DNA from: a virus
Virus record (IMG/VR): IMGVR_UViG_3300032954_000033
Location: 1 to 43,625 of that record
Length of the DNA: 43,625 nt
Direction: 5' to 3' (one strand)
Positions 1 through 43,625 of the stretch are shown here, piece by piece. The notes under the pieces are model-generated. The model had not been told where the DNA came from and made no database searches. It saw nothing but the letters and a program-made list of their open reading frames with translations. Each line of letters opens with the position of its first letter. Position 1 is the first letter of the stretch. The translations under genes and the position numbers were made by a program.

Positions 1-25
1 GAGCCTTCCACCGAGGCCCCGGCAG

Positions 26-289
26 ATGCGGCAGTATGAAGCGATGATCGTCGGCTTTGCCCTGTCCTCCTGTAAGTTGTGCAGGGGGACGGGGAGGCTT
101 GGTTTTGAAGGGCTAAGGGGAAAGGGAATTGTGAACCCGTGCCCTTGCGTGGTGTTCTTTGAAAAGAGTACCCTGTTGAAAGAAGCCGATGAACAAAAGC
201 AACAACGAGATGGCCGTTCTCCTGAGGCACAGCAGCCACAGGGCAATCTCATACCCCAAGGACCACAAGGTCGGGATGGTGGTTCCTGA
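26..289 (+). CDS. Small Cys-motif protein, possibly 5'-partial
   Basis: This 87-residue ORF has a CxxCxGxG-like element (Cys17, Cys20, then GTGRLG) followed by a CPC about 20 residues later. The spacing recalls half of a DnaJ-type or other treble-clef zinc motif, so a small metal-binding protein is likely, but no family is recognised. The tail is rich in Gln, Gly and Pro. The frame stays open to the left edge of the window, so the ATG at 26 may not be the true start. The last ~100 bases overlap the next gene in another frame, which weakens either the C-terminus of this ORF or the start of the next. Confidence 0.45.
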   Translation: MRQYEAMIVGFALSSCKLCRGTGRLGFEGLRGKGIVNPCPCVVFFEKSTLLKEADEQKQQRDGRSPEAQQPQGNLIPQGPQGRDGGS

Positions 290-428
290 AGGCGGGAGTG
301 ACTGTGCGAAGTGCGAGTATGCGAAGGGTCAGAACTGCACCAACGTACATTTCGTGAAGTGGAATGGAAGTAGTAAAATTCCGGCGCCGTTGGACAAGTA
401 TTGTTGTGATTTCTTCGAGGCCAAATGA
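189..428 (+). CDS. Small Cys-rich conserved phage-type protein
   Basis: This 79-residue protein has a recognisable core: a PKDHK segment, a VPEGGSDCAKC segment, a CTN, a KWNGSSKIPAP segment and a CCDFF end. The order of Cys and aromatic residues resembles small iron-sulfur-like (HiPIP-type) proteins found in phage structural regions, from memory and not from a search. The ATG at 189 has a weak GAAAG upstream. Starts at 210 or 276 are possible and would shorten the ~100-base overlap with the preceding ORF. The stop overlaps the next start (ATGATG), indicating translational coupling. The conserved core lies downstream of all candidate starts, so only the N-terminus is uncertain. Confidence 0.65.
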   Translation: MNKSNNEMAVLLRHSSHRAISYPKDHKVGMVVPEGGSDCAKCEYAKGQNCTNVHFVKWNGSSKIPAPLDKYCCDFFEAK

Positions 429-640
429 TGCTCTGCGAAGCCGCAGTTCTCGAACCGGACCCAAGAAGCGATGGATATATCATGCGTTCCTGCGGACAGC
501 CGGCGGTGAAGATCATGAAACTCACTGAGGGTCCACAAGCGGGGACGGAACATCCCGCGTGTAGATTTCACTTCGAGGAAATGGCGAAGGATTTTCCGGA
601 TTGCTTCGAGATAGTAAAGGACTTCGACAATGTTGCCTAG
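425..640 (+). CDS. Small conserved hypothetical protein with Cys/His pairs
   Basis: This 71-residue protein carries CGQPAVKIMKL near its middle, and CRFHFEEMA with DFPDCFEIV towards the end. The Cys and His spacing (C-x-F-H and flanking Cys) suggests a small zinc-binding fold. Two consecutive ATG codons at 425 and 428 overlap the stop of the preceding gene, so it is coupled to it. Function is unknown. The position in a string of tiny genes ahead of the portal suggests a packaging-side accessory role, but nothing in the sequence proves this. Confidence 0.6.
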   Translation: MMLCEAAVLEPDPRSDGYIMRSCGQPAVKIMKLTEGPQAGTEHPACRFHFEEMAKDFPDCFEIVKDFDNVA

Positions 641-664
641 GCCACAAATAAAGGAGAGACTCTA

Positions 665-898
665 ATTCTGCCTTCTCAATATGGTAAGTGGTCGAGCGAT
701 ACTGTGGGGGGAGCGGCTGCGAATACCGGTTCTCCTTTTTCCCCCATGCCCGTCTCCGGCCGTCCCACGGCTCCCATTCTTCCCAGCCGTTCACGCCTGG
801 CCGGCGGCGGTGCTCCCCCTCCCATGACTCCCGCTCCTCAGCCCGTGTCGCAGATGGCGAAAACGATGCCAAGTCCCGTGATGGGAAGGTTGGTGTAA
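665..898 (+). CDS. Small Pro/Ser-rich protein, non-canonical start likely
   Basis: The frame is Pro-, Ala- and Ser-rich with a PMTPAPQPVSQM stretch and ends at TAA 896-898. A strong AAGGAG (651-656) lies upstream, but no ATG follows in frame. The codons available are ATT at 665 (8-base spacing), CTG at 668 (11-base spacing) and a distant GTG at 704. Spacing favours ATT or CTG and gives about 77 residues beginning PSQYGKWSSDT. The ORF is in the same frame as the preceding gene, separated by its TAG. The low-complexity composition resembles small virion or linker proteins of this phage (30821, 31336). No function is recognised. Confidence 0.5.
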   Translation: MLPSQYGKWSSDTVGGAAANTGSPFSPMPVSGRPTAPILPSRSRLAGGGAPPPMTPAPQPVSQMAKTMPSPVMGRLV

Positions 899-904
899 AG
901 TACA

Positions 905-1072
905 ATGCCTAGTTCACAATCGCAAGTACGCTGGGCTCATGCGGTGCTTGAGGGCGACGCCTCTGGGGATAAGAAATTCGCTTCGGAAGTTGTGAGTAAG
1001 ATGCACGGGAGGAAGATGAGTTCACTTCCGGAGCGTAAGGGTCCGAAACTACCATCGAGCAAGAGGAAATGA
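905..1072 (+). CDS. 55-residue basic small protein
   Basis: Reading from ATG 905 gives a 55-residue Lys/Arg/Ser-rich protein that starts MPSSQSQVRWAHAV, contains KMHGRKMSSLPER and ends in a basic KRK tail before TGA 1070-1072. It resembles the short phage proteins with SKxQxRWA starts and HGRKMxxLPER motifs, from memory only. It fills the gap between the neighbouring genes exactly: the next ATG is at 1074. The high charge suggests nucleic-acid contact or a virion-associated role. Function is unknown. Confidence 0.65.
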   Translation: MPSSQSQVRWAHAVLEGDASGDKKFASEVVSKMHGRKMSSLPERKGPKLPSSKRK

Positions 1073-1073
1073 C

Positions 1074-1286
1074 ATGGCGACGCTTACTTCCCAGCAACGC
1101 AGGAATCTTCCCAAGAAATCCTTTGTGTTCCCCTCCCGCGCGCCGGCGAGTGGCAGTTATCCGATTCCGGATCGCTCCCACGCCGCGAACGCTCTGGCGC
1201 GAGTAAGCCAACACGGTTCTTCCAGCGAGAAAGCCGCCGTCCGCGCGAAGGTTCACTCGAAGTACCCCGATATGGGGAAGAAGTAA
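1074..1286 (+). CDS. Small conserved protein of the LTxxQRxxLPxxxF family
   Basis: This 70-residue protein begins with a TLTSQQRRNLPKKSFVFPS segment, then has YPIPD, HAANALARVSQHGS and a VHSKYPDMG end. The pattern (basic start, YPIPD, H-A-x-N-A-L-A-R-V, V-H-x-K-Y-P) is that of a widely seen small family in phages and actinobacterial genomes with no assigned function. The helical ALARVSQHG segment and terminal KYP turn suggest a compact all-alpha fold. The stop overlaps the next ATG (TAATG), so translation is coupled. Confidence 0.75.
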   Translation: MATLTSQQRRNLPKKSFVFPSRAPASGSYPIPDRSHAANALARVSQHGSSSEKAAVRAKVHSKYPDMGKK

Positions 1287-1540
1287 TGACCTTCGATGAA
1301 TGGTGGGACCTTCACCGCCGGGACATCTGCGTTTGTAACGGTACGTGTCTATGGCGTATCTTTGAGGTGAACGCAGGATGGGTGAATGAGACTGCGCGGA
1401 AGAGCCTGCTGAGTTTTTTACGAATTCAACCAAGCGACCCTATGCCACCGGAGTACGTAAATGCCCGACAATCAGCCGATGTTCAAAGCGAAGGTAACCG
1501 TGAAGCGCAAAACTCTCCCGTCCGCGCCGATTCACATTAA
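1286..1540 (+). CDS. Hypothetical protein starting MTFDEWW
   Basis: This 84-residue ORF starts at the TAATG junction with the previous gene and begins MTFDEWWDLHRRD. It then has a CVCNGTC element and ends with a Gln/Asn/Ser-rich tail that overlaps the next gene by 80 bases. The N-terminal ~55 residues look protein-like, with aromatic and charged alternation. The C-terminal tail is encoded by DNA mainly constrained by the next frame. No homologous family is recognised. Confidence 0.5.
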   Translation: MTFDEWWDLHRRDICVCNGTCLWRIFEVNAGWVNETARKSLLSFLRIQPSDPMPPEYVNARQSADVQSEGNREAQNSPVRADSH

Positions 1541-1736
1541 GCTCGACGCCGCGCAGGGGGATCCAAACGATCCGAATCGCACCGACATCCCCACCCGTCC
1601 CGGACTCAGCACCCTGAAGTCCCAGGCGCGCTCCTCGTTCGGAGCTTCCACGAAACCTTACCGCAATCCCCGCATGTCTGCGAACACGGCGTTCAAGATG
1701 CCGAGCAGGATGAACTTCGGTGAAGACGAGGATTAG
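1461..1736 (+). CDS. Small basic protein with C-terminal FKMPSRM motif
   Basis: This 91-residue protein is basic and Pro/Ser-rich in the first two thirds and acidic at the very end (EDED). It carries FKMPSRM close to the C-terminus, nearly the same as FKFPSRM in the product at 31135. A GGAG lies six bases or so before the ATG. It overlaps the preceding ORF by 80 bases. The composition suggests a disordered virion-associated or assembly peptide. Function is not known. Confidence 0.65.
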   Translation: MPDNQPMFKAKVTVKRKTLPSAPIHIKLDAAQGDPNDPNRTDIPTRPGLSTLKSQARSSFGASTKPYRNPRMSANTAFKMPSRMNFGEDED

Positions 1737-1804
1737 TTTCGTTCTGCCGAGCGCCAAGGGTGCGACGAAATTGAAGGTGAGGAAACGGAGACGAGGAGGG
1801 AAAC

Positions 1805-2218
1805 GTGGGAATAAGAAAGTGGTTCTTTCCGTACACGGTGAGTCTGGAGGAGAGAGTAAGAGAACTCACGAAGGAAAGGGATGATTTGTTGAATCGTTTG
1901 CTTCATGCGTATTCGGGATACGAGCTTCGTCAACCGGTGCCGAGTTATGCGGAGGCGAATGGCTTGGGACAGCCGGCGGCAACGAAGGCCCCTACGGGGG
2001 ATGAGGTTCTCGGACGCGGCAGGAAGTCCACGATGGACCTCATGGCGGAATATGAGGAGGCGTGTTTGGCTGAGTCTCAAGGAATCGCGGACGTAACCGC
2101 GAGGGCGGAGAGACAGCGCGTTGAGGAGGAGAATCTAAAGGCTGCTGAGGAGTATGAGGACAACCGAATTAAGGCACAGAAACAAGCAGCCGCAGAGAGC
2201 GGAAGGGCGGTAATGTAA
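1805..2218 (+). CDS. Coiled-coil protein upstream of the portal
   Basis: This 137-residue protein starts at GTG 1805, five bases after a GGAGG in a GAGGAGG run. A short aromatic start (WFFPYTV) leads into a Glu/Arg/Leu heptad-like helix (residues ~14-33). A second, strongly charged coiled coil (residues ~78-130, rich in Glu, Ala, Lys and Gln) follows. It ends two bases before the portal start, so the two are probably co-translated. Coiled-coil proteins at this site can be head-assembly helpers, but no specific function can be read here. Confidence 0.7.
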   Translation: MGIRKWFFPYTVSLEERVRELTKERDDLLNRLLHAYSGYELRQPVPSYAEANGLGQPAATKAPTGDEVLGRGRKSTMDLMAEYEEACLAESQGIADVTARAERQRVEEENLKAAEEYEDNRIKAQKQAAAESGRAVM

Positions 2219-2219
2219 C

Positions 2220-4724
2220 GTGGGTGCTTACTCCACAATTCCCTCAACCGTCGGCAACGACAACCCGGGTGACAACACTCCCAGCCGCAGTTCACGCACG
2301 GAGGACGACATCCTGAATGGAGACTCCCAGGATGCAAAAGACCAGCCTCTACTCCCCGGACTCACGAAGGATTTGGAGAAGGAACTTATTGGGCTGGTTT
2401 CGGAGTTTGAGAGGGAGAGTTATTCAACGTGGAGATGGCAGGTTCGGGATGTGTACGAAGCGGAATCGTTCTGGAAGGACCTTCAGATAGGTTTCTTCGA
2501 TGCGCGGAATGATCTTTGGAGAACGCCGTCCATCAAGCAGTTGTCGAACGTCGGGGAAAGCGGACAGCGTTTCAATTTTTTCACGAACATCTACAAAGCG
2601 TTCGGATGGGCATTGATTAGCGTCCTCGGACAGAAGGTTCCCTCCACGCGTTTTCTTCCTCAGGACTATCGTCGCGAGAGTGATGTCATCGCTGCCCGCG
2701 CTGCGGCTGATGTCGTTCCCCTCATCTGCCGGAATAACAAGGCTCCTCTCCTGAACCTCCGTGCGATCTATTGTCTTTACACCGGAGGTATCGTCGCGTC
2801 CTATACGCGTTATTTGGAAGACGGAAGCTCCTTCGGTTGGAAAGACGAGCCCGACATCCAGATGCAGAAAGTGAAGATGGCCGAGGCGGGATTCGAGTGT
2901 CCCGGGTGCCATCAGTTCACCGCCGTTGATGATATGCACCCTGCGGAGCAGACATTACAGAACGGCTGTCCAAATTGCATGTCTCCTATCAATGACCTGA
3001 ATTTCTCCCCTCCACAGTTCGTTGATGCTCCCGTAGTCTCCTCAGTGAAGAAAGTCCCCCGCGGGCAGGAACTCATCACTCTCCACGGAGTTCTTGAAAC
3101 GCGTCTTCCTCCTTGGGTTCAGGAACAACGCGACATGCCGTATCTAGGACTCGTTCATGAAGTTCACATTTCCCAACTGAAAGCAACCTATGGCGACCGC
3201 GCGAAGAATCTTCAAGGAGGCTACGGTTCTGGACCTTATGACACTTGGGATCGTTTTGCTCGTTTGGCTCTTATTGAACCTACTGTGAGTTATTATTCCA
3301 CGAGCAATCAGAACCTCGTGACGTTCAAACGCTATTGGCTCCGGCCGGATGCGTTTTACATGGTTGAGAATGATACGAAGGATAAGGATGGATTGGGGAA
3401 GAGGGATCAGTTGTTGAAGCTCTTTCCCGATGGAGCGTACATCGCGTTCGCGGATCCCACGTATCTTCTCGACGCGCGCAACGAACGTCTGGACGACCAC
3501 TGGAGAATCTGCCGGGCGATGGAAGGCGCGGGGATGTATACGCCGTCGCTGGGCTCCTCCTCCATCTCCGTCCAGAAACGCTACAACACCCTTCACAACT
3601 TCATCATGGAATGGGTGGAGTACGCAGCAGCCGGGACCGGGACGTTCGTGAACGCGAATCTTATCAACGTCCGTGCGTTATCGAATCAGCGGAAAGCCCC
3701 AGGGAATATCTACCCCATTCGTGTGCCGGCGGGAAGCGACATCTCCCGGAACATCTACGAAGCCCGTCCGGGAGCGATTGCGAATGAAGTTTTCAAGTAC
3801 GCGGATTCTCTGCAGGAGTTAGGGCAGTTCATGACTTCTGCCGTTCCTACTGTCACAGGTGGGACGCAACAGTCGTTGAAACCCACAACGTACCTCGCTG
3901 ATCGCGAGCAGGCTCTCGGGAGGCTCTACGTTCCTTGGTTACACCTCCGTACCTTCTGGGCGGACACCATAGGACTCGCTGTGAAGGAATTCGCTCGCTG
4001 GCGCACGGAGGATGAGCAGTATTCTGTGTTTGGCCCCCGCGGGGATGCTCAGGGACTCGAAATCCGTCTTGAAGACCTCCAAGGGAATTTCGACGCGTAC
4101 CCGGAGACGGACGAAGCCTTCCCCGTTCTCTGGCAACAAATGCAGGCGGCGTTCATGCAACTGATGCAATCTGCCGACCCAAGGATTCAGGAGATTCTCG
4201 GCAGCACGGAGAATATCGCCTTTGCAAAATCCATGCTCGGGCTTCCCGATATTTACGTCCCCGGCGAGGACGACCGTATCAAGCAGAAGCAGGAAATTGC
4301 TCTGCTGCTCCAAGGTGCTCCAGTTCAGACGACGAATCCTCAGACTGGCGCAATGGAACTTCTTCCTTCCGTCCCCATCGACCCCTTCGAGGATATGCAC
4401 CCGATTCATATCGAGGGCGTGAAAGCCTGGGCAGTGAGTGCCGTGGGGCTCCGCGCGAAGGTCGAGAACCCCAACGGCTATCACAACGTCATCGCCCACG
4501 GAGTAGCACACGAGAAGTTCGTTATGATAGAACAAGCTCAGGCGGAAGGTGGAGCGTTGATGCAAGGAAGGCAGCTTCAACCCCACGCGAAGCCTGATGA
4601 GAAACAAGGTTCCCCGCCGGCGGTACAAGCGGGTAGTAAGAGTTCTCAGTCGCCCATAGCCCAGACGAAGCAAGGAATGTCTGATGCGACGGGTGGAGGA
4701 AGTCCCCAAGGTCCTCAAGGTTAA
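2220..4724 (+). CDS. Portal protein (podovirus-like), with zinc-ribbon-like insertion
   Basis: This 834-residue protein sits directly before the scaffold and capsid genes. The helical N-terminus (residues ~50-120, FERESYSTWRWQVRD, then RNDLWRTPS and FNFFTNIYKAFGW), the long mixed core and the Gln-rich helical stretch around residues 640-700 fit a large portal protein. Portals form the dodecameric channel at the capsid vertex for DNA packaging and ejection. An unusual feature is CxxC...CxxC at residues 227, 230, 250 and 253, a zinc-ribbon-like knuckle inserted in the wing-side region. The Gly/Pro/Gln C-terminal tail is probably disordered. GTG is the start, two bases after the previous stop. 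Confidence 0.75.
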   Translation: MGAYSTIPSTVGNDNPGDNTPSRSSRTEDDILNGDSQDAKDQPLLPGLTKDLEKELIGLVSEFERESYSTWRWQVRDVYEAESFWKDLQIGFFDARNDLWRTPSIKQLSNVGESGQRFNFFTNIYKAFGWALISVLGQKVPSTRFLPQDYRRESDVIAARAAADVVPLICRNNKAPLLNLRAIYCLYTGGIVASYTRYLEDGSSFGWKDEPDIQMQKVKMAEAGFECPGCHQFTAVDDMHPAEQTLQNGCPNCMSPINDLNFSPPQFVDAPVVSSVKKVPRGQELITLHGVLETRLPPWVQEQRDMPYLGLVHEVHISQLKATYGDRAKNLQGGYGSGPYDTWDRFARLALIEPTVSYYSTSNQNLVTFKRYWLRPDAFYMVENDTKDKDGLGKRDQLLKLFPDGAYIAFADPTYLLDARNERLDDHWRICRAMEGAGMYTPSLGSSSISVQKRYNTLHNFIMEWVEYAAAGTGTFVNANLINVRALSNQRKAPGNIYPIRVPAGSDISRNIYEARPGAIANEVFKYADSLQELGQFMTSAVPTVTGGTQQSLKPTTYLADREQALGRLYVPWLHLRTFWADTIGLAVKEFARWRTEDEQYSVFGPRGDAQGLEIRLEDLQGNFDAYPETDEAFPVLWQQMQAAFMQLMQSADPRIQEILGSTENIAFAKSMLGLPDIYVPGEDDRIKQKQEIALLLQGAPVQTTNPQTGAMELLPSVPIDPFEDMHPIHIEGVKAWAVSAVGLRAKVENPNGYHNVIAHGVAHEKFVMIEQAQAEGGALMQGRQLQPHAKPDEKQGSPPAVQAGSKSSQSPIAQTKQGMSDATGGGSPQGPQG

Positions 4725-4729
4725 GAACG

Positions 4730-5185
4730 GTGCCTAAACTAAAACATCCATTCGTTATCGGTGAGAGTGCCCGAGAGAGAAAGAATCGTCTTGCTAGGGA
4801 GTGGCGAAATTCCGATAGTCGGAACCTCTTTTTATCAGTTTCCAGAAGGAGTTACAACAAGCACATATTAAGACGCCGAGCAGAAGCCAAGAAATACTAT
4901 TGGAGAGACCCTCTAACTAACAGAGAAAGAGTTAAGAGAAGCCGGGTCAAATGCAAATACGGAGTAGAAGATTTGTACGCTCAATACGAAAAACAGGGTC
5001 ATCTGTGTTTGCTTTGTAAAAAACCTCTTGTGCTAGAAAATAGAAAATACGCGATTGACCATGACCACAAAACCGGAAAATTTCGTGGTATTCTGCATCC
5101 ACATTGTAACTCTGGTCTGGGCATGTTCCGGGATTCTGTAGAAATGCTTGAACAAGCTATCATCTACTTGAAGAGTTTTAACTAG
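4730..5185 (+). CDS. HNH homing endonuclease, endonuclease VII-like
   Basis: This 151-residue protein is a beta-beta-alpha metal nuclease of the recombination endonuclease VII type. Residues 93/96 form CxxC and DHDH lies at 110-113. RGILHPHCNSGLG follows, giving the second metal pair (His123, Cys126; Cys is more usual at the first position) and catalytic-site Asn127. The N-terminus is basic and helical, as in DNA-binding arms of such enzymes. It lies between portal and scaffold genes, starts at GTG six bases after the portal stop, and is visibly richer in A/T-ending codons than its neighbours. These traits suggest a transferred free-standing homing endonuclease. A paralogue lies at 25516. Confidence 0.85.
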   Translation: MPKLKHPFVIGESARERKNRLAREWRNSDSRNLFLSVSRRSYNKHILRRRAEAKKYYWRDPLTNRERVKRSRVKCKYGVEDLYAQYEKQGHLCLLCKKPLVLENRKYAIDHDHKTGKFRGILHPHCNSGLGMFRDSVEMLEQAIIYLKSFN

Positions 5186-5236
5186 TTGAGCCAGCCCGTC
5201 GCTAGTTCTAAAATCCAAGGGCTAAAGGGATGCAAA

Positions 5237-6703
5237 ATGAAAACTCATCGCAGTCATTACAACACAAAAATTGTTTTGGACATGGAGACTTTAGAGGTAA
5301 TTGAGAAGTCTCCGGATATTGAGTACGAAGGCCCGTGGGCATTGTTCGACGGCGCTCCGGCGGATGCGGCGCCTGCAGACACCGGGAGCGCGCCAGCGGA
5401 TGCTGGGGGTGGAGATGGCGGAGGGGATGGTGCTCCTGCAGACGGAGGAGGGTCAATCGATGACTGGGCGGATGAACCGCCCGCGGATGCTCCTCCTGCT
5501 GATGTTCCTACAGATGGTCAACCTGCAGAGGGGGACGAGCCCCCGGCGGACGACCAACAAGTAGACCCCAACGCTCCTCCTGCTCCCGTAAAGCCCGAGG
5601 ACCGTCTCGCCGCCGCACAGGACGCGACACTCAAGCAAGTTTACCGGGACAACTTCGGGAAGGTTCAGGAGATTATCAAGGCGAATCCCGCTCTCCGACC
5701 GATCTTCTTCAAAGCCGCTGAGTTCAATCAGATTTACACGACCGTCGAGGATGCGAAGCAAGCGAAGGAGTGGGCGGGACAGTTGTATCAGTTTGATAAC
5801 CTGTACTACTCCAACAAACCAGAAGACACCCGTTCCTTCCTCAACGCTCTCTACGAAAACTCCAAAGAACCCGACGGTTCCGCTCCGCATTACGACCGCC
5901 TCGCCTCCACCATCGTCACCGATGCCGCATCGAACCTCGCCGTTCGCATCCAACAGGGCGATCCCGCTATCACCCGCGCTTTCTCCGACCTTGGTCTCAA
6001 CGGCAAACAAGCGATGGTCGCCGTGCAGGCCGTCGCGGCGATGTTCGGAATTAAGCTCAACGGTGTAAGGTTCCAAGGTGGAGGAGGGACACCTCAGGGT
6101 GGTACTGCTCCTAAGCCTGGTGAGATGTCCGAACGCGAACAGTATCTTGCCCAGCAAGTCGCCGAGGCCAACGAGGAAATCCAGCGCCTCCGTGGTGGCG
6201 CACTTGCACAGACCGAACAGAACTTCTACAATGGCATTCAGACGAGCTTTAACGACAAGCTCGCTGCGGACATCGGAAAGCGGCTCGAAGCCGCAACCGC
6301 ACTGAAGACCCAGAAGCCGGGCTTCCAGAACTGGGTAAAGTCTGAAATCGTTACCCGAGTGAAGAACTCAATCCGTAACGATTCGTTTTTTGCTAACCAG
6401 ATGGAAGCGGCGTCTCGATCGGGTGATCGCGGCCCGGAGCATCAACAGCAAATGCTGTCGGCGCTCGAACAGCGTGCGAGACACTATCTGCCTGACATCT
6501 ATCGTGAAGTCATGGCCGAAGCTGGGATTACCATACAGCAAAAAACGAACGCGGCGAGTGCAAAAGCAGGCACTCCTCACCGCGAGCCAGCAACCGGTGG
6601 CACACCTGGACGTTTGAGCAAGCCGGGTTCGTCCAGCCCGAATGCACGCAAACCGGGAGAATCCTACGATCAGTATTCCAGTAGGGTGCTGGGAATCGAA
6701 TAG
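5237..6703 (+). CDS. Scaffold-like head assembly protein
   Basis: The ATG at 5237 is chosen because AAAGGGA precedes it by about six bases; a TTG at 5186 has no such site. The 488-residue product has three parts. A short N-terminal segment (VLDMETLEVIE then YEGPWALF) is followed by ~90 residues very rich in Ala, Asp, Gly and Pro (disordered). A helical, Gln/Glu/Lys-rich body carries a coiled coil around residues 305-335 and a basic, Gly/Ser/Pro tail. Size, composition and position immediately before the capsid gene match phage scaffolding proteins, which guide capsid assembly and then leave. No protease motif is seen. Confidence 0.65.
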   Translation: MKTHRSHYNTKIVLDMETLEVIEKSPDIEYEGPWALFDGAPADAAPADTGSAPADAGGGDGGGDGAPADGGGSIDDWADEPPADAPPADVPTDGQPAEGDEPPADDQQVDPNAPPAPVKPEDRLAAAQDATLKQVYRDNFGKVQEIIKANPALRPIFFKAAEFNQIYTTVEDAKQAKEWAGQLYQFDNLYYSNKPEDTRSFLNALYENSKEPDGSAPHYDRLASTIVTDAASNLAVRIQQGDPAITRAFSDLGLNGKQAMVAVQAVAAMFGIKLNGVRFQGGGGTPQGGTAPKPGEMSEREQYLAQQVAEANEEIQRLRGGALAQTEQNFYNGIQTSFNDKLAADIGKRLEAATALKTQKPGFQNWVKSEIVTRVKNSIRNDSFFANQMEAASRSGDRGPEHQQQMLSALEQRARHYLPDIYREVMAEAGITIQQKTNAASAKAGTPHREPATGGTPGRLSKPGSSSPNARKPGESYDQYSSRVLGIE

Positions 6704-6761
6704 TTCTCCTACGAAATTCGCTGTTATCGTGGGAAGAATGCTTGAAAGGTAAAACAAGTCA

Positions 6762-7400
6762 ATGGCTCAAGCGACTTCCGATGTCATTGGCCTGCAACTC
6801 GAAAATGTCCGTAAAGATATTGCGGACAATAAATCCCACCATATCGGAGAAACTCTCGTAAGAGACAACTCCGAGGTAATTGGGAAAAACGCTTACCTAG
6901 CAGGACTCATCGACGGCGAAGGCTGCATTTATGCAGTTAAGCGTGGTCGGACGATTCCCGGAAGACCAGAGCGTTTTACGTACTGCCTGACGCTAGAAAT
7001 AACAATGTGCTCTAAAGAGACAATCTTTTGGGTATCAGAGAATTTCGGCGGTCGGGTATGCGTTCAGAAGTCCAGAACGAATCGACCATACTACCATTGG
7101 AGAATCACGAATGATTCTGCAGTGGCTGTCTTAAAAAAGGTCTATCCGTTCATGGTGACGAAAAAGCGTCAAGCTGCTCTCGCTTTTCAATTTCGAGAAG
7201 TGATAAAGCAAAGTGCTTGGCAACGCGATTCGCACCGCAATTCGCTGCGAGATGAATTGATTCTAAGAATCCGCAGCTTGAATCAGCGATGGACAATGCC
7301 CAAAACCGTAGAGACTGCATGTGGGACACCAGAGATGGGGATGATCCAGTCCGAACTGCAAGGTGACTTGCAGAGGCCCTCGGCAACGAGCGCCGTTTAA
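6762..7400 (+). CDS. LAGLIDADG homing endonuclease read through from capsid exon 1
   Basis: This 212-residue frame begins at the capsid ATG and continues through the 5' splice site into the intron. It has a single LAGLIDADG motif (LAGLIDGEG, residues 46-54) and the usual alpha-beta-beta pattern downstream (TYCLTLEITM, PYYHWRITND, then YPFMVTKKRQAALAF). One motif implies a homodimer that cuts the intron-less capsid allele. The ORF also covers the P3-P9 ribozyme core, so the last ~55 residues are probably structural RNA sequence read as protein. The stop TAA (7398-7400) lies just inside exon 2. Expression needs unspliced RNA unless an internal start is used. Confidence 0.8.
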   Translation: MAQATSDVIGLQLENVRKDIADNKSHHIGETLVRDNSEVIGKNAYLAGLIDGEGCIYAVKRGRTIPGRPERFTYCLTLEITMCSKETIFWVSENFGGRVCVQKSRTNRPYYHWRITNDSAVAVLKKVYPFMVTKKRQAALAFQFREVIKQSAWQRDSHRNSLRDELILRIRSLNQRWTMPKTVETACGTPEMGMIQSELQGDLQRPSATSAV

Positions 7401-8619
7401 CAAATTGGATAAATTGCCCGAGTTGTTTGGCTACCCCGACTCTCTTTTCTCCAAAATCGACACCCGACGGGACGTTCTCAAAGTCTCCTCGCGTGCCTCT
7501 CGTATTCCGTTGCAGATTCGCCCTGGCGCGCGTACCGGTCAGGTGAACCTCGCCGGCGGCGCTCTTGGCCGCGGTACTGCAACGCACTACGACGCTGCGA
7601 CTCTCACCCCTTTGGCTGCGCGTATCGCGATCGAAATCAACAAGGACGCGCTCGACCAGACCAACGGTGAGACGAAGGCGATCCGTAAGCTCATCGCGCT
7701 CGAAATCAAGAACGCCATGCGGGAATTCCGTGTGTTCTGGAACGGACAGCTTCAGACCGCGGGGAACAACGTCATTGCGACTACCTCCCAGGCACAGCTT
7801 GCAGCCGACGCTTCCCTTACCGTCTCGACCGCTCCATTTTTCTCACAACTCATCCGCCCGGGAATGATCCTCAACGTCTACGACACTACGATCACCATTC
7901 AGCGTGGTCAGGTGACGGTGGCGTCGGTGGATTATCCGAACAACGTCATCAACCTCTCCGGACAGATCGGTTTCGCCGTGACTTCCGGTGACGTTCTTCT
8001 TATCGAAGGCGTCGCAGGTGCGTCTCCCGCGGGGTACTTCGGTCTCCCCTACCATCACAGCGACTCCGCGACCGGAACGTGGTTGAACCTCTCTCGCGCT
8101 TCCGTCCCCGAAGTCCGCGCGAACGCCGTACATAACGGCCAGAACGCGCTCACCACCGCCCCGATTCGCCTCATTCTCAACAAGATTCTCCAGCGTGTAA
8201 ACGCCGTGAATCCGAAGCAACTTGTCGCACACTTGCATCCCGCGCAGAAGGCCGCGTATGAGGAACTGGCGATTCTCGTCTCCGAGATCCACAAGGGTTC
8301 CGGGAACGAGGCCGTGGATATGCTCTTCGGCGATCAGAAGCTCGCCGGGGTGTCCCAGATGGTTGACATCCAGGCTGCTCGTGATCGCATTGACTTTGTG
8401 AACTTCGATACTTGGGGAAAGGTCGAGTCCGCACCCATCGACTTCCTCAAGAACGAGGACGGAAGTTACTTCACGCGTCCGATCGACGCAACCACCGGCT
8501 CTCCGATCGCATCGACGTTGTTCTACGTCTACTGGTTCGGGCAGTTCTTCGTGGATAACCCGGGAGCGGTTGGTTACATTGACCAGCTTGCTATCCCCAG
8601 CGGTTACACCAACCTCTAA
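6762..8619 (+). CDS. Major capsid protein, two exons (6762-6812 joined to 7396-8619)
   Basis: Exon 1 encodes 17 residues ending QLENVR; exon 2 continues FNKLDKLPELFGYPDSLF in another frame, so splicing of 583 bases is needed to give a 424-residue protein. The body matches an HK97-fold capsid subunit by layout: an N-arm, a long helix (residues ~88-110, AIRKLIALEIKNAMREF), beta-rich domains and a C-terminal FVDNPGAVGYIDQL segment. It lies after the scaffold gene. The joined N-terminus reads smoothly as a capsid start, while an unspliced message would stop at 7398-7400. A start within exon 2 (ATG 7363) would lie in the intron and would give an unrelated N-terminus. Confidence 0.8.
6813..7395 (+). 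mobile_element. Group I intron interrupting the major capsid gene
   Basis: Five core helices can be traced by eye. P1: exon end GTCCGT (6807-6812) pairs with GCGGAC (6822-6827), leaving the U.G wobble at the splice site. P4: GCTGCG (7244-7249) pairs with CGCAGC (7272-7277). P3: CCGCA (7235-7239) pairs with TGTGG (7320-7324). P7: GACTG (7313-7317) pairs with CAGTC (7347-7351). P9: CTGCAAG and CTTGCAG close a GTGA tetraloop (7356-7373), with a second GNRA hairpin at 7379-7390. G7395 is the expected terminal G, and exon 2 resumes in phase 0 at TTT 7396. P8 and P10 were not resolved with confidence. Confidence 0.85.
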
Positions 8620-8630
8620 TGGAGACGAAC

Positions 8631-10334
8631 ATGACCAAGAAAATCCTATCCTTCGCACTTTCTCTTGCGTTGGTTCTCTCCGGTGGGTTCTTCACCGTAG
8701 CACCCGCGCAAGCTCAACAGCCCGTTCGTGCCGGCGGACAATTTGTCGCCAGCAACTACGGGAAGTGGTCCGCGACCGTGTTCAATGGTTTCACCGGAAC
8801 CGGTACGCAAACGATGTCCATGTTGTATGGATACGTGACGCTTCCTGACGGGCGCCCGTTTGTTCCCTTCAACGTCCGCACTCCTTTGTCGGTGGACACC
8901 GGGTCCAACCGTGAAACTGTGACTCCTACGGCCGTTTCCGGTTGCGCTCCGCTGAATCCCAACCAAGGCGTTTGCCAAGTTACTGCGTCGTTCTCGAACG
9001 CTCACGGTAACGGGACGCTCGTGACCTCCGGCGACGGCGGACTTCAGGAAGCCATCGAAGACGCTTCGCAGTTGGGCTCCCTATCGGCCGGCGGCGTAGT
9101 TCTAGTCGATGCTTCCTCGGGAATCACCAACGCGCAACTCGCTGCGGCGGTTCCTTGGGATAACGTATCGATTCTGGACACTCGCTTCGGGACTCCGCAG
9201 TATTGGACGCCCCTCGGCGGGTCTACGGTTCTCGCGGCTCCTGCGACTCTTACGAACTCGACGGCTGGTTTCGGCGTGAACGGCGCTAACTTTACTGGCG
9301 GCGCTTACACCGGGAACAACACTTACATCGCCTGTATCGCATATGTAGACGTAATGGGCCAAGAGGGTCCGTGTTCCGCGACCTTCACCATCGCGACTTC
9401 CGGGTCCGCCACCACCGATCAGATTGGTTTCACCGCTCCTGCGGCCTCCACCGGCGCAGTGGGGTATACCATCTACATCACTTTGAATGGCGGCTCCTAC
9501 ACCAGCGCGTACAAGGTTCCCCTCGTCACTCAGCCCTCCGCCGTCGGTGCATACCCCGCCTCGAACGGCGTCTGCACTCTGACGACTGTTGAGACCGTTA
9601 CTCCGGCGTGCGCTGTGACTAACAACACTTACGGTTCAGTTGGTTCCGGTGCTGTTGTATCGGCTCTCACGCTGAACACTTCACAGATCGAACCGCAGAC
9701 CACAGTGATTTCGACCACCTCCATCTACGTTCCTCAACCTGGAGGCAGAACGACTTACACCTTCGCTCCTGGACAACTGGCGAACGGCGCGACCATTGCT
9801 AAAGCCCTCGCCTTTTCCATCGGTGCCGCCGCCGCGACGACCGTTCCGGATGTAATCGGGACGATCAACCTCGCTCCAGGCGCCATGAACATCGTCGGAA
9901 AGACGTTGCGTGTTTGCGGTATCGCGACCACCACCGCTTCGACGGCAACTATTGTGGACATTCAGTTCCAGTGGGATGCCAACGGGCAAAACACTGCCGG
10001 GAAGGGCGTTCTTATTGGCGACCTTACAGCGACTCCTTCGGCCGCACTGGCGACCGCCGGGCACGCCACATTCTGTCAGGATTTCATGACGACTGTGACC
10101 TCCGCCTCGGCGACCGGCGGGACGATTCAGGAAGTCAACGGCTTCGGTGCTGTGGGCGGACTTACGCTCATCGGCACAGGTGCGCTCTCTGACTCCCTTG
10201 CTGGAGCTTCAGCCGGTGGTGTCGGTTCCCTCAACCTCGCGGACGCGGCTCGCATCAACGTCATCTACCTGCACACCACGGGTACTGACGGTGCGGGCTG
10301 GACGCTTCAAAACTTGACTGCACAGGTGCTCTAA
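8631..10334 (+). CDS. Secreted-type virion-position protein after the capsid gene
   Basis: GGAG (8621-8624) precedes ATG 8631; the ATG at 8619 overlapping the capsid stop lacks such a site. The 567-residue product begins with a clear Sec signal: KK, a Leu/Ala/Val-rich core, then APAQA before QQ. The rest is beta-rich, Ala/Thr/Gly/Ser-rich, with several widely spaced Cys. It includes a TSGDGGLQEAI segment resembling the start of beta-helix proteins, and a beta-sandwich-like section with YTIYITLNGGSYTSAYK. Immediate position after the capsid gene would normally suggest a decoration or head fibre protein, which is hard to reconcile with export. No enzyme motif is seen. Confidence 0.6.
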   Translation: MTKKILSFALSLALVLSGGFFTVAPAQAQQPVRAGGQFVASNYGKWSATVFNGFTGTGTQTMSMLYGYVTLPDGRPFVPFNVRTPLSVDTGSNRETVTPTAVSGCAPLNPNQGVCQVTASFSNAHGNGTLVTSGDGGLQEAIEDASQLGSLSAGGVVLVDASSGITNAQLAAAVPWDNVSILDTRFGTPQYWTPLGGSTVLAAPATLTNSTAGFGVNGANFTGGAYTGNNTYIACIAYVDVMGQEGPCSATFTIATSGSATTDQIGFTAPAASTGAVGYTIYITLNGGSYTSAYKVPLVTQPSAVGAYPASNGVCTLTTVETVTPACAVTNNTYGSVGSGAVVSALTLNTSQIEPQTTVISTTSIYVPQPGGRTTYTFAPGQLANGATIAKALAFSIGAAAATTVPDVIGTINLAPGAMNIVGKTLRVCGIATTTASTATIVDIQFQWDANGQNTAGKGVLIGDLTATPSAALATAGHATFCQDFMTTVTSASATGGTIQEVNGFGAVGGLTLIGTGALSDSLAGASAGGVGSLNLADAARINVIYLHTTGTDGAGWTLQNLTAQVL

Positions 10335-10341
10335 AACGCAC

Positions 10342-10995
10342 ATGGCAGCCATTGCCACACTTGAGGGCAGTTTTCTCCGTCTCTCGCGGGATGAGGAGAC
10401 TGCCCTTAATCTTTTGATACGCGAACTGGGTGGGGAGCACCAGGGGATGCCGTTGTTCAGACTCGAATGGGCAGCGGAGACGAACCTCGGTAGGAAAGTT
10501 CCAGTGTGCTTCCATCCAGTCCCGTTTTCTTATCACCTCCTAGTCTGGGAACCTCCCTCTCCTATGCTCACGAAGTACGCTCGGGAACTGGGAGAAGACA
10601 CCTCCAAGGGAACCTACACGTGCGTGACGCACTTCGTTGACAACGACAACCGACCGTTTCCTCCAACGAAGTTCATCATGGAACACGTTCTTCCGATCCT
10701 GAAACGCGCGCAGGAGACCGCAAAGGCTGCGCTCATTGGCGAGCGGGCGATTGTGGAAAGGAACCGTGCGAAGCGGAAGGAGGAGTTGTTGTCGGAGGAG
10801 AAGGCGAAGGAGCGGGCCTACGACAGCTACGCGGAGAGTGTTATCAACGACGCGAAGCCGGCGTTTGAAGGGAATCCCATGTCCACTTCCAAGCATTCTG
10901 CTAACATTTCCTTGTCGGACCTTCGTGGGACGAAACCGAACGTGGATGTGCCGGAGAAGTTTGATTTTACCCTTCGCAGTAAAAAGAACAGTTGA
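10342..10995 (+). CDS. Conserved hypothetical protein of the head module
   Basis: This 217-residue protein lies eight bases after the preceding stop. The first half is mixed alpha/beta with Trp and Pro (VCFHPVPFSYHLLVWEPP), and the second half is a long Lys/Glu/Arg-rich helix (residues ~115-165), likely a coiled coil. A Lys-rich C-terminus follows. No known domain is recognised. The place between capsid-type genes and the fibre cluster suggests a virion or head-completion role, inferred from context only. Confidence 0.6.
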   Translation: MAAIATLEGSFLRLSRDEETALNLLIRELGGEHQGMPLFRLEWAAETNLGRKVPVCFHPVPFSYHLLVWEPPSPMLTKYARELGEDTSKGTYTCVTHFVDNDNRPFPPTKFIMEHVLPILKRAQETAKAALIGERAIVERNRAKRKEELLSEEKAKERAYDSYAESVINDAKPAFEGNPMSTSKHSANISLSDLRGTKPNVDVPEKFDFTLRSKKNS

Positions 10996-11043
10996 GCCTC
11001 GGTCGTCGCTGTTCTGAATTTCCAGACCGCAAAGGAGAACGCC

Positions 11044-11904
11044 GTGCCTATCGCAATTCAAGTCAAAACAGCGAAACTCATTTCAGTTCACGACCAGCCG
11101 GATACGTTGCGCCTGGAGCTTCCGTCGATTACTCCCGGGACCTATTTCATCCCCGGCATCAACGCTCCGGATTCGGAGTTCAAGAAGTGCGTGTTTACTT
11201 TCCCGAATCGTCCTGCCGTGCAGTACGCGCAGAAGAAGGAACTGGACGGGAGAAAGTACGTTGAAATTGAAGTCTTCGAGGGGAAGACTCCGCAGTATGG
11301 AACGGAACTCGATCAGAAGCAGGACGAGAACGGTCGGCCAATGGAACCGCAGCTTCGTCGCGCGCTTCTTACCGTCACGGCCGAGGATATTGCAAACGAA
11401 CTTGAACGCCAGGCGAGGTACTTCGATCAGAACATCGGGATCCGCGCGATAAACGAGGATGTGAAGAGTCAGGATATTCTCGCGGCTGAGAAGGACAACA
11501 TTCAGTACCTCCGCGACATGGTTCAGACCACGACGCGTTACCTGAAGTTCGGCGCCGGGAACGCGACTTCTCAGGCTAGGGCCGCCGCGGCGCGGTTGCA
11601 CAAGCTCGGGCTCCTGAACCCTCTTCCGGAGTGGGCTTCTATCAATCCAGACGGCGGGTCCTCCGTGGATACTTTCAACTGCACCAACTGCGGTTCGGTG
11701 CTGCGGAAGGGGATCATCAAGTGCCCGAACGTCGGGTGTGGGTATGTGTACGACTGGAAGGCCGCGGTTGAGGGCGGCATGATTGCTCCGCGTGATGTGC
11801 CTCCGGTGCATCGCAGAGCAGCAGGATTGGACACGCCGAAGTCGATCATGAAGGAAGAAGTACGGCAGAAAGTCGCTGAGGATTTTAACGAAGGGCGAGT
11901 GTGA
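11044..11904 (+). CDS. Hypothetical protein with C-terminal zinc ribbon
   Basis: The 286-residue product starts at GTG 11044, behind AAAGGAG. The N-terminal half is beta-rich. The middle (residues ~115-190) is helical and Ala/Arg/Gln-rich. Cys213, Cys216, Cys227 and Cys232 form a zinc-ribbon-like CxxC-x10-CxxxxC. The product at 10342 and this one form a pair between head proteins and the fibre cluster. A metal-stabilised structural or nucleic-acid-contacting role is possible. Its stop overlaps the next start (TGATG). Confidence 0.65.
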   Translation: MPIAIQVKTAKLISVHDQPDTLRLELPSITPGTYFIPGINAPDSEFKKCVFTFPNRPAVQYAQKKELDGRKYVEIEVFEGKTPQYGTELDQKQDENGRPMEPQLRRALLTVTAEDIANELERQARYFDQNIGIRAINEDVKSQDILAAEKDNIQYLRDMVQTTTRYLKFGAGNATSQARAAAARLHKLGLLNPLPEWASINPDGGSSVDTFNCTNCGSVLRKGIIKCPNVGCGYVYDWKAAVEGGMIAPRDVPPVHRRAAGLDTPKSIMKEEVRQKVAEDFNEGRV

Positions 11905-14900
11905 TGAAACGTCTTTTTCAGCTTGCGGCGTTGTTGTTGTTTTCCGTGATTCCGGCTTTCGGGCAGAACAACGGGAGCTATCACGACATCGCGTGGAGAT
12001 TCGTGCAGGGTTTCCCGAACTTCCCGGCTCCGGGAGCTACGGTTACGGTTTGCAACTACCCCGTCACCAACGGGCAGATTCCTTGTACCAACCTCGCGCA
12101 GATTTACGGTGGGCCGACGAACTCCGTCGTGATGTCGAACCCGATAACAGCGGACGGGAATGGGAATTTCGCGTTCTGGGCGCCGCCGGGGAATTATGTT
12201 CTCACGATCACCGGTTCGGACATTGTTCCCTACGCTGAAACGATTACTCTCAGCAGCGTCAGTTCAAGCAATCCCCTTCCTATGACCATCGTGGTCCCCG
12301 CGGCGACGATGAGTTTCCCTGGTACGAACTCTGCGGCGTATTCGATTCTTCTGAATCAGAACGTAACTTCCACCTCCATCAGTGGGACACCGCAGAATGG
12401 GAACTTGATTAAGTTCCACGTCTGTCAGCCTGGGGTCGGGGGACCGTATACGTTTGCTTTTCCCTCTGGATTCCTGAATACCACAGCCATTCAGACTTCG
12501 GGATGCACAGACGAGACGTATAGCTACGATGGGAATAGCGGAAACTGGAGCCAACTGACTCAGCCTTCCGGGAGTCCCCTCGGAGTAATCAGTTTCAACT
12601 CCCGCACGGGAGCCGTCTCTCCTGCGACCAACGACTACAACTTCAATCAAATCGCCGGGACTGCCGCGGCGAACCAGGGCGGAACGGGGTCTGCGAGTCC
12701 AGCGACAAATGGTGTGGCGGTGTCGCAGGGTCCAAGCTCTCCATATCTCTTCCTATTGCCCACGAACAACGGGCAGTGCTTCATGTCTGACCCGACGAAT
12801 TACCTCATCAATCCACCGTCGTATCAAACCTGCCCTTCATCTACGGGAGGAAGCTCTGTCGGCGCGCAGGGTACGGTGAACGCGGCGGGTGCGAGTGCTG
12901 GTAGCTTCGCTCAGACCTCCATCTGGGACATCAACGGAGCGGGTGGGACGTACTTCAAGGGACTTAATCCGTATATCGATGTGACGCATCCGGCGTTTGG
13001 TGGTTACATTGGCCCGAATTACAACGCCGCAGCGACCACCTGCACGATGGCTGCGAGTTCAACGAGCGCCTCTTGTGCGTCGGCTTCGGACTTTCTTGTA
13101 GGACAAGGCATTCTTGTTCCGCACGCTGGGCCGGCTCCGGTGATTGCGACACCTCAGGCTCCGACGGTTACGCCACTATTCCAGGTGGGCTCTACCACGC
13201 GTTCTTATTGCATCGCTGACCGCGACTGGTTCGGCGGTCTGACGCCTTGCAGCGCCGTTGGCAGCACGTCCACGGCTCCCTCCTCGATGGCGCTCCAGAG
13301 CTACAGCATCGCCTCATGGAGTTGGAACTCTTCGACCAACACCATGACGATTACGACTTCCGGGAATCACAATATGCCCACGACGGCCTCCGGAATCATC
13401 AGCGAGCCCTATGCCCAAGTTGAGATTCAGGCGGGAACGTCGAGCAGCGGACTTTGTGAAGGCGCGTTTTCGTTGACTGCTGTTCCGTCTGGCACGACGC
13501 TTCAATTTCAGCGCAATGAACTGACATCGAATCCGAATTGTTCGGGCGGCACGCTGCGAATCGCTCCGATTATCATGCTGAAGTGGGATTCGCATTACAC
13601 CTATAGCGTGACAGCGGCATCTTGCTCGGCTGGGCAAGCGACGATTTCGGTTTCTCCTGTTCCGCTGGGACCAAATGGAACATGGGTGATCCCTAACAAT
13701 GTGAAGGCCATCATCTCAGGGGTTTCGGACTCTCACTACAACGGGACGCTCGGGGTTGCACCAGCCACGGGGGTGTTCACTTTCGGGCTGAATTGCTCCG
13801 GCGTCACGAACGTCGGAGCCGGGGGTACACTTTCACTCGTACCCGGAAAAGCGGTCAAGAACCATCTCGTTTATGCCTGTAACGGAGGTTCCTGCGCTCT
13901 GCCAACAAATGCGGCCAACTACTCGCTTGTCGGTGTCGAGCAGGGCAACGATGGTTACTTCCTCGACCGTGGCTGGACGGTGACTGCTGCCAACGTGGAC
14001 TTGGGCGACGCGCCCTCAACGGCTCCCACGACAGCCATCAATGAATGGCTGGATACGACGATTGCGACAGGTGGCGGGACGACTTCGCTGACGCTCGCCA
14101 ATCCTTCCACGAACGCAGTCACAAGCGTTGGCGTCTGGCACGACAACGTGCCCAATATCCTCGCAGCCTGTGCTACTCTCCCTGCGAATTCTTCGGCATC
14201 GAACGGTGGTCACATCATCGTGCCCGCGAACGGGAATCTCTACTATTTCTTCCCGATCATTGCCAACCTGGACCTTACGGGGAACTTCGGACAAACGCCC
14301 AAGAATTGCCCTGGCAATATGTCCATCGATTTCGGCTCGAATCCGTGGCTGGACGGCTCGATTTTGCTCGGCAAGGGCAACGCCCTCACAGGTGCGGTGG
14401 TTGGAGGCGGCACAAACTGCCAGTCCACGTTCTACCAGATGGGTTCGGCGCTGACGTGCATGCAGGGCAGTTCCTATCCGATGATTTATTTCGAGCCCGA
14501 GCAAGCCAGTTCCAACTTCCTAAAAGATTTGGTTGCGAATCCGCAGCAAGCCTACCAGTCGGGCCTATTCATCGATGAGCAGATGAACGGCGACGGCACC
14601 GTATCGGTACGCACCGACAACTTCCACGTCAACGGCGGGATTCACACTTATCCGTTTGTCGGGCGTGCCGGATTCGGCTGGTTCTTCAACTTCGGCGGGT
14701 TTTCCAACGGTGGCGGAAACTTCTCGGAAAGTATCGACGCGACGTTCCAACCGCTTTGCGGAATGCCGAGCTATTATCCCTTCATTGCCCCCTCGCTGCC
14801 CTACGTGCTCACGACAAATCACACGTACAGTTTCGGGACGATGAAGATTGATTCTTGCGGCCAAGCCTCGGGGAATTTTGGCAACACCACGACCTTCAAC

Positions 14901-17900
14901 GACCTGCTCACGGAGAGCAACTCCGGGCCGCCCATCAAGGTGAACCTCTACCCTTACGGATTGGCACAACTCACCATCAACTACGCTAACAACGCGGACT
15001 TGACTGGTGGTTCGTCTACGCCGTATCTCGATGTAACGAACGCCACGATCGGCAGCGCGGCATTCAACTTCATTGGCTGCGGCACTGCAGTTCAACCTCT
15101 CCTGGAAACGAATAGCGGCAACCCCTACAGCGGAATTCACCTGACGATGGGCTTGGGCTGCAACGGCGGCATCGGCTATCCTCCACTCGCGGGTGTCGTC
15201 TACGAGAATCTCTACCGCAACCAATGGAAGTGGAACGGCATGCAGTTCGCCATGACGAATGGGGGGAGACTCACCGCGGGCCAGATCACGACGCCGGCGG
15301 TCGCGCCTACGGTCACAGTCACGACATCTTGCACAGGCTTCCCACCCGCCGGAACGTATACTTACGGCGTCATAGCCTGGGACGCGACCTCGAATCCATC
15401 GGCGGGCACAGGCGGCGCAACCACAGTCGGCCCTGCGAGTACATCTGTCACGCTGAATGGCACGACTCAGTGCGCGAGCATCGCGCAGCCGACGCTGCCT
15501 ACTGGAACGGCTTACTGGGGCACCGCTCGGCTAAGTGGTCCCGGCTCGGTGGACCAGGTATTCATTTCTGGCGTGAGCAGCATCAACGCCTTCGTACCTG
15601 TCACTACGACGACCATCGTTGACCAGACGGCATTCACCGCGGGCAGCGTCCCGAGCATCAACAGCACGGGTCTACAATCGGTCAGCGCGGGGAACGTGAC
15701 GGGAAACATCCAACCGCTCACCATCAACCCGCTGACGGACAACACTGTGCCCATCGGCACGAACGCGCTGCACTTCACGAATCTGTTCCTCAACACTCGG
15801 ACGGTTGCGACACTGCCGACTGCCTCTACTAACCTTGGCGCGGTCTACGTTGTAACTGACGGCCAGAGCACGACAGACTGCGTTTCGGGTTCAGGATCTT
15901 TCCAAGCGTGGTGCCGGTCGAATGGGACTTCGTGGGGACCCGTGGGTGGCGCGGTTGGTGGATCGGTCACATCCTTCACAGCTCCTTCCGGTAGCTGGCC
16001 CACATGGCTTGTCCCCACTGTCACTAACGGAACGACAACCCCGCAACTGACCGTGGCAGCCTCGACCATCCCAGTTGGCGCTGGCGGTACAGGTGCGACA
16101 ACTCTCAGCGGCGTCATCAAGGGCAATGCTACATCGCCATTCACCGTCGCTGCGGCCGGAGACATCTCTGCTCTGTGGAGCGGGACGTGTAATAACACGA
16201 CATTCCTACGCGGCGATGGTTCTTGCCAAGCGCCTCCGGGTGGCATGGTCTATCCCAGCGGCTCAGGATTTGCCATTGTATCGGGCGGCTCCTCGTGGGG
16301 AACAACGCTTGCCGACCCGCTGACTCCAACTCACGGTGGCAGTGGCCTAAGCAATCCCGCAGCGCATTCGTTCATGGTGACTGAGGGTGTGAGCAATTAC
16401 AATCTCATTACGTCGCCCACGACCAACGGCTTCTACCAGTGCGGATTTAACGTCACAGCATCGGCGGCGGTGGACCCGACGTGTGCTCTCCCTGGTGTTC
16501 CGGTGAATCTCCTGAGCGGCAACTATTCGTTGGCTTACGGCGATCGCGCTAGTTTCCAGCGTGAATCAAGTACCACGACTTCGACATTGACGCTGCCTCA
16601 GGTGACAGGGAACACCGCATCAAACCTTCCCTTCGTCACCGCGAACTTCAACTCAGCGAACGAGACGCTGCAAGCGAATGCCGCAGATAAAATCGACGGC
16701 GGCTCGACGGGTGGAACGCAGACCGTTCTTCCTGGATGGGCGGCGTTTGTGTACCAAGATTCAACGTCCGCTCCCGGCAACTGGTGGAGTGTGCTCATGC
16801 CAATGCTGAGTGCGCTGCCTTCCTCTTGCGCGGACAGCGGTGGGAATCATATCAACTTCACGGCTTCCGCGGGATTCACCTGCGGATCGACATCGAGCGG
16901 CGGCACACCCTCGTTCCCATTGACGGTTACAGGAACGGTGAACTCGGGAGGCATCCCCTACTTCAGTAGCACAACACAGGAATCCTCGTCTGCAACACTT
17001 GGGGCTGGAGCCATCGTATTTGGTGGTGGCGCTGGTGGCGCTCCAACGACTGGCGCGGGTGACTTCACTTACTCTTCGCACACACTCTCGGGCGGCGCGT
17101 CGGCAATCTTCGACCTGAGCGCAGCGGCTTCGTTTAAGGTACCGTCGAGTGCGGCCTGCGCGCCAACAACTGCGGCGCTGCTCTGCTACGACTCCACGAA
17201 CAATCGATTCGTTGGTGGCAACGGTACGAATACTTCCTACCTCCCGTGGTTCCTTTCGGCTCCGGCCTCGCTCAACCTCGTGGAATGGAACGGCACCCTT
17301 GGCAAGCAGGACGATACGGGCATTGCCACAGCTAACGTCACGCAGACAACGGCCACTCCTTCGGCCAATCAGATTTGCGTGTACGCCTCCACGGCCAAGA
17401 CCTGCACTCCGACTACCACGTTACCAACCGCCGCAGAGCCCGCGCACACGGGCGATATGACTAACTCGGTAGGCTCGCTCGTCACTACGGTTGCGAAAAT
17501 CAATGGTGGCAGCTACCCCACGTCGGCGCATGTTGTTGGCTCAAACGGGTCCGCGCAGCCCACGACTTCCACCCGCACCGACATTGACGCTATTACCTAC
17601 GCAGCGGGTGGCGGCTCGGCCAACGCGCAGACGGTGACACTCTCTCCTGCGGTGACTTCCTACACCACAGGGCTGACCATCCGCTGGAAGCCCACGGCGG
17701 CGAACACGAACTCGACACCGACACTCTCGGTGAATGGCCTATCGGCTATTACCATCGTGAAGATTGGCGGCGCGGCGCTCTCAAACAGCGACCTCACGAC
17801 GACAGCGATAGCCACAGCTATCTATGATGGAACGAACTTCGAGCTTCAGAATCCACAAACCGGGCAGCCCGCGACGGGCACGGCTGGCGGAGACTTGACA

Positions 17901-18359
17901 GGTTCTTACCCGAATCCTACCGTCGCGGCAAACGCTATCACGGGCGCGAAGATGGCCAACAACACCGTGACAGCCACGCAACTTGCCGCGCAGTATTCCA
18001 AGGGCTCCTGCACGGAAGCCTGGGGCGGCTCGGGAACCTCGCACGCGCTCACTTCCGGCGACGATGCGGTAGTGAACAACACCTGCTACAACGACTCTGG
18101 TGTAACACGGACCATCACGGCAGTGAAGTGCCGCAGCGACAACGGCTCCAACACCACGACGGTCAATCCGACATTCGGCTCGGCGGGCACGGGCACAACG
18201 ATTCTCTCCGGGGCGCTGACCTGCGGGAATAGCTACGCCTACAGTTCCAGCGGAACGGTATCGAACGCAAGCTGGACGACGGGTACAGGCATTGACCCAG
18301 CGATGGGCGGGACGCTCACGGGTACGAGCATTGCCGTAATTATCGAGTACACATTCTGA
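11904..18359 (+). CDS. Giant fibre-like protein (2151 residues) with Sec signal peptide
   Basis: ATG 11904 overlaps the previous TGA. The start is a textbook signal peptide (KR, Leu/Ala-rich core, PAFG before Q). Residues ~20-115 form a beta domain with ADGNGNFAFWAPPGNY, shared with the product at 22810. Fibre-type elements follow: FNSRTGAVSPATNDYNF with QGGTG (residues ~225-255), a central region resembling a right-handed beta-helix (residues ~740-1110), IPVGAGGTGATTLSG with LRGDGSC (residues ~1390-1450), and a GGDLTGSYPNPTVA collar-like unit near residue 1995. Thr/Ser/Gly-rich composition and many Cys fit an oxidising compartment. It is probably a receptor-binding fibre or adhesin. Export of a tail fibre is unusual. 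Confidence 0.75.
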   Translation: MKRLFQLAALLLFSVIPAFGQNNGSYHDIAWRFVQGFPNFPAPGATVTVCNYPVTNGQIPCTNLAQIYGGPTNSVVMSNPITADGNGNFAFWAPPGNYVLTITGSDIVPYAETITLSSVSSSNPLPMTIVVPAATMSFPGTNSAAYSILLNQNVTSTSISGTPQNGNLIKFHVCQPGVGGPYTFAFPSGFLNTTAIQTSGCTDETYSYDGNSGNWSQLTQPSGSPLGVISFNSRTGAVSPATNDYNFNQIAGTAAANQGGTGSASPATNGVAVSQGPSSPYLFLLPTNNGQCFMSDPTNYLINPPSYQTCPSSTGGSSVGAQGTVNAAGASAGSFAQTSIWDINGAGGTYFKGLNPYIDVTHPAFGGYIGPNYNAAATTCTMAASSTSASCASASDFLVGQGILVPHAGPAPVIATPQAPTVTPLFQVGSTTRSYCIADRDWFGGLTPCSAVGSTSTAPSSMALQSYSIASWSWNSSTNTMTITTSGNHNMPTTASGIISEPYAQVEIQAGTSSSGLCEGAFSLTAVPSGTTLQFQRNELTSNPNCSGGTLRIAPIIMLKWDSHYTYSVTAASCSAGQATISVSPVPLGPNGTWVIPNNVKAIISGVSDSHYNGTLGVAPATGVFTFGLNCSGVTNVGAGGTLSLVPGKAVKNHLVYACNGGSCALPTNAANYSLVGVEQGNDGYFLDRGWTVTAANVDLGDAPSTAPTTAINEWLDTTIATGGGTTSLTLANPSTNAVTSVGVWHDNVPNILAACATLPANSSASNGGHIIVPANGNLYYFFPIIANLDLTGNFGQTPKNCPGNMSIDFGSNPWLDGSILLGKGNALTGAVVGGGTNCQSTFYQMGSALTCMQGSSYPMIYFEPEQASSNFLKDLVANPQQAYQSGLFIDEQMNGDGTVSVRTDNFHVNGGIHTYPFVGRAGFGWFFNFGGFSNGGGNFSESIDATFQPLCGMPSYYPFIAPSLPYVLTTNHTYSFGTMKIDSCGQASGNFGNTTTFNDLLTESNSGPPIKVNLYPYGLAQLTINYANNADLTGGSSTPYLDVTNATIGSAAFNFIGCGTAVQPLLETNSGNPYSGIHLTMGLGCNGGIGYPPLAGVVYENLYRNQWKWNGMQFAMTNGGRLTAGQITTPAVAPTVTVTTSCTGFPPAGTYTYGVIAWDATSNPSAGTGGATTVGPASTSVTLNGTTQCASIAQPTLPTGTAYWGTARLSGPGSVDQVFISGVSSINAFVPVTTTTIVDQTAFTAGSVPSINSTGLQSVSAGNVTGNIQPLTINPLTDNTVPIGTNALHFTNLFLNTRTVATLPTASTNLGAVYVVTDGQSTTDCVSGSGSFQAWCRSNGTSWGPVGGAVGGSVTSFTAPSGSWPTWLVPTVTNGTTTPQLTVAASTIPVGAGGTGATTLSGVIKGNATSPFTVAAAGDISALWSGTCNNTTFLRGDGSCQAPPGGMVYPSGSGFAIVSGGSSWGTTLADPLTPTHGGSGLSNPAAHSFMVTEGVSNYNLITSPTTNGFYQCGFNVTASAAVDPTCALPGVPVNLLSGNYSLAYGDRASFQRESSTTTSTLTLPQVTGNTASNLPFVTANFNSANETLQANAADKIDGGSTGGTQTVLPGWAAFVYQDSTSAPGNWWSVLMPMLSALPSSCADSGGNHINFTASAGFTCGSTSSGGTPSFPLTVTGTVNSGGIPYFSSTTQESSSATLGAGAIVFGGGAGGAPTTGAGDFTYSSHTLSGGASAIFDLSAAASFKVPSSAACAPTTAALLCYDSTNNRFVGGNGTNTSYLPWFLSAPASLNLVEWNGTLGKQDDTGIATANVTQTTATPSANQICVYASTAKTCTPTTTLPTAAEPAHTGDMTNSVGSLVTTVAKINGGSYPTSAHVVGSNGSAQPTTSTRTDIDAITYAAGGGSANAQTVTLSPAVTSYTTGLTIRWKPTAANTNSTPTLSVNGLSAITIVKIGGAALSNSDLTTTAIATAIYDGTNFELQNPQTGQPATGTAGGDLTGSYPNPTVAANAITGAKMANNTVTATQLAAQYSKGSCTEAWGGSGTSHALTSGDDAVVNNTCYNDSGVTRTITAVKCRSDNGSNTTTVNPTFGSAGTGTTILSGALTCGNSYAYSSSGTVSNASWTTGTGIDPAMGGTLTGTSIAVIIEYTF

Positions 18360-20509
18360 TGAAGCGACTGATTCCAATTCTCCTATGGGCTTCGGTGGTG
18401 ATGGGACAGGACCAGACTATCACCGCTTCGTTCCCCATCGCGGCGGTTGCCGCCACCCCTTTCTTCGTCAGTGCAGTATCCAAGCAGCAAGTCAATTTGG
18501 GCACGAATCCATCAGGCCAGAATTCCTGCCCCAATGACACCATCTGCACGCCCTATGCTGAGGCGCTTCTATCCGGCAATATCGCCCTGGATTTCTATGC
18601 CTACTCGAATGCCACTTCGCTGTCGCTGACAGATGCAAACGACAAAAGCGACAGCTATACCTGCGCGAACGGTTCAAAGATTACCGATGGTTCCAACTTG
18701 TGGATTGGCTATTGCCTCGCAGCCACAACGACAGCCGGAGCGCACGTCAGCAAGGTGAACTTCACGACAGGGACGACGCTCTCTACCGTGCAGCCGACTT
18801 CCTGGGGCATGACCAACGGCGTGCTTGACGGGAGCATTGGTTCTTGCACGGGAAGCGGAACGACGACCATCAACTGTGGCAGCGTGACGACAACGGTGGC
18901 CAATGACCTCATCATCGCATTCGCCTGCACCGATGCGGCCCACACGTTCACAGCGGGAAGTGGCTATACACTGGCGGCAGTAAACGCGATTCAAGGCTGC
19001 GTCAGCGAGTACAAAATTGCCAGCGGCACAGGCAGCGTCACTCCTTCCATCACCGTGGATTCCTCGACCTCCTACACGGAGATCGTGTTGGCGCTGAAGG
19101 CTAACAACCAAGGCACGCAACCCTCTGCCACGCAATATCCGAACGGGTGGGTTTCACGTATCTGCTCTGAGAATAACACGACCGGGCTTGCCACGCGCAA
19201 GGTGCAGTGTCCGAACTCGGGTAATTTCCTGCTGGCTTCGGATGCTTTCGGCGCTGGACAAACCATCAGTTCCATCACCGATGCCACCAACTCGTTCTCG
19301 CAAATTAAGTGCGGAAATTCAGGCGGGACGGATGGATGGTACGTGGGCAACGCCAGCGCCGATACTTCGGGGATAATGACCTTCAACACGAACTCCACTG
19401 GAGATGGCACCTACACCGTCTATGACGTTTCGGGCGCTCCCTCGTCGCCAAACATTTCCTGTGCTTCCTACCCGAACGGAGCGCAGAGCGCCTCTAGCAC
19501 ACTGACCGTTTGGAATAACGGGACGAGCACTTACCAGTCGAACGACACAATCAGCATCATCCCCACGCCGACTGTCGGTTTGACGTTCGCTGTCGTCAGC
19601 CAGGCGCTCAACACATCCAAAGCCGCCGCGGCTCCTTCCTCATGTATTCACGATATGGCGACCTTCGGCGGGGAAGACTTGGATGGCCCGAGCGGAACGC
19701 CAGGCGATGAAAACAACGGCTGGATGCACTGCTCGATCTCAACCGGCGACAGCACACAGTACGCTTTCAGTGTGTCTTCAACCACGGAAACTGGCAACAC
19801 GTTCTCGGGGAGCGTATTCGGCGTCTATGGTTCCGGCGCAACAGCCATCATTGACGCGGCGAATACCAAGGCTGCTTCTGGTTCGACTCTCGATTTGACC
19901 GTCCATGCGACAAAATCAGGCGCGACGGGAATGGTGGGAATTGCTCACTACAACTCGACGCAACGCACGGTTTCGAGTGTGGCGTTCTCGAACGGCAGCG
20001 GCGGAACAAGCTCATTCACTCAATGCACATCCTGCGCCGTGACAACCACCTCAAACGGGCGCTCGACCATCTGGTATAACACGAACGAGCCTTCAGGAGC
20101 CACTACCATCCACATCGTCTTCAGCGGGACAGCCACGCAACTCGATGCGGCCTATATCGAAGTCTCAAAGGGAACCGGCTCATTTGCTGAGGATGCTGGT
20201 GGCAGCGTGGCGGGGGGCACCGGAAAGTCGAGTTCCGCCTGCGCCTCCACCGGGACATTCGATTGCGGAGCGTCCGTAACGACCACCGGAACGATTGATG
20301 TTGTCGGGGCGGTATTCAACTCCACAAACACCATTACTGCCTGCCCGCAATCGGCCAATGAGTTCATCTGGGCAAGCCTCGTCTGGAACAGCGGGAATGA
20401 CGGAGGATTCTGCGCTCTGTTGACCACTTCGGCATCGGCCCACAAGCCCATCGCAACCGACGCTGGTTCCGGGTCTACCTTCAACGAATCAACGGAGTCG
20501 CTCAAATGA
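18359..20509 (+). CDS. Secreted multi-domain beta-sandwich protein
   Basis: The start codon overlaps the previous stop (TGATG). The 716-residue product has a short signal peptide (KR, IPILLWASVV, MG before Q). At least three Ser/Thr/Gly-rich beta domains follow: residues ~40-250 (ending EIVLALKANN), ~265-400, and ~410-620 (ending AAYIEVSKGTG). Each carries paired Cys. The ANDLIIAF...FTAGSGYTL...EYKIASGTGS pattern resembles Ig-like or concanavalin-like surface domains common in soil bacterial secreted proteins (from memory). It lies in a translationally coupled run of signal-peptide genes, so an adhesion or surface-coat role shared with its neighbours is likely. Confidence 0.65.
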   Translation: MKRLIPILLWASVVMGQDQTITASFPIAAVAATPFFVSAVSKQQVNLGTNPSGQNSCPNDTICTPYAEALLSGNIALDFYAYSNATSLSLTDANDKSDSYTCANGSKITDGSNLWIGYCLAATTTAGAHVSKVNFTTGTTLSTVQPTSWGMTNGVLDGSIGSCTGSGTTTINCGSVTTTVANDLIIAFACTDAAHTFTAGSGYTLAAVNAIQGCVSEYKIASGTGSVTPSITVDSSTSYTEIVLALKANNQGTQPSATQYPNGWVSRICSENNTTGLATRKVQCPNSGNFLLASDAFGAGQTISSITDATNSFSQIKCGNSGGTDGWYVGNASADTSGIMTFNTNSTGDGTYTVYDVSGAPSSPNISCASYPNGAQSASSTLTVWNNGTSTYQSNDTISIIPTPTVGLTFAVVSQALNTSKAAAAPSSCIHDMATFGGEDLDGPSGTPGDENNGWMHCSISTGDSTQYAFSVSSTTETGNTFSGSVFGVYGSGATAIIDAANTKAASGSTLDLTVHATKSGATGMVGIAHYNSTQRTVSSVAFSNGSGGTSSFTQCTSCAVTTTSNGRSTIWYNTNEPSGATTIHIVFSGTATQLDAAYIEVSKGTGSFAEDAGGSVAGGTGKSSSACASTGTFDCGASVTTTGTIDVVGAVFNSTNTITACPQSANEFIWASLVWNSGNDGGFCALLTTSASAHKPIATDAGSGSTFNESTESLK

Positions 20510-22356
20510 AAAAGACATTCCTACTTTTCCTGCTCTGGGCGGCTCCGATTTTCGCGCAGCATACCTACTACATTTCCAAAACGAACGGGCTGGACACGCG
20601 GACGAGCACACAGGCGCAGTCCAAAGCCACCCCGTGGGCGCATCTGCCCGGCATGGCTGGGTGTACTTCAAATTGTGCATCCTATTCGCCCGTTGCCGGG
20701 GATCAGTTCATTCTCTACGGCGGCGATACGTGGGTTGCGGCGGATTTAGGAATAAACTGGACGTGGGCCGGAACAAGCGGCTCGCCTATTTACATCGGCG
20801 TGGACCAGACGTGGTACACGGGCGGCTCATGGGCACGTCCTAAGTTCGATTGCCAGAATACGCAGTGCTCCTCGAACCCGACTGGCAGTTTGGTCTGGCT
20901 CTCTAAAGACTGGGTGACTTTTGACAACGTGGAATTTGTCAATTTTCGGCAGACAACTGGCGGAATAAATCTCGTAGGCACTTATGGAACGAGCGATGAA
21001 GTAGAGCATTGCTACTTCCACGGGTGGTCCGCTACGGGTGGTCTTAGCAGCAACACTTTTGCCTTGAGCGACAACTGGACCGGGCCATCGGGAGGAGTTG
21101 GAACGAAATTCCATGACAACGTGATCGACGGCTCCGATGCCGGAGCGAATCAGGGAATTTTCGGCGGTGTTTATCACGGCTACTACGTTTACAACAACGT
21201 CATCCGGTATGTCTATAACGGGATGAATGGCAGCTTCAAATCCATCTACGGAAACCTCGTGGAACTCAATGTTGCCTCTGTTAGCGGCGACCACTGCAAC
21301 ATGATTAAAGTAGGTGGCTTGCTCGGGGGAGAACCGTCAACGCTCTGGGTCTACAACAACATCATTCGCAACGCCGGATGCAGTGGTGGGTCGAATCTCT
21401 ATGCCATCTCCGATGATTCCTGCCCGAGTTGCGTCTCCTACGTTTTCAACAACGTGGTCTATGGAAACTCTCTCAGCTTCGATCCCGCCATCACCATTGG
21501 AGGCAACACCTATAGCGGAACATACTACTACTGGAATAATACGGTGCAGTCCATCGGGGACTGCTTTTTCAACGGCAACTCTGGCAATCCCACGCAAATT
21601 GCCCACTACCAGAACAATCACTGCATCCAGCCGTCCGGCTCGGCAATCTGCGGGGGAACTTCCGGGATTCAGTGCATCAATGACGGCGGAAACCTGAAGC
21701 AAACCGACGCCCAGGCGGACGCGAATACCACGCCGCACTTTGACCAATACACGTCGAGCCAAACCTACGCCTACTCACCCGTGGCCTCAACGAACTCCAC
21801 GGTTGGCGGGGGAAACAATCTAACATCCTCATGCTCCACCGTTGGAATAGCCTTATGCAGCGACATGGCCTACGCCACCTACAACACCACGAATCATACC
21901 GTTGTGATGCGAACAGTGAATGCACGGCCTGGAAGCGGGGCGTGGGATGCGGGAGCGTATCAGTTCAGCGGAACCACGACTCCAGTAACTCCTACGTTCA
22001 CCCCAGCGAGTGGAGCCTCTTCCGCACCAATTATCGTTACCGTTTCTACTACGAGCGGAACGGTTATTTGTCACGGTACTACGAACCCTCCGGTCACAAA
22101 CGGTGCGGGAACTGGATGTACGACGGGGACGGCCATTACCACGAACTCCGGCACGAATTGTGTAGCTAGTTCGACCGTCTGTGGCGACTTCACAGTCACG
22201 ACTTCGCAGACGCAGTATGCCGTTGCTGGCCTGAACGCACAATCGGATTCAAGCGTGGCGAGCGCGGTGTACACAATCAATCCACCGGCAGTTGCACCAG
22301 GCGCCACGATCTTTGCGGGCGTCGCCATCTTAAAGGGAGAGGTGATAGTTCCATGA
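20506..22356 (+). CDS. Secreted right-handed beta-helix protein, depolymerase candidate
   Basis: The 616-residue product overlaps the previous stop by ATGA. It begins with KK and a hydrophobic core ending IFA before Q. Residues ~20-400 read as a parallel beta-helix: an opening YYISKTNGLDTRTS segment, GDQFILYGGDTW, then repeating short turns rich in N-N-x-V/I (YVYNNVIRY, WVYNNIIRN, YVFNNVVYGN, YYWNNTVQ). A C-terminal beta domain (residues ~495-600) with PTFTPASGASSAPIIVTVST is similar to chitobiase/hexosaminidase C-terminal modules. Beta-helix proteins in phages often bind or cleave polysaccharide. No catalytic residues can be assigned by eye. Confidence 0.7.
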   Translation: MKKTFLLFLLWAAPIFAQHTYYISKTNGLDTRTSTQAQSKATPWAHLPGMAGCTSNCASYSPVAGDQFILYGGDTWVAADLGINWTWAGTSGSPIYIGVDQTWYTGGSWARPKFDCQNTQCSSNPTGSLVWLSKDWVTFDNVEFVNFRQTTGGINLVGTYGTSDEVEHCYFHGWSATGGLSSNTFALSDNWTGPSGGVGTKFHDNVIDGSDAGANQGIFGGVYHGYYVYNNVIRYVYNGMNGSFKSIYGNLVELNVASVSGDHCNMIKVGGLLGGEPSTLWVYNNIIRNAGCSGGSNLYAISDDSCPSCVSYVFNNVVYGNSLSFDPAITIGGNTYSGTYYYWNNTVQSIGDCFFNGNSGNPTQIAHYQNNHCIQPSGSAICGGTSGIQCINDGGNLKQTDAQADANTTPHFDQYTSSQTYAYSPVASTNSTVGGGNNLTSSCSTVGIALCSDMAYATYNTTNHTVVMRTVNARPGSGAWDAGAYQFSGTTTPVTPTFTPASGASSAPIIVTVSTTSGTVICHGTTNPPVTNGAGTGCTTGTAITTNSGTNCVASSTVCGDFTVTTSQTQYAVAGLNAQSDSSVASAVYTINPPAVAPGATIFAGVAILKGEVIVP

Positions 22357-22760
22357 AAAAATGGCTGGCACTAATAGCGGTAGCATGTCTCTCAGGGTTC
22401 ATCGGGAGTTCCTTGTCGAGGGTCCACGCGCAGTCGGGGCAAGTTGTGTTCCTAGGAGCAGCGGCAGGAACGACACTCGCAGCCAACTGTCCTGCGGCTC
22501 CCGCCACGCCTAGTGTCTGCGTTGTCGGCTCGGCTGTGTACATCTGGCAAAGCTCCACGACGGGGTGGTTTGCCCCCCAGCCTCCCGCAGCGGGATCGAG
22601 CATCGCTTCCATTCAACTTTGTAACCTCGCTGGAGCGAATTGCGGCACCGCTCAGACTGGCCCGAACGTCGTCCTGAAAGTGCCCCAGTCGGTAGCCGTC
22701 ACCGTAGGCAACCCGAGCGTCACAGCCACGCAGGGAGCAGTAAGCGCCACGCTTCAGTAA
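22353..22760 (+). CDS. Small secreted protein
   Basis: This 135-residue protein overlaps the preceding stop by ATGA. The signal peptide has KK, a Leu/Ala/Ile core and SRVHA before Q. The mature part (~107 residues) is Ala/Val/Pro-rich with four Cys (two after the signal, two in LCNLAGANC), probably forming disulfides after export. Segments such as VYIWQSSTTGWFAPQ look like a short beta domain. It ends the coupled run that starts at 11904. No family is recognised. Confidence 0.6.
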   Translation: MKKWLALIAVACLSGFIGSSLSRVHAQSGQVVFLGAAAGTTLAANCPAAPATPSVCVVGSAVYIWQSSTTGWFAPQPPAAGSSIASIQLCNLAGANCGTAQTGPNVVLKVPQSVAVTVGNPSVTATQGAVSATLQ

Positions 22761-22809
22761 CGGAATCTCGAATTTGGCGCACTTTATTTCAAACTGGTAG
22801 ACTTCAGGT

Positions 22810-24057
22810 ATGAAGCGTTTCCTACTTACTCTTGTTTTCCTCTTCTCACTGAGCGGCGGCCTCCACGCTCAGAACGCTTACTATTCCGACCACGCTTTCC
22901 GTTACAACACCGGCTTCCCAGCGTACCCCGCAGCGAGCGCAGTAATCAGCGTTTGTCAGTTCACGGCCATCGGTCTCCCTTGCACGCCCCTCGCTCCTAT
23001 CTGCTCCGGCCCCAACGACACTCTCTGCCAGAGTCCGAATCCCTTCAACGCCGACAACAACGGGAACTTCGGCTTCTGGGCTTCTCCTGGAAATTACATC
23101 GTTACGATCACTGGAGCCAATGTAAGTGGCTACACACTCACAGTATCGATTCCCATCGGCGCGGGTTTCTCAGGAACATTCCCGGGGAACATAACATTCA
23201 GCGGGAACCTCACGTTCACCGGGACGAACACGCACTCAGGGGCGGAGACCTTCAACGGGGGTATCACGACTTCCTCTCTCACCGTTCCTTCTCTCTCTGG
23301 CTGTCTCCAGGCCGGCGCGGGAGGAGTTATCACCTCCATCGGTTCCAGTTGCGGGAGTTCCGGCGGCAGCGTCACCGTCACGGGCTCACCCTCACCGGGA
23401 AATCTTTCCATTTTCTCCAGTGGAACTTCCATCACCAACGGAGACCTCTCTGGCGACGTGTCCACCAGCGGAACCACCACCACAGTCGTCAATGCAGTCC
23501 ACGGTGTTTCTTACCCTTCCGGCCCATCAACCAACACTGTTCCCATTGTCACAGCCTCGAACTCCGTCGCCTACGTTTCTATCCCTAACTGTTCTGCGCT
23601 GGCTTACAATACCTCCACCTCTTCCTTCTCCTGCGGCAACGGAGGATCCGTTCTTCAGAGCTTCACTAATCGGAATCTAGCCTCAGCCGTTAGCGTATCC
23701 GCGGGGACTCCCACGACCATCGACGGTATTTCCGTGACCATGCCGAGCAGTGGTGGACCGTTCCGTGTGCGTGTGAACTATTGGTACTACGAGACTGGAG
23801 GAGGGAACTTCGGCTGCTGGGCTACGGACGTAATCTCGGGAATCGAAACGCATTCCTTTGCAGGGTACGGTTCCTATCCCAACAACTCGAAAGGCGGCTG
23901 CAATTCCTCTGGGTTATCCCCTGTGACCTACACCGCCGGTCAAACTGTCACTTTCCGCACAAAGATGAGCAACGGTGGCAGTGCGACGGTACAGACCACG
24001 AATCCCTACGGCAACTTTCCAAGTGCCATGCAAGTCGAAGTATTTGCGAGTAACTGA
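22810..24057 (+). CDS. Secreted fibre-like protein, paralogue of the giant protein's N-terminus
   Basis: The 415-residue product has a signal peptide (KR, LLTLVFLFSL, LHA before Q). Residues ~21-115 match the N-terminal domain of the 2151-residue protein: GFPxxPAxxA, a Cys at the same place, PCT.LA, SPNPFNADNNGNFGFWASPGNY. The middle is Thr/Ser/Gly-rich with fibre-like GNLTFTGTNTHSGAETFNGG. The C-terminal ~130 residues form a separate beta domain with FRVRVNYWYYETGGG and paired Cys. This layout (shared head, different tip) is typical of alternative fibre or adhesin modules. A short 49-base gap precedes it, with no clear Shine-Dalgarno site. Confidence 0.7.
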   Translation: MKRFLLTLVFLFSLSGGLHAQNAYYSDHAFRYNTGFPAYPAASAVISVCQFTAIGLPCTPLAPICSGPNDTLCQSPNPFNADNNGNFGFWASPGNYIVTITGANVSGYTLTVSIPIGAGFSGTFPGNITFSGNLTFTGTNTHSGAETFNGGITTSSLTVPSLSGCLQAGAGGVITSIGSSCGSSGGSVTVTGSPSPGNLSIFSSGTSITNGDLSGDVSTSGTTTTVVNAVHGVSYPSGPSTNTVPIVTASNSVAYVSIPNCSALAYNTSTSSFSCGNGGSVLQSFTNRNLASAVSVSAGTPTTIDGISVTMPSSGGPFRVRVNYWYYETGGGNFGCWATDVISGIETHSFAGYGSYPNNSKGGCNSSGLSPVTYTAGQTVTFRTKMSNGGSATVQTTNPYGNFPSAMQVEVFASN

Positions 24058-24058
24058 G

Positions 24059-24295
24059 ATGACCCCCGAACAGTCGCAAACATTGATCGACACAGTAGCC
24101 CGAATCGACACACGAATGGAAATGCTCATCGCCAATGGCGGGTCTAAGGGAATGGTTCCGGAGTTACAGAGAACCGTTTCAAAACACGCGGATCAAATTG
24201 CTTTCTGGCGCGGCGCGATAGCCATTCTCGCATTCCTGCTCATGTTCCTCGGAACCGCATTCGCTGGGCACATCTGGCTTGGAGGGGGGCACTAA
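24059..24295 (+). CDS. Small membrane protein, XhlA/holin-like
   Basis: This 78-residue protein starts at ATG 24059, just after the previous TGA. The N-terminal ~48 residues form an amphipathic helix (TLIDTVARIDTRMEM then ELQRTVSKHADQIAFW), followed by one transmembrane segment (AIAILAFLLMFLGTAF) and a short polar end. This coiled coil plus single-span layout is that of XhlA-like accessory holins. It could equally be a membrane anchor for the fibre-like proteins before it. Position away from the endolysin (36404) leaves this open. Confidence 0.6.
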   Translation: MTPEQSQTLIDTVARIDTRMEMLIANGGSKGMVPELQRTVSKHADQIAFWRGAIAILAFLLMFLGTAFAGHIWLGGGH

Positions 24296-25027
24296 ATGCC
24301 TGTAATCCCTGGAACTTGGCAAATCACTTATGGAGACGTAACCTCCCGCGTTCGCTCTTGTCTCAACGACGACGGCGGACAAATCTGGACCGACGCCGTT
24401 CTCCAGAACCACATCCGCGATGCATACACGTGGGTCTACAACGAGTGCGTGAAAATTTGCGATGTGGATTTCGAGAAGGTCACGGCTCCTGGGGGAGACA
24501 TCCAATACAATCCCACCGTCCCAGGTTCCGAACAGGACCTCGGCGCCGGCAACATGCTCCCCGCCGACCTATATCGTCCTTTGGATCTCCAGTACCGGGC
24601 GAATACGCAAGAAGAGTGGCAAGCAGTGAACCGTCGGGACCGTCTCCCCGAGCGCGCGACGCAGATTCCTGAGAGAATATACGAGTGGGAGTGGCGGAAT
24701 CGGTCGATCTGGGTCATCTCTGCCAACCAGCCGGGACTATTGAGAATTCGTTACCTCGCTCTTCTCCCTCAGCTTTCCATCGCCCCGGACCCTGTGCTCA
24801 TCACCAACGTCCTTGAGGCAATGGCCCACCGCGCGGCGTACTACGCGTACAAACGCCGCGGGCAGATTCCGTTGTCACAATCGGAGAAGGCCGATGCTTC
24901 GGAGTTCATGAACCAAATTCTCGATTACCTCGTTCTCAACGATCAGAATGTTGTGAGACGAGGAACGAGATTCGGGGACGCCATGTCGGACGGCGACATA
25001 ACGAACCGCACAACATTTTTCGGTTAG
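24296..25027 (+). CDS. Adaptor / tail tubular A-like head-to-tail protein
   Basis: The 243-residue protein directly abuts the previous gene. It opens with YGDVTSRVRSCLNDDGGQIWTDAVLQNHIRDAYTWVYNEC, a helical start with an early Asp-rich turn as in phage adaptor proteins. A beta portion around MLPADLYRPLDLQYR and IRYLALLPQL follows, then a C-terminal helical bundle (EAMAHRAAYYAYKRR). Length and its place shortly before a ~990-residue nozzle-like gene match tail tubular A/adaptor genes of podoviruses, which dock the tail to the portal. The call rests on context and fold pattern. Confidence 0.6.
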   Translation: MPVIPGTWQITYGDVTSRVRSCLNDDGGQIWTDAVLQNHIRDAYTWVYNECVKICDVDFEKVTAPGGDIQYNPTVPGSEQDLGAGNMLPADLYRPLDLQYRANTQEEWQAVNRRDRLPERATQIPERIYEWEWRNRSIWVISANQPGLLRIRYLALLPQLSIAPDPVLITNVLEAMAHRAAYYAYKRRGQIPLSQSEKADASEFMNQILDYLVLNDQNVVRRGTRFGDAMSDGDITNRTTFFG

Positions 25028-25042
25028 TCAAGGAGAACAAGA

Positions 25043-25456
25043 ATGGCTATCAGCTACAGAATCACTTCGATCGTTGAGGAGGACCGTTATGTCTCGGTCT
25101 TCGGTCAACTCGTTTTTACGGGTAACTACCCTACTGGCGGTGACTCACTCTCAAACGCCGCCGGTGCCGTAGCACCTGAAGTCCTTCCCCCTTCCGGCCC
25201 GTCGAACACCGCTTCCATGCCCGTGTTCCTAAACGGACAGACGGTGGTACACGTCTCCCGGCAGCCCTTCGTGTGGAACGTGGCCATTGAGTCCGGTTAC
25301 AGCCCCGTCCTCATCCCCGGCTCCGGTTCCTTCAACTTCAAGATCAAGTTGTGGGATCCCGCGACGAAGGCGGAATTGGCGGCCGGCGCGTACCCCGCGA
25401 GCGTGACGGGGGGCGTCTACAATACGCTCGAAGTTCGGTTCAAGAAGAACATTTAG
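25043..25456 (+). CDS. Small beta-rich virion-type protein
   Basis: The 137-residue protein begins at ATG 25043 behind AAGGAG. Alternating hydrophobic beta strands (YVSVFGQLVFTGNY, PFVWNVAIESGYSPVLIPG, FNFKIKLWD) and Gly/Pro turns indicate an all-beta fold. It lies between adaptor-like and nozzle-like genes, with a transferred HNH gene now inserted after it. A minor tail or connector role is likely. No family is recognised. Confidence 0.55.
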   Translation: MAISYRITSIVEEDRYVSVFGQLVFTGNYPTGGDSLSNAAGAVAPEVLPPSGPSNTASMPVFLNGQTVVHVSRQPFVWNVAIESGYSPVLIPGSGSFNFKIKLWDPATKAELAAGAYPASVTGGVYNTLEVRFKKNI

Positions 25457-25474
25457 AATCAACAACTTACGGGT

Positions 25475-25510
25475 CTTCTCTTCTGTGTTATAATAAAACA
25501 GAAGGAGAAG
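25475..25510 (+). promoter_or_regulatory. RBS-sequestering hairpin with internal TATAAT before HNH gene
   Basis: Bases 25475-25486 (CTTCTCTTCTGT) pair with 25498-25510 (ACAGAAGGAGAAG) with one bulged G, giving a 12-pair stem and an 11-base loop. The AAGGAG ribosome site of the HNH gene (25502-25507) is in the 3' arm, so read-through RNA from the virion operon should hide it. The loop holds TATAAT (25489-25494). An RNA begun from that box, around 25501, would lack the 5' arm and leave the site free. No good -35 element is visible 16-17 bases upstream. Confidence 0.65.
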
Positions 25511-25515
25511 AGGCA

Positions 25516-25986
25516 ATGCCAAAACTGGCCGTAACTGTTGTTCCTAAAAATCAGAGGAGTCCCGCGCTTGAACACTATTATTCGGATCTCGAAAAACATC
25601 GTGCGGAAAATCGAGCAGCAACGCAACGATGGCGTGAGAGAAATCCCGGTAAGAGTGCAGAACAACAAAGAATTTTTCGTGAAAAGAACCCCACTAAGCA
25701 GTTTGAGTATGGAATCAAATGTCGTTACGGGGTTTCTCTGGAAGAATACGAAGAGATTTTTGATCGGCAGCTTGGTGTTTGTGCTCTTTGCGAACAACCC
25801 TTCAAACGCTGGCCTTGTATTGACCACGACCACACTTGCAAGGAACATTCTTCAAAAAAGGGTTGTAAAAAGTGCATTCGTGGACTTCTATGTATTATTT
25901 GCAACGGGATGATTGCTCGTATTGAAAAGAATCCATCGATGCTCGAACGAGTCAAGGCTTACTTAGCCGCGAAAGGAAGTGACTAG
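25516..25986 (+). CDS. Second HNH homing endonuclease, endonuclease VII-like
   Basis: This 156-residue protein has CALC (Cys89, Cys92), DHDH at 103-106, a lysine- and cysteine-rich insertion (CKKC, residues 117-120), then IRGLLCIICNGMIA supplying Cys126, Cys129 and Asn130. That is the endonuclease VII-type beta-beta-alpha metal site, complete with four Cys. It begins MPKL like the HNH product at 4730 and has an equally A/T-rich codon style compared with the flanking virion genes. It stands between a small virion gene and the nozzle gene. Its ribosome site is inside a hairpin (see 25475). The insert between paired Cys sites is longer than in its paralogue. Confidence 0.85.
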   Translation: MPKLAVTVVPKNQRSPALEHYYSDLEKHRAENRAATQRWRERNPGKSAEQQRIFREKNPTKQFEYGIKCRYGVSLEEYEEIFDRQLGVCALCEQPFKRWPCIDHDHTCKEHSSKKGCKKCIRGLLCIICNGMIARIEKNPSMLERVKAYLAAKGSD

Positions 25987-25993
25987 TTCCCTC

Positions 25994-28970
25994 ATGTCTG
26001 GTTTCGCCGGTAGTCAGCCTATTATTCTTCCTAAACTTGGCGGTTTGTATACCTTCTTGAGGCCGGTTTGACGTTCCCAGCGGGTATTCACCAGCCCTCC
26101 AAAACGTCCGCTTCCTCCCCCGTGCCGTCCTCACCCGTCCCGGTTTGACCTCGCGCGTCACTGGTGCCGTCTCCTTCACCGGTGGCGCGCAGTTCATTAA
26201 CAACTCGTCCCTGAAACAGACGATTCTCCTTGATTCCAACGGGAACATCTATCGTGTAGACGCGCAGGGGAATCCTCAGGTTCTCCAATTTCCAGTGAAC
26301 GTCGCGAACGCTGGGTCGAAGTTGAAGGTTCAGCAATCCTTCGGCCGGGAGTTCATGGCGTTCTTCAACGGGCCGCCGAACGTCACGGAGCCGTTGGCGC
26401 CGGGAGGGCCAATCCGGCACTGGGACGGGAATAAAGACAACCCCCCAGGAGTTCCCGCGGCGGCTGCAGTGATCGATTCCGGCGCGGCGGGGAGCATCTC
26501 CGCTGGAACACACACCCTCGTAGTGTTCTTCGAGATGGTCTACGGGACATTGAGCCAAGTGGGTGCTCCGGTAACTTGGAATGCTGCAGGGAACAAGCAA
26601 GCTGCAGTTTCAACCATTCCGCTCGGTCCTACTGGTTGTGTCGCTCGTAGGTTGGCCCTCACGACCGTCGCGGATCCAAATACGTACTACTCCCTCCCTT
26701 CGTTCCGCATCAACGACAACGTGACCACTTCAGCGACCATTGACGGGAGCGATACGACTCTTCAGACTCAAGGTTATCCGTTGGCTTTTGGCAACAGTGT
26801 TCTCAGCAGTGCTCCCTCTATTCCCACTCTCGCTCCATTGTCCCCGGATGGCCCCGGTGCGCCTTCCGTAGTGGTCGATGACACCACGAGTTATCCTTCG
26901 GTAAACATAGTAAACTCCCCGAACGGAGCTTCCGAAATCGGTGCTACAGCAACCTACACCACTACGACCTCTCACGGATTCCAAGTTGGGCAGACTGTGG
27001 TGGTCTCTGGAGTAGGTGTGAGCGGATACAACGTCACGGAAGTTATCGCTTCCATTCCCTCCCCCACGACATTCACTCTAACTCTCGGAGTCAGCGGTCT
27101 AGCGGCTTCCGGCGGTGGTACAGTCACGCTTACTGGTTCCATCGCCATTGGCGTTCGCATGATGCAAATTGTGTGGGAGACACGGTGGGGTTATCTCACG
27201 GCACCTGGACCCACGGTGCAGTGGACCGCAGCGGGTGGCTACGGTGCACTGGTCTCGAACATTCCCATCGGTCCTTGGTACGTCATCGCACGACGGATAC
27301 TCTTTACTCTCTCCGGTGGAGCGGATTTCTTTTACATCACGCAGAACCGCATCGGCGACAACACTTCCACCACTGCAAGAGTGGATTTCAACGATACCAT
27401 CCTCGCTGGCGGCTCGAACTTCGATTACCTCGCCCGCAACTACGGTCCAATGGATTCCTATGGAGTGGGAGTCTATGGCGGGAGACTCGTGACGTGGGGA
27501 GGGTTGAATACTCTCAAGGGCAATAATCTTGGCTTCGACGGAGGATGGAATTTCACAGACGGCACGCCGGGAGGATGGATGGCCGGAGCGACCGTCACTG
27601 GGGGCATCCGGGAGTCTGCGAATGTCTTCTGCGGAGAAGCATGGAGAATCACCGGGAATGGTGGGGTTCTGTGCGGGCAAATTTACAACGCTTCCATTCA
27701 AGCTCTTCTGCAACCAAACACTTCCTACACCGTCTCCTTCCGCGGCTGCACAGACGCCGGGGGAGCGACAGGCGCTCTCTCCGTTGATCTCTGGTCCCCT
27801 ACTGTCGGGCTTCTCTCTCCGACGGTTGCGATCGATGCTTCCCTACTCGCCGCTGCTTATCAGGAGTTCCAAGGAATCCTCCTCAATGGCCTTGCAGCCA
27901 TCCCCTCTGATACTGTCCTCCGTGTCTACGCTGCGGATCCCGGGGCCGTATTTGGGAACTTCTACATCGATCATGTCCGCGTTTGGCCGACGCAACAGAA
28001 ATACGAGTCTTCGGTGGTCCGTTTCAGCAATCCCTACGACCCCGAGACGTTTGATGGTATCAACGGTTACGTCCAAATCTCCAAAGACGACGGCCAGCAA
28101 GTCGTCGCCTGTGCTCAGCTTCGTTCTTTTTTCTATATGGTGAAAGAACGCTCCTGGCACACGACTTACGATGACGGCACGAATCCTCCCTCCCTCTGGT
28201 TCACGCGCGCGGTGGACCGCACGATCGGAGCGGGGAGTCCGAATGGGCTAATTAGCTCCGACACCTATCTCGTTTCCTACTGGCGTTCCGGAGCGTACAT
28301 GTACGCCGGCGGGAAGCCAGTGAAGGTCTCCCAGGAAATCCAACCTACGTGGTTGAGTTTTACATGGGAGAACGCTTGGCAGACACACGTACTTCTGGAC
28401 ACACAGGGGAAGCAAATTTTCTTCTTCGGGCCGATGGATGGGAATACACAACCGCAGAACTCTCTCGTGCTGGACTACAGCGAAGGCATGGGGCAGGAGG
28501 ATGACCCTGCGGGCAGGAAGTGGGGGCTTGATGCGTGGCCTGTGCCCATCAACGCGAGTTTTCTCTTTGAGACCTCCAGTAATACGCAAGCAATTTATCT
28601 CGTAGGTCCGAAGCTCTACGAGCACACAGGCACCGACGACGACGGAACACCCATCGACTCCTTCTACGAGACAGCCTACGTCAAGGCCGGCGACCACGGT
28701 CAAGATGTCTTTGTCGGCTGCACGTACTTCGCAGAAGGCAGCGGACCGATTCTTGTGACCATGTACGGAATCGATGGAGTTGTGGTGGATGTGTTGCCGA
28801 AGGAAATCATCCTCACCGCGAACCCCGGACAGCAGTACGAAATGTACGGCAACCTCGAATCCGAACGCGCCAAGCTGCGCTTCGAGATGGTCGAGGACAA
28901 CGCCAACTTCACTCTGAAGGGCGTCTGCATCTTCGCCCAACCGAACTTCATGGAGCAGAGACCGCAATAA
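25994..28970 (+). CDS. Nozzle / tail tubular B-like protein, needs +1 frameshift
   Basis: Frame 1 (25994-26068) encodes 25 residues with PIILPKLGGLYTF and stops at TGA 26069. The +1 frame then carries on for 966 codons: DVPSGYSPALQNVRFLP, AVLTRPGL and a long beta-rich body to TAA 28968-28970. A +1 shift gives a 991-residue product whose N-terminus reads through without a break. The LRPVDVPSGYSPALQNVxFxxxxVxTRPGL pattern is what I expect of tail tubular B/nozzle-like proteins, which form the distal tail tube. A TTG at 26145 would start the long frame alone but lacks a ribosome site and loses the conserved beginning. The next gene overlaps its stop. Confidence 0.65.
26059..26072 (+). promoter_or_regulatory. 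Candidate programmed +1 frameshift site, prfB-like
   Basis: The reading is TTG AGG CCG GTT TGA C. A GAGG (26059-26062) can act as an internal Shine-Dalgarno, followed by one codon, then NTT TGA C. Spacing and order match the release factor 2 site (AGG GGG UAU CUU UGA C). The peptidyl-tRNA would slip from GTT to TTT at the slow UGA, which costs one base pair at codon position 1. A one-base sequence error is the alternative, but there is only a three-T run here. Confidence 0.5.
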
Positions 28971-29674
28971 TGCCCACCATCTCCTCAGACCGGCTCGAAG
29001 GTCTCGCGGACACCAATCCCGAGATGTACGAAGTGATGCGGGATATTGTTGACCAGTTGAATCAGGTTCTTCCTTCTCTCATCTCCGGAAACGGACATCC
29101 GCAGATAGTTTCGGGAGCACAGAGTCCCTCTTCAACGAGCGTCTCCGCGGCTCCAGGGACAGTCTATATTCAACGAGACGCGGAAGCGGGTCCACTTGCG
29201 ATTCACGTCAAGGACGCGAACTACGATTCGAGCGGATGGGCGGAGTTGGGAGCGTTCGGTTCCATCCCTCCATCCTCCGGCACGGGTTTCCAAGCCGTAG
29301 CCACCACAAGTGGCGTGACGTTCTACTACGACGGCACCAACGGCTCGCAGATTATTACCGTGCAGCGCGCGAACGGACAGTCTTCGCAGGTGGCAGCAGG
29401 GAAGACGGTGGTGAAGGGTCTCAACGCGAACACCACTTACTACTTCTACCCCTACTACGACGAACGCACACAGTCCCTTCAATGGGTGGCGGGGACTGCA
29501 GGGAACCCTGCGATTGCGTTTACGGCTCAGAGCCCCGCGGCCGCTGCTCAACAACGCCTCACTCATCGCATCCCCCTCGCTCCCGGTACGCCGATTACCG
29601 TGACCACGCCCTCAGGAGGTTCGTCCCCAACCAGCGTCGGCGGGGGCTTCGGGGGAAAGGGGCGCTTCGCATGA
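28970..29674 (+). CDS. Virion-type protein with fibronectin-like beta domain
   Basis: This 234-residue protein begins in the overlap with the nozzle-like stop (TAATG). A short N-terminal helix (residues ~12-40) leads to GTVYIQRDAEAGPLAIHVKDANYDSSGW, a pattern common in phage tail-tip or fibre-anchoring proteins. A fibronectin/beta-sandwich section (residues ~107-175, VTFYYDGTNGSQIITVQRANG and NANTTYYFYPYYDE) follows. The end is Gly/Ser/Thr-rich. It is probably a tail-associated structural protein. No catalytic signature is present. Confidence 0.6.
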   Translation: MPTISSDRLEGLADTNPEMYEVMRDIVDQLNQVLPSLISGNGHPQIVSGAQSPSSTSVSAAPGTVYIQRDAEAGPLAIHVKDANYDSSGWAELGAFGSIPPSSGTGFQAVATTSGVTFYYDGTNGSQIITVQRANGQSSQVAAGKTVVKGLNANTTYYFYPYYDERTQSLQWVAGTAGNPAIAFTAQSPAAAAQQRLTHRIPLAPGTPITVTTPSGGSSPTSVGGGFGGKGRFA

Positions 29675-29928
29675 GTACTGTTTACTACATTCTAAGCTAC
29701 GGTGACTTTAAGAAACACGCCCACATGCTCCACGGGACCGATAACATCGCTCACAGCCTGGACGACCCTCTCACCGAAGACTCCGAAGTGATTCTCAAGC
29801 TCTCCGCCCCTGACCACATTCACCACCACTTCGAGAAGAACGATATTTGGAGTCTCCATCCTTCGCACGAAAAAGTCACCGCTCTAGCTACGCACCATCC
29901 GGTGATGAAACACAGGGGAACGATGTGA
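29671..29928 (+). CDS. Small His-rich protein
   Basis: The 85-residue ORF starts at ATG 29671, overlapping the preceding stop. It contains an unusual number of His residues (KKHAHMLH, DHIHHHFEKND, LHPSHEK, THHP), so metal binding is possible. Asp/Glu-rich stretches lie between. It is coupled to the next gene, whose GTG start overlaps its end. Function unknown. Confidence 0.55.
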   Translation: MSTVYYILSYGDFKKHAHMLHGTDNIAHSLDDPLTEDSEVILKLSAPDHIHHHFEKNDIWSLHPSHEKVTALATHHPVMKHRGTM

Positions 29929-30356
29929 ACTACCGATTGTACCGTCCAGAGGACGAAACGCGTGTTCGGGAAATTTTCTCGAAGCAGGGTCTTGCAGCTA
30001 GGCTTCCTTTACCTGGCTACGATCCTGCTGTGGCTACGGCGATTGTGGGGGAGGAGAATGGGGAGGTCAAACTCGCCCTCATCCAGCGTCTCACCGTCGA
30101 AACGCACCTCGTCATCTCCCCCGACGAGCCGAACGCTCCCCAGAAGGTCTCCGATGGCCAAAAAGTCGCCTCCGGCGCCACATTGGCTGTTGCGGAACAA
30201 ATGAGTAAAATGGGGTTTGGAGCGCCAGATGACGTAATCGCTTTCGTTCCGATTGAGAACTCCAAGATGCACAAGCTCATGCTGGACATGGGATTCGTGG
30301 ACGAAGTTCCGGAGTTTCAACCGATGTATCGACGTTTGGGAAAAGTCAGGAAGTGA
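29925..30356 (+). CDS. GNAT-like acetyltransferase-fold protein
   Basis: The 143-residue product starts at GTG 29925, overlapping the previous stop. It opens MNYRLYRPEDETRVREIF, the usual first beta strand and helix of a GNAT domain. A KLALIQRLTVETHLVIS strand pair and a DDVIAFVPIENSKMHKLMLDMGF segment follow, corresponding to the late strand-helix that holds the N-x-x-x-x-x-L-x-x-x-G-F signature. An acetyl-CoA loop (Q/RxxGxG/A) is not obvious. GNAT-like proteins occur in podovirus structural regions, and enzyme activity is uncertain. Confidence 0.65.
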   Translation: MNYRLYRPEDETRVREIFSKQGLAARLPLPGYDPAVATAIVGEENGEVKLALIQRLTVETHLVISPDEPNAPQKVSDGQKVASGATLAVAEQMSKMGFGAPDDVIAFVPIENSKMHKLMLDMGFVDEVPEFQPMYRRLGKVRK

Positions 30357-30359
30357 CAC

Positions 30360-30818
30360 ATGGGCCGCGGAACAGCCGATAAACTCGCGCAGCAGGACGA
30401 AGCCAGAAAGAATCAGTACACCAACATGGTGACTGACACGATAGCGAAGATTCCTGACGATTATTCCCCGCAGCAGAAAGCGGACATCACTACCAACACT
30501 CTCGGGACCATCGATACGCAGTTTAAGAACAACGCGGATGAGATGGCGAGGAGAGCAAGCGCGACGGGTTCCTCGGCGGGACTGCCCGAGGATCTCCTGG
30601 AAAATACCCGGCAGAACGCGCAGACGAAAGCACAAGCTGCCTCCGGTCTCCAGCAGCAATTCGCAAACGTCCCCGTGCAACGCGCGCTCCAACAGGCTTC
30701 GGTCTTCGCGCCGGCTCTCGGTGGGATGCAGCAGGAGCAACAAGCCTCCAACACTTCCTGGTTCGATCAACTTCTCGGTAGTGCAGCAGCCGCAGCGGGC
30801 ACCGCGGCAAGTGGGTAA
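30360..30818 (+). CDS. Helical internal virion-type protein
   Basis: This 152-residue protein is Gln/Ala/Asn-rich and helical throughout (QYTNMVTDTIAKI, QKADITTNTLGTIDTQF, QAASGLQQQFANVPVQRALQQA), with an Ala-rich hydrophobic end (GSAAAAAGTAASG). The style matches small internal core or ejection proteins of podoviruses, as does the place ahead of two larger internal-type proteins. It begins four bases after the previous stop. No specific family is recognised. Confidence 0.6.
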   Translation: MGRGTADKLAQQDEARKNQYTNMVTDTIAKIPDDYSPQQKADITTNTLGTIDTQFKNNADEMARRASATGSSAGLPEDLLENTRQNAQTKAQAASGLQQQFANVPVQRALQQASVFAPALGGMQQEQQASNTSWFDQLLGSAAAAAGTAASG

Positions 30819-30820
30819 CT

Positions 30821-31138
30821 ATGAATCCGATACTTTCAAAACTCCTTGGTGTAGGCGAAATGGGACTCGGGGCTGTCACAGGCAACGGTCGCGTAGGGCG
30901 CGCGGGATTCAATCGCGTGACACAGCCTCAGGGCGGTTTCAACTACTGGGCTTCCACCCACGCCTCTCCCACCGTCCCCGGAGCACGGATGTCGAACCTC
31001 TCGACACCTCCGCTCGTCACTCCTTCCCCCACAGCCGCTTCGCAGCTTCCTTACAGCAGTGGTGGGGGTTCACCGATGCCCATCACCCCAGCCTTTCGCA
31101 TGCCCTCTGCCTACGGAGACCCTGAGTCGATGCAATGA
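30821..31138 (+). CDS. Small Pro/Ser/Gly-rich virion-type protein
   Basis: The 105-residue product has an N-terminal SKLLGVGEMGLGAVTG segment, then a Pro/Ser/Thr-rich, probably disordered body. It ends with PITPAFRMPSAYGD, part of a short motif shared with 1461 and 31135. It starts two bases after the preceding stop and overlaps the next start (ATGA). Role unknown, likely virion-associated. Confidence 0.6.
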   Translation: MNPILSKLLGVGEMGLGAVTGNGRVGRAGFNRVTQPQGGFNYWASTHASPTVPGARMSNLSTPPLVTPSPTAASQLPYSSGGGSPMPITPAFRMPSAYGDPESMQ

Positions 31139-31326
31139 AGAAACCTTCCAACTATGAAGCTCCTTCACTCACCAACCCCTCCCCCATCGACTCCGCTGAT
31201 CGTATCGGAGGGGACATGAGCAGACCGACACTGTTCCAACCGGGGGAGAAGAGTCAGATCGACGTGAGCGGGATGAAAACGAACCGGCCGGGATTTAAGT
31301 TCCCGAGCCGGATGTGGACCGAATAG
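31135..31326 (+). CDS. 63-residue protein ending in FKFPSRMW
   Basis: This short, mostly disordered protein is coupled to the preceding gene by ATGA. It ends GFKFPSRMWTE, almost the same as the FKMPSRM near the end of the 1461 product. A recurring short C-terminal motif in otherwise dissimilar small proteins could be a docking or packaging tag. No fold is predicted by eye. Confidence 0.55.
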   Translation: MKKPSNYEAPSLTNPSPIDSADRIGGDMSRPTLFQPGEKSQIDVSGMKTNRPGFKFPSRMWTE

Positions 31327-31335
31327 GAGTAAACG

Positions 31336-31596
31336 ATGGGCATGTCACCAATGGGGCCGTTTACACAAATGCTCGGCGGTCCCGAACAGACGCAGCAGCA
31401 ACAACAGGGAGCCCTCGGCAACCGCGCTACTCCTCCGCGCCGGGCGATTGATAAGCTCATGATGCAACAGCAGCAGCAGAAGCAAGCGATGGCGTTTCCG
31501 ATGGGGATTCCGCAGAACGAACAGCCTCCACAGATGCAACAGATGAATAGCTCCCCGAACGCGACATCGTTTCTCAGTGCAGTATTAGGAAAGTAA
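31336..31596 (+). CDS. Gln-rich small protein
   Basis: The 86-residue product has two polyglutamine-like runs (QTQQQQQ and MMQQQQQKQ) and many Met, Pro and Asn residues. It ends with TSFLSAVLGK, a short hydrophobic helix. It lies ten bases after the previous stop with GGAGT upstream. The low complexity suggests a disordered internal virion or assembly protein. No known domain is seen. Confidence 0.55.
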   Translation: MGMSPMGPFTQMLGGPEQTQQQQQGALGNRATPPRRAIDKLMMQQQQQKQAMAFPMGIPQNEQPPQMQQMNSSPNATSFLSAVLGK

Positions 31597-31598
31597 AC

Positions 31599-33128
31599 AT
31601 GGCCTTCGACCTCAACGGCAGCGGTGGCGACCAGGATGTAATGTACGACTCGCAGGACTTGAGCCGTCCGCGTCCCTCACAGTACGCTCCCAGCGTGCTC
31701 ACGAATCTCCTCTCCCCCTGGCGACAGGACCAGAAAGCATGGAGCTTCGCGCCTCAGGATCAGGATGCCGGGACCGCTCCGGATCTCGGCCGCACGCCTC
31801 CTCCCGCCGCAGCGCCCATCACCACCGATCACATGGGTCCGCGCAGTCCGCTGGACGAGATGCTCGGGAGGTACAACGCGGCGGAGGATGCTTACAAGAG
31901 CCTTCTTGAGAAGGGTCCCGATCAGTTCAAGCCTTCCATCTGGCGGAGACTCGCGGGGACGGCGCTTGGCACAGCAGCGGGAATGGGTGGGCAGAGGATG
32001 GGCTACGGACGCTACTCCGGCTTCTCCGCGAACCCGCAGGAAGCCGCGAACGTCACTCGGCAGTTCGTGTTCGGACCACAAGGACGGCTCAACGACGCGT
32101 ACCAGCGTCAATTAGCCAGCGCGCGCCTCACCTCTGAAGACGCGATGAAGAACTATCAGCTTACGCGGCAGGAGGACATTGACGACCGCAACGCGCGAAA
32201 CATTGCGAGCGAGATGGAAGCGAGGAATCGTCCACAGGTTGTGGAGGGTTATCGTGTGCCACAGGAGGGCGGCGCGGCGACTCCCATTCCTATCGACTAC
32301 GGTGGGCAGCTTCCAGAAGGAATCGGTCAGCCTCCTCCGGGAACGCTTCCCGAAGTGATTCAAGCGAAGGAAAAAGCTCCACTGGAAGCTGCGGACGCTC
32401 GTCAGCAGGCTACACAACAGGCTGCAGATGAACGCCAAAATAAACTGTTCAAGGAACAAGAGAAGCTCCAATCCGACCGCGAAGCCGCTGCTGACCGCCG
32501 TCAACAAGCGGGTCTTGAACAAAAAGGCAAACAAGGTCTTCAGAAAGTCGTTGATGACGCGCGGAACATCGACGCGTTGGAACAGGAACAACGGACGATT
32601 CTTGACCAAGTTTCTCAGCCGGAAGAAAAAGGCGGAGGGAAACGCGGGACGTTCGGTGGCGGCCCGTACCTCAACGGTCCCCAATCGATGCAGTTCCTCG
32701 CGAATCACATGGCTCTCACCGTTGGACGCATCAAGGGCGCGCGTACTGGTAAGGACCTCATCGAAGCACACATCAAAGCCCGTGACCTCGACCAGACTAC
32801 GGAAGCTTTGGCTTCTCGCGTTCTTTCCGGCGGTGTGCTTACTTACCAACAGGCCCAACAGATGCTCGGGACTACGGGCGTGAAGCGCGCGTCCGCGTGG
32901 CAGAAGGTTCGGGAGACAGGACAGGACCTTAACGTAGATACCGACGATTACGTACCCACGGAGTACGGCGGGAAACGCCCATCGGCGACACAACAACAAA
33001 CTTCCACTCCGCAAACTCCGGCTCCTCCGAGTCCCCCTGCGAACGGAATGAAGTGGCAGTACAATCCGAATATGCCTAAAGGACAGCAGTTCAGACAGGT
33101 TCCAGCCACCAATGCCCAACGGCAATAA
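31599..33128 (+). CDS. Large internal virion-type protein, coiled coil
   Basis: This 509-residue protein starts two bases after the preceding stop. A disordered N-terminus (to residue ~80) leads to a helical section with a Gly-rich hydrophobic patch (RRLAGTALGTAAGMGGQRMG, residues ~111-130). Residues ~255-345 are a long Gln/Ala/Glu/Arg coiled coil. The tail is Pro/Gln/Thr-rich. The gene overlaps the next by 17 bases. Size and composition fit an ejection or internal core protein of a short-tailed phage, inferred from layout. Confidence 0.6.
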   Translation: MAFDLNGSGGDQDVMYDSQDLSRPRPSQYAPSVLTNLLSPWRQDQKAWSFAPQDQDAGTAPDLGRTPPPAAAPITTDHMGPRSPLDEMLGRYNAAEDAYKSLLEKGPDQFKPSIWRRLAGTALGTAAGMGGQRMGYGRYSGFSANPQEAANVTRQFVFGPQGRLNDAYQRQLASARLTSEDAMKNYQLTRQEDIDDRNARNIASEMEARNRPQVVEGYRVPQEGGAATPIPIDYGGQLPEGIGQPPPGTLPEVIQAKEKAPLEAADARQQATQQAADERQNKLFKEQEKLQSDREAAADRRQQAGLEQKGKQGLQKVVDDARNIDALEQEQRTILDQVSQPEEKGGGKRGTFGGGPYLNGPQSMQFLANHMALTVGRIKGARTGKDLIEAHIKARDLDQTTEALASRVLSGGVLTYQQAQQMLGTTGVKRASAWQKVRETGQDLNVDTDDYVPTEYGGKRPSATQQQTSTPQTPAPPSPPANGMKWQYNPNMPKGQQFRQVPATNAQRQ

Positions 33129-35532
33129 ACAGAACGATGGATGGGTGGACGTTCCTTCCTCCCCTTCGCAAGCTGCTCCTCCAGCGAGCAACGATGGATG
33201 GGTAGATGTGTCTCCAAGTGCAAGTCAAGACCTCACCCGCCGTCCGACGTGGTGGGATTCCGTTAAGAACGCCTGGAACCAGTGGAACGTCTCGAAGACT
33301 CCTCAAGGTGCCCCCGAACGCGACCCGCGCACGGGACTTCCCGTCTCCGAAGGCCCTTCTCCTCAGGATCTCCGTCAGCAAGCCACCGCAACCGAACAGC
33401 AACGCCTCGCGGACGTAGCAGCGGGGAAACCCGGAGACTCTGGTCCCAGCCCCTTCTGGAACCGCGTCATCGCCGACACTCGCGACATCGCTGGGAGCAT
33501 GTTCACTCCCAAGGGCGCCGCTCTCGGCCTCGCAATGACGAACCCGTGGACGGGTGTACCGGCGTCGATGTACATGGTTGGGGAGGGTGGGAAGCAGGTT
33601 GCTGCGAATCTTCCCGAGACGGTTCAAGGGAACCCTGATGCTCTGCAGAAGACACTCTTCGGTGGCGCTGAGGTAGCCGGCGGTGCTGCCGGAACCCTCG
33701 GTCAAGGCAGCGCGGCCCGCGCGGCAATTCGCGAAGCTGCGATGGAGAACCCCGATACCGCAGCCCTCAAGGCCGTCGGCGTAGATCCGAATTCCCCCAA
33801 AGCCGCGCGCACCCTCGCGGACATTAAAGTCACGCGTCCGTATGCTGGCGCTCCGAAGACCCAAGCGGAACTCCAAGCCGCGACAAAAGCTGGCGGTCCC
33901 GCGCGCACGGAAATCTGGAACAAGTACAACAACGCCCTTCAGCAAGTGGGGAACCGTGTGGTGCAAGGTCCCGACGGACCCGCGACGGTCTCCGAACTCG
34001 AAGCCGAACGTCTCAAACTCTCCGCCCAGAATGCTCGTATTAAAGCGAAGGACCCTTCGGCTTATCAAGAAGTCGTCCAGGCCGGCCGCACACCGGCGGA
34101 GAACATCGCGCGGGAGCAGGCGGTGCAGAATGCCATCGACCCCGAACTCGCCTCCACTGGTCTCGATCCGAAGCTCACCCGGGCAACGATGGGGGGAGTT
34201 AAGGGCGTATCCCGACGCATCGAGGGCCGCATGGGTGGACTTGAAACCGCTCCCTCCGGCATTGGTCGGCTCATTGACCGTGGCCGCATCAACCTCAGTT
34301 CCTCCGGCCCCAGCGTTTACCTCCCGGAGAACCTCCGTACAGCCATCGCGGGAGGTGTGCGCGACATCGCGGCCGGGAGAGGATGGTTCCGACAGGTTCC
34401 CGCGGACGTGGCGGTAAGGGAGGGCTTCCGGAACCCTGGGGCGAAGCCGAATCTTACTCCCTTTCCCCCCGCGCCCCTAACTCCCGCGCCACCTCAATAC
34501 GCCGCCCCTGCAGGCCCCCAGCTCGCTCCTCCCCCTGCTCCAGCGACTCCTGTGGGCGTTTTACCCCCTGCAGGCTTCCCGGCTCAGACGGGTGGCCTCT
34601 GGACCCCCCGCGCCACTCCTCCAGCCCCAACGTGGAGCGTGCCGGGCACCAGTGTACCGTCTGAGGCCCCAGGGCTCGAACCCACAGCCGTAGACCTTCC
34701 GGATGTTATGACTACCCAAGGGCGCCCGGATCTTCCCCCGGGGCTCCGTGGGCTCACTGACGCTCAAATTAATCGCCTTCCAGCGTCGTTCCGCGCGCAA
34801 ACAGCCGCCGCTCCTCCGAAGCCCGGTACTTACTCCCTAGGAGGTCGCGCCGAGGTTATGCCACCCCAAGCCTCTCCTCCAACCGACCTCACCACGATTC
34901 CCAAGGAAGAACCCTCCATCACCGTTCTCCCCCAATCCGTCCGTCCGGACTCCACCGACCAATCCATTCACCCGTGGCAGTCCGACGCTCGCGTGGAGAA
35001 GAAGGTCGGAGAACTGCAACAAGGCGCTGACGCTACGATCGTGGCCCGTCCGAACCCTGACGGCACAGTCTCCCCCGTCAAAGGCCACCAGACCCCCGTC
35101 GCAGCCTCCCGTACCGGCCAGCCCGTGAACGTCGTGGACTCCGGTCCCATCACCGACAGCGAGAAGGCTGCCATGACGGGTGAATCGCACTTCTTTCCCC
35201 AAGAAGACCGCGCCGTCCCCGCCTCCCTCGCAAAGGACGCCGCTTCCGAGCGCGAGAGTCTTCCCGAGGAAGTAAAATCCGCGCCGGCGCTCCCTGCGAA
35301 GGAGGGTCCCGCGTCCAACACCCTTCAGAGCGGGACGGGTGTCGATCGCCGCCAATCCCTCCCTGGTGGCACAGGCCCCGGAGGCGTTGAACGTCGTAAG
35401 TACCTCGAAGAGACAAACCGATTCGTCCAACAGAACCTCCGTCCCGCTCCTAAGACCACAGGAGAAGCCGAGGCCGAGGCTGCACGTCAAGCTGAAGAAC
35501 TCATCCCGGAGCATTTCAAGCGCAAGAAATAA
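33112..35532 (+). CDS. Large Pro-rich internal virion-type protein
   Basis: The 806-residue product overlaps the previous gene by 17 bases. A NDGWVDV motif appears twice near the N-terminus (residues ~8-14 and ~27-33). A glycine-rich hydrophobic region (residues ~127-205, GAALGLAMTNPWTGVPASM) could contact membrane. A helical middle follows, then a Pro/Ala-rich section (residues ~445-560) and a Lys/Arg/Glu end. The size, order and lack of catalytic motifs suggest the second internal ejection protein. No lytic transglycosylase signature is seen. Confidence 0.6.
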   Translation: MPNGNKQNDGWVDVPSSPSQAAPPASNDGWVDVSPSASQDLTRRPTWWDSVKNAWNQWNVSKTPQGAPERDPRTGLPVSEGPSPQDLRQQATATEQQRLADVAAGKPGDSGPSPFWNRVIADTRDIAGSMFTPKGAALGLAMTNPWTGVPASMYMVGEGGKQVAANLPETVQGNPDALQKTLFGGAEVAGGAAGTLGQGSAARAAIREAAMENPDTAALKAVGVDPNSPKAARTLADIKVTRPYAGAPKTQAELQAATKAGGPARTEIWNKYNNALQQVGNRVVQGPDGPATVSELEAERLKLSAQNARIKAKDPSAYQEVVQAGRTPAENIAREQAVQNAIDPELASTGLDPKLTRATMGGVKGVSRRIEGRMGGLETAPSGIGRLIDRGRINLSSSGPSVYLPENLRTAIAGGVRDIAAGRGWFRQVPADVAVREGFRNPGAKPNLTPFPPAPLTPAPPQYAAPAGPQLAPPPAPATPVGVLPPAGFPAQTGGLWTPRATPPAPTWSVPGTSVPSEAPGLEPTAVDLPDVMTTQGRPDLPPGLRGLTDAQINRLPASFRAQTAAAPPKPGTYSLGGRAEVMPPQASPPTDLTTIPKEEPSITVLPQSVRPDSTDQSIHPWQSDARVEKKVGELQQGADATIVARPNPDGTVSPVKGHQTPVAASRTGQPVNVVDSGPITDSEKAAMTGESHFFPQEDRAVPASLAKDAASERESLPEEVKSAPALPAKEGPASNTLQSGTGVDRRQSLPGGTGPGGVERRKYLEETNRFVQQNLRPAPKTTGEAEAEAARQAEELIPEHFKRKK

Positions 35533-35559
35533 AGTGTAAACTAACTTGGAAGGTGATAC

Positions 35560-36240
35560 ATGCCTACGTTCGGCGCACAAAATTACATATCTTCCCTCCG
35601 CCCCGGGGATCCTCCGGTGTACCTCTTCGGCGTGCCAAACACGGCTGCGGCGCTCTCCGCCAGCCCCAACGGCGCTTCCCGTGTCGGAAACATCGTGACC
35701 TTCACCACCGGCGCGGCGCACAACTTCGTTCCCGGACAACCGCTCGTTGCCAAAGGTGTAGGTTCAGTGGGTAAGACGAGATTCGACGGAAACTACCTCA
35801 TCCTCACTGTCCCCACCACCACAACCCTCACGGCTCAACCGATCGATCCCGGGATCCAGGGGAACATGAACCAAGTGAACGACACCGGGGGCGGGGGAAA
35901 CATCATCTCCATCGCCGCGGAGCTTCTCCAAGCCGTCGTTCCCATCACCTCGATCGCTACGGCCCTTGCGGATGTGGACGCTCACGCGAACACGAACCTT
36001 TCCATCGAACTCTTCTTCACCGGCGCGCCTGGCGCGTTCGAGGTGGACCTCCAGGAAGCCGATTCCTACGCCGACTCAGCGTTCACCTTCGTCTCCGGCT
36101 CCTCGAACAAAATCACCGCCGTCATCGCTGCGACGAACGTCGGCCGCATCGACCTCACGGGAATCATCGCTAAGTTCATTCGTCTCAACATCGCCTCCCT
36201 CACCAACAACGTCGGCATTGTCGCGCGTGTGTCGAGGTAA
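35560..36240 (+). CDS. Beta-rich virion protein
   Basis: This 226-residue protein starts at ATG 35560, seven bases after GGAAGGTG. The Gly/Pro-rich start (GAQNYISSLRPGDPPVYLFG) is followed by strands and FVPGQPLVAKGVGSVGKTRFDGNYLIL. The C-terminal half is a beta domain rich in Asn/Ile/Ala (NTNLSIELFFTGAPGAFEVDLQEAD, then RIDLTGIIAKFIRLNIASL). It looks like a structural surface protein. No known family. It closes the virion module before the lysis cassette. Confidence 0.6.
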   Translation: MPTFGAQNYISSLRPGDPPVYLFGVPNTAAALSASPNGASRVGNIVTFTTGAAHNFVPGQPLVAKGVGSVGKTRFDGNYLILTVPTTTTLTAQPIDPGIQGNMNQVNDTGGGGNIISIAAELLQAVVPITSIATALADVDAHANTNLSIELFFTGAPGAFEVDLQEADSYADSAFTFVSGSSNKITAVIAATNVGRIDLTGIIAKFIRLNIASLTNNVGIVARVSR

Positions 36241-36252
36241 TATGATGTTGGC

Positions 36253-36594
36253 ATGCAAGCGTGGCGATACGTCTGCAAGGAATGTTTCGGGAAGATTCGA
36301 GCATCCGGTCCCCGGTGTATGTCGAGATGCAAGGACCTCCCCGGGAACACTCCTGCGTACGTCGTGTGCTTAAACTGTTTCGATTGGGTCCGAGCGAAGG
36401 AAAATGACGGAACTTCAACTTCAGATTCTCTTCTCACAGGAAGCAGCGTTGCTTGTCCAACATGCTCAGGACTTGGGCTACGGAGTGACGTTGGGAGAAG
36501 CGTGGCGGTCTCCGGAACAGGCTCAGTGGAACGCAAAACACGGTCTGGGAGTCGCGCACTCGCTGCACACGGAAAAACTGGCCATCGATCTTAA
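36253..36594 (+). CDS. Cys-rich small protein overlapping the endolysin gene
   Basis: This 113-residue ORF begins with CKEC, RCMSRC, CLNC and later CPTC, four Cys pairs that suggest a zinc-binding protein. The first 50 residues lie upstream of the endolysin start. The last ~190 bases overlap the endolysin in another frame and include the fourth pair. The Cys pattern in the unconstrained part supports a real gene. How far the C-terminus is functional is uncertain. Confidence 0.45.
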   Translation: MQAWRYVCKECFGKIRASGPRCMSRCKDLPGNTPAYVVCLNCFDWVRAKENDGTSTSDSLLTGSSVACPTCSGLGLRSDVGRSVAVSGTGSVERKTRSGSRALAAHGKTGHRS

Positions 36595-36769
36595 TCTCTT
36601 CCGCCGGGATGAGAGTTCAATTAACTGGATTTTCATCACAGACGATATGGGGCATAAGGAACTCGGAGCGTGGTGGAAGGGTCGTGGAACTAATCACTGT
36701 TGGGGTGGGGACTTCACCACACGCGATTGGAATCACTATTCCATCTCCCCCGATGGCATTCACAAGTAA
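36404..36769 (+). CDS. Endolysin: M15-family L,D- or D,D-peptidase
   Basis: The 121-residue protein carries the M15 signature: SLHTEKLAID (residues 53-62), equivalent to SxHxxGxAxD, with His55 and Asp62 as zinc ligands. The usual Gly is replaced by Lys. CWGGDF follows at residues 99-104, and DWNHY ends with the third ligand His111. These enzymes cut the peptide stem of peptidoglycan, here for lysis or entry. It is a single catalytic domain without a signal peptide, so it needs a holin; the next gene may supply it. Confidence 0.85.
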   Translation: MTELQLQILFSQEAALLVQHAQDLGYGVTLGEAWRSPEQAQWNAKHGLGVAHSLHTEKLAIDLNLFRRDESSINWIFITDDMGHKELGAWWKGRGTNHCWGGDFTTRDWNHYSISPDGIHK

Positions 36770-36778
36770 GGAGACAAC

Positions 36779-36976
36779 ATGCAGATCAAACTCTCACACG
36801 CGAATCTGCTTCACGCACTACTCATCCTCGGGCAAGTGCTCAACCTTGCCTCGGGCACGGTGCCGCAGAAGTACCAAGTATTCGTCTCGGCCGGCCTTGC
36901 AGCCGTTCAACTCCTTGTGGGGAAGTTGCAGCAAAATACGCCGGTGCCTCCCGCTTCCCCTCAAGCCAAGTCGTAG
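36779..36976 (+). CDS. Holin candidate
   Basis: The 65-residue protein starts at ATG 36779, preceded by AAGGAG. It has two hydrophobic stretches (LLHALLILGQVLNLAS and VFVSAGLAAVQLLVGKL) separated by a short polar turn, and a Pro/Gln/Lys-rich polar end. That two-span layout next to the endolysin fits a small class II holin. Its last 16 bases overlap the convergent minus-strand HD gene, so the two operons meet here tail to tail. Confidence 0.6.
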   Translation: MQIKLSHANLLHALLILGQVLNLASGTVPQKYQVFVSAGLAAVQLLVGKLQQNTPVPPASPQAKS

Positions 36977-37569
36977 AACTTCTGCAGGAAAAGTTTCTCA
37001 ATCGTTTCAGGCCGGTAGCACGCCAAGTGAATGTCTTTGCTTGCGCGATTCACGTCTTTGTATCCCGGCGCTTCGTTGATATAACCGGCGGCTCTTTGTT
37101 TCTCAGTATCCCAATCCTTGATCTCTTCGTTATCCCAAGAAACCCCCGACATCAACTGTTCTTTCTCCGTCCACAAGAGAATGTTATCAGCTAACTTGAC
37201 GTTGGATGGCACTGGCCACACAAGACCAAACTTTTCCGCTACCGCGCGCATGATTCCCTCTTCGATCTCAAAGTAAGGAGGACCAATGGGAGTCATGTAT
37301 TTGACAGGACGAGAAAGATCCGTGATGTACGCTTCACTTGCATCGTGAAGAAGACCCCAAAGTTTCTCAGAATCGTTCGCACGCATCAGCAGACTAACTT
37401 GATAGCAATGCTCCGCCACGGAATAAAACTTTTTCACGTGCCCAGTAAAGCGCACCTGCATCGAAAGTGCGTGTGCGATGTCCTCAATTTCGATCTCTTC
37501 TGGTCGAGGATCAAGAAGATGAAAACGGTGCCCTCGGAAGGTTTCAATCCAAGCTGAGGTATCATTCAT
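36961..37569 (-). CDS. HD-domain phosphohydrolase, YfbR-like nucleotidase
   Basis: The 202-residue protein has the ordered metal ligands of an HD hydrolase: His33 (in AHALS), His54 (VAEHC), His75-Asp76 (GLLHDASEA) and a later Asp in KLADNILLW. This matches the 5'-deoxyribonucleotidase YfbR group, which dephosphorylates dNMPs. Phage relatives are linked to nucleotide-pool changes or modified-base pathways. It is the last gene of the minus-strand operon. Its start overlaps the previous stop (ATGA). Confidence 0.8.
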   Translation of the reverse strand: MNDTSAWIETFRGHRFHLLDPRPEEIEIEDIAHALSMQVRFTGHVKKFYSVAEHCYQVSLLMRANDSEKLWGLLHDASEAYITDLSRPVKYMTPIGPPYFEIEEGIMRAVAEKFGLVWPVPSNVKLADNILLWTEKEQLMSGVSWDNEEIKDWDTEKQRAAGYINEAPGYKDVNRASKDIHLACYRPETIEKLFLQKFYDLA

Positions 37570-38012
37570 AGCGTTGGCTCCGTTTTATCGTGGAGCCACT
37601 CAAGGTAGGCCCACGCCGCGATCTTCAGGAGATCTTCCTTGTTGCGTTTCTTGGAGTACCGTACGGCCTTGTAGACGATCTCTCCTAGCGAGTGTCCTGG
37701 GAAGAACTTGTTGCAGAAATCGAAGAGATCATTCTTCCCTTCTGCGCCGGTGTCGTTGTATCCTTTTTTTGCAGCGTTGCGATTTACTAAGTCCGCCACT
37801 CCTGAGATGAATCTCTCGAACGGAGGTACTATCTTTGTTTCCACCGATGGTGCCTCCGGATCCGGATAGGGTGCCGCGCTCGTCTCACATCCCATGTTTA
37901 CCCCCTTCTCCATCGCCTCCACTCTCCTCAACCTCTGCTCGAACTCCAGAGGACTCTCGAACGGGTACCTCCCGATCTGCTCCCCATCTGGTCCCAACCT
38001 TGGTCGGCTCAT
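37566..38012 (-). CDS. Conserved hypothetical early protein
   Basis: The 148-residue protein starts at 38012 behind a strong GGAGGGGA. The first ~60 residues are charged and helical, then Pro/Glu-rich. The C-terminal half has FCNKFFPGHSLGEIVYKAVRYSKKRNKEDLLKIAAWAYLEWLHD, a helical pattern seen in phage proteins near nucleotide-metabolism genes, from memory only. It overlaps the upstream gene by 128 bases in another frame. Role unknown. Confidence 0.65.
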   Translation of the reverse strand: MSRPRLGPDGEQIGRYPFESPLEFEQRLRRVEAMEKGVNMGCETSAAPYPDPEAPSVETKIVPPFERFISGVADLVNRNAAKKGYNDTGAEGKNDLFDFCNKFFPGHSLGEIVYKAVRYSKKRNKEDLLKIAAWAYLEWLHDKTEPTL

Positions 38013-38247
38013 ACATTCCCCTCCCCACCTTCAAAACTTCCCTAACCTCCACTCCCGCCCACTCACACACCTTCTTCAAATCCCACGACTCCTTCGACAA
38101 CCACTCCCTTGCTTCCTTAGGGAAGAACTCCAAATCCTCCCACCCACACATCATGTTCTCGCTCGCGGCGTCCTGCTTCGCGCGGAGTATTACCGAAAGC
38201 CACAAGCACCGCCACGGCGCGTCCGATTCCAGAAGTTCGTGGGACAT
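37885..38247 (-). CDS. Small helical regulator-like protein
   Basis: The 120-residue ORF has WRCLWLSVILRAKQDA and later WLSKESWDLKKVCEWAGVEVREVLK, resembling the helical WLxSxDWxxVCxLAGVxxxxVR elements of small phage DNA-binding or unknown proteins. The C-terminal ~40 residues overlap the next gene's start and are low complexity. It follows the wHTH-like gene by seven bases. The N-terminal 80 residues appear genuine. Confidence 0.6.
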   Translation of the reverse strand: MSHELLESDAPWRCLWLSVILRAKQDAASENMMCGWEDLEFFPKEAREWLSKESWDLKKVCEWAGVEVREVLKVGRGMYEPTKVGTRWGADREVPVRESSGVRAEVEESGGDGEGGKHGM

Positions 38248-38253
38248 GGGGCC

Positions 38254-38505
38254 TCATGGGAAGAAATAGTAGTTCTTGTTACCAAGACGAACACGCTTGA
38301 GCTTCCCGGCTCTCACAAGATCAAGTAACCAATGCTGGGTAACAGAAATGCTCATCTTGGATTTCTTCGCATACTGCTCTGCAGTGAAAGATCCCTCTGG
38401 TGGTTTAGGCAAGCGGTCTATTTTATGCTCCGCCACTAACCCATCCACCTTCTTCACCCACTCCTCCTCAAACTCCTGAACCTTCTCCTCCACGTCCCTC
38501 TTCAT
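38254..38505 (-). CDS. Winged-helix-like small DNA-binding protein
   Basis: This 83-residue protein starts behind AGGAGGAG. An acidic/basic N-terminal helix (residues 1-30) is followed by SFTAEQYAKKSKMSISVTQHWLLDLVRAGKLKRVRLGNKNYYF. This reads as helix-turn-helix plus wing (recognition helix then RVRLGNKNYY). Such proteins often regulate early operons. It lies between phosphoesterase and small genes on the minus strand. Confidence 0.6.
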   Translation of the reverse strand: MKRDVEEKVQEFEEEWVKKVDGLVAEHKIDRLPKPPEGSFTAEQYAKKSKMSISVTQHWLLDLVRAGKLKRVRLGNKNYYFFP

Positions 38506-38514
38506 CTCCTCCTC

Positions 38515-39363
38515 CTATAACCTCTTCCCTTTGGCATGCAACGTCGCGTCCATTCTCCCGTCCTCCTGCAACGTCACCGGTACAAGACCGATGACTCCGG
38601 GCGACAGTCGCTTGGCTGCACCATACCCCCCGAAGTATTGCAAGTAACTTGGAGAGATAATCGCAAAACTCTGCCTCGTCACCATCTCCCCTGTTTCCTG
38701 ATCGAAATCCGAGCGGTAGATGAGGTCTACCATCGGCTGATGTAGGTGTCCCGTCCAGAACAAATCCGCTCCGCCAACCCACGGGAGGTCCTTCCTCGCA
38801 GCGTTCCTCTGCCCGCCGGGTGTCTGCGCTGCCCCCGTCCCGTGGTGAGCACAGATACGAAACCTGTTCCCGCGCCATCTGATCGTACAGAAGCAGTAAT
38901 CAGGAAAGTACGGCACCTGTAGATTCTCCGCGAACTGCTTGGCAAGATCGAAACCCGTCTGCCGCATGGTGCGGGCTTCGTGGTTCCCGGGGATGGAGAA
39001 GAGGAGCTTGTGTTGAAACGGCGCGACGATCTCAACCGCTCCGTCCTGTTGTTCCTGAGGGATGGTCTTCTGAGAGAAGATACCAGGAGAGCCAATGATC
39101 GAATTCTCAATGAGATCCCCGCCGTTCCACACGAGCGTATACGGTTCCTTCTCCAACCAATCGATGTGCCGGAGGAAAGTGGTGGAAGCGTGAAGGTGAT
39201 GACCAAAGTGAACGTCGTAGAGAGGAGCAAGCTTCACATGCGGCCACTCGTCGGGGATGGTAACGAAGAGTTCGGGGAATTCGGAATCCGGCTTTTCAAC
39301 CAGCACTTCACGTTTCTTAAACTGACTCTGAAGCACTGCTAGACGACTGACGTATTCTGGCAT
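38515..39363 (-). CDS. Calcineurin-like metallophosphoesterase
   Basis: The 282-residue protein starts behind AGGAG and has all blocks of the family: DVH (Asp50, His52), NGGD (Asp83), GNHE (residues 126-129), HH (173-174) and GHLH (205-208). These bind two metal ions and cleave phosphodiesters or phosphomonoesters. Phage members range from nucleases (SbcD/Mre11-like) to phosphatases. Here the GNHEAR and short length do not decide the substrate. Its position in the replication-side operon suggests nucleic-acid or nucleotide processing. Confidence 0.8.
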   Translation of the reverse strand: MPEYVSRLAVLQSQFKKREVLVEKPDSEFPELFVTIPDEWPHVKLAPLYDVHFGHHLHASTTFLRHIDWLEKEPYTLVWNGGDLIENSIIGSPGIFSQKTIPQEQQDGAVEIVAPFQHKLLFSIPGNHEARTMRQTGFDLAKQFAENLQVPYFPDYCFCTIRWRGNRFRICAHHGTGAAQTPGGQRNAARKDLPWVGGADLFWTGHLHQPMVDLIYRSDFDQETGEMVTRQSFAIISPSYLQYFGGYGAAKRLSPGVIGLVPVTLQEDGRMDATLHAKGKRL

Positions 39364-39372
39364 TTTCTTCTC

Positions 39373-39684
39373 CTACTTATCCGCCACAAACATCACTTCC
39401 GTCACACCGAGTTCCGCCTCCCCGCAGCGAAGAATCGTCGCCTCCAGCGGAGGTTCGGTCTTGAGCGTCCTCCCGTACACGGTACACATCTGAACTCTGG
39501 TATCCGCGGGGGGATTACCAGCAAGAACGCCGAGCTTGAAGGAGGTGGGAAGCAAGGGAGTCATCACGAGGTCCTGGCCCTTACGGACGATACGCACGGC
39601 GATGGTACCGACCTTGCGATCGGGCTCCGTGGCTTCGGGAGCCTGGGTGAGCAGGAAGAACGTGAGTAGGAGTCCCTTGAACAC
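39373..39684 (-). CDS. Small putatively exported protein
   Basis: This 103-residue protein starts at GTG behind AGGTGG. It has Lys, then a strongly hydrophobic LLLTFFLL core and a TQAPEATEP border, which looks like a short signal peptide or anchor. The remaining ~80 residues are beta-rich with a single CTV and RCG Cys pair. Unlike the other exported products here, it lacks a clear Gln at +1. Function unknown. Confidence 0.55.
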   Translation of the reverse strand: MFKGLLLTFFLLTQAPEATEPDRKVGTIAVRIVRKGQDLVMTPLLPTSFKLGVLAGNPPADTRVQMCTVYGRTLKTEPPLEATILRCGEAELGVTEVMFVADK

Positions 39685-39946
39685 TGTGCCACCTCAAAAA
39701 TCCGGTCGAAGGCTGAAGGGCAACCTTCGTCAGTTCACGAGTTCTACCGTGGGCCATTATCAGATTCAAGTTCCTTATCCACGGCTTGTCGGCGTCTGAA
39801 AGTTTCCCGCTCGCTGACTTCCAACCATCGCTGGCTGGCGTTCCTATGGCGCGTTTTTTGCTGAGTTGGGCTTTTCGGTTCGGCTTTCCCCAGTAGGGCT
39901 GACTGCCACAACCCTTGCGTCCCCTTTTCTCGACCGAAAACTTTCC
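39685..39946. other. Intergenic stretch of the minus-strand operon with hairpins
   Basis: No convincing gene is found in these 262 bases. A hairpin (GAAGG with CCTTC, near 39713-39733) stands before a T5 run when read on the minus strand, which could attenuate transcription before the small exported protein. A GGCTTT is repeated at 39869-39892. On the minus strand TTGAATCTGATAATGG gives a plausible -10, but no good -35 element is apparent. Confidence 0.4.
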
Positions 39947-40210
39947 TTACGACCCCGGCGCCGCCGGAGGCTCCGCCGCCACGTTCGCAGCGTTCACGGC
40001 CTGCAGGGCGGTATCGAGCGCCGAGAGGTTCGTCACCGTCGTCGCCAGTTCCGCGACGTTCACGTTCACCGTTCCCGACGCCGGTGCGCCCGCGAGAAGC
40101 TGCTGGAGGTACGTCAACACGGCTGCGTTCGACTTCTGCAGACTCGTGAGATCGGTTTGAATCTGTGCCACTTCCGTATTCAGTGCTGCCAGAGGATCCG
40201 TTGTACTCAT
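39947..40210 (-). CDS. Small coiled-coil protein
   Basis: The ATG at 40210 (MSTTDPLAAL) is preferred: AAAGGAT lies about eight bases upstream, and the extra N-terminus that a start at 40300 would add is unlike protein. The 87-residue product is a heptad-rich coiled coil (LNTEVAQIQTDLTSLQKSNAAVLTYLQQLL) with an Ala/Val/Asn-rich second half and a Pro/Ala end. No family is recognised. Confidence 0.6.
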   Translation of the reverse strand: MSTTDPLAALNTEVAQIQTDLTSLQKSNAAVLTYLQQLLAGAPASGTVNVNVAELATTVTNLSALDTALQAVNAANVAAEPPAAPGS

Positions 40211-40284
40211 GCGAATTATCCTTTCGATTGTGAGAAATAGAAGCATCCAGAAAACTGATCGTAACTCAAAAATCTCCCAGTGAG

Positions 40285-40599
40285 TCATTTCGCTTTCCAC
40301 TCCGTCTGGAACCTTGCAAGACGGTTGACATCTGCGAGCATCTCCTGAGGAGCGGTGATGGTGAGGAAGCCCTTGGCCTCCAACTTCGAGAGCGTGAGGT
40401 ACGCCGCCACCGCGTCGTTCTTAAATGCTTCCCCCTCGCTCTGCCACCACTTCATCGCCGCACCCTGATACCAGAGATGCGTGATAAGAAGAGTCGCCAA
40501 AGCGGAAGCCAGAGCGTTCCCAATTTCCCGCTCCAGCTTCCCGGTGGCGACTTGCTGAATGATACTGCCAATGGCCGCTATGAAATCGGCCGGGTTCAC
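40285..40599 (-). CDS. Small Ala-rich helical protein, possible membrane segment
   Basis: This 104-residue protein begins at GTG overlapping the previous stop (GTGA). Its N-terminal half has ALASALATLLITHLWYQGA, hydrophobic enough for one membrane-associated helix. The rest is charged and helical (LTLSKLEAKGFLTI). It is coupled to the beta-barrel candidate gene. Function unknown. Confidence 0.6.
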   Translation of the reverse strand: MNPADFIAAIGSIIQQVATGKLEREIGNALASALATLLITHLWYQGAAMKWWQSEGEAFKNDAVAAYLTLSKLEAKGFLTITAPQEMLADVNRLARFQTEWKAK

Positions 40600-41174
40600 T
40601 GCTTCGTCCAGAGTCCTAGCTTGATTCCTACACTAATTGTCCAGCCGTTGGAAGCGGGGTTCGGGTAGCCTAGGTTACTGGCGTACACAAACCCTCCGTC
40701 CACGAGATTAATGGAGAACTTCCCGGTGTGGGTGGGATCGTAGTTGATGCCGGCGTGGGTGAAGAAGCTCGGTTTCGTGAGGCTCGCGCCTGTCGCAGGA
40801 ACATTCCGCGCGACACCGCCCTCGAGGGCTCCGTAGAACTGGAAGGAGTTCTGAGGAAGAGTCGTCTTGGCGAAGAGCTTCGTCGGTGCCCAGGAGACCT
40901 CGGCGCCACCGTAGTAACCCTGGAAGTTATTCCCCGGAACGAGAAGCGCGTCCGTCACCGCGAGGAAGTTCGTGTTTCCGCGCGTGAGGACGGTGTAGGC
41001 TCCGTTAATGTCCGTGCCGGCGTTGTTCTCCCCGCCGATGTGCAGATTCATCGCCGAGGTCTTCACGGCGAAGATGGTGGTGATGTCGATGGGAGCAGGC
41101 GGGGTGGCGGTCTGACCGAAGCAGGTGACAGCGAGAAGCAAGGTAAGTGCAGCGAATGTTACGTACTTTCTCAT
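40596..41174 (-). CDS. Signal-peptide protein, outer-membrane beta-barrel candidate
   Basis: The ATG at 41174 sits behind AGGAGGAAAAG; a further upstream start at 41213 has no such site. The 192-residue product begins KYVTFAALTLLLAVTC then FG before Q. The mature part alternates short strands and turns: NFQGYYGGAEVSWAP, NSFQFYGALEGGVARN, FFTHAGINYDP, FSINLVDGGFVYASN and a last GWTISVGIKLGLW. This resembles a small porin-like barrel, though it lacks a terminal aromatic residue. A phage-encoded barrel could alter the host surface, for instance against reinfection. Confidence 0.6.
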   Translation of the reverse strand: MRKYVTFAALTLLLAVTCFGQTATPPAPIDITTIFAVKTSAMNLHIGGENNAGTDINGAYTVLTRGNTNFLAVTDALLVPGNNFQGYYGGAEVSWAPTKLFAKTTLPQNSFQFYGALEGGVARNVPATGASLTKPSFFTHAGINYDPTHTGKFSINLVDGGFVYASNLGYPNPASNGWTISVGIKLGLWTKQ

Positions 41175-41215
41175 CTTTTCCTCCTGAGTTTGACTACTGG
41201 AAAATTGTCTCATTG

Positions 41216-41515
41216 CTACTTGGGGCTGTCAACAAGTAGTTTCTTCAAGTTCTCAATCTCTCGCTCCACCGAGGGTCTTATCCTTGCTGCTCTTCCTCGG
41301 CAGTACGGCAATGCTCTTGTCAACCTCGCGATCCGATACCTCACGTACTCCGGCCGCTGTTTCCAGTCGCGGGGGAAGGGTTTTGAGAAGTCTGGGTACC
41401 GGTCCCATTTATGTCCTCCGCAGCGTGGACAACACTCCTTGTGGTAAGCGTACCCTCCCACAAGGTGCCAGTTGTACCAACTAGGGATAGGTTTCGCGCA
41501 TCCGTGACACATCAT
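41216..41515 (-). CDS. Small zinc-finger protein
   Basis: The 99-residue product has CHGC, HKECCPRC and a later H/K-rich helix. The first 40 residues hold two Cys pairs plus His (CHGC near the start, HKECCPRCGGHK at residues ~25-36), typical of a small LIM-like or treble-clef zinc site. The C-terminal half is Arg-rich and helical, favouring nucleic-acid contact. The start overlaps the previous stop (ATGA). Confidence 0.65.
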   Translation of the reverse strand: MMCHGCAKPIPSWYNWHLVGGYAYHKECCPRCGGHKWDRYPDFSKPFPRDWKQRPEYVRYRIARLTRALPYCRGRAARIRPSVEREIENLKKLLVDSPK

Positions 41516-41691
41516 TGTTTATCCCAAATCTTCCCCAACTTTTCTTTTTGCTTGTCCGTCAGAGAATGCTTCCTCTCCCACTGGTCGCTGATACTCTCCA
41601 CGAACCCCTTCTCCCAGTTATCGAGCTTCTTCTCGTCTATTCCATCAAGAATATAATCGATGGCATCATCGGTGAGTTCCTCAAGTCGCAT
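41512..41691 (-). CDS. Small acidic/basic helical protein
   Basis: Starting from ATG 41691, the 59-residue product reads RLEELTDDAIDYILDG, WEKGFVESISDQWERKHSLTDKQKEKLGKIWDKQ. The WEKxFxESI...LTDKQxEKLxKI pattern is common in small phage proteins of replication modules, from memory. A TTG 27 bases upstream would add a Cys-rich extension but has no ribosome site. Function unknown. Confidence 0.65.
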   Translation of the reverse strand: MRLEELTDDAIDYILDGIDEKKLDNWEKGFVESISDQWERKHSLTDKQKEKLGKIWDKQ

Positions 41692-41692
41692 C

Positions 41693-41812
41693 TCACAACC
41701 CCCCAAACAACAACTCAATCCAATCCCACACGTCGTAATCGTCGCCGTCTTCTTGGTCGTCGGAGAGGAGTCTCAAAGCTCGGCTCCTTCGGGGAAGCGT
41801 GTGGTCTTCCAC
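41693..41812 (-). CDS. Possible 39-residue small protein
   Basis: The frame starts at GTG 41812 and ends with TGA one base before the next ATG (TGAGATG). It encodes an Arg-rich start and a strongly acidic, aromatic end, DDQEDGDDYDVWDWIELLFGGL. The sharp acidic-aromatic end and the tight coupling suggest a real protein, but the ORF is short and there is only a weak AGAAG upstream. It fills most of the 140-base gap after the polymerase gene. Confidence 0.4.
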   Translation of the reverse strand: MEDHTLPRRSRALRLLSDDQEDGDDYDVWDWIELLFGGL

Positions 41813-41834
41813 AGCTTCTTCTCATCCACCGCCG

Positions 41835-43625
41835 CTACTCGATCTTGTTCTGATCCGTCCAATTCTCCCCCCACGATGGGTCCGCGGGGATCACCAGCTT
41901 CGGTAACTCCGGCGTCCCAATTTCCATGCACTCTCTTATCCATTTCGCCACTTCCTTTGGTTCGTACTTCTTGTCTACGTAAAACAAAATCTCATCATGA
42001 ATCTGCAGCACTGGAATCAGTCTAGGATGGTTCTCTGCGTTCAGCAAGGCGTACTTCGTAACGTGTGCTACAGGATTGGAACCCCACATGGCCGCGGCCG
42101 TCTTCAGCCGATCCTCCTCGAACCCATAACTCGCCAGTACGTACCCCGTCGGCGGCCTCACGCACCGTTCCCTCTCCACTTGCTTCGTAATCTCCATCTG
42201 CAAGCCACGTAACTTCGGGAACCCCGCGAAGTACTTCATTGTCACCGCGAGCGCCTTCTTCCGATTCTCCCAACTCGCCGCGCCGAACGCTCTCCGCGCC
42301 AGGTTAATCCCCGTGAACGTCACGATTTTCCCGAAGACCCTCCAGTCGGGAAACGCCACCCTCACCCCCGCGCGGATCTCAGCCTGTATCCTCGGCTTCC
42401 CGAATTCCGTCGGCGTGAGGAGTTTAATTCCCTCCATGTAATCCGTCGCATGTGTGACGGTCTTCGCCGCCTCTCGCGCGTTCCCTTGAGAAATCGCAAA
42501 CGGATCGTCTTCCTTAATCTCAATCATATCCCGCATGTGGGCGTGGAAGTCTATGTTCGGGATGGAATCGTAGCCAGCGAGGTGGAGGAAGACGCGGTTT
42601 TCGGCGTTCTTGAGGTCAGCGCGGTAGAGATAATAACTGTCTGGCGCAACAATGGCTCGCCGGATTCGTTTTCCGAGCGACTCTCCTGTAGCACGATCGC
42701 GCCGCCGCTTCGCAACGTTTTGTAGATTCGGATTGCTGCACGCAAGGCGACCAGTGGAAGTGAAGAACTGGAGGTTGCAATGGATGAACCCGGAGCCATC
42801 GACATAGCCAGTCCAAGTGTTTCTGTCATAGTCGAAACATCGTGGAGCAAACCATCTATCGGGACCGTTCCCGAGTTCCTTGTAATCAAGTAACTTCTCC
42901 AACTCCTCATCGTCCTCCTCCTCCACTGCATCCCTGATTGTCTGCTCTTGTGCGTTCTCTAGTAGAATTCCCTTCGCCTTGAAGTAACTCACCACTTGCT
43001 TTGGAGAATCAGGGTTGAAAGGGAAAGTCTTCGCCGTCTCCTCGCAGGCCCTCTCGAAATCCCCACGGAGTTTATCTACATACGGCACATCCACCTTCAC
43101 CCCTCTCTCCCGCATCTTCGCCAGAACGTGCGCCACGTCCCGGTGTAACGGATACAACTTATCCACCCCCAACATCCTCGCGCGCTGAAGCATCTTCGGA
43201 AACGCTTTCACTGGCCAGTAACAGTCATTCCCGTTGTACCCGAACGCGTCGTGCTTCGGGCACGGCCGGGACTCCAGGAGACACTGTTCCTCCCCCACAC
43301 ACTCTTTCCAGTTCGGCACGGCTTCGTAGAAGGAACAGTAGGCAAACAAATTCATGAACCCACGTCCGCGTTTCTCCCCCTCCTCGTCGTCGGCTTTCTT
43401 CGTTCCCTTACACAGGGACATATTCGTCAACCAGTGCCAGAGAATCGTGTCCTCTACTTGCCCAAGAGAAATGTGAATACCTTCTGCATCAGCGACGGGA
43501 AGATCAGCAGACACAACATTGTGACCCAGAATCCGAGCAGCAGGAAATCGAGAAAGTAACTCCAAAAAATAATGCTTTGCATCCTCGTACGGGGCAGAAA
43601 CGGTTCGTTCGCCATCGGAGACTCC
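41835..43625 (-). CDS. Family A DNA polymerase, 5' end outside the window
   Basis: The frame is open to the right edge, so the N-terminus is missing. The visible part has a 3'-5' exonuclease-like section (GHNVVSADLPVADAEG, then VEDTILWHWL). Next come TGRLACSNPNLQNV, motif A-like ADLKNAENRVFLHLAG (catalytic Asp and Glu kept; the usual SQIEL is replaced), motif B-like NAREAAKTVTHATDYMEG (Arg and Lys kept), and motif C LQIHDEILFYV (bases 41993-42001 encode HDE). It is thus a likely active replicative polymerase, first in the minus-strand series seen here. The usual Phe/Tyr position in motif B aligns by eye with His. Confidence 0.85.
   Translation of the reverse strand, partial: GVSDGERTVSAPYEDAKHYFLELLSRFPAARILGHNVVSADLPVADAEGIHISLGQVEDTILWHWLTNMSLCKGTKKADDEEGEKRGRGFMNLFAYCSFYEAVPNWKECVGEEQCLLESRPCPKHDAFGYNGNDCYWPVKAFPKMLQRARMLGVDKLYPLHRDVAHVLAKMRERGVKVDVPYVDKLRGDFERACEETAKTFPFNPDSPKQVVSYFKAKGILLENAQEQTIRDAVEEEDDEELEKLLDYKELGNGPDRWFAPRCFDYDRNTWTGYVDGSGFIHCNLQFFTSTGRLACSNPNLQNVAKRRRDRATGESLGKRIRRAIVAPDSYYLYRADLKNAENRVFLHLAGYDSIPNIDFHAHMRDMIEIKEDDPFAISQGNAREAAKTVTHATDYMEGIKLLTPTEFGKPRIQAEIRAGVRVAFPDWRVFGKIVTFTGINLARRAFGAASWENRKKALAVTMKYFAGFPKLRGLQMEITKQVERERCVRPPTGYVLASYGFEEDRLKTAAAMWGSNPVAHVTKYALLNAENHPRLIPVLQIHDEILFYVDKKYEPKEVAKWIRECMEIGTPELPKLVIPADPSWGENWTDQNKIE

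Follow-up and report, generated by a model that had tools for sequence, protein, structure and literature searches.

Sec-type signal peptides on fibre-like genes of an Acidobacteriota tailed phage and a possible extracytoplasmic route for its tailspikes

The locus and its signal-bearing genes

The window, that is, the whole stretch of 43,625 nucleotides analysed here, is an IMG/VR virus record (IMGVR_UViG_3300032954_000033). Its genes include those for a portal, an HK97-type capsid and a DNA polymerase of the PolA type, together with two tail genes. Genes whose products begin with a candidate export signal are concentrated between the capsid and the tail genes, where they account for six of eight genes, against one of about 37 elsewhere in the window (Fisher p = 2e-5); coordinates are collected in Table 1. 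Signal calls were made by combining a scorer of the n-, h- and c-regions with reading by eye and with conservation in relatives. A sequence-only reading of the window had claimed seven Sec starts with Gln as the first residue after the cut (position +1); all seven frames and starts are indeed present in the sequence, and the claim is borne out, the scorer, which is blind to the +1 residue, calling the six genes of the run and no others in the window, with Gln at +1 in 6/6, while the seventh start (41174, minus strand) is a weaker case, found by a looser rule only and uncertain in its cut. An eighth hydrophobic start (39373, minus strand), whose best cut is followed by Pro, was left out of the count.

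The leaders of the window and of its relatives show the positive n-region, the hydrophobic core and the small residues at -3 and -1 that are typical of Sec substrates of signal peptidase I; the +1 residue is Gln in all of the window's leaders and Cys in none, so that the proteins are not lipoproteins. No signal for exit through the outer membrane was found, which counts against the spike route proposed below. Mis-called start codons were ruled out as the cause of the leaders, Shine-Dalgarno-like stretches standing just upstream of the signal start in many relatives; contamination with host genes was ruled out as well, signal-bearing fibres being flanked in many phages by capsid and tail genes.

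Table 1. Predicted features of the signal-bearing genes and their neighbours (window coordinates; the arrow marks the predicted cut)
Feature	Position	Strand	Remarks
Sec signal peptide, fibre/tailspike-like protein 1	8631..8714	+	MTKKILSFALSLALVLSGGFFTVAPAQA↓QQ; ATG at 8631, GGAG upstream; junction kept in relatives
Mature protein 1, 539 aa	8715..10334	+	AlphaFold model, pLDDT 85
Protein 1 N-domain	~8715-9209	+	Cys pair 8943-8945 and 8973-8975
Two signal-less genes within the run	10342-10995 and 11044-11904 (10342..11904)	+	kept in relative G001
Sec signal peptide, giant fibre protein 2 (2151 aa)	11904..11963	+	MKRLFQLAALLLFSVIPAFG↓QN; scorer
Mature giant fibre protein 2	11964..18359	+	42 Cys in all
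Protein 2 N-terminal docking-like domain	~11964-12290	+	Cys pair 12051-12053 and 12084-12086
Sec signal peptide, protein 3	18359..18406	+	MKRLIPILLWASVVMG↓QD; scorer
Mature protein 3, 700 aa, 20 Cys	18407..20509	+	no family match
Sec signal peptide, protein 4	20506..20556	+	MKKTFLLFLLWAAPIFA↓QH; scorer
Mature protein 4, 599 aa, 19 Cys	20557..22356	+	beta-helix-like by eye; no Pfam match
Sec signal peptide, protein 5, 26 aa	22353..22430	+	MKKWLALIAVACLSGFIGSSLSRVHA↓QS; scorer
Mature small protein 5, 109 aa, 4 Cys	22431..22760	+	Cys count
Sec signal peptide, protein 6	22810..22869	+	MKRFLLTLVFLFSLSGGLHA↓QN; scorer
Mature fibre protein 6, 395 aa, 10 Cys	22870..24057	+	N-domain common to protein 2; Cys pair 22954-22956 and 22981-22983
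Sec-like signal peptide, separate gene, start 41174	41115..41174	-	MRKYVTFAALTLLLAVTCFG↓QT; looser rule only
Mature minus-strand protein, 172 aa, no Cys	40596..41114	-	outer-membrane-barrel-like by eye; probably outside the fibre module

The signal-bearing proteins of the window gave no useful match against Pfam and PHROGs and none by sequence against the PDB; tblastn of the portal, the capsid and the fibre N-domain against annotated phages returned no relatives, and a scan of viral contigs with protein 6 was without match. Their composition is distinctive: Cys makes up 103 of 4645 residues (2.22%), against 26 of 5508 (0.47%) in the other structural proteins (p = 2e-15), and the Cys count is even in five of the six proteins of the run. 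Paired cysteines suit a life outside the cell and, taken with the export tags, they suggest that part of the virus may mature outside the usual assembly compartment.

Relatives and the two N-terminal domain families

The closest relative, IMGVR_UViG_3300050821_001689 (70 kb), is collinear with the window and has a capsid 92% identical to its own; in the matching interval five genes begin with signal-like stretches (MTRKLLAIL..AKA↓QQ, MRRWLLLLP..QAQG↓Q, MKRILLILALLLCASPTFA↓T, MLQRLILLILLYPCLLQA↓Q and MKKAILAFVTT..AKA↓Q), and most of those genes have bodies unlike those of the window. Among the relatives of protein 1 the leaders have drifted, but both the mature domain and the junction of Ala and Gln have been kept; this junction is invariant in five relatives. 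A portal scan of genome contigs led to three Acidobacteria MAGs with distant prophages, each of which encodes a protein-1 homologue of like kind, with its own signal and an Ala-Gln cut; judged from their genomes, the hosts of the relatives are Acidobacteriota.

When the mature N-domain of protein 1 was searched alone in 399 genomes, ten were matched; a signal is found in every homologue, save one weak, probably false match (L032) that was dropped, and Gln is position 1 in 15/15 aligned sequences, whose identity to the window is about 23-54%. Related portal genes, in most cases together with related capsid genes, lie near the domain in five of the ten genomes, and two homologues (L037 and L040, on contigs G651:C18 and G002:C8) stand alone among cellular polysaccharide genes; Pfam Beta_helix was matched only in the cellular homologue L040 and in none of the window proteins. 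The export-signal feature is inherited and no accident.

The N-domain common to proteins 2 and 6, unrelated to that of protein 1, is present at about 50 loci (E < 1e-15) among the 399 acidobacterial genomes, and in a further 55 IMG/VR contigs. The loci inspected (30/30) have diverse hydrophobic leaders ending in Ala or Gly before Gln, followed by a conserved stretch that reads mostly QGSRKDD or QGVRYDN; a few of the leaders need a longer start to take in positive charges, and, among about 37 distinct members, Gln is at +1 in 34/34 that were aligned. The capsid gene of the prophage lineage is present in eight of ten genomic contexts (20 kb fetched), among which the order of capsid, fibre and tail genes varies; no other fibre gene was evident in the contexts inspected in full.

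Some phages carry this same domain without a signal, in the same slot between tail genes; such homologues begin with Met where the mature forms of their signal-bearing counterparts have Gln, and the Cys pair is found in none of them. With members clustered at 85% identity, the pair is present in 37/37 signal-bearing clusters and in 0/10 signal-less ones. In one pair of relatives the motif is AVCTQPATTTPCSPLA in L146, which has a signal, and AVLTQPATTQPGSPLA in L188, which has none. In phage L178 two signal-less copies lacking the Cys pair adjoin one signal-bearing copy that has it. When the trait columns were left out of the tree, it showed only two independent transitions of signal and Cys pair, both concordant, so that a kinship-corrected significance is not claimed for the coupling.

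Glutamine at the predicted cut

No +1 residue is commoner than Gln in two acidobacterial genomes, where it is found in 19 of 69 (28%) heuristic calls of soluble signals against a share of about 5% in mature sequence, and in the E. coli control it follows the cut in one of 21 calls. The sequence-only reading, whose interpretation is supported in part, had taken the shared Gln as a sign of host-specific processing and had proposed a comparison with the host proteome; a host preference is indeed seen in these two genomes, and what had looked fixed is in part host background. At least some of the +1 Gln pattern therefore stems from a preference found across the host proteome. That it is wholly such a preference among signal peptidase substrates, with no function of its own, is a view that we regard as evenly poised, and one that is compatible with the main explanation given below: in its favour are the rank of Gln in the two acidobacterial genomes (28% of soluble calls) and the precedent of a Gln rule in Bacteroidetes (PMC5837995), and against it is the observation that Gln is in effect invariant in the two aligned phage families (15/15 and 34/34), well above the host rate of about 28%, though the members of each family are related to one another; the residues that follow Gln are conserved too.

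Under the Bacteroidetes Q-rule, substrates of signal peptidase I have at +1 a Gln that is made pyroglutamate (PMC5837995, PMC10653852), the mean share of Gln being 71% (PMC5837995). The present case resembles it in that cleavage of a Sec substrate would leave Gln at its new N-terminus; it differs in that the relatives' genomes belong to Acidobacteria, which are absent from PMC5837995, in the share of Gln (28% vs 71%) and in the lack of PF05096. This glutaminyl cyclase family, the only one tested, is absent from eight acidobacterial genomes; an N-terminal pyroglutamate, as proposed in the sequence-only reading, is a guess. Five phage genes of Porphyromonas gingivalis that follow the Q-rule, of unknown function, are discussed as modifiers of the host surface rather than as fibres (PMC10367356); their products are likewise phage-encoded Sec substrates with a +1 Gln.

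A proposed extracytoplasmic route and its alternatives

Tailed-phage particles are taught as cytoplasmic assemblies, the compartment in which virion proteins are normally put together. In the route proposed here, the spike and fibre proteins would be made with a Sec signal peptide and exported to the periplasm; signal peptidase I would cut before the Gln, the mature spikes would fold with disulfide bonds, and the new N-terminal domain would dock them onto virion tails at lysis, or onto released virions, the spike step therefore taking place outside the cytoplasm. Export of the proteins of the run is strongly supported by the sequence; its occurrence in the cell, cutting, disulfide formation, docking on virions and a benefit to the phage are what we infer. 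Export, cutting at Gln and disulfide folding give the best account of three separate signs: of the conserved leaders with their fixed cut, of a mature N-terminus common to the signal-less fibres, and of Cys pairs that track the leader.

That the spikes join virions is suggested by the gene slot, by homology to the signal-less fibres and by a weak likeness to docking domains. The best PDB matches of the modelled protein-2 N-domain (pLDDT 80) include podovirus tail complexes and the tailspike N-domains of P22 and Sf6, all of them weak (E 0.016 to 0.4, TM about 0.45-0.5), with many matches to P22, Sf6, Pam1 and Pan3; the fold search with the protein-1 N-domain (pLDDT 85) gave no confident match and a partial, weak likeness to phage fibres. 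With the tailspikes of P22-like podoviruses the window proteins have in common a large, multi-domain build, a place in the tail gene region, an N-terminal docking-like domain of weakly similar fold and, in relatives, putative beta-helix bodies; they differ in having signal peptides and no sequence-family match. To our knowledge, the known P22-like tailspikes lack signal peptides, and the cytoplasm is where they are produced and put together. We lean slightly towards the joint reading that the run 8631-24057 supplies an Acidobacteriota podovirus with its adsorption apparatus, made up of tailspikes, fibres and small partners, and that the tailspikes, exported, cut and disulfide-bonded, would be added to virions either in the periplasm or when the cell lyses.

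As the main alternative, the same proteins could be exported and never be placed on virions, acting as secreted polysaccharide depolymerases, adhesins or decoys made late or by lysogens, with possible roles in clearing exopolysaccharide, freeing progeny or blocking competitors. The export signals, which are real, speak for this alternative too, and it is favoured by the presence of the N-domain in homologues that lie in host polysaccharide clusters (G651:C18 and G002:C8), by phage L178, in which the short copies without a signal could belong to the virion and the copy with one could be a free protein, and by WceF of Pantoea stewartii, a cellular exopolysaccharide enzyme of tailspike fold exported by a Tat signal (PMC7949094). 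WceF is comparable to what is proposed for the window proteins in being an exported protein of tailspike fold that acts on exopolysaccharide; it is, however, a cellular gene, uses Tat and has no phage context, whereas the genes of the window belong to a phage structural region and to no polysaccharide cluster. We consider a purely free role rather unlikely, given that signal-bearing genes fill the only evident fibre or spike slot in several prophages, that the signal-less fibres of related phages have the N-domain in that very slot, and that the domain weakly resembles tailspike docking domains in its fold. The sequence-only reading had offered joining to virions and spread as decoys side by side: the signal-less homologues of the same slot and the weak likeness to the P22 head-binding domain favour the former, and the two homologues in polysaccharide clusters show that a free role is possible. 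Its term for the genes, an adhesin/depolymerase kit, is a fair description: the export signals are real and under selection, and they stand on fibre-like and beta-helix-like proteins encoded among virion genes.

Retention of the hydrophobic N-terminus, for example as a tail anchor or a membrane hold for assembly, with an incidental likeness to Sec signals, would agree with the general knowledge that tailed-phage virion proteins are normally assembled in the cytoplasm, but is very improbable in view of diverse leaders with a fixed cut (Ala, Gly or Ser before Gln), of signal-less homologues that start exactly at that cut, and of Cys pairs that track the leader.

As for precedents of the favoured route, the coat proteins of filamentous phages are phage structural proteins with Sec signals; those phages are single-stranded DNA phages extruded through the membrane, unlike the present tailed phage with its portal and HK97-type capsid. 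No precedent for exported spikes of tailed phages was found in the searched literature (open-licence papers only) and, as far as that literature shows, an extracytoplasmic spike route is undescribed for tailed phages. The wider proposal, that a class of tailed phages of Acidobacteriota completes its virions outside the cytoplasm with Sec-exported, Gln-cut spikes locked by periplasmic disulfides and fitted at or after lysis, is advanced tentatively, as a possibility falling a little short of probable; if true, a whole group of phages of soil bacteria would have a second assembly compartment and would exploit the disulfide chemistry of the host, and their virions could take up spikes made by others.

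The feature is also found in cultured phages. The hosts of the Tunturi viruses belong to the acidobacterial genus Tunturiibacter (PMC11924767); the description of these viruses makes no mention of signal peptides and reports no virion proteomics. In the podoviruses Tunturi 1 and 2, signals are carried by five of six spike-cluster genes, four of them with Gln at +1, and these genes are rich in Cys (2.07% vs 0.52%). Tunturi 3, which infects the host strain of Tunturi 1 and 2, has no signals on its annotated fibre genes; the trait is therefore a property of phage lineages and gene modules, and not simply of the host. With the feature in Tunturi 1, 2 and 4 and its absence from Tunturi 3, the question is directly testable in cultured phages. 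In the siphovirus Tunturi 4 the signal-bearing fibre-like genes lie at 80-87 kb, at the far end of the genome, a position that counts in favour of free, secreted proteins; the annotated start of its ORF111 lies downstream of the signal-bearing start.

Copies of the N-terminal domain within single phages

In the prophage of locus L038 (acidobacterial contig G549:C2), the mature N-terminal domain of the window's first signal-bearing protein (that at 8631) is present in three different copies, all of which carry the signal, and one of which begins directly at the end of the portal gene. In locus L178 (5022-8948), one fibre N-domain is common to three neighbouring genes; two of these lack both the signal peptide and the Cys pair, and the third has both. 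In the cultured acidobacterial siphovirus Tunturi 4, the annotation of ORF111 (L210 4077-7172) misses an upstream start, which gives a signal peptide. In one prophage, a tandem repeat of low complexity (L013 15937-16538) lies between the capsid and tailspike genes; several of its reading frames are open.

Homologues in cellular polysaccharide gene clusters

Signal-bearing homologues of the phage tailspike N-domain were also found alone in cellular polysaccharide gene clusters (L040 7840-9993, in G002:C8; L037 8706-11945, in G651:C18); they may be domesticated or ancestral depolymerases, and are likened in this possible role to WceF.

Other genes of the window

The small minus-strand protein, which has no family match in Pfam or PHROGs, is encoded next to a possible holin-like gene. 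Two endonuclease VII genes lie within the structural region.

Further features of the window
Feature	Position	Strand	Remark
Small signal-bearing protein	40596-41174	minus	barrel-like by eye
Endonuclease VII gene	4730-5185		PF02945
Endonuclease VII gene	25516-25986		PF02945

In the region 6762-7420, the capsid gene is broken about 15-20 codons in by an insert that encodes a LAGLIDADG endonuclease and has a weak group I intron match in Rfam (14.8 bits, E 0.38); the capsid gene of the close, collinear relative G001 is uninterrupted.
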